Source: an uncultured Lachnospiraceae bacterium | Lineage (GTDB): Bacteria > Bacillota > Clostridia > Lachnospirales > Lachnospiraceae | Direction of reading: 5' to 3' | DNA: 47,651 nucleotides | Assembly (NCBI GenBank): GCA_947169235.1 | Contig: CAMVOY010000013.1 | Location: 1 to 47,651, forward strand | In this document: piece after piece, positions 1 to 47,651 of the stretch | Numbering within the stretch: position 1 is the stretch's first letter | Layout: each line of letters begins with the position of its first letter | Notes under the pieces: generated by a model | Databases searched by the model: none | The model's input: only the letters and a program-made list of their open reading frames with translations | What the model was told of the DNA's origin: nothing | Program-made: the position numbers and the translations under genes

Positions 1-37
1 CGGAAGACTCGGATTCCTTCGGAATCCTCGTTTTCCG
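1..37. other. Stem-loop at the window edge
   Basis: The arms GGATTCC (11-17) and GGAATCC (21-27) pair across a 3-base loop. Outer arms CGGAA (1-5) and TTCCG (33-37) also pair. It lies downstream of the MBOAT gene on the minus strand and could be a terminator, but the sequence that would carry the U-run is outside the window. Confidence 0.4.
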
Positions 38-46
38 TTGGGCTCA

Positions 47-106
47 CCTGTCCTTGGATGCATACATCTGCATGCAAGCATGCTCTGTATGCATCCATCG
101 GACAGG
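47..106. repeat. Long imperfect inverted repeat downstream of MBOAT gene
   Basis: CCTGTCC (47-53) pairs with GGACAGG (100-106), and GGATGCATACA (56-66) pairs with TGTATGCATCC (86-96). A small TT/ATC internal loop separates the two stems. The 19-base apical region carries two GCATGC palindromes. It starts within 15 bases of the MBOAT stop codon on the minus strand. It may be a terminator-like or mRNA-stabilising structure, or a small dispersed repeat. No U-run follows it. Confidence 0.5.
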
Positions 107-120
107 CTCACGCCTTATCG

Positions 121-1692
121 CTAAAACTGATTATAAATAAACTGCGCAGCATCGATACCGGATCCGTATTTTCCGAGCATAACCGTTGCCAAGAACAACA
201 TCAATAATAATACATACCTGACGATATAGGGTGTGCGCATAAGTCTTGCGCTCACTCTTTCTTTTCTTCCACACATACTCACGATGATCATCAGTACAAC
301 TCCGGCAGCAACTATGATATAGTCCGCAACACTCACTCCCATATCGAGAAGTTTTGCTCCTTTTACCGGGCAACTGAATATATCCGTAAACATATGTATA
401 AACTGTCTGACGGCAAGTTTTGCAGAATTGTAGACATCAAACAGTCTTATGAAGCACATAAGTAAAAATGTACGGCCGACCTGAAAAAGCCTGTATCCCC
501 ACGAACCCGTGAGCGTCGGATGCTTTTTATGAAATCTGTCATACGCGGGCTCAAGCTCGCCGGAGATAAGTATCACAACTCCGTTCACAACGCCCCACGC
601 CACAAAATGCCATGCAGCTCCGTGCCAGATGCCCGTCGCAACCCAGCACACCATCGTCGACAGATAAACAGCAACTCTTTTTGCTACCTTCATTCCGAAA
701 TGATTCTTCGAAAAAGTGGTGAGCTTCCTGAGCGGCTTAGATATACTGAACGGGTAGAAAACATAATCTCTGAACCACGTTCCCATTGTGATGTGCCAAC
801 GACGCCAGTACTCGATTATACTCTTTGAGAAGAATGGTCTTTCAAAGTTCTCTTCAACCCTTATCCCCAACATCTGAGCGATACCGATAGTGATGTCGAT
901 GCCTCCGGTAAAATCAGCATAGAGCACTATCGCCCAGAATATCATCATGATAAAAACATAACCGCCCGTATAGTGTTTCGCTCCTGCAAAGAGTTCCGTC
1001 ACCGCAGGCGAAAGCCTGTCCGCTATCACAAGCTTTTTGAAATAACCCCATAGTATCCTCTGCAATCCCTGACCGACCATCAGTCTGTCAAAATAATGCT
1101 TTTTATAAAGTGTTTCCGACAGGTCGCCGTAACGACTTATCGGTCCCTGAATGAGCTGTGGGAAGAATGTCACGAAGAGCAAAAACTTGGGATAATTCTT
1201 TTGCACCTCGCACTTGCCCCAGTACGCATCCAGAAGATAGCTGACGGCTTGAAAAGTATAAAAAGATATCCCGAGCGGAATGATCAGATCCGGTACGGAT
1301 ATCTCTTTTTCGGCCGATAAAAAATGATTGATATTTGTAACTACAAATGCCGTATATTTTGTCACGGCAAGTATTCCGATATTAAGGATAAGGCAAAGGA
1401 GCATAACTGTTTTCTTTTTTGAATTAAACTCCTTTTTCAGCATCTTTCTTTGTTCCTTTGATGCTGTCTCCTTCATACGTTCAAATGTATCATCCTGTCT
1501 GCTTATATATAAGCCCGCCAGATACACGGTAGTAGCTGTCGTGATTATATAAATAAGATATGTCCATCCCGCACAATAATAAAAGCCGAGACTCGCCAGT
1601 AACAGAAGCCAATACTGGAGTCTCTTGGGGATTATATAATATAATACAAACAGCCCTATTATAAAGGCTATAAACTCGTAACTGATAAACAT
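121..1692 (-). CDS. MBOAT-family O-acyltransferase (DltB/AlgI-like)
   Basis: This 523-residue polytopic membrane protein resembles the AlgI/DltB branch of the MBOAT family, which moves acyl groups from a cytoplasmic donor to extracellular glycans or teichoic acids. Its first hydrophobic segments fall at about residues 5-20 and 27-60. The family hallmark is clear: EYWRRWH ending at H300 and GIWHGAAW with the putative catalytic H357. At 523 residues it is nearer AlgI-type proteins than the roughly 400-residue DltB. It is last in a row with an adenylating enzyme and a carrier protein, so the donor is probably a carrier-bound acyl or aminoacyl group. The SD AAGGA lies about 10 bases before the ATG. 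No DltD is in the window. The family is secure; the D-alanyl substrate is inferred. Confidence 0.88.
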   Translation of the reverse strand: MFISYEFIAFIIGLFVLYYIIPKRLQYWLLLLASLGFYYCAGWTYLIYIITTATTVYLAGLYISRQDDTFERMKETASKEQRKMLKKEFNSKKKTVMLLCLILNIGILAVTKYTAFVVTNINHFLSAEKEISVPDLIIPLGISFYTFQAVSYLLDAYWGKCEVQKNYPKFLLFVTFFPQLIQGPISRYGDLSETLYKKHYFDRLMVGQGLQRILWGYFKKLVIADRLSPAVTELFAGAKHYTGGYVFIMMIFWAIVLYADFTGGIDITIGIAQMLGIRVEENFERPFFSKSIIEYWRRWHITMGTWFRDYVFYPFSISKPLRKLTTFSKNHFGMKVAKRVAVYLSTMVCWVATGIWHGAAWHFVAWGVVNGVVILISGELEPAYDRFHKKHPTLTGSWGYRLFQVGRTFLLMCFIRLFDVYNSAKLAVRQFIHMFTDIFSCPVKGAKLLDMGVSVADYIIVAAGVVLMIIVSMCGRKERVSARLMRTPYIVRYVLLLMLFLATVMLGKYGSGIDAAQFIYNQF

Positions 1693-1747
1693 TTTATAAC
1701 TATCCTTGTATATTCATACTGATATTTGTATGCCATATTATAAGGCG

Positions 1748-1771
1748 GAGTGATCGGCGTCCCGATCACTC
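1748..1771 (-). other. Perfect 10-bp hairpin over the ACP stop codon
   Basis: GAGTGATCGG (1748-1757) and CCGATCACTC (1762-1771) pair across a 4-base loop. The carrier-protein stop codon (1766-1768) lies in the stem. No U-run follows on the minus strand, so it is more likely an intra-operon RNA-stability or processing element than a full terminator. Confidence 0.55.
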
Positions 1772-2011
1772 ATCCAACAGTCTCTCTATCATATCAGTCA
1801 GGCTTTCAAGTGAATTGAAGTTCTCCGGCACAAAATCTCTCGCCGTAACCTCTACATCAAACTCCTCATTCAGCTCGGTGACCAGGGTCACCAGATCGAA
1901 AGAATCGAGGACCTTGCCATCGACAAGTCCTGTCTCATCCTCATAATCCACATCCTCATGAAGCTCGGTAAGCAGTGCAAGTATTCCCTCTCGAATCTCT
2001 TCTCTGTCCAT
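1766..2011 (-). CDS. Acyl carrier protein (DltC-like)
   Basis: This 81-residue acidic carrier protein has the phosphopantetheine attachment motif LDSFDLV, with Ser37 as the modified residue. The size and the LDS motif fit DltC-type D-alanyl carrier proteins and small acyl carrier proteins. The start at 2011 is chosen because GGAGG lies 7 bases upstream; an upstream in-frame ATG at 2107 would overlap the previous gene's tail and has no comparable site. The gene lies between a DltA-like adenylating enzyme and an MBOAT acyltransferase, so it probably shuttles the activated acyl group between them. A DltC role is likely but not proven. Confidence 0.87.
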   Translation of the reverse strand: MDREEIREGILALLTELHEDVDYEDETGLVDGKVLDSFDLVTLVTELNEEFDVEVTARDFVPENFNSLESLTDMIERLLDE

Positions 2012-2087
2012 TTTCTCCTCCATATCAGGGAACAGTCCCGGTTCCCCACGTTTTTTTACTCCCTTCCCGTGAACCTTGATTATATCA

Positions 2088-2118
2088 CAAACGGACGCTC
2101 TTTTCAAGCGTCCGTTTG
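2088..2118 (-). other. Perfect 12-bp hairpin over the adenylating-enzyme stop codon
   Basis: CAAACGGACGCT (2088-2099) pairs with AGCGTCCGTTTG (2107-2118) across a 7-base loop that contains the stop codon of the adenylating enzyme gene (2104-2106). On the minus strand it is followed by an A/T-rich stretch but no U-run. On the plus strand it is followed by TTTCTTTTT. It sits in the 92-base gap before the carrier-protein gene and could tune relative expression. Confidence 0.55.
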
Positions 2119-3630
2119 TTTCTTTTTGCTTTCTGCGTACATTTCTTTCAGTTTCATACGATCGAGCTTTCCGTTTGGCAAAAGTGGCATCGTTTCTATC
2201 TGCCTGATGGCATTTGGCACCATATACCGCGGGAGACGCTTTTTCAGTTCCTTGGTGAGCTCTCTCTTGTCGATATCGCCCACATAATAGAAAACGATCT
2301 TTTCATTCTCCCTGAAAAATACACAGGCACACATCTTCACACCCTCGACCCTCATCGCGTCGGCTTCTATCTCTCCGAGCTCAATACGGTGTCCCATATG
2401 CTTTATCTGGTGGTCCTTTCTGGAAGCAAAGTAGAGTTCTCCGTCCTTTCTGTAGCCGAGATCACCGGTATGATAGATCCTGTCATCGTATTCGGTCCTT
2501 AACGGATTCGGGGTAAATGCCTCATTTGTTTTTTCAGGATTTCTGTAATAACCCTTGGTAAGGCAGGTACCACGGATACAGATTTCACCCTCCTTCCCCT
2601 CGGGGACCGGGTTGCCATCCGCATCCAAAAGCAGTATCTCGGTATTTTTAAATGGTCTCCCTATGGGGATGACCTCCTCCTCCTCAAAAAATCTGTCAGC
2701 ATGGTAATAACAGCTCATGCCCGTAGCCTCAGTAGGTCCGTAGAGATTGAAAAAGTCCGCATCCGGCAGCGTCTTTTTCCAAAGATTGAACTGTCCTGCA
2801 GGGAATACCTCGCTCCCGAAAGCTATCTTTTTTAAGTATGCCGGTTTTACTATATCAAAGGTTCCAAAGCTTGAGATCATGGTGAGCGCCGATACGACCC
2901 AGCATATCGTATTGACCTTATGCTCATTCAGATACTCGACAAGCTTCGTCGGAAAAAGAAAGCACTCCGACGGTATCAGCCATGTCTTCGCACCGAACTT
3001 AAGCGTAGAGAAAACCTCCTTCATGCACGCGTCCAGATAGAGTGGTGCCTGCATACCGAACACGCAGCTTTCATCGAAGCCCAGGGTTTCGGTCAAAGTC
3101 TCCACGTAGTCAATTACACCTCTATGATAGCCTACGACGCCCTTTGGCACCCCCGTAGAGCCGGAGGTAAAAAGCACGTAAGCAGGATCGACATCTAACG
3201 CATTTTCTCTCACCTTTTTCAGCTCATCCTCGCAGACAGCATCCGGCAAGGCATCGTATGAAAGAATCTCGCCCGAAAAATCCAACTCCTTTGCGGTCTC
3301 CATCGTCGACTCGTCCGTGATCATAAATCTCGATTCTGTCGTCTCAAGTATAAGCTCGATCCTTCGTCTGGGCATCTCTACATCTATCGGTACGTAATAA
3401 CATCCCGCTGCCACCGTTCCGAAAAACGCGGTCAGTGTATAAGGGGACCTCTTCATAAAAATGATCACGGGCTCTTTTTCCGCGCCCGATCCTATGAGCA
3501 TGCTGCCCACCCTTTTCGCGCGGTCACAAAACTCCGCGAAAGTCAATACCAGCTCATCATCAGCAAAGGCCTCCCTGTCGGGAAACCTTTCTGCCGCCTC
3601 TTCCATGTATTCAAGAATATTTGTTTTCAT
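2104..3630 (-). CDS. Amino-acid adenylating enzyme, DltA-like (AMP-binding)
   Basis: This 508-residue stand-alone adenylation domain should activate a carboxylate with ATP and load it onto a carrier-protein thiol. Core motifs are present in order: FTSGSTGVPKG (154-164), NLYGPTEATG (295-304), YHTGDLG, the KDHQIKHMGHRIELGE hinge region, and PNGKLDR with the catalytic lysine near the C-terminus. Length and motifs match DltA (D-alanine:D-alanyl carrier protein ligase, about 500 residues). The SD GAGG lies 7 bases before the ATG. It starts 15 bases after the symporter-fusion gene and is followed by the carrier protein and MBOAT gene. D-alanine specificity is inferred from this neighbourhood, not read from the pocket. 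Confidence 0.88.
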   Translation of the reverse strand: MKTNILEYMEEAAERFPDREAFADDELVLTFAEFCDRAKRVGSMLIGSGAEKEPVIIFMKRSPYTLTAFFGTVAAGCYYVPIDVEMPRRRIELILETTESRFMITDESTMETAKELDFSGEILSYDALPDAVCEDELKKVRENALDVDPAYVLFTSGSTGVPKGVVGYHRGVIDYVETLTETLGFDESCVFGMQAPLYLDACMKEVFSTLKFGAKTWLIPSECFLFPTKLVEYLNEHKVNTICWVVSALTMISSFGTFDIVKPAYLKKIAFGSEVFPAGQFNLWKKTLPDADFFNLYGPTEATGMSCYYHADRFFEEEEVIPIGRPFKNTEILLLDADGNPVPEGKEGEICIRGTCLTKGYYRNPEKTNEAFTPNPLRTEYDDRIYHTGDLGYRKDGELYFASRKDHQIKHMGHRIELGEIEADAMRVEGVKMCACVFFRENEKIVFYYVGDIDKRELTKELKKRLPRYMVPNAIRQIETMPLLPNGKLDRMKLKEMYAESKKKQTDA

Positions 3631-3645
3631 CGTACTACCTCTAAA

Positions 3646-5256
3646 TCATTCTTCCCCATTTATCAGGACATCTCTGTTCAACTTTTTCCGCGCTCTGGCT
3701 CCCGACAGTATCTCCAATTGCAGGAACAGGATATTAAATCCGGTATCATGGAAATCTATAACCACCTCCAAGGCAGTGGCTATAAGCAGCGCACTGTCAG
3801 GTATACCCAGCTGAGAAAACAGTATGGCATACAGCGTCAACCCTGCACCGGGAAGCGGCGGAACTGCTATCGCCAAAAATGCTCCCGTTATCACTGCCGA
3901 CAACAGCCACATCGGGGTTATCTGTATATCATATGTTCCCGCAAAATAAACAGATATCACCATCAGATATACGATCGTCGTCTGCATATACATCACATTT
4001 CCCATTGGATATGCAAACCTGACATAGTTCCGGTCCACGCCGAGCTTTTTTTCACAATTCTCCATACCGAGTGTAAATGCCGCCATACTCGATGCAGTAG
4101 TAAAGGCGACAAAGGATGCCGGCAGAACTTTTTTTAATACAAGTATCGGAGAGCATTTCAGCCTGAAGGAATTATAAACGACCATCAGTATCATCCACCC
4201 TAAATTAATAACTATCAAAAGAGCAACAGGCTTCCACAGGGAAACGATAGCCCCCAGATCACCATTCCATATCTGATGGATCAGCGCTGCAAATACAAAG
4301 ATAGGTACGAGCGAACAGACAGATGAAGTCAGCCACTGGGAAAGCGTGGCTCCCTCCAGTACCAGACTGCGGATAAGCTTCGATCTCTCGCCGAGAGCAA
4401 GTAATCCCACCCCCACGAAGATACCTATCAATATGATCTGCAATGAGTTTCCTGACCAGAACGGATCTATTATATTGGACGGCGCGATATCGAAGATCAT
4501 CTTCGTAATATCCTTCAGATGAAACGTCATAGCCTGATCGGAACCGCCTGTGGCAGTCAAGCCGAGAATAAGGCATACTGCTGCCAACGCAACTATCGCA
4601 GTCAAAATGGATATCAGTACAAACCGGATTATCGTCTTTTTCCCGAGCCTGGATAGTGTGGAGCTGTCCCCGACTCCTATTATTCCACTCGAGATGGTAA
4701 ATGCTATCATGAATCCGGCAAAGGTTGAGAGCAACCCCAGAAAAACATTCATCACCGGGACAAGCATTGACTCATCGATCTCCGTCCTCAACCCACCGGG
4801 GATATGGCTGCCGAGGATACCTATTATCACGGCAAGGATGATCGCAGTTACTATCTTAAACACATGGCCGCGCTTGGCTCTGCCGGATACAACCATAGAG
4901 ACACAGTTTTTCCCCTTTCTGTATTCCCACGACGGAGCAAGGCCTATAGCTTCCAGAATTGAGTTTGCCTCCTGTCCGTCATCTGTCGGATCAAACGAGG
5001 CTCCATTATACTCTACCCTGAACACGTGCCTGCCATAATTCCTTCCGATCATCACACGGACCATCACTGCCGTATCCGAAGAATCCCGAATACGAAGCAA
5101 TATCTCCTCTACACTCAAAACCACACGAAGAGTATTGCGACTCTCCTCACCGATCTTCTCTAAATAGTTTCTGAGCTCCTCCGTTATCTCGGTGATCGCA
5201 TCATTGGTAAGTTCTTTTTCATTCCACTTTGTAGACATTTTTCCATGAGCATGCAT
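3646..5256 (-). CDS. Cation:dicarboxylate symporter with N-terminal RsbW-like domain
   Basis: This 536-residue protein has two parts. Residues 1 to about 130 resemble a Bergerat-fold (HATPase_c_2) domain, with an alpha helix in the N-box position (VEEILLRIRD), a G1-like EYNGASFDP and a glycine-containing C-terminal strand. The usual N-box Asn and G1 Asp are not evident, so ATP binding is doubtful. From about residue 133 there are multiple hydrophobic segments and the ending of the sodium:dicarboxylate symporter family, including GAGLTLY and an acidic/polar final helix. Substrates of the family are glutamate, aspartate, C4-dicarboxylates or serine/threonine. It lies directly downstream of a PP2C phosphatase and a STAS gene, which suggests that its cytoplasmic domain joins a partner-switching circuit. 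Starts at residue 1 or 7 are both possible. Confidence 0.82.
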   Translation of the reverse strand: MHAHGKMSTKWNEKELTNDAITEITEELRNYLEKIGEESRNTLRVVLSVEEILLRIRDSSDTAVMVRVMIGRNYGRHVFRVEYNGASFDPTDDGQEANSILEAIGLAPSWEYRKGKNCVSMVVSGRAKRGHVFKIVTAIILAVIIGILGSHIPGGLRTEIDESMLVPVMNVFLGLLSTFAGFMIAFTISSGIIGVGDSSTLSRLGKKTIIRFVLISILTAIVALAAVCLILGLTATGGSDQAMTFHLKDITKMIFDIAPSNIIDPFWSGNSLQIILIGIFVGVGLLALGERSKLIRSLVLEGATLSQWLTSSVCSLVPIFVFAALIHQIWNGDLGAIVSLWKPVALLIVINLGWMILMVVYNSFRLKCSPILVLKKVLPASFVAFTTASSMAAFTLGMENCEKKLGVDRNYVRFAYPMGNVMYMQTTIVYLMVISVYFAGTYDIQITPMWLLSAVITGAFLAIAVPPLPGAGLTLYAILFSQLGIPDSALLIATALEVVIDFHDTGFNILFLQLEILSGARARKKLNRDVLINGEE

Positions 5257-5296
5257 CTAAACAAGCTCTCCCCCTTTTAAATTTAATGATAAAATA

Positions 5297-6889
5297 TCAT
5301 TGTAATTCAACGCACAGCATGGTCAGATCATCAAACTGCTCCGCATCACCCGTAAACTTATATACATCTCTGTCTATAACCATAAGAATATCTTCCGGCC
5401 TGCCATCCGGTCTCGAGTTGACCGCCTTTAACAGGCGTTCCATACCAAACTGCTCGTCATTTTTATCCATCGCCTCAGGTACACCATCCGTGTATACCAT
5501 AACCTTTGAGCCGTGATCAAGAACAAGCTCGTACTCAGGAAACTCTATTCCGTTTTTTAAGCCCACCACAGGTCCATGTTTGTCCTGGACGATCTCAAAC
5601 TGACCTCCCCTGTGGTAAATCAGTGGTTTGTCATGACCGGCATTTGCAGCCGTCAGAATACCGGTTTTTACGTTTAACATTCCAAGCCATATCGTTACAA
5701 ACATCATCTCAGGATTGTTTGTGCATATCATATTGTTTACGTCTTTAAGGATAGCACCGGGATTACCTCCGGATAATACCCGCGCCTTGAGAAGACTCTT
5801 TGCCATCATCATAAACATGGCTGCAGGAACGCCCTTTCCTGACACATCGGCCATGATGATAGCCAGATGATCATAATCAACAAAAAAGAAGTCGTAGAAA
5901 TCTCCGCCAACCTCTTTTGCCGGCGTCATATCGGCATAGATCAACAGCTCATCACGATCCGGGAAAGCGGGAAACTTGCTCGGAAGTATTTCCGCCTGAA
6001 GCTTTGTTGCCAGATTGAGTTCCGTGTTTACACGCTGCTTTTCAAGCAAAATGCGGGTGTTTTCCACGATGTATTTATGTAGCTTTTTATCCATGTTTTC
6101 AAAGGAACGTGCAAGATTCTCTATCTCATCTCCCGTGTTTACATCGATAGTCACTTCACCTTCTCTGTCGGGATTCTCCGCCAATTCGACAACGGCCAGG
6201 TTAAGCTTTAATAACGGGCCTATTATCCTCCTTCGAACAAAGGAATAAAAGATGATCATAGTGACCACCATCACGATGAAAACATACAGCAATACGAAGA
6301 TTATGATACGTACTGCACTGGAACGGATATGCGGCATAAGTATATCCGACTCAACAACAGCGATCGTCTCTCCATTTTTGTTTTTCACGGGTGCGATCGC
6401 CGCAGCCAGAAACATATCGCCGTAACTGTAGGTGGCAAATCTCTTCTCTCCGGTCTTATACGCTTCAAAGACTTTTTCTTTTGGATAATCCCCACTGTAA
6501 TACCATTTATCCAAAAGCGGTCTGGCGTCATAATCCGACTGGGCATCCCAAATATACTTTATGCCATCTTCCTCCGGAATAAACACGTATAGGTATCGGA
6601 GATTGCCCTTATCCACCATCCCCTGCATTTCACGCTTCACATCAAAATAGGCGTCGTCAGTTTTCCCTGTAGTTATGTAACGTTCGATTTGAGCACTGTC
6701 CAGATCTTCGGCCACGATATCAGCATATGACGAAGAGAAGTCCTGATAGATACTCAGTACTTCTCTCTGAAGCAATAATCCCACAGCGAGGTCTATCACT
6801 ATGATCAGTATCGCAAAAAATATCAGCAATCGTATCAGCGTGACCGTAGCCAGTTTCCTTTTTCTGGTCTTATACTTATCCTGCCTCAC
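5297..6889 (-). CDS. Membrane PP2C/SpoIIE-type serine phosphatase with HAMP
   Basis: This 530-residue RsbU/SpoIIE-type phosphatase probably dephosphorylates a STAS protein. A first membrane segment (about 16-40) is followed by an extracytoplasmic sensor region (41-192), a second membrane segment (193-217), a HAMP domain (218-270) and a PP2C domain (300-530). Metal-binding and fold motifs are visible: EVGGDFYDFF with D330, MADVSGKG with D348, AGHDKP, YTDGVPEA and the terminal DDLT. The sensor has a Cache-like look (periplasmic WYYSGDYP-type region). The gene lies 30 bases after a STAS gene, its likely substrate. The external signal is unknown. Confidence 0.92.
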   Translation of the reverse strand: MRQDKYKTRKRKLATVTLIRLLIFFAILIIVIDLAVGLLLQREVLSIYQDFSSSYADIVAEDLDSAQIERYITTGKTDDAYFDVKREMQGMVDKGNLRYLYVFIPEEDGIKYIWDAQSDYDARPLLDKWYYSGDYPKEKVFEAYKTGEKRFATYSYGDMFLAAAIAPVKNKNGETIAVVESDILMPHIRSSAVRIIIFVLLYVFIVMVVTMIIFYSFVRRRIIGPLLKLNLAVVELAENPDREGEVTIDVNTGDEIENLARSFENMDKKLHKYIVENTRILLEKQRVNTELNLATKLQAEILPSKFPAFPDRDELLIYADMTPAKEVGGDFYDFFFVDYDHLAIIMADVSGKGVPAAMFMMMAKSLLKARVLSGGNPGAILKDVNNMICTNNPEMMFVTIWLGMLNVKTGILTAANAGHDKPLIYHRGGQFEIVQDKHGPVVGLKNGIEFPEYELVLDHGSKVMVYTDGVPEAMDKNDEQFGMERLLKAVNSRPDGRPEDILMVIDRDVYKFTGDAEQFDDLTMLCVELQ

Positions 6890-6919
6890 TCTATCTCCCC
6901 CTTTAGGAAACGACGCAGT

Positions 6920-7222
6920 TTAGATAATCGTAAGCATATTATCAAAGCCTGTCATCTCAAAAATGTCCATGATGTCCGCCGGTACATTTTTTACATTCAA
7001 TTCACCGGCTTTTGCCTGAAGCTGCTGGTCGGCCATGACAAATACGCGCAATCCGGCACTGGATACGTAGCTCAGTTTTTCGAGATCAAGGATAACTTTT
7101 TCAGCCGATCCTATGTAATGTGATATTTCTTCCGTTACCTGCGGTGACGAATTGGTATCCATCTTTCCCTCAATAAAAATAGTTACTTCTTTTCCGTTTT
7201 CTTCTGCTTTCAGATTTAACAT
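6920..7222 (-). CDS. STAS-domain anti-sigma factor antagonist
   Basis: This 100-residue single STAS domain resembles SpoIIAA/RsbV. The segment YVSSAGLRV contains Ser55, which aligns with the phosphorylated serine of RsbV-type antagonists. In that family the dephosphorylated form binds a kinase/anti-sigma partner and releases its target, and a PP2C phosphatase resets it. The phosphatase gene follows 30 bases downstream. No free-standing RsbW or sigma factor is in the window. The only RsbW-like domain nearby is fused to the symporter two genes on. AGGAGG lies close to the ATG. Confidence 0.92.
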   Translation of the reverse strand: MLNLKAEENGKEVTIFIEGKMDTNSSPQVTEEISHYIGSAEKVILDLEKLSYVSSAGLRVFVMADQQLQAKAGELNVKNVPADIMDIFEMTGFDNMLTII

Positions 7223-7263
7223 GATCAGTTCCTCCTGTGATAATATTGTTTAGCATAAAGCAT

Positions 7264-8052
7264 TTACGCATTCTCAATATCCCAAATATACTCCTCGCCC
7301 CAGCTGTACTGGTTCATAAACTCTCCTCTGTAGGCATTGATGGCTTCGGGATTTCCTTTCATAAACTCAAAATAGTCGCAATCCACTTTTTCGGGATTTA
7401 GCCTGTATTCATTTCTCCCGTGGTATAGAACATCCTCCTGCCCGATCTCCTTCAGGGTTTTTTTCAGATCCATTATCAGCGCCCCTATATAGGACTTCTG
7501 GGATTTTTTATTTTCATCCTCCCACAGTATATCACACAGTTCCAGGCGTGTGGCAGAGGCTCCGTTTTTGGCGGCAAGATATGCAAGTACCTCTTTTGTT
7601 TTGGACCTGGCGAACGGTAACGGTTTTCCATGGTATTCTGCCCAAAACTCGCCAAAGCATGTGAGTTTCAGAAGCTCAGGTTCACCTTTTGACTCTATCG
7701 GGTGGCGGAGATTGTTAATCTCCTCGCGAATATCATCTGCGTCCACCGGCTTTAACAGATAGCCCCCTATGTGCATTTTGTAGGCTGTCACAGCATAGTT
7801 CGGATACGCAGTGGTCATGATGATATTTGTGTTCGGAGAAACCTCTTTAATCTTCTTTGCCACCTCGAGTCCGCTCATGCCGGGCATCTCTATATCAAGA
7901 AAAACAAGTGATATGTCAACCTTGGTAAAGATCTCCAGAGCCTCGTTTCCGTTTGAAGCAACAAAAATAGACGAATCCGGAACCGCCTTTCGGATCTCCT
8001 TTTCCATACCAACACGCATCATTCTCTCGTCATCCGCAATCAGGATATTCAT
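7264..8052 (-). CDS. Response regulator with SARP-like output domain
   Basis: This 262-residue regulator begins with a receiver domain containing the acidic pair D7/D8, the phosphoacceptor D53 (FLDIEMPGMSG) and the conserved K101. From about residue 128 a winged-helix region (LTCFGEFWAEY, then ATRLELCDILW) and a short helical extension resemble SARP/BTAD-type transcription regulators. It heads the minus-strand operon with its own sigma-A-like promoter. No histidine kinase is adjacent. It faces the Tad pilus operon across the intergenic region, so both operons are possible targets. Confidence 0.88.
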   Translation of the reverse strand: MNILIADDERMMRVGMEKEIRKAVPDSSIFVASNGNEALEIFTKVDISLVFLDIEMPGMSGLEVAKKIKEVSPNTNIIMTTAYPNYAVTAYKMHIGGYLLKPVDADDIREEINNLRHPIESKGEPELLKLTCFGEFWAEYHGKPLPFARSKTKEVLAYLAAKNGASATRLELCDILWEDENKKSQKSYIGALIMDLKKTLKEIGQEDVLYHGRNEYRLNPEKVDCDYFEFMKGNPEAINAYRGEFMNQYSWGEEYIWDIENA

Positions 8053-8094
8053 AGCTGCCTCCGTAAATCTGTATTTTCGCCCTATTTGTATGGT

Positions 8095-8124
8095 ATTTTA
8101 CCACATTTGTCGAAAGAAAGTCAA
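8095..8124 (-). promoter_or_regulatory. Sigma-A-like promoter of the regulator/Dlt-like operon
   Basis: On the minus strand, TTGACT (8119-8124) and TAAAAT (8095-8100) are separated by 18 bases. They lie 43 bases upstream of the response-regulator start codon. The spacing and both hexamers are close to consensus. Confidence 0.65.
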
Positions 8125-8230
8125 GAAAAGGATTGTTGATAAAAAACATCAATAGTATGTTTGTTATATTTTTCATAGAAAACCCCATGTCATTTTGTCT
8201 GAATGGTCGAATTCGCTGTTCCAATGCTGA

Positions 8231-8260
8231 TTGACAGCGAAATATTTTATGTGTTAAAAT
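8231..8260 (+). promoter_or_regulatory. Sigma-A-like promoter of the Tad pilus operon
   Basis: TTGACA (8231-8236) and TAAAAT (8255-8260) are separated by 18 bases, upstream of the first prepilin peptidase gene. The roughly 50-base leader contains a small hairpin, ATGACC-GATCA-GGTCAT (8280-8296), followed by TAGGAGA as the ribosome-binding site. Confidence 0.65.
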
Positions 8261-8316
8261 AGACACAGATGAAACAGGGATGACCGATCAGGTCATGACC
8301 GGATAGGAGATTTTAC

Positions 8317-8826
8317 ATGGACTGCATTTTTGTATTCCTTGTACTCCTGCCTGCTTCCCTCTTTGATCTCTCCCGTTATCGGATTCCGAACGCGTTTCCG
8401 GTAGCAGGTCTTATCATTAGCCTATTCAGGCGTCTTGAGCTGCAGGGCTTGAACAGTGTATGGTCCTGGCTCGCAGGGATGATCATCCCTTTGATCCTAT
8501 TCTTTTTTCTTTTTCGATGGCGCATGTTTGGAGCATCGGATGGAAAACTCATGGCGGTAACCGGCAGCTACGTCGGTATTCCGGGTGTATTTTTTGTACT
8601 CTTTTATTCACTTATTATCGGGGCGATCTTTTCAATTATCAAAATAGTTATTTTACATAATTATAACGAACGAAAACAGCGTCTGATCGCGTATGTAAAT
8701 GAGACTATTATCACCAAGAGTATTCCGCGTTATTATGATCGAAAAAGAGATGGTGAATCCGGAGTTATACCATTCGGTGTAGCAATCGGTTTTGGTACAT
8801 TATTTTATATGATGGGAGAATGCTGA
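8317..8826 (+). CDS. Prepilin peptidase (TadV/CpaA-like, A24 family)
   Basis: This 169-residue membrane aspartic peptidase should cleave the leader of Flp-type prepilins at the cytoplasmic face. The two catalytic aspartates are in place: D17 in FDLSRYRIPN and D75 in GASDGK, the equivalent of the GxGD motif. It lacks the N-terminal methyltransferase region of PilD, as expected of TadV. It is the first gene of the Tad operon and its TGA overlaps the next gene's ATG. TAGGAGA lies about 7 bases before the start codon. A second A24 peptidase occurs later in the same operon. Confidence 0.88.
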   Translation: MDCIFVFLVLLPASLFDLSRYRIPNAFPVAGLIISLFRRLELQGLNSVWSWLAGMIIPLILFFFLFRWRMFGASDGKLMAVTGSYVGIPGVFFVLFYSLIIGAIFSIIKIVILHNYNERKQRLIAYVNETIITKSIPRYYDRKRDGESGVIPFGVAIGFGTLFYMMGEC

Positions 8827-9800
8827 TGGGAGAGAAAAAACTGTATCTGTACTTAAATGATACCGAATACGGAAAACGGTTCCAAAGATATCTGAATATA
8901 AACAGACATCCTAAACTCAGGATCGAAATGGTGACGGAACGGGATGATTTTTGGAGAGGCAGGGAGCACAAGGTTAGTGAGAATGAATACTGGCTTACTG
9001 ATGATATTAAAGGCGCAACCGATGACAGGAACGACCCGACTTCTCTGATCGTTATTGACGATCATACGGACGAGAACAGAAACAGAGTCAGCTGTCGGAC
9101 GAAAGCAAAAAACATGCTTATCATGATCCTTTCAATAATGGCTTTGGATTTAGAGGCGACCGTTGAGGCAGGTGCACCCATGCGGGGCATCTATGGAGTC
9201 TATTCGCCGTGGGGCGAGGAAGGCTCAGTGTTCTCCGCTCTCTTATCACAACGACTCTCAGACTACGGTAAATGTCTCTTTATAAATCTACAGGAGTTTC
9301 CTCTGTTTTACAAAGATGACACCACAGAGGATTGCAGTCTCGGTGAGATTCTTTTCAGAATAGATTCTCCCGGTCTTGAGAGCATCGTTGAGAGATCAAA
9401 GAAAAAATACGGTGCGGCAGAACGTCTTCCTGCGGTATCTCATTACAGAGATCTTTGGGATATAAATGCAGATGATATGGAAAGATTTTTAAACAGGCTG
9501 ACTGATGAACTTGGTTACAAATATGTTTTGGTCCATTTTAACGACGTAAGAGAAGCCGTTCCGATGGCTGATCTGATGAACGGAGTATTCTTCGTCAATA
9601 GATCCGGTAAAACAGATCCGTCTGTCAGATGGAAAAAATACGCCGCTACCGAAAAAAAGGAAGGTCAGATCATACCTGTGATAATGCCACGGGGATGGGC
9701 GGATTGGATCAATGAACTGGAAAAAAGCGAGCCGGAATGCTGGCTTAACGACACTGAGAAAAAAGAGTTTATCGATAGCATATGGAATCAGGGATCATGA
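8826..9800 (+). CDS. TadZ/CpaE-like pilus assembly protein, Walker motif degenerate
   Basis: This 324-residue protein sits where tadZ/cpaE usually lies, between the prepilin peptidase and the CpaF ATPase. An N-terminal receiver-like region is followed near residue 125 by GVYSPWGEEGSVFSALLS, placed like the P-loop of MinD/ParA relatives but lacking the key lysine and threonine. The remaining strand-helix pattern (KCLFINLQEF, YKYVLVHFND) fits a MinD-like fold. TadZ positions the pilus machine at the pole in other bacteria. The start at 8826 gives a TGATG overlap and places GGGAG 7 bases upstream; an ATG at 8820 has no spacing. Identification rests on position and weak motifs. Confidence 0.7.
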   Translation: MGEKKLYLYLNDTEYGKRFQRYLNINRHPKLRIEMVTERDDFWRGREHKVSENEYWLTDDIKGATDDRNDPTSLIVIDDHTDENRNRVSCRTKAKNMLIMILSIMALDLEATVEAGAPMRGIYGVYSPWGEEGSVFSALLSQRLSDYGKCLFINLQEFPLFYKDDTTEDCSLGEILFRIDSPGLESIVERSKKKYGAAERLPAVSHYRDLWDINADDMERFLNRLTDELGYKYVLVHFNDVREAVPMADLMNGVFFVNRSGKTDPSVRWKKYAATEKKEGQIIPVIMPRGWADWINELEKSEPECWLNDTEKKEFIDSIWNQGS

Positions 9801-11017
9801 ATGATGATATAAAGAATAAGGTCAGAGAACGAGTGATAGAGCAACTCCTCCCCGGTGAAGAGATCAGCGACGAGAGACTATTGTCAAGGATCGAGGAGCA
9901 GATCGAGCTGATAGCCGGGGATCGGTATCTGAGACTCGAAGAAAAAAAGTCGATTCGCCATGAGATTTTTAATTCACTTAGAAGAATGGATGTTTTGCAG
10001 GACATCTTAGAGGACGAGGATGTAACTGAGATCATGGTGAACGGACCCGATCATATATTTGTGGAACGCTCAGGCAGGATAACGGAAACAGGATTAAGGT
10101 TTGAATGCAGGGAGAGACTCGAGGATATCGCACAACAGATAGCCTCAACAGGAAACAGGATAGTCAACGAGTCGCATCCCATCCTTGATGCGAGACTTAC
10201 GGATGGATCGAGAGTTAACATCGTCGTACCGCCTGTCGCAATTGAAGGCCCGGTGATCACTATCAGGAAGTTCCCGAAAGAAGCGATGACCATGGATGAT
10301 CTGATCAGAATGGGTGCGGTAACAACCGAAGCAGAGGACTATCTGAAACAACTCGTGGAGGCCCGTTATAACATTTTTATCTCGGGAGGAACAGGCGCAG
10401 GCAAGACCACATTTTTGAACATACTTTCAAACTATATCCCGAGAAATGAGCGAGTGATAACGATCGAGGATTCCGCTGAACTGCAGATCAGAAATGTTGA
10501 TAACCTGGTCAGACTCGAGGCGAGAAACGCCAATGTCGAAGGGAAAAACGAGGTAACCATAAGAGATCTCGTAAAAAGTGCCCTGAGAATGAGACCGGAT
10601 CGGATCATCGTCGGAGAGATCAGAGATTCCGCCGCGATAGACATGCTGACGGCATATAATACGGGACACGACGGATCACTCTCTACGGGACACGCAAACT
10701 CCCCTTCAGACATGCTTAACCGCATGGAAACACTTGTCCTCATGGGACTGGATATACCGCTCGCAGCGATCCGCCAGCAGATAGCCTCTGGTATTGATAT
10801 TCTGGTGCACTTAGGCAGGCTCAGAGATAAATCCAGAAAGGTATTGGAGATCACTGAGATCTGCGATGTGGTCGACGGAAAGATAGAGTTAAATACACTC
10901 TTTCAGTATGTAGAGGATGGCGAAGAAAACGGAAAGGTTATCGGCAGCCTGAAAAGAACAACTAATAAACTGAGATCCACCGACAAGCTGAAACGCGCCG
11001 GAATAAATCCTTCATAA
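9797..11017 (+). CDS. cpaF: CpaF/TadA-type secretion ATPase
   Basis: This 406-residue ATPase powers assembly of Flp pili. A helical N-terminal region (about 1-75) precedes the core, which has ITEIMVNGP typical of CpaF, Walker A GGTGAGKT (197-204), an Asp-box ITIEDSAELQ, the RPDRIIVGEIRD Walker B region and the His-box STGHANS. Conservation looks complete, so the enzyme should be active. The start at 9797 overlaps the preceding stop as ATGA, with AGGGA just upstream. It is followed by the two platform proteins TadB and TadC. Confidence 0.95.
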   Translation: MNDDIKNKVRERVIEQLLPGEEISDERLLSRIEEQIELIAGDRYLRLEEKKSIRHEIFNSLRRMDVLQDILEDEDVTEIMVNGPDHIFVERSGRITETGLRFECRERLEDIAQQIASTGNRIVNESHPILDARLTDGSRVNIVVPPVAIEGPVITIRKFPKEAMTMDDLIRMGAVTTEAEDYLKQLVEARYNIFISGGTGAGKTTFLNILSNYIPRNERVITIEDSAELQIRNVDNLVRLEARNANVEGKNEVTIRDLVKSALRMRPDRIIVGEIRDSAAIDMLTAYNTGHDGSLSTGHANSPSDMLNRMETLVLMGLDIPLAAIRQQIASGIDILVHLGRLRDKSRKVLEITEICDVVDGKIELNTLFQYVEDGEENGKVIGSLKRTTNKLRSTDKLKRAGINPS

Positions 11018-11042
11018 ACCGATCACGAAAAGAGGTGAGAAC

Positions 11043-11840
11043 ATGATCAGCCTGAAACGAAAAAAGAAGAATAAAGCTCAAAACAATAATGCATTAAAGA
11101 TCGATTATAACAAGTACAATTATTCCATCAAAGAGAGAATGATCTACGGCGCCATAGGCGCAGCCGCAGGCCTCGGACTAATGTATCTGTTTTATTCAAA
11201 CATGATCATGTCAGCGCTCGGGGCGGTTATTGGAGCCGGTGTATTTTTAAGAATAAAAAAGAAAGGCTTATGTGAAAAGAGAAAATGGATGTTGATGACG
11301 GAGTTCAAAGATGCTCTTTCATCCATGACAGCCGCTCTCACGGCAGGCTACTCCATGGAAAACGCCGTTGCGGAAGCCTACAAGGATCTGAAGCTTTTGT
11401 ATGGGGAAGAAAGGATAATCCTTGCAGAGCTTAAGGACATAAAAGCAAAAACCGAACTGGGCGTCCCGATAGATGAGTCCTTCCACGACCTCGGTGTCAG
11501 AAGCGGAGTATCAGATATAGTGGTTTTTTCACAGGTATATGTAACAGCCAGAAAGAGTGGCGGAAACCTGGTCAAGATAATGAAACGAACTGCAGATGCG
11601 ATCAATGAAAAGATGGATATAGACCGCGAGGTCAGGACCATGATAGCCGGCAAACGTCTCGAGTCACTTTGCATGATGGTTATCCCTCTTTTGATAATCG
11701 TTTATTTGAGAGTATTCTCTCCGGGTTTTCTGAATCCCTTGTACCATGGCTTCGGAGGGAGGATTTTTATGAGCATCGCTTTAGGATGTTATTTCCTTGC
11801 AGTCTGCTGGAGCAAAAAGATAATGAACATCAGATACTGA
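11043..11840 (+). CDS. tadB: TadB-like inner-membrane platform protein (T2SSF)
   Basis: This 265-residue type II secretion F-domain protein forms the membrane platform with TadC. It has a lysine-rich start, membrane segments at about 37-75, a cytoplasmic helical F domain (about 85-210, with the conserved SMTAALTAGYSMENA region and GNLVKIMKR) and two C-terminal membrane segments. AGAGGTG lies about 6 bases before the ATG. It follows the CpaF gene by 25 bases. Length and order fit TadB. Confidence 0.88.
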   Translation: MISLKRKKKNKAQNNNALKIDYNKYNYSIKERMIYGAIGAAAGLGLMYLFYSNMIMSALGAVIGAGVFLRIKKKGLCEKRKWMLMTEFKDALSSMTAALTAGYSMENAVAEAYKDLKLLYGEERIILAELKDIKAKTELGVPIDESFHDLGVRSGVSDIVVFSQVYVTARKSGGNLVKIMKRTADAINEKMDIDREVRTMIAGKRLESLCMMVIPLLIIVYLRVFSPGFLNPLYHGFGGRIFMSIALGCYFLAVCWSKKIMNIRY

Positions 11841-11852
11841 TCGCAGATCATG

Positions 11853-11982
11853 ACGACGAAAAAGGGGGTACGGTATGTTATTAAAAAGAAAAAAAGGGAA
11901 GAAAAAAGAGGATAAAAATAAAACAACAATCGGCGGATTATTTTTAAAAAGTAATCGGTTGCGTACCCTCCTTTTTCGTCGT
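11853..11982 (+). repeat. 20-bp inverted repeat enclosing the tadC start
   Basis: The left arm at 11853-11872 (ACGACGAAAAAGG then GGGTACG) covers the ribosome-binding site of the next gene. The right arm at 11962-11982 is its reverse complement with one unpaired T at 11969. The arms are separated by about 90 A-rich bases that encode a lysine-rich N-terminus. Pairing would hide the ribosome-binding site. The pair could equally be the terminal repeats of a small inserted element. Confidence 0.6.
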
Positions 11983-13248
11983 TGTTCCACAAAGGATTTT
12001 GTCAGTGTGATGGAGCCGAGAGCCCGACCTGAAACGGAGATGGAAAAAATATGGGAAAAGAGGATCGGCCTCATAGTAGTTCTGATCATATCCGCGTTAC
12101 TCATGTGGGTTATCTGTTTTACATCCGATCCGCCCGAAGGCAGACTCAGTGATGGCAATCGTCTTACAAGACCTTCTGAAGCGGAGGATGTCACGCTGAG
12201 GGTATCCGGTGAGAGTAAGAACGGAAGATGGGAAAGACAGTTTTCGTTTGATCTGTCCGAAAGGATGTTTACCGATGAAGAGAAGGCAGAGATAGAAAAA
12301 CAGATTGACAATTATATAACAAAAACACTCCCCGGTAAAAACCCCTCGCTTAATAGTGTAGAAAAAAGCCTTTCATTTGTAAAAAGCGTGCCCGGTACCA
12401 ACGCAATCGTTGAATATGAATACGACGACAGATACTTAAAGTCAGACGGGTCCGCAGTCGCCAAAAACATACCGGAAGAAGGTGTGGATACGGAGATAAG
12501 AGCCAAGGCAAAATGGAAGAATTATTCCGGAGAATTCAATTACAATATTCACCTGATCCCTTCAGATATCTCAAGTTCAAAAGCCATTATAGCAGATGCA
12601 AAAAAACGGATAAAACGTTCCATCAAACAACAGGCGACCAAGTCCACGATAGAGCTTCCAAACGAATACACTTATTCGGAGGATGAGGCAGAAAAAGATT
12701 ACATGCCGGTATTTGTTATCCTGGGAATCATATTTATACTGCCCGTTTTATGGCGGGAACAACAAAAGCGAAAATTATCTTTTCGGGAAGATCAGCTGAT
12801 AAGTGATCACCCCGGGTTCATTAACAAGGTTATGCTTTTACTTGGTGCAGGCCTTACTCTGCGATATGCCATAGAAAGGATATCCGGCGAGTACGAACGC
12901 GAACTATCCGGCGGAGGTGAAAAACACTTCGTATACGAGGAACTATGCGTGACCATGCAGGAGCTCAGGGATGGTATGAGCGAAGGACAGGCGATCGAGA
13001 ACTTCGGAAAGAGATGCCGCTCGATGCCCTATATGAGATTCGCTTCAGTAGTCACTCAGAATCTTCGAAAGGGCGCCGAGGGTATCCTTGCAATCCTTGA
13101 AAAAGAAGCGAGTGAGTCTCTGATGGAGAGAAAGCAGGCAGCGTTAAGACGCGGAGAAGTAGCCGGTACAAAGCTTCTTTTTCCGATGATGATCATGCTC
13201 GGCCTGGTTATGGCTATAATCATGGTCCCTGCATTTATGTCAATGTAA
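11875..13248 (+). CDS. tadC: TadC-like platform protein with large N-terminal insertion
   Basis: This 457-residue T2SSF-family protein is larger than typical TadC (about 300). A very basic start (residues 1-16) is followed by a membrane segment (63-82), a roughly 190-residue non-membrane, probably extracytoplasmic segment (85-272), a second membrane segment (276-293), the F domain (about 315-430, with LLGAGLTLRYAIE and ELRDGMSEGQAIENF) and a final membrane segment. The AAGGGGG ribosome-binding site 6 bases before the ATG lies inside one arm of the inverted repeat 11853-11982. Translation could instead begin near residue 45, where similarity to other TadC proteins begins. The start is therefore uncertain. 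Confidence 0.82.
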   Translation: MLLKRKKGKKKEDKNKTTIGGLFLKSNRLRTLLFRRCSTKDFVSVMEPRARPETEMEKIWEKRIGLIVVLIISALLMWVICFTSDPPEGRLSDGNRLTRPSEAEDVTLRVSGESKNGRWERQFSFDLSERMFTDEEKAEIEKQIDNYITKTLPGKNPSLNSVEKSLSFVKSVPGTNAIVEYEYDDRYLKSDGSAVAKNIPEEGVDTEIRAKAKWKNYSGEFNYNIHLIPSDISSSKAIIADAKKRIKRSIKQQATKSTIELPNEYTYSEDEAEKDYMPVFVILGIIFILPVLWREQQKRKLSFREDQLISDHPGFINKVMLLLGAGLTLRYAIERISGEYERELSGGGEKHFVYEELCVTMQELRDGMSEGQAIENFGKRCRSMPYMRFASVVTQNLRKGAEGILAILEKEASESLMERKQAALRRGEVAGTKLLFPMMIMLGLVMAIIMVPAFMSM

Positions 13249-13272
13249 ACTAATGAGAAAGGAGGATGCGAC

Positions 13273-13467
13273 ATGGACAGATTGGAAAGATTTGGCACTG
13301 ATATCAAAGAGTACGCAAAAGATGATACGGCGATAGGCGTAGTTGAGATCATATTGATCCTTGTGGTACTTATCGCATTGGTTCTGTTGTTTAAAGATCA
13401 GATTGTCAAGGTGGTAAACAATGCGTTTAAAAGCTTTAATTCAGATTCAGCTGAGATCATCGGCTAG
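13273..13467 (+). CDS. Flp-type (type IVb) pilin
   Basis: This 64-residue protein has a short charged leader, DDTAIG, then VVEIILILVVLIALVLLF, giving a plausible prepilin cleavage after Gly22 and the Glu characteristic of type IVb pilins. The mature protein would be about 42 residues, mostly one hydrophobic helix. It is the only small major-pilin candidate in the operon and should be the structural subunit of the Tad pilus. GGAGG lies just upstream of the ATG. The next gene starts 47 bases before its stop codon. Confidence 0.9.
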   Translation: MDRLERFGTDIKEYAKDDTAIGVVEIILILVVLIALVLLFKDQIVKVVNNAFKSFNSDSAEIIG

Positions 13468-15460
13468 TGCAGGTATCACCGTAATGATGTCACTGGTGGG
13501 CGTTCTCATCATCGCCATGGTCGGTACATGTGTTGAGACCGCCCGCTATACAGCCTGTTCAGGCCAGGGCTGCGAAGTCCTGAGAGTCGGTACCGACGCA
13601 CTTTTAACAGAATACTCGAAACCTCTGTATGACAACTACGGGTTATTTTTCATAGAGGATAACGGAGAACCATTTGAGCGTGTGATAGCCCGATACGTAG
13701 GTGCCGGAATGAAGAACACTCCCGGCTTTACCGATTTCCTCAAGGGTGAACTCTGCTCTCTCAGTATAAACGAAAAGATCCATGTTGGTGATAACGAGGC
13801 CGAACCTCTGGCCGATGAGATCAAGGAGTACATGAAAAGATTTGCGACAGCTGACGGATTAAGATCACTTCTCGGGAAAGTGAGCAAACTGTCTGATGCA
13901 GAGGATACCGCTACAGCAATAGAGCAAACCGTAGACGAGGAACGCGAGGATACCAAGCTTGATAAAAGGATTCTCAGATTGATGCTTTTGGTCGACGGTG
14001 TACGGATATCCAGGAGCGGTTCAGTAACCTGCGATAAATATTTTGTCAAAAAATACGCTGTGGTTGACAACTACACCGGTGCTGATTTCGGTATCACTGA
14101 AGCAAAGGTATGGAACAGTGTAAAACGACAGATAAACAAAAACCCGGTAGAGTTTAACGACATCGGTCCCAAGTTTCTCTCAGGCATAAAAGCAGTCCGA
14201 GAAAAAACCGAGAAAGCGATCGAAGAAGGAGAAAGATTAAAAAGGGATTATGCTACCGCAAAGCACTCTGATATGGCAGCAAGGATAATAGCAGGATTAC
14301 CATCTCTTGCCGGAAATCTGAGAGTACTTAAGGAAACGGAAAAGCTCCTTTCAAACGTTAATACTTCCGTCAAAGAAACAAAACTAAAACTCAAAGAACT
14401 CTGGAAGGATTACGATACAGACAGTCTGTCATTTGATTACTCCGGAGTATCGGCAGCAAAGGGAGATGATGCAGATCCATTGAATTCACTTGGTTCAGCT
14501 ATAGGCGACGGTATCCTTTCACTCGTTTGCAAAAACCCCGAAAAGCTATCCGAAAAAGGAATAAAAAAGCCGGATAAATATGCGGAATACTATAAATCTC
14601 AACCGGTCAAAAAAGATGATTATACAAACAGGGTGAAGTCTCTGACGCAGGACAGAGAGGTAAGTCTATCCGGCACATTAGGCGATGTTGTCGAGTATGG
14701 TCTCGATGAGTTTATGCTCGATTCATATATCACAAAGATGTTTCCCAGTTATATTGAAAAGAATGAAAAAAAGGATAAAGACGGTAACAAATGGAAACGT
14801 TCTCTTAACTATGGATGGGAATACGTGGTGGCGGGAAACGGAAGTGATAAGTCAAATCTGGAATCAGTTATCTCCAGGATCCTTGCATTACGATCCATTA
14901 CCAATTTTACTGCGATACTCGCCGATCCCATAAAAAGAGCCGAGGCATTTGCTGCAGCAACCGCTGTTGTAGGTTTTACCGGACTTGTATTTTTGATTCA
15001 TTTTACTCAGACGCTTTTTATAGCAGCGTGGGCCTTTGCGGAAAGCCTGTGTGATATCGCAGCTTTACTTCAAAAAAGAGATGTGCCTCTTATCAAAACA
15101 AGCGCTCAAATAAAGACAAGTTTTCCGGAGATGTTTTTACTTACAAACGGAGCCATCTGTTCCAGAGCCATGAGATACACACCTGAGTCAGCTATGTCAT
15201 TCGGATATAAGGAATACATCATAATGTTTCTCATGATGACACCCGGGAAACTTTACAGGATTATGGATCTGATTGAAAACGATATGAAAAAGAATGGATA
15301 TGATGGATTCTCGATCGGAAAATGCGTCTTTAAGATCGATGTGGAAGCAGGCTTCAGATTCCCTGCAAAGTTCTTTCATCTACCCGGTATATCCCGGATA
15401 CTCAACAGGGACCTGTCCGGATATGAATATAACTGCCGGATATCTGCCGGATATTTGTAA
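13421..15460 (+). CDS. TadG-like/DUF5702-type pilus-locus protein
   Basis: This 679-residue protein has an N-terminal membrane anchor (about 17-40, MMSLVGVLIIAMVGT), a long soluble region rich in charged helices, and a second hydrophobic stretch near residues 505-550. This fits large TadG-like or DUF5702 proteins of clostridial Tad loci, which are thought to be minor pilins or anchors on the outer face of the membrane. AAGGTGG 6 bases before ATG supports the start, which overlaps the pilin gene by 47 bases in another frame and suggests translational coupling. Its exact role is not known. Confidence 0.75.
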   Translation: MRLKALIQIQLRSSASAGITVMMSLVGVLIIAMVGTCVETARYTACSGQGCEVLRVGTDALLTEYSKPLYDNYGLFFIEDNGEPFERVIARYVGAGMKNTPGFTDFLKGELCSLSINEKIHVGDNEAEPLADEIKEYMKRFATADGLRSLLGKVSKLSDAEDTATAIEQTVDEEREDTKLDKRILRLMLLVDGVRISRSGSVTCDKYFVKKYAVVDNYTGADFGITEAKVWNSVKRQINKNPVEFNDIGPKFLSGIKAVREKTEKAIEEGERLKRDYATAKHSDMAARIIAGLPSLAGNLRVLKETEKLLSNVNTSVKETKLKLKELWKDYDTDSLSFDYSGVSAAKGDDADPLNSLGSAIGDGILSLVCKNPEKLSEKGIKKPDKYAEYYKSQPVKKDDYTNRVKSLTQDREVSLSGTLGDVVEYGLDEFMLDSYITKMFPSYIEKNEKKDKDGNKWKRSLNYGWEYVVAGNGSDKSNLESVISRILALRSITNFTAILADPIKRAEAFAAATAVVGFTGLVFLIHFTQTLFIAAWAFAESLCDIAALLQKRDVPLIKTSAQIKTSFPEMFLLTNGAICSRAMRYTPESAMSFGYKEYIIMFLMMTPGKLYRIMDLIENDMKKNGYDGFSIGKCVFKIDVEAGFRFPAKFFHLPGISRILNRDLSGYEYNCRISAGYL

Positions 15461-15528
15461 CGTTTTTTTCGAGGTGGGAGAGGGTATTCTATTTAATTCC
15501 TATATACAGTTCTTAAAGGAGGTCTTTG

Positions 15529-16329
15529 TTGCAAATAATGATCATTATCTATAAAAGAGTCCACACACTGGTCAGGCGATACTCAAATCACAATAGGATA
15601 CCCTCTGCCGCCTCGTTAACAGTTGAAGCAGCTCTCGTACTCCCCCTTCTCCTCTTTGCGATCCTTACGATCGCTTATATGGGGCTGCTTGTAAAGACCG
15701 AAGACGAAGTACGGCATGCGATGATAAGAACAGTGACCGAAGCCTCTGCCGAGGTGGGGGCCGGTCTGACATCGCAGGCGAAAAGCATGCTTTATTATCG
15801 CGGGAAGCTTATGGCTTACCTCGGAGATACATCACTTAGTACAAATCTTATCGGATCATCCTTTCTCAAAGAAAACGATGAGATAGAGCTGGTGGTAAAC
15901 TACACCACGTCAATACCTTTTGCAATATTTGATCATATCAGACCCCTGTTTTCCGAGCGTATAAAAACCAGAGCCTTTGTCGGCGTTGACAAAAGAGGCG
16001 GGACTGATGAGGCCGACGATATCATCGTATACATCACCCCCACCGGGAGAGTATATCACCGGAATAAAAACTGCACTTATCTGAATCTTAGAGTATCTCA
16101 GGTACAGTATGGTGATGTAGCCGGGATGAGAAACTCCGGCGGAGGAAAGTATAAGCCCTGTCACAGATGTGCAGGAGGGTACAGCCCCGGCGCGGACACC
16201 TCGATATGGATCACAAACTATGGAGACAGATACCATATAAACAGGGGATGCTCGGAGATCAAGAGGACCATACAGGAGGTCTTCCTTTCGGAGGTTGGTA
16301 ACAGAGCTCCGTGCAGCAAGTGCGGATAG
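15529..16329 (+). CDS. TadE-like pseudopilin with C-terminal Cys/His repeat domain
   Basis: This protein of about 266 residues has a pseudopilin-type hydrophobic helix near 30-55 (SLTVEAALVLPLLL with the conserved Glu). After a soluble linker come two tandem copies of a motif near residues 165-215 and 220-266. Each copy has YH, then N-x-x-C, then PC-x-x-C at its end. The pattern resembles small zinc-binding repeats found at the ends of secreted proteins. TTG at 15529 is the preferred start, 6 bases after a strong AAAGGAGG; TTG at 15526 and ATG at 15538 are worse spaced. It lies inside the Tad operon. Confidence 0.78.
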   Translation: MQIMIIIYKRVHTLVRRYSNHNRIPSAASLTVEAALVLPLLLFAILTIAYMGLLVKTEDEVRHAMIRTVTEASAEVGAGLTSQAKSMLYYRGKLMAYLGDTSLSTNLIGSSFLKENDEIELVVNYTTSIPFAIFDHIRPLFSERIKTRAFVGVDKRGGTDEADDIIVYITPTGRVYHRNKNCTYLNLRVSQVQYGDVAGMRNSGGGKYKPCHRCAGGYSPGADTSIWITNYGDRYHINRGCSEIKRTIQEVFLSEVGNRAPCSKCG

Positions 16330-16392
16330 ATATTTTTTTCACTATGCAACGCCGGTTTATAAAACATAAAACGAAATGGAGAATAATTATAC

Positions 16393-16815
16393 ATGATTGA
16401 AATTGTACTGGATTTTGTATTGGTAATATACTTACTTATCATGGCTGTTATAGATTGCAAAAGAAAAGAGATTCCCATACTGCCGGGAGTAGTTTGTCTG
16501 ATCATCATTTCCGTAACCAGACTCATCACGGGTACGAACCCGATAACCGTCGGGGCAGGGATCTGCTTGGGTGCATTTATGTACGCTATCAGCAGGATAA
16601 CCCGGGGCCAGATAGGCGAGGCAGACGGACTTGTATATGCTGTGACGGGAGCCGGTATTGGGATAATCAAAAACTGCGAATTGCTGTTGGTCAGTCTTGT
16701 TTTAGCCGCAATGATCGGTTTGATCCTAATGGTCGTAAAAAAAGTAGGACGAAAATATAAGCTTCCATTTGTACCATTTACTTTAGCTTCATTTGGAGTG
16801 GTAATGCTTTTATGA
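16393..16815 (+). CDS. Second A24-type prepilin peptidase
   Basis: This 140-residue membrane protein has D21 in AVIDCKRKEIP and D78 in GEADG, the two aspartates of the A24 peptidase family. It is shorter than the first peptidase of this operon (169 residues) and lacks a methyltransferase domain. Neighbouring pseudopilin genes on both sides suggest that it could handle the TadE/F-type substrates while the first enzyme handles Flp. GGAG lies 11 bases before the ATG. Its stop overlaps the next start as ATGA. Confidence 0.82.
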   Translation: MIEIVLDFVLVIYLLIMAVIDCKRKEIPILPGVVCLIIISVTRLITGTNPITVGAGICLGAFMYAISRITRGQIGEADGLVYAVTGAGIGIIKNCELLLVSLVLAAMIGLILMVVKKVGRKYKLPFVPFTLASFGVVMLL

Positions 16816-17282
16816 AAACTATTATACGCATGAAAAAAACCGGTTATTATACAGTCGAAGCCACGTTTATTGTTACCATTTGTATAGTCATTTTAATGGC
16901 GATACTCTATACGGGTTTATACGTTCATGACAGGATAATAATAGAGGCTGTTACGAGCAGACAGACTTCGTTTTGGATCCATCAGGATGAAGATGAAAAA
17001 TGGAACGAAGAGGAGTTTACTGATGAGTTAAAAAATGATTTGGACAGGAAGCTTTTTTTGTTTACCGTAAACCATGTGGATGTAGATGAAATGATCATTA
17101 TTAAGACGGTTAATGTAAGATATAGCATTCCTATATCACTTGGGTTTTTAAAACGTATCTGGGGAGGGAATGACGGAGCACGAACGGAATGTATCAGTGT
17201 ATCAGAGGTTCGTCCCGCAAAGTGGAAATGGGATGCGGATGCGATAAAAGGAGAAAAAAATGATCAAGGAACAATGGAGTGA
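16812..17282 (+). CDS. TadE/TadF-like pseudopilin
   Basis: This 156-residue protein has a short basic leader and a hydrophobic helix at about residues 13-37 that begins YYTVEATFIVTICIVILM, with the Glu found in pseudopilins. The rest is a soluble, charged extracytoplasmic region. It starts with an ATGA overlap after the second prepilin peptidase and overlaps the following gene by 23 bases, so it is clearly in the operon. It is probably a minor pilin of the Tad system. Confidence 0.75.
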   Translation: MKTIIRMKKTGYYTVEATFIVTICIVILMAILYTGLYVHDRIIIEAVTSRQTSFWIHQDEDEKWNEEEFTDELKNDLDRKLFLFTVNHVDVDEMIIIKTVNVRYSIPISLGFLKRIWGGNDGARTECISVSEVRPAKWKWDADAIKGEKNDQGTME

Positions 17283-18477
17283 CAGTACAGGCAGCTATAT
17301 CCGTCTATCCGGAGATGACAAGGACAGGATGTGTGATAGGATACTCACCGGGAACTGCGTCAAGGGCATCCTTCCTCTCGATATAGAATATGTAAACGGA
17401 AATCGAGAATACGTATATGAGACATCGGGATATAAATCATTGTCAGAAACATTGGAAGAATCTCCCCTTTCAAAAGCGCAATGGATAAATGTATTCCTAA
17501 GCTTACTCTCTGTCGAGCAGGAACTGGAGGATTACCTGCTTGACAGTGAACATATGGTAATAAACACGGATACTGTTTTTCTCAGACACAAGGATATGAC
17601 CATGGCATGCATATACCGGGCAGAGCATAAAGCGCCACTTTGCGAGCAACTGAACAGATTATGCGAGCAAATACTAAAGTATCCTGAATACGACAGGGAG
17701 CAAACGGAACTGATCTATAGATTCCACTCATTGACCGTTGCAAAAAACGTAACGGTAAAACAGATCCGCGATTTTATTTCAGATGAGGGAAAAGATTTCC
17801 ATGAAGAACAACGGGTTACGGAAAAAGATGAGGCATCTCAGTTTCGGAGGTTTATATCCGGACCCGTGGACAAGGCAAGAGGAGAAAAGGGGCTTCTACA
17901 TGAAAACAGCATGTCGAAGAATGCCAAGAAACCCGGCGCCAAGAAAGGCCTGAATGTGTTATCATATCTGCTTCCGATCGGACTGGTATGTACCGGAATC
18001 ATCATTCCAACTGCTTGTTTATATCTCGGGATACTGAGTTCTTCTGTATCCGGCAATATTGATATCCCCAAGGCAGTGGGTGCCTATGCATTTTTCATTC
18101 TAGTCGCTGTCTATGGCGCTTTCAAACTATGCCCCAAAAGATCACAGGCTATGGTATGGGAGGATGACGATGAACTGTCAGTTTGTCTTTTGCCTCAGGT
18201 ATCAGGTTTATGCACCATTCCCGTTGGCATGTTCCCATGGCAGATCGGCAGAGATGAGAAAAGCGTGGATGCGGTCATTGATAGAGACGGAATCTCTCCT
18301 ATACATGCCAGGTTTGACAAAGAAAGCACATCTGTATACGTAACAGATGAGGAGTCCTCATCAGGCACTCTTCTAAACAGAAGCCGGCTTATCCCATGGG
18401 AGAAAACCCGCCTAAAGGACGGAGACATACTGTCCTTTGGCGCAGCGTCGTATGTTGTTGAAATCACAGAGGGCTAA
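17260..18477 (+). CDS. FHA-domain membrane protein (DUF6382-like)
   Basis: This 405-residue protein ends the Tad operon. The N-terminal 190 residues resemble DUF6382 regions of clostridial FHA proteins. Two hydrophobic segments lie at about 231-255 and 273-290. The C-terminal FHA domain (about 315-400) has GRDEKSVDAVI, the HARF strand and SSSGTLLN, the phosphothreonine-binding loops. It probably tethers phosphorylated partners at the membrane and may regulate pilus assembly. No Ser/Thr kinase gene is nearby. A good AAAGGAG site supports the start. Confidence 0.82.
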   Translation: MIKEQWSDSTGSYIRLSGDDKDRMCDRILTGNCVKGILPLDIEYVNGNREYVYETSGYKSLSETLEESPLSKAQWINVFLSLLSVEQELEDYLLDSEHMVINTDTVFLRHKDMTMACIYRAEHKAPLCEQLNRLCEQILKYPEYDREQTELIYRFHSLTVAKNVTVKQIRDFISDEGKDFHEEQRVTEKDEASQFRRFISGPVDKARGEKGLLHENSMSKNAKKPGAKKGLNVLSYLLPIGLVCTGIIIPTACLYLGILSSSVSGNIDIPKAVGAYAFFILVAVYGAFKLCPKRSQAMVWEDDDELSVCLLPQVSGLCTIPVGMFPWQIGRDEKSVDAVIDRDGISPIHARFDKESTSVYVTDEESSSGTLLNRSRLIPWEKTRLKDGDILSFGAASYVVEITEG

Positions 18478-18493
18478 TAGCTACCCCTGAACG

Positions 18494-18540
18494 TTGACAT
18501 TATGTGACAGTTATGGTATAATTATCACATGATTATCACA
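18494..18540 (+). promoter_or_regulatory. Consensus promoter and operator repeats of the TA module
   Basis: TTGACA (18494-18499) and TATAAT (18517-18522) match consensus with 17-base spacing. Two direct copies of ATTATCACA (18521-18529 and 18532-18540) are offset by 11 bases, one helical turn, and the first overlaps the -10. They are a plausible operator for the antitoxin. AAGGAGGG follows as the ribosome-binding site. Confidence 0.75.
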
Positions 18541-18556
18541 CAAGGAGGGTTTCCAA

Positions 18557-18817
18557 ATGGCTACTATTATCCCAATCAAAGAACTCAAAAACACTTCACA
18601 GATTTCTGATTTATGCCATAAATCCGATGAGCCAATTTTTATTACTAAAAACGGATATGGTGACATGGTTTTGATGAGCATGGATCTGTATGAAGAAACA
18701 ACAAAGAGGTATCAAATGTATGATATGATTCAAAAAGCGGAAGAACAGATTGATAGTGGAGAATCAAATGATGCCAGAGCTGTTCTTTCCCAAATAAGGA
18801 GAAAACATGGCATATAG
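18557..18817 (+). CDS. Phd/YefM-family antitoxin
   Basis: This 86-residue protein shows the Phd/YefM pattern: an N-terminal DNA-binding dimer region (IIPIKELKNTSQISDLC, then PIFITKNGYGDMVLMSMDLYEE) and a helical C-terminal tail that would wrap the toxin. It is read from a consensus promoter with operator-like repeats, as expected of an autoregulated antitoxin. The toxin gene overlaps its last 11 bases. It lies between the pilus operon and the flagellar genes, both of which belong to the chromosomal backbone. Confidence 0.88.
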   Translation: MATIIPIKELKNTSQISDLCHKSDEPIFITKNGYGDMVLMSMDLYEETTKRYQMYDMIQKAEEQIDSGESNDARAVLSQIRRKHGI

Positions 18818-19124
18818 TGTAATAATTCCGCCCATCGTCGAAGAACAAATTGATCGATGTGTATCCTATCTAACTGACCATTTACACAATCAACAAGCCG
18901 CGTCAAAACTGCTTGATGAAATCACAATAGCGATTAACAGGCTCGAAGACAATCCTCATGCATACGATGTATCTCACGACTTATACCTTGCAAGCCTGGG
19001 ATACAGAGAGGTAAATCTCAAATCCATGGATTATCATTTTGTGTTTAGAATTGTTAAAGAAAATGTCCACATTTTAGGATTCTTCCATGGATTGGAAGAC
19101 TATTTAAATAAAACATTGGAATGA
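18807..19124 (+). CDS. RelE/ParE-family toxin
   Basis: This 105-residue protein has the ParE/RelE layout: two N-terminal helices (VEEQIDRCVSYLTDHL and QAASKLLDEITIAINRLEDNP), then the sheet with LGYREVNLKSMDYHFVFRI and VHILGFFHG. The YREVNL-YHFVFRI pattern is typical of plasmid-stabilisation toxins. It overlaps the antitoxin by 11 bases and starts just after AAGGAGAAA. Whether it cleaves mRNA (RelE) or targets gyrase (ParE) cannot be told from the sequence. Confidence 0.86.
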   Translation: MAYSVIIPPIVEEQIDRCVSYLTDHLHNQQAASKLLDEITIAINRLEDNPHAYDVSHDLYLASLGYREVNLKSMDYHFVFRIVKENVHILGFFHGLEDYLNKTLE

Positions 19125-19146
19125 GATAAGCTACTGAGGCAAAAAC

Positions 19147-19186
19147 AAAACACCGCACACCCGATAAACACGGGGTGCGGTGTTTT
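19147..19186. terminator. Bidirectional terminator between the TA module and fliS
   Basis: AACACCGCAC pairs with GTGCGGTGTT, with an inner CCC/GGG pair, and the structure is flanked by A-runs and T-runs on the two sides. It can end both the toxin-antitoxin transcript and the convergent flagellin-fliS transcript. Confidence 0.85.
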
Positions 19187-19187
19187 A

Positions 19188-19670
19188 TTATGCTCTGAAA
19201 CCTCTGCTTGGATTCACTCCCACTCCGATAGTCTCACGAAGATCAGATCCCGGTCCATACGTAAGACCGGCAACGATAGTTTGAGTGTTCTTCATAAGAG
19301 GTGCTGAATCATCCTGCTTCGCTACCTCCTTGAACGACTGTAATAATCCCTCAAGGATGTTTGTTGTGTGATCGAAGCGCTCCGGATCACGATTCGCGAT
19401 ACCCTGACATAATTCGCGGTAGCCGAAGATGTAGAGCTGACGCAGATACGTTGAAATGTTATAATGCATATCAAGTGCGTACATCAGCTCCTGAATCATA
19501 CTTTTTGCGCGATCTATCTCATGACGCGCATCGGCAATAGCACCGGCCTCGAGGGCGTCCCTCCCCTCTTTGATTGAGGCCAGTGCCACTTCATAGATAA
19601 CAACAACCAATTCCGAGCGATTTGCCTGCGTTACACGCGTAGCAAATGCCTGGAGAGTTGATTTGTCCAT
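19188..19670 (-). CDS. fliS: Flagellar export chaperone FliS
   Basis: This 160-residue helical protein fits FliS, the chaperone that binds the flagellin C-terminus in the cytoplasm and prevents early polymerisation. Helices such as RSELVVVIYEVALASIKEG and LDMHYNISTYLRQLYIFGYREL match the family. It is longer than the usual 125-135 residues because of a C-terminal tail. It follows flagellin by 18 bases, with AAGGAG before the ATG, and ends at a strong terminator, so it is the last gene of the DUF6240-flagellin-fliS unit. Confidence 0.88.
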   Translation of the reverse strand: MDKSTLQAFATRVTQANRSELVVVIYEVALASIKEGRDALEAGAIADARHEIDRAKSMIQELMYALDMHYNISTYLRQLYIFGYRELCQGIANRDPERFDHTTNILEGLLQSFKEVAKQDDSAPLMKNTQTIVAGLTYGPGSDLRETIGVGVNPSRGFRA

Positions 19671-19688
19671 AACTAATCTCCTTTATAC

Positions 19689-21164
19689 TTAACCCTGTAA
19701 CATCTGTAAGATATTCTGTGGCTGATTGTTTGCCTGTGAGAGCATCGATACGCCTGCCTGAACGAGCACCTGATACTGGGTATATTTGGTCATCTCCTCA
19801 CTCATATCGACATCCTCTATACGTGAGCATGCTTCAGTAAGGTTTTCGCTCGTCTCATCCACAGATGCAACCGCTGACTCCATACGGTTCTGGTAAGCAC
19901 CGAGTTTAGCACGTACGCTTGTTACAAATGTAACCGCTGCATCAAACTTTGAAATCGCATCCTGTGCTCCATCATATGTACATACATTACAATACTCGAT
20001 ATGCATCGACTTGCAGTTTACCGGAGGAACGCTCATATCTATGGTCTGACCTTCGTTAGCTCCAATCTGAACTGCCACATAACCTGCATCAAGCATGGTT
20101 ACGGTTGCACCCCTCTGCGCTGCTGTCAAAGCAGAGAACTCACCTGATGTCATCTTACTGAATGCATCCGCATCGAATATCATCTCAAAACCGCCACGAT
20201 CTGTCACGGTGATACGACCGCCATCAGTGAAAACCGTCGCTGTCGCGGAAAAATTCGCACCGAGCGGCGTTGATACCTTTACGTCCTCTCCATGCTCCTG
20301 ATTTGAAGGACTTATCGCATTCAATCCGAGACGTGATGCCAAAGGCTCATCTGCATGGATATTAATCTTCTGTGACATTCCTGTTTCTTTTGTCTTAAAC
20401 TCAAGCACCGATCCAGCTGTTCCCAGTCCAACCTCGGCTGCATCCTCTGCAGCGGAAGCACGAGGAGTCACAACAACATTCATATATTCTCCGGTATCAC
20501 GGATCTTTTGGTACACATCCTGAAGAGAATCATTCTCATCAACATCTATCTGAATACCGTTCATATAGATCGAACCGCTGTAATTCGCTTTCTCTGTCTG
20601 CATATCTCCTGTCGGGAAATTAGCTGTTGCCCTTGCCGGTTTAGGCTGAGCTGTTATTGTCATACTATAGCTCGTCAACTTAACATCATCAGAAGCTGAA
20701 ATCAGTTTAACATTAACATTGCTTGATGATGACTGTCTGGTACATGTTCCATCAAGAACAGTCATCGTATTGAACTCTGTATCACGTGAGATTCGATCAA
20801 TTTCCGTACGAAGCTGGTCTATCTCCTGCTGGATAGCAACGCGATCCTCAACGGTCGTCGTTCCCATATTCGCTGCCTGCACGCTCAGCTCTCTGCATCG
20901 CTGAACCATGTTCTCAACCTCGTTAAGAGCACCCTCTGTAGTCTGGATGAAAGCGATACCATCAGAACCGTTTTCAGACGCACGCATAAGACCTCGGATC
21001 TGCGCATGCATCTTGTGAGAGATAGCCATGCCCGCTGCATCATCCGCTGCCTTTACAATACGATATCCACTGGAAAGTCTGTTTGTAGAAGCGGTCAGAC
21101 GTTTCTGAACCGCATTTAGATTGAAGTTGGCTCTCTGAGCCTCGATATTATTATTTACTTTCAT
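19689..21164 (-). CDS. Flagellin with cysteine-containing variable region
   Basis: This 491-residue flagellin has conserved N-terminal D0/D1 (1 to about 140, including RLSSGYRI, AADDAAGMAIS and QRCRELSVQAAN) and C-terminal D1/D0 (about 400-491, ending LSQANNQPQNILQMLQG). The middle (about 145-395) is variable and surface exposed. Six cysteines are present (90, 141, 384, 392, 395, 446), which is rare in flagellins. AGGAGG lies close to the ATG. It lies 35 bases after a DUF6240-like gene and is followed by fliS. No promoter is obvious in the short gap, so it may be read from the upstream sigma-D-like promoter. Confidence 0.95.
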   Translation of the reverse strand: MKVNNNIEAQRANFNLNAVQKRLTASTNRLSSGYRIVKAADDAAGMAISHKMHAQIRGLMRASENGSDGIAFIQTTEGALNEVENMVQRCRELSVQAANMGTTTVEDRVAIQQEIDQLRTEIDRISRDTEFNTMTVLDGTCTRQSSSSNVNVKLISASDDVKLTSYSMTITAQPKPARATANFPTGDMQTEKANYSGSIYMNGIQIDVDENDSLQDVYQKIRDTGEYMNVVVTPRASAAEDAAEVGLGTAGSVLEFKTKETGMSQKINIHADEPLASRLGLNAISPSNQEHGEDVKVSTPLGANFSATATVFTDGGRITVTDRGGFEMIFDADAFSKMTSGEFSALTAAQRGATVTMLDAGYVAVQIGANEGQTIDMSVPPVNCKSMHIEYCNVCTYDGAQDAISKFDAAVTFVTSVRAKLGAYQNRMESAVASVDETSENLTEACSRIEDVDMSEEMTKYTQYQVLVQAGVSMLSQANNQPQNILQMLQG

Positions 21165-21199
21165 GATGATACCTCCTATTTAACAACGAACCTTCACTT

Positions 21200-24181
21200 T
21201 CAGATACTCTGAAGGAAGCACTTTGCGATACGGTACAGATCCTGATTCTTTGCACCTTTAGTCTCGCTTCCTACATGAAGAGAATTCCGTTCGCCATCAA
21301 AAAGGCTGTTACCATCCATTGTAAAACCGATCTCTTCCAATCCTTTTGTAAAACGATCCATAAGCTCCGCATACACATCAAAGCTGTCTTTGTTAGCTGC
21401 AGTCACAAAACCGTTTACCCTTGTCCCGTTCAGCTTGAATGTTCCCTGAAGTCTTCCAAGCTCATCCGAGTCAGTCGTGATCTCTACGGTCCCACGCTCA
21501 GCTCCATCTTCCCTTATGGTGACGTTTACATCCACGACACCACGCTCGGTCATCACCGGTACCTCGTACATCTGATACCTGCGGATCGCTTTGTAGAAGG
21601 ATATATGCCCGGCCATCCTTGCCGTGGCTTTGATCTTATCACTAGTTATATCGTCAGATTCCTTGGAATCCTCAAGAGTCTTTAAGTGAGTTTTTTCTAT
21701 TTCATCATAAATCTCGTCGACATCGTCCTGATCGAAGCGCTCTATCACTCTCTCCGACTCTTCCTCCGTCCACAGATTTCTCGCATCACGCATGTTGTGC
21801 CTGATATAGTCGCCCGCAGACACGATATTTCCCATGGTCTGAGGGAGCTCGATCTCTTCCAAAAATGTTCCGGCGGAGCTCATCTGCTCTGCCACTTGAC
21901 GCATATCTTCGGCCATTTCTTTATAATACTCATCCATCTCGCTATCTGATTCACCATGCTCTGCACACAGATCAAAAAGCTCCTCCGGCGTCATCTCATT
22001 CACATCGCCCATGTATGCAGCCATTGCCTTCGGTGAGAGCGCGAGCTTGAGCTGTGGCACCTCACTCTTTATAAATGCACTCATGATCTGTGCATCGATG
22101 GATATCCCCTTTGACTCGGAACGCTCCGTAGCACCGGCCTCATCGGAGACCTCCGCATCCACGTGACCTTTTTTTCTGGTACGTGATGCCTCGAGGAGAT
22201 TTTTCAGAGAAATATCACGCCCTTCGTTTACAAGCTGTCCTACCAGCGCGCCATCACTTTTTTCTATCTTGTCAAGGAGACGATAGATACCGATCATACT
22301 CTCACGCTCTTCTTCAGAAACCGCCTTCTGTCTGTCGAGTTTCCAAAGGAATCGTGAAAATGCGATATCCTCGCTTCCCACCTCTTCGCTTATACGCTCC
22401 ACCTGCTCCTCGAGCTGATCGAGCGAGAGCTCGAGAGGATTGATATTCTCGTCAACCATGCGCTTAACAACCTGCGGCTTCATGGCATCCATAAGTGTAT
22501 TCACACGATTGTCGTAAGTCTGCATCTGCAGAACGGACTCCCTGGTTATCTCCATACTATTGTAGCCAAGTATCCTCAACGCACGCTCGTTCGCTGCGGT
22601 TTTCGGCATACCGAGCTCGTCAAGCATAGATCCGAGATTATTAAATGCCTTTCTTATCGAATCACCGAGATCCGATCTGACCTCTGTCCCTACAGCCTCG
22701 TATGTATTCTCAAGCTTTCTAAAAATGTCAAGCTGGACCGGTGTTCTACTCCCGGCTCCCTGCGAGGCCTGTGTCCCCGTCATCTGATATCCGGCACGAA
22801 GCTCGGCTGCCTCACTGTGAAGCTCTGCAAACGTTATAGTCTGTCTTCTCTCGAAAGTGTTCGACAAAAGTTCTACCGGAGAACCCAGGATATTTTTAGC
22901 TGCTGTCGTAGCCTCGTAAACCCAATCTCTGTTGTCATTATCCGTAAGCGCAGTCTCTTCAAAAAGAGCTTCCTTTGCGCTCTGCTCGATGGAACGGAGC
23001 TTGTCCACTATCTCCTCGAGATTGTTTATATCTATGGTCACACCGAGATTACTCATCTGTCTTGCAGCCGAGATCGTCATGGTAAGTCTGATCTCTTCAA
23101 GCCTTCGTCTGGCTGTGACCGTATCCTCGGGATACACCTTCTTTACGGTCGCATCGTCAGTGTTCACCAGTCTGTCTACGAGCTTACGTACTTCCTCGCG
23201 GCTCATATGGGACAGATCAGCTTCTGTTGCCGATACTCCCTCCTCCATCTCGCTGATGATCCTGCCCAAAAGTGTCTCCGTATCCATATCACTGAGTTTC
23301 TGAACGGTATCTGTCTGCGCTATGTTTTCCTTTGTTACGGGTATATCGTTCTGATAGAGCCATCTTGCGATATCGATCCTGCCCTGATCAGCCTTCTCTC
23401 CCAAAAAGTTCTCTATCTGATCCTTTACATCTTCAAAGCCGTCAGCCAAACTCTCATCGGGGACAGCCATCTTCTCTGTTTCTTTCTCAGCGCTATCCTC
23501 TTTGGTTTCCTTACCGATGCGGACTTCTCCGGATCCATAAAGAGAATCATTTATTGTATTGGGAGTTACGTTGTTTTCATTTTTAACCATATACTGCATC
23601 GAAGCATCAGAAAATGAGCGGACGCCCTCTGCCATGCCCACTGCCTTTTTGATATCCTCGGGAGTATCCTTAAGAATTGGAAGATCGGAATTAGCCAACG
23701 CCTGACTCATCATGGACAGAAGTCTCGCATCCTGAGCTATTTCCTCGGATTTCTCACGGATGTCTTTCTCTGCCTCGCGAACCCTTTTGGCCTCATCCTC
23801 CACAGATTCTTCTCTTACGTCACGCTGTGCCTTTACACGAACCAAAGCGCGCTCAAGAGAGGACGCGGTATACTCCTCCAAAGGTGTTTTTTCCTCGGAG
23901 AGATCATGCGCATCCTCACCTGTCATACATTGAGAAATAAAGTTTGCCGGATCCATCACGTCGAGGTCCGAGCTTACTTCCTTTATATCAAGTTGTTTTG
24001 CCACTTCTTCTGCATATGTGCCCGTGGTCATAGTCTGTTTGTGATTCCCAAACTCTGCCTGTACAACGCTGTCCATAGCTCCGATCTTATCGGTATTTCT
24101 GCCGTCCGTGGCAATAGGTACTGATACATTTTTAACAGTATCATGAGAGTTCAGGGAACGCGGATCAAAATTTACCTGCAT
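21200..24181 (-). CDS. DUF6240-like protein upstream of flagellin
   Basis: This very large (993-residue), acidic, helix-rich and mostly charged protein has no signal peptide or membrane segment. It resembles DUF6240-type proteins found near flagellar genes in Lachnospiraceae. The C-terminal 120 residues (about 870-990), with strands around VPVMTERGVVDVNVTIRE and GTFKLNGTRVNGFV, are reminiscent of the FliK hook-length-control C-domain, and the long extended N-terminal part also fits a ruler. That assignment is tentative. It has AGGAGGG before the ATG and a sigma-D-like promoter, and is followed by flagellin. Confidence 0.7.
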   Translation of the reverse strand: MQVNFDPRSLNSHDTVKNVSVPIATDGRNTDKIGAMDSVVQAEFGNHKQTMTTGTYAEEVAKQLDIKEVSSDLDVMDPANFISQCMTGEDAHDLSEEKTPLEEYTASSLERALVRVKAQRDVREESVEDEAKRVREAEKDIREKSEEIAQDARLLSMMSQALANSDLPILKDTPEDIKKAVGMAEGVRSFSDASMQYMVKNENNVTPNTINDSLYGSGEVRIGKETKEDSAEKETEKMAVPDESLADGFEDVKDQIENFLGEKADQGRIDIARWLYQNDIPVTKENIAQTDTVQKLSDMDTETLLGRIISEMEEGVSATEADLSHMSREEVRKLVDRLVNTDDATVKKVYPEDTVTARRRLEEIRLTMTISAARQMSNLGVTIDINNLEEIVDKLRSIEQSAKEALFEETALTDNDNRDWVYEATTAAKNILGSPVELLSNTFERRQTITFAELHSEAAELRAGYQMTGTQASQGAGSRTPVQLDIFRKLENTYEAVGTEVRSDLGDSIRKAFNNLGSMLDELGMPKTAANERALRILGYNSMEITRESVLQMQTYDNRVNTLMDAMKPQVVKRMVDENINPLELSLDQLEEQVERISEEVGSEDIAFSRFLWKLDRQKAVSEEERESMIGIYRLLDKIEKSDGALVGQLVNEGRDISLKNLLEASRTRKKGHVDAEVSDEAGATERSESKGISIDAQIMSAFIKSEVPQLKLALSPKAMAAYMGDVNEMTPEELFDLCAEHGESDSEMDEYYKEMAEDMRQVAEQMSSAGTFLEEIELPQTMGNIVSAGDYIRHNMRDARNLWTEEESERVIERFDQDDVDEIYDEIEKTHLKTLEDSKESDDITSDKIKATARMAGHISFYKAIRRYQMYEVPVMTERGVVDVNVTIREDGAERGTVEITTDSDELGRLQGTFKLNGTRVNGFVTAANKDSFDVYAELMDRFTKGLEEIGFTMDGNSLFDGERNSLHVGSETKGAKNQDLYRIAKCFLQSI

Positions 24182-24217
24182 ACGCGTGCCCTCCTGTCCT
24201 CATTGCTTGTGTTTTAT

Positions 24218-24245
24218 TTATCGGCATCAGCGCTTCGTTTCTTTA
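24218..24245 (-). promoter_or_regulatory. Candidate sigma-D (FliA-type) flagellar promoter
   Basis: On the minus strand TAAA (24242-24245) and GCCGATAA (24218-24225) are separated by 16 bases. The consensus for sigma-D/sigma-28 is TAAA-N15-GCCGATAA, so spacing is off by one. It lies 36 bases upstream of the DUF6240-like start and just downstream of a terminator, which isolates the late flagellar unit. Confidence 0.7.
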
Positions 24246-24268
24246 GAAAAATCGCCTCAAACTCAAAA

Positions 24269-24309
24269 TGCCCCTCTATCCCGAACAGTTCGTCCGTGAT
24301 AGAGGGGCA
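24269..24309 (-). terminator. Terminator of the degenerate HD-GYP gene
   Basis: TGCCCCTCTATC pairs with GATAGAGGGGCA across a short region that itself contains CGAA/TTCG arms. On the minus strand it is followed by TTTTGAGTTTG. It lies 14 bases after the stop codon. Confidence 0.75.
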
Positions 24310-24322
24310 CATTATGTTCTGT

Positions 24323-25486
24323 TTATGAAAATACTGATTTGATGTCCGACTCACCCATAGGTCCTAACGGAGCGAACTGATCGAGCAGATCACGATCCAT
24401 CTGTATACGATTGTCCATCGTCTTCATAACATCTACGATCTTTACCTCGCTCTTCACTGTCGGGAGCGACAGGTCATACAATGTGTTTGTACGGAACTCG
24501 ATGACCATCGGCTCGAAGATCGCATCATCGTTGCCCTTGATAACGAGACCTTTTTCGATGCGTTCAACCACCTCACCCGTGATCTCTTTTTTCTTCACCT
24601 CGAGCTCTACACATACACCCGGATAAAGAATATTGATAGCCTTGATAAGTGCATTTACGATCATCGGATCATATTTATCCTCGTTGTCAAGGAAGTGGCG
24701 CACCGCCAGCACCTCGGATGTCGGCTCCGTTTCAGACTTCATCGCCGTCATACGATCATATGTATCAGCTATATAAAGAATGTTTGCATTCACATTCATC
24801 CTCAGGGCTTCCGGAAGCTCCTCACCGGTACCCTCTCTCACATATATCTCCTGCATATGCTTTATCAGGTTCATGATCTCATCATCGAGCTCACCATATG
24901 TTCTGAGGATATCCTCGGTGTTTGACTTGATCACCTTGCGCACCTCAGGATCCACATTTATCCCGTCCGGAACTTCTTTAAGTCTGATCACACCCAGATC
25001 ATGCAGCACCGCTGCCTTTATTATCATATTGAGCCTGCCACCCTTCACTCCAAGCTGGCCGGCTATAAGAGCGGAAAGGATAGCCACATTGAGTACATGC
25101 TTATAAACAAAATCCTCACTGCTCCTCAAACTCTGAACAAAATTGATCTTGTGGTCTATCGCGCCATAGTTCTTTATGACCAGAGAGCAGAGCCAGTCAA
25201 GACCCTTGTCCTTTTTACCCATGGCGATCAGGTCCAGATCCTCACGGATCGAGAAGACAGCCATAGTCTGGAATCTCTCGAAGTTTATATCATCTTCCGT
25301 CATCGGCGGTACCGGCTCTGCCGGCTCGAGGATATACAGGCCCATGAGATTGAAGTTCTTGATTCCATAGATGGCCTGCATAGTCAGCTTGGTATCACGA
25401 TCATAGAGCAGAACGCCGTTCTTGTTGTAGATAGGCTTTCCCAGACGCATGCCGGGCTTCAACTCATCAACCTTAACAAATAGCAT
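24323..25486 (-). CDS. HD-domain protein, degenerate HD-GYP
   Basis: This 387-residue cytoplasmic protein has an N-terminal region (1 to about 60) typical of HD-GYP proteins, VKVDELKPGMRLGKPIY. Its HD domain has H130 and H162-D163 (LHDLG). Key parts are changed: the lysine of HDxGK is valine, HHE is HMQE, and the GYP loop reads REGTGEELP. YIADTYDRMTA is kept. It may bind c-di-GMP without cleaving it, or act on another substrate. A C-terminal PilZ-like region (about 285-387) may follow. It lies beside the flagellar unit and has its own promoter and terminator. Confidence 0.75.
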   Translation of the reverse strand: MLFVKVDELKPGMRLGKPIYNKNGVLLYDRDTKLTMQAIYGIKNFNLMGLYILEPAEPVPPMTEDDINFERFQTMAVFSIREDLDLIAMGKKDKGLDWLCSLVIKNYGAIDHKINFVQSLRSSEDFVYKHVLNVAILSALIAGQLGVKGGRLNMIIKAAVLHDLGVIRLKEVPDGINVDPEVRKVIKSNTEDILRTYGELDDEIMNLIKHMQEIYVREGTGEELPEALRMNVNANILYIADTYDRMTAMKSETEPTSEVLAVRHFLDNEDKYDPMIVNALIKAINILYPGVCVELEVKKKEITGEVVERIEKGLVIKGNDDAIFEPMVIEFRTNTLYDLSLPTVKSEVKIVDVMKTMDNRIQMDRDLLDQFAPLGPMGESDIKSVFS

Positions 25487-25547
25487 ATTACTCCTCCTAA
25501 TGATGTTTTTATTTCAGTAATGTTTGATTTTTCTTCTTATATGTTAT

Positions 25548-25576
25548 ATAATAACAGTAATTGACAACTTTATCAA
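25548..25576 (-). promoter_or_regulatory. Sigma-A-like promoter of the HD gene
   Basis: On the minus strand TTGATA (25571-25576) and TATTAT (25548-25553) are separated by 17 bases, about 60 bases upstream of the start codon. The region also holds a plus-strand promoter candidate. Confidence 0.55.
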
Positions 25577-25590
25577 GTAAAAAATACCAT
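25561..25590 (+). promoter_or_regulatory. Weak promoter candidate for the subtilisin gene
   Basis: TTGACA (25561-25566) is followed after 18 bases by TACCAT (25585-25590). The -10 is poor. It lies 35 bases before the start codon and overlaps the -35 of the divergent HD-gene promoter. Confidence 0.4.
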
Positions 25591-25625
25591 TTTTCGATAT
25601 ATGAACCCCGGAGGACACCATATTT

Positions 25626-27893
25626 ATGAAAAAAAGGCTTTCAATCATACTTTCATCGGTACTCCTTATGGCGAGTATCTGTACGGTCACTCCTTCGGCT
25701 GCTGCATTTGATAAACCTACGGATCAACTCGATCTGAATACGCTTGAGCCCTTATTCGGCTCATATGCCGAAGACGAGAAGCTCGAGCCCGCCCCGGATC
25801 CTGTTTTTGATGATTCGGAAAACGGGGATGATATCGGACTCTACAAGAATAACGAAGCACTTGTCACGCTCTCTCTTCCCGAGGGGAAAACGAGTCCTCT
25901 ACTTTCAGAGGGCGTTTTTTCTGAAGATGCAAGGATATATATTCGCGATGTGATGAACTTCGGATCATTTTTCGTTATACATACAAGCTCCTCCACACTC
26001 TCAACAGAGGAGCTCATAAGGATGCTTTCGGACTACCCGTATGTGAGCGAGGTGACTCCGAACTACACTCTCACACAAAGCGGCACAGACCCTCTGCTTT
26101 CCGAGCAGTGGTACCTAAACGACGAGACCTACAGACCCGGGCGGGCGCACTATGATGTTTTACCGGATTCGGATATTTCCTACAAAAAAGAGGATCCGTT
26201 CGTAATCCCTTCAGACACAAACCCTCCTGTAGTTGCGGTGGTGGATGCCGGTATTGACTATACTCATGAGGATCTCCGGGATAAGATGTGGGTAAATCCA
26301 TACCCGTCTCTACCCGGAAAGTACGGATATGATTTTTGCAACAGCCGGGAGGATCCACTGCCCACTTCACCTCTGGATTCGCATGGAACCTCAGTTGCAG
26401 GTGTCATCGCCGCTTCCACAGACAACAGCGTAGGCATCAGCGGTATCTCTCGCGATGCAAAGCTTATGTCGCTTAAGATATTTGACTCGGACAACCCTGA
26501 CAACAGCGGAACCATAGCCAATCAGGTTGCTGCGTTCGAATACATATATAAGGCAAAAAAGCTCGGTGTCAACATAGTCGCGGCAAACTGCTCATTCTGT
26601 GTTGAGCCATCAGCCTATCCTTATTCGGACATCGGGAGCAAGGTTATAGGCGTGATAGATTCGACGATAAATAAGCTTGGTGAAATGGGTGTGCTTTTTG
26701 CATACTCAGCCGGAAATGAAGGTGCAGATCTCGAACAGAAACCGTACGGGCTGCCTTTCCAGCAGGATTTAACATACCTTCTGGTCACGGGCGCCACGAC
26801 GTACAAGGGTGAAGTAGCATCATACTCGAACCGCGGCGCAAATCACGTTCACCTGATGGCACCCGGAAGCACGATACTTACAACCACTACCAGGGACAAC
26901 TTCCTCCCGGCCTCATATGACGACAGCAAAAAAAGTCGGCTGTGCATGTTCTGTGAGGATTTTCCTGCCGGAAGAAAAACCCTGCTTCGTGACTCAAACA
27001 ACTCGGCCATATCAGTATCTCACAGTTCGGATGATATCCACGGAGATATACAGAGCGGGTCAGGTATGGTCACCATCAAAAATGCCAACAGCAGTAACTC
27101 TGACGACTACATGGTTTTTTACGATGTTACCGATTTTCCAATAAACTATGACGGCTCATCGAAATACTATTTTTCATTTGTGGTCCAGCTGTCAAACAGA
27201 GGCGTTGGAACATGGTTCGATGTGAGCGGACGACTCGGCGCACATAAAGCCGTTCAGGCCTGGCGCGTAAGGGATACCGGACGATATTACCTGTCCGTCA
27301 ACGTCAAAAAACTACTCGAAAACAACACATTAACCAACGGTATGAAGATCTGCATAGATTCTTTTGCGCTGTCGGTAGCAGATCCCAATACCTCCGAGTT
27401 CGGCAGATACGCATATGTAAACGGTACCTCGTTTGCAGCACCCTGCGTGGCGGGTGCCGTAGCAAGACTCGCTACGGTCTTTCCAAATGAAAGCGCATCT
27501 TTCCGCAAGCAGTTTATCCTTGAGAACACCGTGAAAAAAGATGCGTATGTCGGCAAATGTTCAACGGGCGGACTACTGAATATGTCTGCTTTTCCGACAC
27601 AGGTCTCACATCCGGTGAACCCGACGATAAAAGCGACAGGTATCAGACTGAATAAGTCTTCAGCCAAACTGAAAGTAAAGAAAAAACTGAAACTTAAAGC
27701 TACCGTTTTACCGTCAGATGCGGCTGATAAACGGATAAAATGGAAGATAAATAAAAAATCCTACGTCTCCGTAAGCCAAAAGGGCGTCGTAAGAGCGAAG
27801 AAAAAAGGACGCGGACACACTGTTAAAGTAACCGCATACCTTGCAAAGAATAAAAAAATAAAAGCGATCTGTAAGATAAAGATAAAGAAGTAA
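25626..27893 (+). CDS. Secreted subtilisin-like protease with insertion and Ig-like tail
   Basis: This 755-residue S8 peptidase starts with a signal peptide (cleavage near residue 27, after SAAA). A likely I9-type inhibitory propeptide lies at about 112-150. The catalytic triad is D207 (VAVVDAGID), H253 (DSHGTSVAGV) and S602 (NGTSFAAP). About 165 residues (roughly 425-595) are inserted between the APGSTI strand and the serine; they look like a beta-rich carbohydrate-binding or jelly-roll module. The tail (about 665-755) resembles a bacterial Ig-like group 2 domain and is very lysine rich. GGAGG precedes the ATG. An HD-GYP receptor gene follows after 13 bases. Confidence 0.92.
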   Translation: MKKRLSIILSSVLLMASICTVTPSAAAFDKPTDQLDLNTLEPLFGSYAEDEKLEPAPDPVFDDSENGDDIGLYKNNEALVTLSLPEGKTSPLLSEGVFSEDARIYIRDVMNFGSFFVIHTSSSTLSTEELIRMLSDYPYVSEVTPNYTLTQSGTDPLLSEQWYLNDETYRPGRAHYDVLPDSDISYKKEDPFVIPSDTNPPVVAVVDAGIDYTHEDLRDKMWVNPYPSLPGKYGYDFCNSREDPLPTSPLDSHGTSVAGVIAASTDNSVGISGISRDAKLMSLKIFDSDNPDNSGTIANQVAAFEYIYKAKKLGVNIVAANCSFCVEPSAYPYSDIGSKVIGVIDSTINKLGEMGVLFAYSAGNEGADLEQKPYGLPFQQDLTYLLVTGATTYKGEVASYSNRGANHVHLMAPGSTILTTTTRDNFLPASYDDSKKSRLCMFCEDFPAGRKTLLRDSNNSAISVSHSSDDIHGDIQSGSGMVTIKNANSSNSDDYMVFYDVTDFPINYDGSSKYYFSFVVQLSNRGVGTWFDVSGRLGAHKAVQAWRVRDTGRYYLSVNVKKLLENNTLTNGMKICIDSFALSVADPNTSEFGRYAYVNGTSFAAPCVAGAVARLATVFPNESASFRKQFILENTVKKDAYVGKCSTGGLLNMSAFPTQVSHPVNPTIKATGIRLNKSSAKLKVKKKLKLKATVLPSDAADKRIKWKINKKSYVSVSQKGVVRAKKKGRGHTVKVTAYLAKNKKIKAICKIKIKK

Positions 27894-27906
27894 GGAGGAG
27901 AAAGTA

Positions 27907-30042
27907 ATGCCCATAAAAAGGAAAACAAAAAAGAGTTGGATAGCAGGGCTTATCCTCGGAAGTATCCTTCTCAATATCGGCATATCCCAGGCAGCATCCT
28001 CTGCCGGTTTAGCCCTTTATCTCGATTCGATAGGTACCGTTATAGCATCCATATTCGGAGGATTTTTACCGGGTATCCTGGTTGGTTTCATCACCAACCT
28101 GATAAAGACCATCTTTGATCCATCCTCCATATACTATGGTCTGATCAATGTCCTTATAGCTGTATTTGCAGCATTCTTTGCAAGTCACGGCTGGTTCAAG
28201 AGCATATTAAAGATCTTTGTTCCGATCGTTGCCACAGGCATCTTTGTAGGTGGCCTGAGTTCGATACTCACGTGGGCTCTCTACGGCTTCGCCACCGAGG
28301 GAATATCTGCAGAACTCGCCTCAACGATCTACAACAATACATTTTTCTCGATGTTCGGATCGCAGCTTTCTGCTGATATCCTGATAGACCTTGTCGACAA
28401 GCTGATCACATTCTATGTGGCGTTTGCGATATACAAACTCATACCCAAAAAGATTTCCGAGAACTTTACTCTCACCAACTGGCAGCAGGATCCTCTGAGC
28501 CAGGAGATGTTAAGGATCGCCCGTACGATGAGCGTGCGTTCCCTGTCTCTTCGAGTAAAGATCATCATAGTTTTGGTCCCGTCGATGTTTCTTATCGCGA
28601 TAGCAAGTACTCTTATAAGCTACGGCATCTATGTAAACATGACCGTGGATGACAGAAAAGAACTTGCCACGACCATAGCGGATCTTGAATCCGCCGTCAT
28701 AAATCCGGACCGCGTTGATGAGTACATCGAAAAAGGTAAAAATGCTCCGGGCTACCGCGACATCGAGCAGAAACTAACCACTATCCGAGAGAGCTCCGAT
28801 GATATCGAATATGTTTATATCTATCGCATATTGGAAGACGGCTATCATGTTGTATTCGACCTTGACACACCCGAACTTAAAGGTGCCGCCCCGGGCGACA
28901 TCGTCGCTGTCGAAGAATCCTTCAAACCATATATGAATGAGCTTTTGGAGGGCAAAGAGATAGAGCCACTTATATACGAAGACAGGTACGGGTGGCTGAT
29001 GACCGTATACAAGCCGATCTACGATTCGAACGGCAAATGTCAATGCTACGCCTGTGTAGATGTGTCGATGGACAAGCTGTACGGCAACGGAACCATATTC
29101 CTTGCAAAGCTTTTCTCGCTGTTCTTCGGTCTTTTCATCTTGATCCTGGCGGTGGGACTGTGGTTGACCAAATATCACATCATATTTCCGGTCAACACCA
29201 TCTCCTACAGCGTGAGCCATTTCGCCCACGAGAATGCCCAGGCCATGGAGGAACAGGTCAAGGAGATCCACAAACTGGCTATCGGAACCGGTGACGAGGT
29301 CGAAAACCTCTATCACGCAGTTTCAAAGCTGGCTGATGACGACCTGCAGTACTCACTGGATATACAGCGCAAGAACGAAGTGATCATGCAGATGCAGAGC
29401 GGCCTGATCATCATACTCGCCGACCTCGTCGAGAGCCGAGACAAGTGTACCGGAGATCACGTCCGCAAGACCGCTGCCTATGTAAAGATCATCATGAGGC
29501 AGATGAAGATACTCAATATATACGCAGATCAGCTCACTGACGAGTTCGTAAGAAACGTCGGAGACTCTGCACCACTCCATGATGTCGGAAAGATCCACGT
29601 CCCGGATGCGATACTTAACAAGGCGGGAAGACTTACCGATGAAGAGTTCACCATTATGAAGGAACACACTACGGCAGGTGCCGAGATCCTCGACCGTGCG
29701 ATCGAGCTTGTTCCGGATACAGGATACCTAAGAGAAGCCAAAAACCTTGCCCTCTACCATCATGAAAAATGGAACGGCACCGGATACCCGATGGGACTTT
29801 CCGGAGAAGACATCCCTCTGTCTGCACGTATCATGGCAGTTGCGGACGTGTTCGATGCACTCGTATCCAAGCGAAGCTACAAGGAAGGCATGCCGTTTGA
29901 AAAGGCCATGTCAATCATAACAGAAGGCGCAGGCAGCCACTTCGATGCCGAGATCGTAAGAGCGTTTGAAAGCGCCGAAGAAGAAGTCAGAGAGGTTTCT
30001 CTGATGCACATGGATCAGAGCGCAGGTGGACTTATCATCTGA
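27907..30042 (+). CDS. Membrane HD-GYP c-di-GMP phosphodiesterase receptor
   Basis: This 711-residue protein opens with about six membrane segments (12-190) that look like an ECF-transporter S-component or VUT-like sensor, then a further membrane segment near 212. An extracytoplasmic Cache-like domain (about 230-395), a membrane segment (about 400-425) and a linker follow. The C-terminal HD-GYP domain is intact, with HDVGK (H558-D559) and HHEKWNGTGYP (H618-H619). It should hydrolyse c-di-GMP in response to an external ligand. It lies 13 bases after the protease gene with AAGGAGG before the ATG, suggesting that the two are expressed together. Confidence 0.9.
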   Translation: MPIKRKTKKSWIAGLILGSILLNIGISQAASSAGLALYLDSIGTVIASIFGGFLPGILVGFITNLIKTIFDPSSIYYGLINVLIAVFAAFFASHGWFKSILKIFVPIVATGIFVGGLSSILTWALYGFATEGISAELASTIYNNTFFSMFGSQLSADILIDLVDKLITFYVAFAIYKLIPKKISENFTLTNWQQDPLSQEMLRIARTMSVRSLSLRVKIIIVLVPSMFLIAIASTLISYGIYVNMTVDDRKELATTIADLESAVINPDRVDEYIEKGKNAPGYRDIEQKLTTIRESSDDIEYVYIYRILEDGYHVVFDLDTPELKGAAPGDIVAVEESFKPYMNELLEGKEIEPLIYEDRYGWLMTVYKPIYDSNGKCQCYACVDVSMDKLYGNGTIFLAKLFSLFFGLFILILAVGLWLTKYHIIFPVNTISYSVSHFAHENAQAMEEQVKEIHKLAIGTGDEVENLYHAVSKLADDDLQYSLDIQRKNEVIMQMQSGLIIILADLVESRDKCTGDHVRKTAAYVKIIMRQMKILNIYADQLTDEFVRNVGDSAPLHDVGKIHVPDAILNKAGRLTDEEFTIMKEHTTAGAEILDRAIELVPDTGYLREAKNLALYHHEKWNGTGYPMGLSGEDIPLSARIMAVADVFDALVSKRSYKEGMPFEKAMSIITEGAGSHFDAEIVRAFESAEEEVREVSLMHMDQSAGGLII

Positions 30043-30060
30043 TAACAATACTGAATTCTA

Positions 30061-30090
30061 AAAGAAGTGACCGAGACAGGTCACTTCTTT
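30061..30090. terminator. Bidirectional terminator between the HD-GYP and GH25 genes
   Basis: AAAGAAGTGACC (30061-30072) pairs with GGTCACTTCTTT (30079-30090) across a 6-base loop, with T-rich flanks. The GH25 stop codon lies in the right arm. It separates convergent genes. Confidence 0.8.
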
Positions 30091-31025
30091 TTCTTTACAA
30101 ACTCTACATTAAGATCCGCTCCACCGTGAATACCGGGAACCTTTCCCGATTCCGAATACTGCCAGAACGTAAACCTGTATGGCGTCTGCGGCTCCGGCCG
30201 ATAATCCGCATACCACAGCGGGTATGCCTCCAGCTGAGACAGATCAAACATGTGATCCTCGCAGTAAAGGTTACTGTATATCGCCGGTTGATAACCCGCA
30301 TCCTGTATCACTTTGCAAAATGCTAGAGTGTTTTTGGTAAACTGCTCCTTGCTGAGACCATCCGTACGAGCTTCATCCTCTTTGATGTACTCGGGATCAT
30401 AAACCACCGGCAGCTCAAGTTTTGAATCATTAAGCTCCCTGAGTGTCAGGTTCGCCTCCTCGATGGCCTCTTCTTCATTGATCGCCTGAGAGAAAAAGTA
30501 AACTCCGAGATCCATACCTGCCGCTCTGGCTTTTTTGAAACTCGACTGAAACTCCCTGTCTACCAAAAGCTTCCCTTCCTTACCGTAGCCTCTGTACCCG
30601 AGTCTCAAAAATGCAAAATCGTAGCCGGCCTTCTTGACCTTTTTCCAATCTATCTCCCCGTTGTGATGAGAGACATCTACGCCCTTTCGGCTTTTGTAAA
30701 CGCCGTCATCATAGGAATCAAACATTTTCGGGTTGTCCGGAGTGTGAACTATCTTTGATATATCATACGGATGTTTTGTGACACGGTCGTCAATCACCAT
30801 CTCATAACGGTTTCCCTGGACGTCATAGTAAACCAGGATCTCGGGCTGATCAGCCTCCGCAGGCTTCTCCGGCTCCTCGGTATCAGCGGGTTCAGCCTCA
30901 CTGACTTGATCGAGCTCGTCCATTTTTTTGAGCGTGCAGCCCGACGTCAGACCGGTCACGAGCGCAAAACACAGAATCAGCGCCCATAGGCGCTGATCCA
31001 TAAAAGATATCATCTTTTTACTCAT
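30081..31025 (-). CDS. GH25 lysozyme-like lipoprotein
   Basis: This 314-residue protein has a lipoprotein signal (ALVTGLTSGC, lipidated Cys30), an acidic linker (about 35-60), a small uncharacterised region and then a GH25 muramidase domain from about residue 113. GVDVSHHNGEIDWKKVKKAG, FLRLGYRGY, the catalytic strand VVYDPEY (usually D-x-E) and FWQYSESG are present. It would cut peptidoglycan outside the membrane. It starts 5 bases after the divergent flagellin-like gene without a clear ribosome-binding site, so coupled translation is likely. A role in flagellar insertion through the wall is possible but inferred. Confidence 0.88.
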   Translation of the reverse strand: MSKKMISFMDQRLWALILCFALVTGLTSGCTLKKMDELDQVSEAEPADTEEPEKPAEADQPEILVYYDVQGNRYEMVIDDRVTKHPYDISKIVHTPDNPKMFDSYDDGVYKSRKGVDVSHHNGEIDWKKVKKAGYDFAFLRLGYRGYGKEGKLLVDREFQSSFKKARAAGMDLGVYFFSQAINEEEAIEEANLTLRELNDSKLELPVVYDPEYIKEDEARTDGLSKEQFTKNTLAFCKVIQDAGYQPAIYSNLYCEDHMFDLSQLEAYPLWYADYRPEPQTPYRFTFWQYSESGKVPGIHGGADLNVEFVKKKK

Positions 31026-31030
31026 AATTC

Positions 31031-31807
31031 TTAGAACAAAGCACCAAACTGCTTGCTCTCCTCCTCCTGTTGTTTCTTCTGCATCATCATCTGGTAAGTC
31101 TGCAAGAGGTTTTCTTTTGACAGCTTTGACGCCATCTCTGCAATGTCAGCATCCTCAATACGGCTCGCGGCGCTGGACAGATTCTCCTGACCGATCGCGT
31201 TATACTGGATGGAATACTCCATTCCGTTGTACTGTGCACCGATCTTTCCACGGGTCTCCGATACCTGGGAGAGCGCATTGTCAATGATGCTTACAGAGTT
31301 CTTTGCAGGATCATTGCTCGTAACATCAAAGTCCTTGATGCCGAGAGCCTCAAGTGTGGCTGTGCCGATATCAACACCCTTGCCCTGTCCTTCGTTCGCC
31401 CCTGTCTGCGCATATCCATCATAGGTGCCGTCAAGAAGCTTTTTCTTGTTAAACTCTGTGTTGTTTGCAACATCGGCGATACCCTGCTTCAGCTGATCAA
31501 CCTCATCTTGTATTTTCTGACGGTCATCATCTGTAAGCACTGCCGTGTTCTGTGCCTGTACGGCCAACGTACGGATACGGCTAAGGCTATCCGCTATCTT
31601 ATCAGTGGCACCATCTGCCACGTTTAAAAGCGATTTCACATCTTCAGCATTTCGCTGACCTTGTGCCAATCCGTTGACCTGGGCGTTTTCCTTTTCTACG
31701 ATCGCTGACTCCGCTGCTCCATCAGCGGCGCTCTGAAGTCTGTTTCCGCTTGCGATCGCTGCGGTGTAGTAACCTGCACCACCGGATACTCCTGAAATCT
31801 CGCTCAT
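31031..31807 (-). CDS. Divergent flagellin-like protein
   Basis: This 258-residue protein has a recognisable D1 core: LSRIRTLAVQAQNT, DEVDQLKQGIADVANNTEFN and KLLDGTYDG, plus C-terminal NLSSAASRIEDADIAEMASKLSKE. Both ends depart from flagellin. The N-terminus (MSEISGVSGGAGYYTAAI) lacks the usual asparagine-rich D0 start, and the C-terminus ends KKQQEEESKQFGALF instead of LSQANQ-type sequence. It has almost no variable domain. It could be a minor filament, hook-associated or secreted flagellin-like protein. It pairs with a GH25 lipoprotein gene and has a sigma-A-like promoter, unlike the main flagellin unit. Confidence 0.8.
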   Translation of the reverse strand: MSEISGVSGGAGYYTAAIASGNRLQSAADGAAESAIVEKENAQVNGLAQGQRNAEDVKSLLNVADGATDKIADSLSRIRTLAVQAQNTAVLTDDDRQKIQDEVDQLKQGIADVANNTEFNKKKLLDGTYDGYAQTGANEGQGKGVDIGTATLEALGIKDFDVTSNDPAKNSVSIIDNALSQVSETRGKIGAQYNGMEYSIQYNAIGQENLSSAASRIEDADIAEMASKLSKENLLQTYQMMMQKKQQEEESKQFGALF

Positions 31808-31858
31808 ATTATCGCCTCACTTTCATATCTAAAGGCATACAACTACCGATACATAATT

Positions 31859-31887
31859 ATAATAACACAAATCATATTCCTTGTAAA
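31859..31887 (-). promoter_or_regulatory. Sigma-A-like promoter of the flagellin-like gene
   Basis: On the minus strand TTTACA (31882-31887) and TATTAT (31859-31864) are separated by 17 bases, 52 bases before the start codon. No GCCGATAA-type element is present. Confidence 0.55.
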
Positions 31888-31941
31888 GCTGTTTTTTCGC
31901 TTTTTTTCGGGCTTTATACGAAACTTTTTCGTAAATTAAGG

Positions 31942-31970
31942 TTGTCATTTGCCTGTGATTGTGTTATAAT
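31942..31970 (+). promoter_or_regulatory. Sigma-A-like promoter of the DHH gene
   Basis: TTGTCA (31942-31947) and TATAAT (31965-31970) are separated by 17 bases and lie about 50 bases before the start codon. Confidence 0.7.
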
Positions 31971-32021
31971 AATGCTCGTATTGATTTGTGTTTGTATAAA
32001 CACTTATGAATGGAGGGTATT

Positions 32022-32957
32022 ATGAGCAAGAGATTGGTTACAAGAAGCGACTTCGACGGTTTGGTTTGTGCTATGCTCCTCAAGGAGATTGACATCATTG
32101 ATGAGATCACTTTTGTGCATCCCAAAGATGTCCAGGACGGAAAGGTAGAGCTTTCCGAAAATGATATCACAACAAACCTTCCTTTCGACGCTCGTGTTTC
32201 ACTGGCCTTTGACCATCACGAGAGCGAGCTTTCGCGTGTTGACCCTGAACTTGCCAAGGACAAGTTCATCATAGATGGAGATGCAAAGAGTGCCGCTCGT
32301 GTAGTTTATGATTACTATGGCGGAGCAAAGACTTTCACGCGCGTTTCCGATGAGATCATGGTTGCCGTAGACAAGGGTGACTCCGCGGACTTCACCGTAG
32401 ATGAGATCCTCGAGCCGAAAGACTGGGTACTTCTTAACTTCCTTATGGATGCCCGTACAGGACTCGGCCGTTTCCATGAATTCCGTATTTCAAACTATCA
32501 GCTGATGATGGAGCTTATCGACTATTGTGTTGAGCATTCCATCGATCAGGTTCTCGAGCTTCCTGACGTAAAGGAGCGTGTTGCTCTGTATTTCGATCAG
32601 CAGAAGCTTTTCAAGGAGCAACTTGAGCGCATTACCAAGATTCATGACCGTGTAGCTGTTATCGATCTCAGAAATGAAGAGACGATCTACACAGGAAACC
32701 GTTTCATGGTTTATGCTATGCATCCCGAAGTTGAGATGAGTGTTCATATCGCATGGGGCTTCAAAAAGCAGAACACGGCGGTTATGATCGGAAAGTCGAT
32801 CGTGAACAAGTCATCAAAGGTCAATATCGGCGATCTGTGCTTAAGCTATGGCGGAGGCGGACACGCCAATGCAGGTACATGCCAGTTGCCAAATGACAAG
32901 GTTGATTCCGAGATGCCGACCATCATTGAGAAGCTTAACGGAAACATCCCGGTATAA
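32022..32957 (+). CDS. DHH-family phosphoesterase
   Basis: This 311-residue protein has the DHH superfamily metal motifs near the N-terminus: RSDFDGLVCAML, then AFDHHESEL, and further on VDKGDSADF. Its C-terminal DHHA1-type substrate domain ends in GGGGHANAGTCQ. These proteins cleave phosphodiester or pyrophosphate bonds (oligonucleotides or cyclic dinucleotides in related groups). No membrane or GGDEF-like part is present, so it is not GdpP. The start at 32022 follows GGAGGG by 5 bases; an upstream ATG at 32010 overlaps that site. It is a single-gene unit with its own promoter and terminator. Confidence 0.88.
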   Translation: MSKRLVTRSDFDGLVCAMLLKEIDIIDEITFVHPKDVQDGKVELSENDITTNLPFDARVSLAFDHHESELSRVDPELAKDKFIIDGDAKSAARVVYDYYGGAKTFTRVSDEIMVAVDKGDSADFTVDEILEPKDWVLLNFLMDARTGLGRFHEFRISNYQLMMELIDYCVEHSIDQVLELPDVKERVALYFDQQKLFKEQLERITKIHDRVAVIDLRNEETIYTGNRFMVYAMHPEVEMSVHIAWGFKKQNTAVMIGKSIVNKSSKVNIGDLCLSYGGGGHANAGTCQLPNDKVDSEMPTIIEKLNGNIPV

Positions 32958-32970
32958 TGATCATGATTAT

Positions 32971-33006
32971 AAAAGCCTCGGCAGACTGCCGAGGCTTTTT
33001 TTGACT
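32971..33006. terminator. Strong bidirectional terminator
   Basis: AAAAGCCTCGGCA and TGCCGAGGCTTTT pair across a 3-base loop, with seven T on the plus strand and TTTTATAA on the minus strand. It serves the convergent DHH and methyltransferase transcripts. Confidence 0.92.
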
Positions 33007-33013
33007 TTATATA

Positions 33014-33763
33014 TCACCACGCACCATCCGTCCCCACGAGGATCGTGTTCTGTTTTTCCAAAGCTCCCATCTCTTTTTTACATGCAAACATATCAGTATT
33101 TTTAAAATTGTTTTTCAGTATCTCGTATTCAAGTATTCCCTGCATGGAGCCCGGACCCTTGATGGCAGTTATCAGATTTATCATATAAACACCGCCCGGG
33201 TTTAAACACCTCTTTACATTTTTCACCTGCTTATCTTTTAACAGATCATCATCCATCCTGTTTGAGATATAACAATCATTGATAATAAGGTCATATGTCT
33301 GATCCGTATTCACCAGATAATCATTTGCATCCTCAGTAAATATTCTCAGACGATCAGTATTTGTCAGATCATAATCTTTATACAATTCATCCAGATAAAA
33401 ATACTGCATGGCAAGCTGTACCATGATCGGTTTGAACTCGACCACGTCTATCGTTTTATCCGGGAAAGAATCAATATAATATTTGGGAAATGAAAACCCT
33501 GCTCCACCCAATAAAAGTGTCGACTTGATCTCGGGTCTCTTTTCCAACGCGACGACAAAATCTTTGGTGTATTTAAATACCAGCTCGTAGTGTCTGCCCT
33601 CCTCCATAACAGCGGCGGACTCCCGAACCTCATCAACCAAAAGAAGCCTCAAAAGCTCATGGTTTTCTATCGCTTCTTTTACTTCTATCCGGCCGTATCC
33701 CGGTTCATTTTTCATGAAGATAATACGACCCTGACGCGGAAAAACATCATTGTTCTTTTTCAT
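33014..33763 (-). CDS. Spermidine-synthase-like methyltransferase-fold protein
   Basis: This protein of about 249 residues has a class I methyltransferase fold resembling spermidine synthase. A short N-terminal beta part is followed by STLLLGGAGFSFPKYYI (motif I region), TIDVVEFKPIM with the acidic residue at the end of strand 2, TEDANDYL, and YDLIINDCYIS. The catalytic Asp and substrate identity are uncertain, and polyamine synthesis is not established. The start is set at 33763; an ATG at 33790 would extend the overlap with the upstream phosphoesterase gene from 17 to 44 bases. It ends the long minus-strand operon at the shared terminator. Confidence 0.72.
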   Translation of the reverse strand: MKKNNDVFPRQGRIIFMKNEPGYGRIEVKEAIENHELLRLLLVDEVRESAAVMEEGRHYELVFKYTKDFVVALEKRPEIKSTLLLGGAGFSFPKYYIDSFPDKTIDVVEFKPIMVQLAMQYFYLDELYKDYDLTNTDRLRIFTEDANDYLVNTDQTYDLIINDCYISNRMDDDLLKDKQVKNVKRCLNPGGVYMINLITAIKGPGSMQGILEYEILKNNFKNTDMFACKKEMGALEKQNTILVGTDGAW

Positions 33764-34361
33764 ATGTCCATATATATTTTTGGTATGCATTTATAACTGT
33801 TGTTTCACCGTAGGTTGCGATCCTCGGCTGTTTGTAATTGTAGGTCATGTGCACATGTCCGTGAGCGAATACCCGAGGATGATATTTATCAAGTATTTTG
33901 TAAAAGCTTTTAAATCCACGATGCGGAAGTTCTTCCCCATCACATAGATCCGCAGCCGGTGAATGTGTGACAAGTATGTCCAGACCATGTTTAAAGAACA
34001 GTTTCTTTTTCAGTTTATTTACCCGTTTTTTCATCGACCTTTCGGTGAATAAATGCTCTCCTTTTTTATACTCCATCGAGCCACCGAGTCCGGCTATCCT
34101 GATCCCCTCATACACAAAAACCTTGCCGTCTATGGACGTGCAGCCACCGGGTGGAGTTTTCTCATAGCACTCGTCGTGATTTCCGTGTACATAAAGAACG
34201 GGCCCCTTGAAATAGGTTGCAAGAAAAGAAAGGTACTGGGGCGGGAGATCGCCGCAGGATATGATGATATCAATCCCGTCAAGCTTCTCCTTTTCAAAAA
34301 AATCCCACAGGCCCTTGTCAGGCTCATCTGCCAGAAAAAGAATCTTCACCTGATCTTTCAA
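33747..34361 (-). CDS. Calcineurin-like metallophosphoesterase
   Basis: This 204-residue protein has most metallophosphoesterase motifs: SCGDLPP, YVHGNHDE, VTHSP and AHGHVH. The first motif, usually D-x-H, reads ADEPD, so one metal ligand is altered. Such enzymes cleave phosphomonoesters or diesters with two metals. It overlaps the next gene and starts 3 bases after the ParB-BMP fusion gene, so it is translationally linked in the operon. Its substrate is unknown. Confidence 0.82.
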   Translation of the reverse strand: MKDQVKILFLADEPDKGLWDFFEKEKLDGIDIIISCGDLPPQYLSFLATYFKGPVLYVHGNHDECYEKTPPGGCTSIDGKVFVYEGIRIAGLGGSMEYKKGEHLFTERSMKKRVNKLKKKLFFKHGLDILVTHSPAADLCDGEELPHRGFKSFYKILDKYHPRVFAHGHVHMTYNYKQPRIATYGETTVINAYQKYIWTYEKEQ

Positions 34362-34364
34362 CGC

Positions 34365-36290
34365 CTACTCCTCCTCTTTAACCTTCGATACACCGAGCAC
34401 CTCTACCAAACGTTTTCCATCCTCGGTAAGCTCCTCCATGGTCGGGATAAATCCGATGACGTTTTCCGCGAGCCAGTCCATCGTAATGATCTGTTCGGAA
34501 GTCAGCTTGTCCGTGACCTTGATATAATGCGTTCCATCTTTTGTATATCTCATTCCCGCAAAAGGATCGAACTCGCCCGAGCATATTCCCTTTTTAAGAA
34601 GATTTATAAGTCGTACGGTATCCGGCGGAAGAGTCTTTGAGCATATCACATCTATCATTCCGGAGCTCATCCCCCACCAGTCATTCAGAGCCTCGTTTTT
34701 GGAGTCATCCTCCTGTTTAAAATTGCCATTGATGATACTGCTTACGGTCTTTGCATAATAAACACCCCAATCCCAAACGGCCATCGCCAGAGAATCGCGA
34801 CTCTCATCATGAGGATCATACAGTCCGAATCTCTGAGATTCATCCTCGGGGCGTATGAAGTCTCTCCCGGAGACCAGCGAGACATCCGCATCACGCAAAA
34901 GTTCATCCTGTCTCTCTGATCTTAAGTGTCCCCACTTGACATACACTTTGATATTCGGATTGACCATCTTTGCACCCAGCGCAAATGCATTGATGTTTGC
35001 TATGCCGCCGTAGATCGGATAGTCAGCCAGATATCCAACCTTGTCCGTAGGGGAAAGCACTCCGGCAAGCGCCCCCATCAAAAACTTCGCCTCATACAAA
35101 CGTCCGTAGTATGTCCTGATATATCTGCTGTTTGTATTCAGAGAGCAGTTCAAAAAATGAACTTTGGGATAGTCAAGAGCATACTTCATACTCGTCCCGA
35201 CAAGCTTGGCCGAGGTGGAAAAAATGATCGTATTTCCATCTACTATAGCCTGCTCGAAACACTCCATTTCCTTTTCCTGAGTATCCGCTCCGAAATATGA
35301 TCTCACTTCTACATTGTAATCCAGAGCATGCTCCAGATGGTTGGCACCCAGATCATGACCGTATGTCCAGCTCGATGTCTCCACAGTCTTTGAATGTATA
35401 AAACCGACTTTTACGGGAGCTGTCTGCGTTATCGGAAGTATCTTTTTTACTATGTTCTGTTTGGTAGTCCGGGGATCGGCATCCATGATAAGCTTCACCT
35501 CAGGCTTGTTCGGGAAGAAAACAAAATCATTCCAGGTCTGCTCTATTTCTTTCTGAATATCATCGGATGTTTTTTCATCCATCTCTTCATATGAATGCAG
35601 TTCCAAATACAGTAAAAATGCATCGGCCGTCGTCAGAGAGAGCTTGTCCCCTCCCTTCTTTTTGAATACTGCAGAGAACTTCACATACGCAGAATGAAAC
35701 CGCTCCCTTACTTCATCCGTAAAGTCATCGGGTGTTTCTATTCCCATTATTTTTGTTAATGCCGGGAAGCTTCCCACCTGCGAAAAATTAATATAGTTTA
35801 TATGTGTTTTTTCATAGAAATCGAGAAACTCATAATAGATTATGTTTTCCTCCGAATCACCTTTTTTAGGGACGATCCTGGTCACTGTCCCGGGAACGGA
35901 TACAGCATTACATGTTTTTAAAACAGATACTCTTTTATTACCCTCGAGCACATAAAACTGATTCAAAAACTCATATGCTTTTATCGGCTCATGTATGCCT
36001 TCCTCAAGATGCGATTCGTAAAGCTGAGCCCACTTGTAAGCAAACTCCGAATCAGATGGCAGAAGCGGCATGAAGTTCGCTGCAAACGCATTCGTCCTTC
36101 CCTCTGTCTTTGTACCTCTGATCTGATCGATAGGTATATCAACAAGCCCCAGATACTCCTCTCTGGCGACATCCACATGCGAAAGGATCGCATCAAGTAC
36201 CCACAGATACGGCCACTCGCCTTTCATCGTTTTGTTCCGGTATTCTTTCATACCGAGCTTATAAACTTTTTCATATACACTTAAATCCAT
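34365..36290 (-). CDS. Cytosolic ParB-like/BMP ligand-binding fusion
   Basis: This 641-residue protein has no signal peptide or membrane segment. Its N-terminal part (about 40-135) resembles a ParB/sulfiredoxin-like domain (VDIPIDQIRGTKTEGR and FYVLEGNKRVSVLK). After a linker of about 150 residues comes a BMP/PnrA-type periplasmic-binding-protein fold (about 290-580): VKVGFIHSKTVETSSWTYGH, IIFSTSAKLVGT, LAGVLSPTDKVGYLADYPI and WDWGVYYAKTV. BMP domains normally bind nucleosides outside the cell; here the domain must act in the cytosol. The start at 36290 has AGAGG 7 bases upstream and lies 2 bases after the larC2 stop. Confidence 0.8.
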   Translation of the reverse strand: MDLSVYEKVYKLGMKEYRNKTMKGEWPYLWVLDAILSHVDVAREEYLGLVDIPIDQIRGTKTEGRTNAFAANFMPLLPSDSEFAYKWAQLYESHLEEGIHEPIKAYEFLNQFYVLEGNKRVSVLKTCNAVSVPGTVTRIVPKKGDSEENIIYYEFLDFYEKTHINYINFSQVGSFPALTKIMGIETPDDFTDEVRERFHSAYVKFSAVFKKKGGDKLSLTTADAFLLYLELHSYEEMDEKTSDDIQKEIEQTWNDFVFFPNKPEVKLIMDADPRTTKQNIVKKILPITQTAPVKVGFIHSKTVETSSWTYGHDLGANHLEHALDYNVEVRSYFGADTQEKEMECFEQAIVDGNTIIFSTSAKLVGTSMKYALDYPKVHFLNCSLNTNSRYIRTYYGRLYEAKFLMGALAGVLSPTDKVGYLADYPIYGGIANINAFALGAKMVNPNIKVYVKWGHLRSERQDELLRDADVSLVSGRDFIRPEDESQRFGLYDPHDESRDSLAMAVWDWGVYYAKTVSSIINGNFKQEDDSKNEALNDWWGMSSGMIDVICSKTLPPDTVRLINLLKKGICSGEFDPFAGMRYTKDGTHYIKVTDKLTSEQIITMDWLAENVIGFIPTMEELTEDGKRLVEVLGVSKVKEEE

Positions 36291-36292
36291 AA

Positions 36293-36565
36293 TCAAACCT
36301 CTGCTCTTACCTGTTGAAAACTAACTCCGTTTTTTCTTGCCGTCTCCTTCACGCTTTCGTATTCCGGATAGATACGTACGCTTCCTTCCGGTAGAGTTAC
36401 TTTTTTTGCTTCTATCGGTCCATAGGATGTATCAACCGTTACCTGTTTTCTTTCCAAAACGGTCCTTTCCATCATCTGCCTGCGGATCCCTATGGTCGTT
36501 GTTTCCGTAAAAATGATCCGTTCGAGCTCATCCGCCTGCTCCGGCATATGCAGGTCTGTTCTTTT
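36293..36565 (-). pseudogene. larC: larC C-terminal part (LarC2) in another frame
   Basis: The open frame from 36565 encodes the C-terminal domain of LarC, the CTP-dependent nickel-insertion enzyme of the lactate-racemase pincer cofactor. ELERIIFTETTTIGIRR and the following RIYPEYESVKETARKNG are clear family matches. Its frame is +1 (or -2) relative to the LarC1 part. An internal ATG at 36547 has no ribosome-binding site, so expression would need frameshifting. Compared with intact LarC, about 7 residues after KKNRP appear to be missing, which fits a 20-base deletion. It may be a broken gene or an unusual recoding case. Confidence 0.7.
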
Positions 36566-37508
36566 TCATATATATGGGAGAAAAATGTACCTCCCTTGCT
36601 CCTGCTTCATACAGTCTTTCCATCACGTGGCCGAGCTCCTCACCAGTCGAATCATCTATATCCGTCTCGAGCTTCACTATATGATTCTCATCCGTCTCCT
36701 GTGTGATCCACATCGCGCGGAGCATACTCGGCGGATCATAATCACGCTTTCCTCCGCCTATCCCTATCCCTTCGATACGATAGCTTTGGGGCAGTTTTTC
36801 ATCGCCTATTATGGCGGCCGCTATAGCAGCACCTGTTGGCGTCACCAGCTCTCCACGGATATTCCCGCGGCTTAGCGTCAACCCGTTCTGTTCTACAATA
36901 TTTGCTACCGCCGGAACCGGGACGGGCAATACTCCATGTTGAGTGCGGACTGTCCCTCCACCCTCGGTAAGCGGAGATATTATCACACTGTCCGGAGAAA
37001 GATCATCCACACAAACCGCTGCAGCTATTATATCAACTATCGAGTCCACAGCTCCCACCTCATGGAAACAAACTTCATCTACAGTAGTTCCGTGAGCACG
37101 GGCCTCTGCACGCGCTAGTATCTCGAATATTTTCTTGGCTATGGCATTTGCACCCTCGGTCATATCCGTCTTATCTATGATCCCATATACATCCGCAAGG
37201 GTGCGATGATGATGGTCATGCGCATGATCGTGATCATGGTGATGCGCATCAGCCTTCTCGTGGCCATAGAGGTATTCCATATCATGATCATTGTTCTCAT
37301 GCTCATGATCAAGTACCACATTGAAATCGCACACATCTATCCCCGCTCTTTTTTTACGTGAGATCTCTATCTCATATCCGTCGATAGGAATAGAAGAAAG
37401 CACACTTTTTAAAACGCCTTCATCAGCGCCCAGATCTATCAGGGCAGCAACAAACATGTCGCCGCTTATACCTGAACTTGCTTCGATATACAGATTCTTT
37501 TTACTCAT
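36528..37508 (-). CDS. larC: LarC N-terminal part (LarC1)
   Basis: This 326-residue product is the N-terminal portion of the nickel-pincer cofactor protein LarC (formerly DUF111). It opens with NLYIEASSGISGDMFVAALIDLGA and has a histidine- and aspartate-rich stretch (about 67-103) suited to nickel. The conserved core follows, with FHEVGAVDSIVDI, PVPVPAVANI, ELVTPTGAAIA and GGGKRDYDPPSMLRA. The frame ends soon after IYMKKNRPAY, where full-length LarC continues. The sugar-transferase gene overlaps its start by 8 bases. In the lar pathway LarB, LarC and LarE build the cofactor; larB is also in this window. Confidence 0.88.
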   Translation of the reverse strand: MSKKNLYIEASSGISGDMFVAALIDLGADEGVLKSVLSSIPIDGYEIEISRKKRAGIDVCDFNVVLDHEHENNDHDMEYLYGHEKADAHHHDHDHAHDHHHRTLADVYGIIDKTDMTEGANAIAKKIFEILARAEARAHGTTVDEVCFHEVGAVDSIVDIIAAAVCVDDLSPDSVIISPLTEGGGTVRTQHGVLPVPVPAVANIVEQNGLTLSRGNIRGELVTPTGAAIAAAIIGDEKLPQSYRIEGIGIGGGKRDYDPPSMLRAMWITQETDENHIVKLETDIDDSTGEELGHVMERLYEAGAREVHFSPIYMKKNRPAYAGAGG

Positions 37509-38193
37509 CCTTAAACACCCCTGTCACTGTCAAAAGACAAAGTTTGATATCTTTGATCACCGAATAGTTTCTAACATAATCCAGATTGTATCTCATCTTT
37601 TCCGGGAGTATCTCATCCACATAAACCCTGTTGGCATCCTCACCTGTGACCCCTGACAGTTTTTTGGCTTCATCCTTATATCTTATGCTCGCTTCACTGG
37701 TGACTCCTGCCGGCATCAAAAGCGTCGCCATCATCTCAGGAGTGTATTTATCCACGTATTCTTTGACCTCAGGTCTGGTCCCGACCAATGACATATCTCC
37801 CTTTATGATATTGATCAACTGTGGCAGTTCATCAAGTCTGTATTTACGTAAAAATACTCCGATATCCGTTACTCTTTTATCACCATCGGAAGTCACTCTT
37901 GCTCCCATATCCTCGGCATTTTTGACCATGGTACGAAACTTGATTATCCTGAAACGTTTACCTAAAGTTGTCACTCTCTCCTGACAGAAAAATACTCCGC
38001 CTTTACTTGTGGTAAAAACAGCTATACCTATACCGATCAGTAACGGCAATAATAACAGTAATAAAAATACCGATACACCGACATCCATCATACGTTTAAT
38101 GCAGAGTTGTTTTTCTTTTTTTATCAGTGCATCATAGTATGGTCTGACCTCATCATTACGCATACTGTCCGGCAGGCTTTCCCATGCTGGCAT
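37501..38193 (-). CDS. Polyprenyl-phosphate sugar phosphotransferase
   Basis: This 230-residue bacterial sugar transferase (WbaP/PglC-like catalytic core) should attach a sugar-1-phosphate to undecaprenyl phosphate at the membrane. A single hydrophobic segment (about 39-60) precedes the catalytic domain, with FFCQERVTTLGKRFRIIKFRTM, LRKYRLDELPQLINIIKGDMSLVGTRP and the acidic catalytic pair in DEL. This initiates synthesis of a surface glycan or glycoconjugate. No glycosyltransferase cluster follows, which is unusual. It lies one base after the upstream receptor gene with AAGGAG before the ATG. Confidence 0.9.
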   Translation of the reverse strand: MPAWESLPDSMRNDEVRPYYDALIKKEKQLCIKRMMDVGVSVFLLLLLLPLLIGIGIAVFTTSKGGVFFCQERVTTLGKRFRIIKFRTMVKNAEDMGARVTSDGDKRVTDIGVFLRKYRLDELPQLINIIKGDMSLVGTRPEVKEYVDKYTPEMMATLLMPAGVTSEASIRYKDEAKKLSGVTGEDANRVYVDEILPEKMRYNLDYVRNYSVIKDIKLCLLTVTGVFKDE

Positions 38194-38194
38194 A

Positions 38195-41100
38195 TCAACT
38201 CTCCTTATTCTCTTTACTATCCTCTTCTACGCTTTCTTCTACGGCGGATTCTTTTTCCGTATCAGGTTCCGCGGCAGACGCTTCTTCCCTGCGTTTCGCT
38301 TCTTCTAAGTTTACCAGCTCTCCTTCGGCTGCAAGCTCCAAAAATGCATTTACATATGTTTCATTCAGCTGAGTACCCGCGGCATTTTTTAACTCATTAA
38401 GCACTACCGAAAGCGGAAGCTGCTTACGATACGGACGGGTCGAATACATGGCATCAAACGTATCCGCGATCGCGATGAGCTGAGCTACGGGTGGTATCTC
38501 GGCTCCGTGCAATCCCTCCGGGTATCCGCGCCCGTCAAACCGCTCATGGTGATATCCGGCTCCGAGAGCCAGATCCGGCTCTATCTTTATCTCATCAAGT
38601 ATTTCCTGACCTCTCTTTGCATGAGACTTCATGATCTCATATTCTTCGTCATTGAGCCCTTCGGGTTTATTCAGTATTTTATCAGGAATTGCCACCTTTC
38701 CTATATCGTGCAGAAGCGCTATATTTTTATACTTACGGACTTCTTCCTGTGAAAACCCGAGTTTTATCGCAAGCTTCTCGGTATATGCCGCCACCCTTCT
38801 GGAATGACCCTGTGTATATCTGTCTTTCGCATCTATCAGCTTCGCAAAGGCACTGATGGTCTGGTCTACGAACTCCTGCGTCTCTTTGGTCTTTTTTATC
38901 TGTCTGCGGAGTTTTCTGGCTGCTATCGCCCATACTATGATCACCGCTAATAATATCCCTGCGCCGACCTCGATAAGTATGAACCATGGATTCTCGGAAA
39001 ACTTGCGTTCTTTTTCTATATTCAGATACAGACTGTTTTCGATCTGACCTGTAACAGTGTTTACCACGTTCAGTCTGAACTTATAATTTCCACCATCAAG
39101 GTTGGTATATGTAACCGGTGTCAGCTCATCCTTTGTAGTAACTGTTTCCTTATCGTCGAAGTGCTCAAGCTTGTAGGTTATCGTGGGATTTTTCAATGCA
39201 TATGTAAGTGCATATCCGTGGATGACCAACTTGTTTGCATCACTGGGTATCCTTACCAGAGGCCCGTCTGTATATACTTCCTTATCATCAACAGTGATAT
39301 ATGGTATTGTAAGCCTGACATCCTGAGCCTGATCCTCGATCTTGTCGATATTTACACTGCTCACTCCGGTAGAGCCCGCTATATAAAGCACACCGTCCAT
39401 CACATCGCTCCAGGAGTTCGCAGTAGGAACGCAGGCAAGGCCTGAGGATGAATCATAATGCTGACAGTCGATCTCACCGTTTTCTATCAGATGATCAGCG
39501 GTAACCTGATATAGTCCGTTACTCGAAAGAACCCATACGTCTCCATTTTTATCAAACTGTATATCAAAGTTATTTGAATAAGGGAACCTCTTTATCTTTT
39601 CCGCTTTTCTTCCCTTCATCATCTCCAGGGAGTTACTCGTGATAACCCAGTAGAGTTTGTTCCCTTCATCGTAACGTATCCTCAGAATAACCTCCGATGC
39701 GAGACCATCCTCGGTTCCGATGCGGCTTATCGCAGTATGCTCATCCTTGTAGTTATTAACAACATATATTCCATCCCCATCACTTCCGAAGAAAAGCTCA
39801 CCGTCAGGGCCCTCACATATGGTGAGTATCTCTGAATTGTTTATACCCTCCTCAGCACCAAAGGTTCTCTGTATCTTTCCATTTTTTACAATACTTACTC
39901 CGCCGCTCGCGGCAACTGCCACACTTCCATCCGAAAGCATATAAGTAGATCTGATCCAGTTGGATTTCAGTCCGTCTTTTTCCGTTAACTGTCTGATCTC
40001 GCCTCCTTTGTAGATATAGACTCCGTCCTCACCGTTGAACGTGCTGACCCACAGAGCCCCCTCATCATCTCTCATCAGACACCTGACCCTCACTCCCTGC
40101 AGCTTCTGTGTCAAGGGAGTGGTCTTGCTCTCATACCTGTCATCGATGATATGTATACCCGTATCGGTTCCGATATACACATCCCCATTGTATATGCATG
40201 TGCTGTTTACTACCATCGATCCGAGGCCTGCCATTTTTGTGATATCGACAAACTGATCCGATACCGCCTTCATCACACCCTGTCTCGAGGATACGGCCCA
40301 ATAATTCCCCTCATGATCTATAATCACATCATCTATGGAGTTATCAAGCGGTATATTTCTGAGCTGTCTGAAAACCTTCTCGCTGTCAAGCCATCCGATA
40401 CCGTTATCCGTGCATATCCAGGTCTTCTTCCCGATGGAACGGATGTTGTTTATATTTTTGCACTCTCCGGTCATATACTTTTTTGCACCGGAAAACCCTC
40501 TGCTTATATCACCGTACCAAACGTAATCATTATCCGTTCCGACATAAACATAATCCTTTTTTGTCGGATCCGGACATATACAGTTCACCGCATCTATCTC
40601 GCTGCTCTTTGATGCGATATAACGCGTTACCCGCTTATTCTCAAACTCAAATATACCTCCGGTCATCGTAACACCGAATATATTCCCGAAGCCATCGGAC
40701 TTGATCTGCGTTATATACTCATTGTTGATCTGAGGATCATCTACGATATGAAGCTCGTTATCTTCCGTGATGTATGCCATTCCCTGAGTTGTCGCGATAA
40801 CGATGTCACCGTTCACATCCTCTGTTATCGCTCTCACGGATGACGACTGCAGTCCTTTGTCTTTATTGAAAAATATAAAGTCACCCTTATCATACAGTGC
40901 AAGTCCGGAATCATTCGTTCCTATCCACAGACGATCCTTCGAGTCCACGAACAGACACACCACGCTCGCAACTCCGTCTGCCGCATCAAACCTGTAAAAA
41001 GTTGTTCCGTCATAGCGAATAAGCCCCGAGTAGCTTCCTATCCATATGAATCCGTCCTTTGTCTGGGCAATGGTATTTGCTTCCGATGTAGGCAGTCCGT

Positions 41101-41302
41101 TTGTATTGTCATAAAGGATATAGGCAGTCTTATCCACCTTATCCATAAGGTCTCCTCCGGATGGAAGGTTCACCTTGGCAGATACCCCTGTCTTTATATC
41201 TCCCGGACCAAACAGCGCCCCTATAGGTGCGAGCAGGAGCATACCCGCAACAAGGCATGCTCCGATCCGACTCCTGTTATTATTCGTATGCACTCTCTTC
41301 AT
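38195..41302 (-). CDS. Propeller-sensor HD-GYP receptor
   Basis: This 1035-residue receptor has a signal anchor (about 15-35), then some 14 two-component-regulator propeller (Reg_prop) repeats, seen as recurring DGFIWIGSYSGLIRYDG-like units. A Y_Y_Y-like Ig domain (about 660-765) follows, then a membrane segment (about 775-800). The cytoplasmic HD-GYP domain has HDIGK (H865-D866) and HHERFDGRGYP, all intact, and an acidic tail follows. It probably senses an external glycan and lowers c-di-GMP. The start at 41302 is preferred because the promoter predicts transcription beginning near 41404, which leaves almost no leader for the upstream ATG at 41401. Confidence 0.88.
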   Translation of the reverse strand: MKRVHTNNNRSRIGACLVAGMLLLAPIGALFGPGDIKTGVSAKVNLPSGGDLMDKVDKTAYILYDNTNGLPTSEANTIAQTKDGFIWIGSYSGLIRYDGTTFYRFDAADGVASVVCLFVDSKDRLWIGTNDSGLALYDKGDFIFFNKDKGLQSSSVRAITEDVNGDIVIATTQGMAYITEDNELHIVDDPQINNEYITQIKSDGFGNIFGVTMTGGIFEFENKRVTRYIASKSSEIDAVNCICPDPTKKDYVYVGTDNDYVWYGDISRGFSGAKKYMTGECKNINNIRSIGKKTWICTDNGIGWLDSEKVFRQLRNIPLDNSIDDVIIDHEGNYWAVSSRQGVMKAVSDQFVDITKMAGLGSMVVNSTCIYNGDVYIGTDTGIHIIDDRYESKTTPLTQKLQGVRVRCLMRDDEGALWVSTFNGEDGVYIYKGGEIRQLTEKDGLKSNWIRSTYMLSDGSVAVAASGGVSIVKNGKIQRTFGAEEGINNSEILTICEGPDGELFFGSDGDGIYVVNNYKDEHTAISRIGTEDGLASEVILRIRYDEGNKLYWVITSNSLEMMKGRKAEKIKRFPYSNNFDIQFDKNGDVWVLSSNGLYQVTADHLIENGEIDCQHYDSSSGLACVPTANSWSDVMDGVLYIAGSTGVSSVNIDKIEDQAQDVRLTIPYITVDDKEVYTDGPLVRIPSDANKLVIHGYALTYALKNPTITYKLEHFDDKETVTTKDELTPVTYTNLDGGNYKFRLNVVNTVTGQIENSLYLNIEKERKFSENPWFILIEVGAGILLAVIIVWAIAARKLRRQIKKTKETQEFVDQTISAFAKLIDAKDRYTQGHSRRVAAYTEKLAIKLGFSQEEVRKYKNIALLHDIGKVAIPDKILNKPEGLNDEEYEIMKSHAKRGQEILDEIKIEPDLALGAGYHHERFDGRGYPEGLHGAEIPPVAQLIAIADTFDAMYSTRPYRKQLPLSVVLNELKNAAGTQLNETYVNAFLELAAEGELVNLEEAKRREEASAAEPDTEKESAVEESVEEDSKENKES

Positions 41303-41410
41303 TTCGTTGTTATCTCCCGCTTCAATATATGTCACCCTCAGCAATGGCAAACGATGATCACGACAGAATAGGCACTCTCCTTTTTGGAAAATCCTACCCA
41401 TACGCCCCTT

Positions 41411-41439
41411 ATTCTATCATATATTGACAGTTTTTGCAA
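41411..41439 (-). promoter_or_regulatory. Promoter of the HD-GYP/sugar-transferase/lar operon
   Basis: On the minus strand TTGCAA (41434-41439) and TAGAAT (41411-41416) are separated by 17 bases. It overlaps the divergent plus-strand promoter. Confidence 0.6.
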
Positions 41440-41452
41440 TTATTGTTATAAT
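41424..41452 (+). promoter_or_regulatory. Consensus promoter of the CmpB-like gene
   Basis: TTGACA (41424-41429) and TATAAT (41447-41452) match consensus with 17-base spacing. The predicted transcript start near 41459 rules out the ATG at 41384 and supports the start at 41483. Confidence 0.8.
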
Positions 41453-41482
41453 AAGTACGAATTTTTTGATTTGGAGGGTGTC

Positions 41483-42628
41483 ATGGCTTCGTTTCAGGAC
41501 AGGGTAAGATCTCTGGTAAAAAATCGATACAGCTGGATGCTGATGCTGGCTTTAGTCTCACTGATCGGTTTTCTGGCCGAAAACGTCTGGAGTTATCTGG
41601 CTACAGGCTTTATCGGTAACCGCGGATTCATCCTGCCTTTTTTGTTTGTATACGGGCTGGGTATACTCATTATCTACCTGATCCTCGGGACTCCGACAAC
41701 CAAAAGGCTTCCCCTTTACATACTCTGTGTCTATGGGATCATCACGGCTCTTCAGATCGGATACGGATATGCGGTCGAGGCCATCTTCGGTTTCCGACCC
41801 TGGGATATGTCAGAGATGTATCTTTCCGTAACACCGTACGCATCCATGGTTACATCCCTCGGATTCGCAGGTCTCATCAGCCTTTTTATGAACGTTATAT
41901 TCACTCCGACCTTCGAGTGGTTTGACAAGATAAGCAAAAATGTACTGATCCGCGTGATCAGTGTGGTCCTTCTCCTCGGTATGGTCGCAGACTATGTGGT
42001 GGGGCTGATACAGAGTTCCAATGCCGGCGAGAGATTTTTCTTATGGTCACTCGATCTGAACATGTACGATATCGTAAATCCTCATGAGGTCAGACAGTAC
42101 GTTGGTATGTTCTTTGTCTGGGGTGTCCTCGGCTGGTGCGTCGAAACCCTGTACATCTCGTGGATGAATAAAAAATGGACCAATCGCGGATTTCTCTATG
42201 CGCCGTTTTGCCCTATCTACGGATTCGGCGAGTTTATCGGATACAAACTTCTTTTGTTGCTTCCACACAACTATTTCCTTTATTTCTTTGTCGGTATGAT
42301 CTTTTGTACCATATTGGAGCTGGCGGTAGCGAAGTATATGATATGGAAAACAGGATACCTCTGGTGGGATTATACAAACAGACCTTTTAACTACAAAGGC
42401 ATTCTTTGCCTCGAGTCGACTATCGCCTGGGGTGTATACGCCGTGATCGAGTTCTGGTTCCTGCACGATGGAAGCATGTGGCTCCTGGGACAGGTACCGG
42501 ATATCATCATGCCTCTGATACTGACGGGGCTTATTATATATTCGTTCGGCGATCTGGCTTATACTTTGAGAAATGTAAAGACGAAGGGGATGGAGGCGGA
42601 GGAGAACAATATCCTCAAGTTCAGATAA
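41483..42628 (+). CDS. CmpB-family membrane protein (putative ABC permease)
   Basis: This 381-residue polytopic protein matches the CmpB family, often labelled putative ABC-transporter permease. The C-terminal half carries the hallmark: GWCVETLYISW, NRGFLYAPFCPIYGFG, ELAVAKYMIWKTG, WWDYTNRPFNYKGILCLES and TIAWGVYAV. The N-terminal half has four to six extra membrane segments and may be a divergent second copy (ALVSLIGFLAENVWSY, then NRGFILPFLFVYGLG). No ATP-binding subunit is nearby, so transport is not supported by context. GGAGGG lies 4 bases before the ATG. Confidence 0.83.
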   Translation: MASFQDRVRSLVKNRYSWMLMLALVSLIGFLAENVWSYLATGFIGNRGFILPFLFVYGLGILIIYLILGTPTTKRLPLYILCVYGIITALQIGYGYAVEAIFGFRPWDMSEMYLSVTPYASMVTSLGFAGLISLFMNVIFTPTFEWFDKISKNVLIRVISVVLLLGMVADYVVGLIQSSNAGERFFLWSLDLNMYDIVNPHEVRQYVGMFFVWGVLGWCVETLYISWMNKKWTNRGFLYAPFCPIYGFGEFIGYKLLLLLPHNYFLYFFVGMIFCTILELAVAKYMIWKTGYLWWDYTNRPFNYKGILCLESTIAWGVYAVIEFWFLHDGSMWLLGQVPDIIMPLILTGLIIYSFGDLAYTLRNVKTKGMEAEENNILKFR

Positions 42629-42735
42629 GGTATGTCACAATATACGGGGCACAGTACGGGCGTTTTGATTGTCCCTGCAATTGCAAATATACTTTTACTG
42701 AACTATCGTCAACAAAAAATTTAGGAAATCAAAAC

Positions 42736-43221
42736 ATGCTTGATTATAACAATAGTATACTTGAGAAATATAATCGAATAACATCCGTGTTGATTGAAAA
42801 AGAAATGACCATTGCGACTATGGAAAGCTGCACGGGTGGTATGATAGGGATGCTGCTTTCGGACAGGGAAGGAGCATCGCAAGTTGTAAAGGGCGGATTT
42901 TTCACCTATTCCAATGAAGCGAAGATAAACTGCGGGGTGGCAGCTGACGTGATAGATACCTATGGAGTTTACTCGCTTGAGACTGCGAGAGAGATGGCTC
43001 GTGTTTGCAGAGACAGCTTTGGAGCCGATATCGGTATCGGTGTGACGGGGTCCATCGGAACGATCGATCCGAACAACACTGACAGCGTACCCGGCGAAGT
43101 CTATATCGCTGTGGATATAAACGGCAATATAAAAGATCAGCGTATCGAGCTCGCGCCTGCAAGCAGGCTTGACAGCCGCCTGGCCATCGCTGATAAGATA
43201 GCTGATCTGTTAAACAATTAA
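42736..43221 (+). CDS. CinA C-terminal-type nicotinamide-nucleotide amidase
   Basis: This 161-residue stand-alone CinA C-terminal domain (PncC type) should deamidate NMN to NaMN in pyridine-nucleotide salvage. The active-site region MESCTGGMIGMLLSD, the VKGGFFTYSNEAK strand, GVYSLETAREMA and IGVTGSIG are conserved. It lacks the N-terminal molybdopterin-like domain of full CinA. The start is the ATG after AGGAAATCAAAAC; a longer reading frame opens upstream, but it overlaps the preceding gene. It converges with the AmrS gene. Confidence 0.88.
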   Translation: MLDYNNSILEKYNRITSVLIEKEMTIATMESCTGGMIGMLLSDREGASQVVKGGFFTYSNEAKINCGVAADVIDTYGVYSLETAREMARVCRDSFGADIGIGVTGSIGTIDPNNTDSVPGEVYIAVDINGNIKDQRIELAPASRLDSRLAIADKIADLLNN

Positions 43222-43257
43222 GTTTTTGATGATAGAAAGTCAATGCTCACGATAAGC

Positions 43258-44118
43258 TCAGCAGTTCCCTTCATATACATGTGGAATGTAGTCTCTGGCT
43301 ATATCTGCGAGACGATAGACAGTCTCGACCGGAGTAGGCTTACGATCCGAATACTTACTCCTCGGAAAGAATCTGGATACATGAAGCGGAATATCTTTTC
43401 CGCTTCTTTTTATAAGATCCGAAATATATGAGGCGATAGATCTCATCTCGTCTTCACTGTCATTTTCACCCGGGATTATCAATGTGGTGAGCTCTATGTG
43501 CGAGTAGTTTAATGCCCGCTCTATAAAATCAGATGTCACTGCAAAATTGCCATGCAGGACATGAGCATAATAATCCCTGTCATATGACTTTAGATCTATA
43601 TTCATCGCATCTATATACGGTCCGAGTTCATCGAGTATACTTCGACTCGTACTGCCGTTAGTAACAAGCACGGTCTTCATCCCCTCCAAACGAATAAGCT
43701 TTGCAGTCTCAAGTACATATTCATAATTGATAAGGGGCTCATTATATGTGAATGCGATCCCTATATTTCCCTGCGACCGATATTGATGACATATGGCAAC
43801 GAGCTCTGCCGGGGTGTAATCATTTGTTTCCGGTGTTTCTCTTCCATCAGCCATTGATATCTCGACGTTTTGGCAAAACGGACATGCAAGATTACATCCA
43901 AACCCTCCCACGGATACAATACTGCTTCCGGGATAAAAATGGTACAGAGGCTTTTTCTCTATCGGATCAAATGCAAGAGCTGTAACCTTTCCATAGTTTA
44001 ACGATATGTTTTTCCCATCCTTGTTCATCCGCGCGTGGCAAAACCCGGTCTGTCCCTCGGACAACCGGCATCTGTGAAAGCATATTTCGCATGTTATTTT
44101 TTCGCCATTATCACTCAT
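43258..44118 (-). CDS. amrS: AmmeMemoRadiSam-type radical SAM enzyme
   Basis: This 286-residue radical SAM protein matches AmrS. The N-terminal region has paired cysteines (TCEICFHRC, then TGFCHARMN). The cluster-binding motif is C75-x3-C79-x2-C82 in GFGCNLACPFCQN. TYNEPLINYEYV and VTNGSTSRSIL follow, and the protein ends in Cys. The usual partner genes (AMMECR1 and Memo) are not in the window. Its start overlaps the DUF2344 gene by 8 bases, with GGTGA before the ATG, so the two are co-translated. The reaction is unknown. Confidence 0.88.
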   Translation of the reverse strand: MSDNGEKITCEICFHRCRLSEGQTGFCHARMNKDGKNISLNYGKVTALAFDPIEKKPLYHFYPGSSIVSVGGFGCNLACPFCQNVEISMADGRETPETNDYTPAELVAICHQYRSQGNIGIAFTYNEPLINYEYVLETAKLIRLEGMKTVLVTNGSTSRSILDELGPYIDAMNIDLKSYDRDYYAHVLHGNFAVTSDFIERALNYSHIELTTLIIPGENDSEDEMRSIASYISDLIKRSGKDIPLHVSRFFPRSKYSDRKPTPVETVYRLADIARDYIPHVYEGNC

Positions 44119-44854
44119 GTTTATCACCACTTTTAAACCACATCTGTAACCTGTGAACCTGATAACTCCACGGCTTGGGTTCATGATTACAATAGCCAAA
44201 AAATGTATCTATGACCTGCTCGGGTTTTACCGTATTTTCACTGCTTGTGGGGAGCATTAAAAATATACTGTCCCCCTTGTATACAGGATGTAATATCGGG
44301 AGTTTCTCACCGATCATTTTTTCAAAATCATCCTGTTCAAATGCATGAAAAATAACAGCAGGTTTTAAGTCAATTTCCTTCTCTGATTTCTTTGTTTTTT
44401 TAGTTATTATTATGCTGTCCTGAGACAAAAACTCTTCAAATCTTTTCTTATAATTATCAGGAAATGCATCACCCGTTTTTGCGGTTATCATATATGCGGA
44501 ACGATCAAGCAGGGACATGGAATTTTTAAATCCTTCCGGCATGCGTTCGATCTCTGTTATAAATACCTCATCCGTAAGAGCATCATTGAGCTTCTGCATG
44601 ATCACTTCAGGCTCTGCTTCACCGGGGACGAACTCCACATCGATATAGTCTCCGTCCGTCGTTGCTCCGACTCCAAGAGGAGCCGCAAAGCTCATCAGCT
44701 GATGAGGTGAGTAGCCCTGCGAGTACGCCACATCAAGACCTGCCCTGCGAATAGCCTTCTGGAAAAACCTCATCAGATCCAGATGCCCTATAAAGCGCAC
44801 TGAGCCTGTTTTGGTAAATCTCATCCTGGTCTTATAGCGTGCTGCCTGCTCCAT
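44111..44854 (-). CDS. DUF2344/TIGR03936 radical-SAM-associated protein
   Basis: This 247-residue protein matches the radical-SAM-associated DUF2344 family: YKTRMRFTKTGSVRFIGHLDLMRFFQKAIRRAGLD, GYSPHQLMSFAAPLGVG and DGDYIDVEF. Normally it sits beside or is fused to a TIGR03960 radical SAM protein and near an RNase G gene. Here it lies between larB and amrS instead. The start at 44854 has GGAGG 6 bases upstream; an ATG at 44872 is too near its site. Confidence 0.87.
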   Translation of the reverse strand: MEQAARYKTRMRFTKTGSVRFIGHLDLMRFFQKAIRRAGLDVAYSQGYSPHQLMSFAAPLGVGATTDGDYIDVEFVPGEAEPEVIMQKLNDALTDEVFITEIERMPEGFKNSMSLLDRSAYMITAKTGDAFPDNYKKRFEEFLSQDSIIITKKTKKSEKEIDLKPAVIFHAFEQDDFEKMIGEKLPILHPVYKGDSIFLMLPTSSENTVKPEQVIDTFFGYCNHEPKPWSYQVHRLQMWFKSGDKHE

Positions 44855-44935
44855 ATCTATCCTCCATGCCACCTCGAAAGCAGCATCTCTTGCTCAAGTA
44901 ATCTGTCAAACGCTCTCTACCGGCGTCTATTATGG

Positions 44936-45607
44936 CTACCTCGTCGCTAACCGATTTATCTGCGTAGCTATATATCCCGCGCCATATCCGTTATCAATAT
45001 TTACCACTGACACTCCGTTAGCGCAGGAATTGATCATCGTAAGCAGCGCTGACAGTCCGTTCAAGCTCGCACCATATCCAACTGATGTCGGTACGGCGAT
45101 GATAGGATTCTTCACCTGCCCACCGAGAACGCTCGCAAGCGCTCCCTCCATCCCGGCTACTGCGATAACACAGTTCGCTCTCCTGATATCATCTACCTTA
45201 TCCATCAGGCGATGGAGTCCGCTCACACCTATATCAAAATACCTTTCCACATGGCATCCGAAAAACTCCGCCGTCTGCGCAGCCTCCTCAGCGACAGGTA
45301 TATCAGCGGTCCCGGCTGAGCACACAGCCACCTCACCTACCTGCTCCATAGGCTCATCTGCCGCTTTTAGGATACGAGACACCTTATCATACGTCACACC
45401 CGGTATCTCCTTTTTTACAAGCTCATACTGATGTTCAGACGCCCTCGTACCGAAAACTCTTTTCTCTCTGTCATAAACAGCCTTAAAGATCTCTACAAGA
45501 TGCGTATCCTGCTTTCCCTCACAAAAGATCACCTCGGGGAACCCGGTTCTATCTTCCCTGTCGGTATCAGGCTTGGCAAAACCCATCTCATCATACGTTC
45601 CCTTCAT
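44936..45607 (-). CDS. larB: Nickel-pincer cofactor carboxylase/hydrolase LarB
   Basis: This 223-residue protein matches LarB, an AIR-carboxylase-like enzyme that carboxylates and hydrolyses nicotinic-acid adenine dinucleotide in the first step of nickel-pincer cofactor synthesis. FPEVIFCEGK, VCSAGTADIPVAEEA, GVSGLHRL, VIAVAGMEGALASVLGG and IAVPTSVGYGAS fit the family. It has a promoter at 45637-45665 and GGGAGG before the ATG. larC (split) lies about 7 kb away. larA and larE are not present in the window. Confidence 0.92.
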   Translation of the reverse strand: MKGTYDEMGFAKPDTDREDRTGFPEVIFCEGKQDTHLVEIFKAVYDREKRVFGTRASEHQYELVKKEIPGVTYDKVSRILKAADEPMEQVGEVAVCSAGTADIPVAEEAAQTAEFFGCHVERYFDIGVSGLHRLMDKVDDIRRANCVIAVAGMEGALASVLGGQVKNPIIAVPTSVGYGASLNGLSALLTMINSCANGVSVVNIDNGYGAGYIATQINRLATR

Positions 45608-45636
45608 AGCCCGGCCTCCCTTTCGTTTATGCGCCC

Positions 45637-45665
45637 ATTATACAGCAAAAGCCCTGCTTTCGCAA
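45637..45665 (-). promoter_or_regulatory. larB promoter overlapping a terminator hairpin
   Basis: On the minus strand TTGCGA (45660-45665) and TATAAT (45637-45642) are separated by 17 bases. The spacer and the -35 lie inside the hairpin that ends the preceding gene. Confidence 0.65.
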
Positions 45666-45672
45666 GGCTTTT
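45646..45672 (-). terminator. Terminator of the SseB-like gene
   Basis: On the minus strand AAAGCC-T-TGC and GCA-G-GGCTTT pair around a GAAA loop, followed by TTTTGCTG. It lies about 20 bases after the stop codon at 45690. Confidence 0.65.
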
Positions 45673-45689
45673 TTGCGTCGAACTGATCC

Positions 45690-46790
45690 TCATTCACTTA
45701 TCCCGTCTTCCCTCATATTGACGAGGATTTCCAGCATTCTCTTGACTACATCTATCGGAAACTCCACCGGACTCGTAAACGCGTTGATCACGATCCCCGA
45801 CAGCTCCTTCTCATCATACAGCAGCGTGTACTCGAGCACCTGCTTCAGTTTCATCGGGATTATCGAAAAGCTCTTTGCATATTCCTTGACGATCACCCAC
45901 TCCGCTGTAAATATCGGAAAGAAAAATCTCCCGGAGTTCTCCAGAATATCAGGTTTTAGATTAACCTCTTCATCCGATCCCGAAATATGCGCCGCCATCG
46001 GGACCCAAAGTGTATCAGTACTCAAAAAAGCGAACAACTGGGCAAAGCTTTTCTCACTTGGATCCTCGAGATATACCTTTACCACTTTTTCAAACAGTTG
46101 CTCACCTAATAACTTCTCTGATTCAGCCTCTCTCAGATCATCAAACTCTGCATTGCACACGATACCGTAATCATTTTCAGGTGATCTCTCATCAAGAAAA
46201 AGCGATATCTTTCCATCCATATCCACTTCTCTCATGCAGACCATATCATGCTCATGATACCCGTATTCTTTATACGATTCGTCTAAGAGTTCACCGATAA
46301 CAAACATCTCCGTAATACCCTCAAGTCGAACCCGGACACACTCACCCTTTTCTTTGCCTTTTTTTCTGAGGATGACCATCACATCATCAGGATTATAATA
46401 ATCCCTCAGATGATCCAGATCCTTCCGATCACGAAGGCCCTCATTCCCATCAGACTCATAGCGGCTTACTGTCTTCAGCTTCTTTTCAAAGCGGGCAGCG
46501 ATACGTTTATCGATATGCTCAAACCTCGCATCCTCGATTGCCCCGATACGTACAAAGGAACGGACCTCATCATTTCCCTGCGCAATACTGATATCCTCGC
46601 CGTCCTTCTTGCATGCACAGAGGATCTCCACGGTGAGTCCTGCCTGGTGATCTATATACCCATAAGTCAGTACGGCGTTAGCCTCTCTCACACCCGGAAA
46701 CTCCCGCAACGCTCTCCTGAACGTATCAGTCATATCAAAAAGACAGAACTTCTTATAAACCTCCCGAAATCCGACCTTCGAATACTTCAT
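45690..46790 (-). CDS. SseB-domain protein of unknown function
   Basis: This 366-residue cytoplasmic protein is rich in acidic and basic residues. I do not recognise the N-terminal 220 residues; they contain a conserved-looking region (GITEMFVIGELLDES). The C-terminal part (about 235-355) resembles an SseB N-terminal domain: FAQLFAFLSTDTLWVPMA, LKPDILENSGRFFFPIFT and AFTSPVEFPIDVVKRML. A GGGAGGGG site precedes the ATG. It lies between a DUF1653 gene and larB and shares their direction. The function is unknown. Confidence 0.68.
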   Translation of the reverse strand: MKYSKVGFREVYKKFCLFDMTDTFRRALREFPGVREANAVLTYGYIDHQAGLTVEILCACKKDGEDISIAQGNDEVRSFVRIGAIEDARFEHIDKRIAARFEKKLKTVSRYESDGNEGLRDRKDLDHLRDYYNPDDVMVILRKKGKEKGECVRVRLEGITEMFVIGELLDESYKEYGYHEHDMVCMREVDMDGKISLFLDERSPENDYGIVCNAEFDDLREAESEKLLGEQLFEKVVKVYLEDPSEKSFAQLFAFLSTDTLWVPMAAHISGSDEEVNLKPDILENSGRFFFPIFTAEWVIVKEYAKSFSIIPMKLKQVLEYTLLYDEKELSGIVINAFTSPVEFPIDVVKRMLEILVNMREDGISE

Positions 46791-46843
46791 AAACTCCCCT
46801 CCCGAAACAGAACCCCAGTCGTGAAAAAACTCGTTTTATCATG

Positions 46844-47125
46844 TCACTTCACAATCTCCTCGAACCGATACTTCTGCTTCACATTCGGATATTTTTCTCT
46901 GTCAACCTCACTCATAAACATCTCAATAGGTCTGGCATATATTCTCTTATTCCCATACAGTGCCTGATAGATAACCAGTATCTCTCCTGTTTCCGTGTGC
47001 TCCGCATAATCAACAATTCGATACGTGTACACACCCTGCTCTCTCTCTTCATCCGAAATCATTTCTCGTTTGAAGTGCTGAACGATCGAATCAATCGGAA
47101 ATCTGAAATCTTTATTTCTATCCAT
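46844..47125 (-). CDS. DUF1653 domain-containing protein
   Basis: This 93-residue protein matches DUF1653: [46 protein letters not shown] and [12 protein letters not shown]. The fold is a small beta barrel. Its role is unknown, though members often sit near nucleic-acid enzymes. The start at 47125 follows GGAGGAATC; a longer frame starts at 47155 but lacks a ribosome-binding site. Confidence 0.88.
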
Positions 47126-47172
47126 GATTCCTCCGGTTTTTCCATGAAATAGCATACTTTTGCTCTAAGCTC

Positions 47173-47651
47173 TCACCAGTACTTTGATACCATCTTATCT
47201 GCCTCAGCACGGGAAACCCCTAATGATGAGACTACCTGCTCAACAGCATCTATAGAGGACCCTCCAAAGCCCTTACACATGTTTACAAGCATTTGTATTC
47301 CTTCCTCGCGGCCCTCCTCGCGGCCCTCCTCGCGGCCCTCCTCGCGGCCTTCTTCACGGCCTTCTTCACGGCCTTCCTCACGGCCTTTAGCCTCACTGGC
47401 TTCAATATCATCTTTCATGAACTCTCTCAATGCCGGTCCCATCATATCGTTTTCCCTCCTTACTTCTTCAAACATATCCCTGTTTGCCAACAGCGACACC
47501 TCAAGGACTGCGTCAGCATTTTCCTTGTCATCCTTTTCGGTGATCGCCGAACTGAAATCCATAAATCGTTTTATGTCATCCGCTGAAGCGCCTCTCGCAA
47601 GCACCTTCATTACAGTATGTGCCTCGTCGAGCATCGACGTCACGACAATCC
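47173..47651 (-). CDS. Rpn/PD-(D/E)XK-type protein, C-terminal part (cut by window edge)
   Basis: The reading frame runs without a stop to the window edge, so only about 158 C-terminal residues are seen. The sequence TSMLDEAHTVMKVLARGAS, a helical region and seven tandem REEG units followed by a short helical end are typical of Rpn-family or PD-(D/E)XK transposase-like proteins. These have an N-terminal nuclease, which would lie outside the window. A GTG at 47643 is not a credible start because the frame continues upstream. Confidence 0.75.
   Translation of the reverse strand, partial: IVVTSMLDEAHTVMKVLARGASADDIKRFMDFSSAITEKDDKENADAVLEVSLLANRDMFEEVRRENDMMGPALREFMKDDIEASEAKGREEGREEGREEGREEGREEGREEGREEGIQMLVNMCKGFGGSSIDAVEQVVSSLGVSRAEADKMVSKYW
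47299..47382 (-). repeat. 12-bp tandem repeat encoding seven REEG units
   Basis: Seven 12-base units each encode Arg-Glu-Glu-Gly. The units nearest the C-terminus (lowest coordinates) are identical or nearly so; others have C/T changes at wobble sites. In-frame expansion and contraction is expected. Confidence 0.9.

Follow-up and report, generated by a model that had tools for sequence, protein, structure and literature searches.

A partner-switch block with an RsbW-fold transporter fusion, apparently inserted ahead of Dlt-like acylation genes in a Lachnospiraceae contig

Gene row at the left end of the window

The window, a stretch of 47,651 nucleotides from an uncultured Lachnospiraceae bacterium (contig CAMVOY010000013.1), carries at its left end seven minus-strand genes in a row, separated by gaps of 41, 30, 40, 15, 92 and 73 nt (Table 1). 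The seven genes, their strands and the gap sizes given by a sequence-only reading of this DNA were confirmed on the window's reading frames. The row is two units, a partner-switch block (response regulator, STAS protein, SpoIIE phosphatase and transporter fusion) and a set of Dlt-like genes (A-domain enzyme, carrier and MBOAT acyltransferase). Neither Rfam nor a tRNA search gave a match in the window.

Table 1. Features at the left end of the window (scores in bits, Pfam or TIGRFAM)
Feature	Position	Strand	Evidence
Hairpin-rich contig end	1..97		first 55 bases identical to an end of contig C28
DltB-like MBOAT acyltransferase	121..1692	-	MBOAT 57.1
10-bp hairpin between carrier and MBOAT genes	1748..1771	-	
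DltC-like carrier protein, 81 aa, ATG at 2011	1766..2011	-	PP-binding 27.6
Promoter-like site TTGAAA-17-TATAAT at 2107-2079, sharing bases with a 13-bp hairpin at 2087-2119	2079..2119	-	11/12 match
DltA-like adenylation enzyme (A-domain gene)	2104..3630	-	AMP-binding 238.1; TIGR01733 above cut-off
Block of some 4.5 kb that G001 lacks at this site	3631..8137	-	G001 homology 8686-8138, resumes at A-domain gene
Fusion of RsbW-fold domain and SLC1/SDF transporter, 536 aa	3646..5256	-	SDF 198.9 (cut-off 27.9); family alignment; predicted fold
SLC1/SDF transporter domain of fusion, residues 133-509	3730..4860	-	Pfam SDF range
RsbW-fold N-terminal domain of fusion, ATP motifs degenerate	4885..5238	-	modelled stretch, 118 aa
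Membrane-bound SpoIIE-type PP2C phosphatase with HAMP, 530 aa	5297..6889	-	SpoIIE 163.6 (cut-off 25); HAMP 28.6
STAS protein, anti-sigma-antagonist type, 100 aa	6920..7222	-	STAS 61.1; TIGR00377 above cut-off
Response regulator, OmpR/SARP-like winged-helix C-terminus, 262 aa	7264..8052	-	Response_reg 85.5
Promoter-like site ahead of response regulator, inside inserted block, TTGACT-18-TAAAAT	8095..8124	-	10/12 match

The response regulator had been called SARP-type, which is borne out in part: it matches Trans_reg_C at 23.2 bits, under the Pfam cut-off of 26.2, and BTAD is missing among its Pfam matches at E <= 0.01. The STAS protein retains the serine of the VSSAG motif, which we take to be the phosphorylatable residue of STAS antagonists, and the motif is common to the STAS proteins of two other families, f11 and f17. 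The phosphatase, of the SpoIIE/RsbU type by its Pfam score, lacks a C-terminal RsbW, whereas its orthologue in the sister genome G001 has HATPase_c_2. The company of this STAS-SpoIIE pair varies among relatives: a free RsbW comes next in G024 and an ECF-sigma-like gene in G019, and in G001 an RsbW is fused to the pair. Within the block we found no sigma factor and, besides the fused RsbW-fold domain, no further kinase gene; the best short free kinase candidate in the same genome is a free HATPase_c_2 protein with a 134-aa frame (G000:C5:14395-14772).

The acylation genes are Dlt-like, as had been claimed, but all three fall below the equivalog cut-offs: the A-domain protein scored 266 bits for DltA (TIGR01734, cut-off 560), the MBOAT protein 162 for DltB (TIGR04091, cut-off 375) and the carrier 24.6 for DltC (TIGR01688, cut-off 52). 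The A-domain protein is 90% identical to its G001 counterpart. The sequence-only reading had also suggested a search for dltD or another SGNH protein left of the window. A DltD-like gene was found at G000:C28:31424-32758, 84 nt from the end of that contig and with 87% identity to the gene after MBOAT in G001; since the C28 end and the left end of the window have 55 exact bases in common, this gene would adjoin the window. The SGNH assignment is less firm, as the GDSL match of the G001 homologue is 21.1 against a cut-off of 32.9.

The transporter fusion and its neighbours elsewhere

A Pfam search of the window fusion reported no RsbW-type domain, a profile of window-type N-domains compared directly with free RsbW gave a weak match (29.6% probability), and an N-domain-only profile search against PDB sequences returned nothing significant (best E 0.42). 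On the other hand, HATPase_c_2 was matched in 5 of 31 relatives of the fusion, and the predicted structure of the N-domain is an RsbW/SpoIIAB fold resembling RsbW, SpoIIAB and SiaB in a VIA-align comparison. The earlier term RsbW-like is therefore correct, on the basis of the relatives, the profile comparison and the predicted fold and not of the window's own Pfam result, and structure prediction shows the fused domain to have the fold of STAS-binding serine kinases. In the alignment of 62 fusions the G1 Asp and the GLGI-like motif are each absent from all 62, the N-box Asn is kept in 12 and the N-box Glu in 57; in the window fusion Arg replaces the N-box Asn, and all three ATP motifs (G1 Asp, N-box Asn and G2) are lacking. 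With neither G1 Asp nor G2 loop left on this alignment, the N-domain should not itself be a kinase.

The nearest solved relatives of the transporter domain are aspartate transporters. Asp501 and Asn508, whose counterparts in SLC1 proteins presumably hold the backbone of the amino acid, are present in the window and kept in 14 and 13, respectively, of the 14 members of its close group. The position of GltPh Arg397, residue 504 in the window, is Asp (Asp in 13 and Arg in 8 of the 62 fusions), and since this is the side-chain-specificity position, acidic substrates are unlikely for the window transporter. The NMDG sodium-site motif reads YMQT in the window, and at that column the fusions carry Asn in 25 and Asp in 23 of 62. 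Elsewhere an M20 peptidase gene lies immediately downstream of the fusion (L136-L138), a 5'-nucleotidase adjoins it (L062 and L140), or a fused amino-acid ABC transporter follows it (L217 and L219, the two scanned); these neighbours do not settle the substrate.

Five genomes of families f11 and f17 share the gene order STAS, SpoIIE-RsbW, fusion, a sixth being cut by a contig end. Their fusions are about 31-33% identical to that of the window, their response regulators are of LytTR type (L217, L220), unlike that of the window, and their SpoIIE sensor also differs (5TM in L217); the RsbW fused to SpoIIE in these operons has all three motifs intact. Ten fusions on the tree of 62 have STAS/SpoIIE neighbours, which needs at least 5 changes of the trait; for the other 52, among them the four closest to the window fusion (L060-L063), neither gene lies within 3.5 kb. 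Against a small control of plain SDF transporters the enrichment of STAS/SpoIIE by the fusions gave P 0.011 with all rows and P 0.095 when the f11/f17 clade was taken as a single case. A fixed neighbour set was rejected, as the nearest relatives adjoin unrelated genes: a CheW-response regulator protein and a TIR-domain protein (G001), GH26 (G005) and a 5'-nucleotidase (G019). A split locus in G004, with response regulator, STAS and SpoIIE apart from the fusion, was also rejected, no SpoIIE end being found ahead of the fusion. The fusion set omits the fusion-length matches G005:C123, G007:C1, G009:C85, G117:C8, G165:C81, G573:C280, G745:C42 and G298:C2 and the contig-edge fragments L013, L027 and L030; L130-L133 and L142 duplicate records L060-L064, L143 holds no fusion and L229 only a cut transporter end.

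Junction of the block with the Dlt-like genes

In G001 the leader that precedes the response regulator in the window is followed directly by the A-domain gene, and about 4.5 kb therefore looks inserted between the two; the G001 homology stops before the promoter-like site of the response regulator. At all 11 further A-domain loci of the genus the partner-switch block is missing from the DNA available, several of these loci ending near the A-domain (1.4 kb upstream in G001, about 1 kb in L084). The conservation of gene order on which the sequence-only reading could be judged is thus split: the seven-gene order occurs in no relative searched, while the STAS-SpoIIE-fusion part is conserved.

The claim of one clear promoter was not upheld either. 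The best minus-strand match is not the site ahead of the response regulator but an internal one, with TG before its -10, between the A-domain and carrier genes, that is, after the adenylating gene and not before it; its -35 hexamer sits in the loop of the perfect 13-bp hairpin, and G001 has the same promoter and hairpin elements in the same 92-nt spacer. No single match is proof, because shuffles of the region gave 16.3 +/- 4.3 promoter-like sites and the region itself has 24. The A-domain gene follows the transporter gene by 15 nt and is probably co-transcribed with the block, and a separate promoter is also probable for the carrier and MBOAT genes. A conserved operon of switch and acylation genes was not supported, and a single seven-gene ancestral one was rejected, on these grounds: the empty A-domain loci, G001 without the block, and, for the former, the promoter-like site of carrier and MBOAT. 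That the contig is an assembly chimera can hardly be credited, although it is metagenome-derived and the genome is in 106 contigs. A chimera needs two independent joins in the same place, and on either side of them the colinearity with G001 would have to resume; it extends to the DltD-like gene and its followers, and all reading frames are whole, with a G+C of 0.449 in the block that matches its flanks (0.455 and 0.440).

Proposed working, alternatives and known systems

On balance, we lean to a composite locus, a four-gene partner switch with a transporter output that was inserted ahead of the first gene of a separate Dlt-like operon, splitting that gene from its leader. A partner switch whose output is likely a transporter rather than a sigma factor, as the sequence-only reading had it, is supported by the recurrence of the order in other families and by the fold of STAS-binding kinases. 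An outside ligand would be sensed by the membrane-bound SpoIIE, which by its family would dephosphorylate the STAS protein; the dephosphorylated STAS would dock on the N-terminal RsbW-fold domain of the transporter and alter its activity. The STAS kinase would be a separate protein, as is the intact RsbW fused to SpoIIE in f11 and f17, a part that the free HATPase_c_2 protein of C5 may play in the window genome, and the response regulator may set expression of the block. More tentatively, a clostridial SLC1 family may use a kinase-dead RsbW dock, STAS phosphorylation opening or closing uptake within seconds without a sigma factor, the pairing with STAS/SpoIIE having arisen several times and the promoter of the acylation operon having been captured here. 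The link to acylation looks like lineage-specific promoter capture and not an ancestral pathway.

Other readings were weighed against the composite locus. The neighbourhood might be fortuitous, the RsbW-fold domain having another partner and STAS-SpoIIE controlling a free RsbW and a sigma factor elsewhere; the many fusions without such neighbours and the varied company of the STAS-SpoIIE pair in relatives speak for this, but the order shared by five genomes of two families, the repeated changes of neighbours on the tree and the fold match to STAS-binding kinases make it unlikely. It is rather improbable that the fused domain is an active kinase that phosphorylates STAS, with SpoIIE reversing this and the transporter reporting nutrient flux instead of being the target. 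Its intact fold, the widely kept N-box Glu and the lack of another kinase in the block would fit, but the lost G1 Asp and GLGI-like motif, the Arg at the N-box Asn and the separate, fully equipped kinase of the f11/f17 operons do not. Very doubtful, too, is the integrated pathway of the sequence-only reading, with the switch adjusting how much amino acid or dicarboxylate is taken up and the A-domain, carrier and MBOAT proteins attaching that substrate to the envelope: the tight spacing between fusion and A-domain genes and the conserved backbone-binding residues agree with it, whereas the block is missing at all other A-domain loci, the nearest fusions adjoin unrelated genes, carrier and MBOAT share with G001 a promoter-like site of their own, and Asp at the specificity position disfavours acidic substrates.

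Known partner switches chiefly control sigma factors, with a few enzyme outputs such as SiaD. If the proposal is true, the RsbW-fold-bearing transporter makes membrane transport a direct output of a partner switch, and the fusion offers a simple bench test of whether RsbW domains spread as docks after kinase loss. Of the 39 genomes of the genus, at least 14 have the fusion, so the question is not bound to one odd contig, and the insertion illustrates a signalling block taking over the front of an unrelated operon. In a search of titles and abstract openings, with most subscription journals outside it, we found no description of an RsbW domain fused to a transporter.

The RsbU-RsbV-RsbW and SpoIIE-SpoIIAA-SpoIIAB switches of Bacillus, whose parts ordinarily govern stress and sporulation genes, likewise combine a SpoIIE-type PP2C phosphatase, a STAS protein with a conserved Ser and the RsbW/SpoIIAB fold; in the window, however, this fold is fused to a transporter, its ATP motifs are lost and the block has no sigma factor. 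The output of SiaABCD in Pseudomonas aeruginosa is a diguanylate cyclase and the one proposed here a transporter, and the target in the window itself bears the kinase-like fold. The dltABCD D-alanylation operon likewise has an A-domain protein, a carrier, an MBOAT protein and then, by comparison with G001, a candidate GDSL-type protein, but the order here is A-C-B-D and the scores lie below the Dlt equivalog cut-offs. With GltPh, GltTk, EAAT and ASCT2 the fusion has the SDF domain in common, its solved relatives being aspartate/glutamate transporters, and it differs in the added RsbW-fold N-domain, the change of Arg397 (GltPh) to Asp and the lost NMDG motif. STAS domains that act on transporters are described for MlaB-MlaF, where a STAS protein is bound to an ABC transporter ATPase, and for SLC26/SulP transporters, which carry STAS domains (PMC7367683; PMC8256260); in the available portions of these sources no phosphatase belongs to either system. 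In the window the STAS protein stands free, and it is the RsbW-type partner that is joined to the transporter.

Acylation genes and the adjoining block

The seven genes and their spacing were confirmed as the sequence-only reading had given them, in a window that makes up the left end of contig C13; the source genome comprises 2.37 Mb in 106 contigs. The A-domain, carrier and MBOAT genes form a unit of their own. Homologues of the A-domain were found in 11 other genomes when 39 genomes of the genus were searched (58-90% identity), and the carrier gene followed in 10 of these 11 stretches (L078-L087); homologues of the response regulator (RR), STAS, SpoIIE and fusion were present in none of the 11. 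The A-domain and MBOAT of the sister genome, G001, are 90% and 95% identical to those of the window. On its 3′ side, the window MBOAT gene runs into a hairpin-rich contig end sharing 55 bases with the end of contig C28, which starts with a DltD-like gene and continues with followers similar in size and order to those of G001, and the hairpin-rich spacer between the MBOAT and DltD-like genes may have broken the assembly.

The DNA 5′ of the A-domain gene in G001 is that found 5′ of RR in the window (homology from 8686 to 8138), and past 8138 G001 goes straight to its own promoter-like TTGCAA-17-TATACT, noticed by eye, and then to the A-domain start. As the homologous leader of G001 leads directly to the A-domain gene, the window carries about 4.5 kb extra. 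Either the window gained this DNA or G001 lost it; since the other A-domain loci are also devoid of the block, insertion in the window is likelier than loss in G001. Of the earlier proposal that switch and acylation form one pathway, the partner switch beside an RsbW-fold transporter stood, while the envelope half would be a neighbour acquired through the insertion; a working link of the switch with the envelope genes is possible. Among 14 loci tested, only G001 shares with the window the prepilin-peptidase gene that lies beyond the RR end of the block, and the genes from there to the DUF5702 gene look like a Tad-type pilus cluster.

A pattern scan, which yields matches as opposed to mapped starts, placed promoter-like sites before RR (10/12) and between the A-domain and carrier genes (11/12). 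The latter site, its hairpin and the 92-nt spacer are all common to G001, the spacer being -19 to 32 nt in nine other loci with both genes. Because this 11/12 site is kept in G001 with hairpin and spacer, the promoter ahead of RR is probably not the only one that serves carrier and MBOAT. The hairpin stem is kept in G001 via G-U pairs, and the hairpin may be an RNA element or serve as an operator.

Features in the window and in related loci (L-numbers, fetched loci)
Feature	Position	Strand	Remark
MBOAT/DltD-like spacer	window 1-97 and right end of C28		about 150 nt, hairpin-rich, by contig overlap; about 10 nt in G001
Hairpin	within window 2079-2119; within L078 about 2890-2935		loop holds -35 hexamer of internal promoter-like site
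Gene run	window 8317-15460	plus	first gene prepilin peptidase (Pfam Peptidase_A24), divergent from RR gene
DUF5702 protein	window 13421-15460	plus	within 8317-15460 run
Flagellin gene	window 19689-21164	minus	immediately downstream of 993-aa DUF6240 protein (region 19689-24181)
RR and RsbW-fold/SDF fusion	L071:4256-6748; also L019		RR 64-66% identical to window RR, 40 nt 5′ of different-subfamily fusion; histidine kinase gene precedes the pair in L071
STAS-APH-type phosphotransferase	L120:6902-8842; L128:5950-7089		beside fusion transporter; in L120 also fused to acetolactate decarboxylase

Linkage of the fusion to STAS and SpoIIE genes

The order RR-STAS-SpoIIE recurs in three other genomes (G006, G004 and G049, the SpoIIE gene of G004 being interrupted by a contig end), with a histidine kinase gene 5′ of it in G006 and G004. 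The gene after SpoIIE varies: the window has the transporter fusion there, whereas G024 has a free RsbW and G019 an ECF-sigma-like gene; in G001 RsbW is fused to SpoIIE. The window's four-gene order RR, STAS, SpoIIE, fusion was not found elsewhere in a SpoIIE search of 39 genus and 397 family genomes, with 30 family loci opened at 1.5 kb each.

In two other families, f11 and f17, five loci (L216-L220) carry STAS, SpoIIE-RsbW and fusion in this order, L191 being cut. L217, scanned in full, encodes a SpoIIE protein in which a 5TM sensor is joined to SpoIIE and HATPase_c_2; downstream of its transporter fusion lies a fused amino-acid ABC transporter. This operon holds an intact kinase together with a degenerate RsbW fold, as the docking model predicts. 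Overall, STAS or SpoIIE lay no more than 3.5 kb from the fusion in 10 of 62 cases (4/44 in one set, 6/18 in another), as against 0/33 plain SDF transporters with flanks up to 1.5 kb (P 0.011; P 0.095 if the f11/f17 clade enters as a single case), and strongly supported branches of the fusion tree force at least five changes in this neighbour trait. Given the f11/f17 order, the tree changes and both P values, the link is real for a single conserved type of operon; for the fusion family as a whole it is suggestive and falls short of proof. The STAS-APH phosphotransferase is a possible alternative kinase for STAS.

ATP site and substrate of the fusion

G1, N-box and G2 are ATP-site motifs of RsbW-type kinases. 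In the alignment, the G1 Asp column lacked Asp in all 62 fusions, the N-box Asn was absent in 50 and its Glu retained in 57, and the G2 stretch held no GLGI-like motif in any of the 62. The decay is uneven, as 12 fusions keep the N-box Asn. Free and SpoIIE-fused RsbW proteins of the relatives have the G1 Asp, N-box Asn and Glu, and G2 motif all present.

The window fusion retains Asp 501 and Asn 508, at the positions of backbone contacts in SLC1 proteins. It has Asp at the GltPh-397 position, which sets specificity in SLC1 proteins and where Cys permits serine and alanine, according to PMC6066518. Our best guess for the substrate, from sequence, is an amino-acid-like, non-acidic compound. The NMDG sodium motif is lost, and therefore the coupling may differ or the fusion may act as a sensor. 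In L136, L137 and L138 an M20-family amidohydrolase gene lies directly 3′ of the fusion (4-nt overlap in the first two), a neighbour which hints at an acylated amino acid or peptide as substrate.

Comparison with known partner switches

The partner switch adjoining an RsbW-fold transporter, borne out as real and unusual, has two precedents: SiaABCD for direct control of an enzyme by a partner switch, and MlaB for a STAS protein acting on a transporter.
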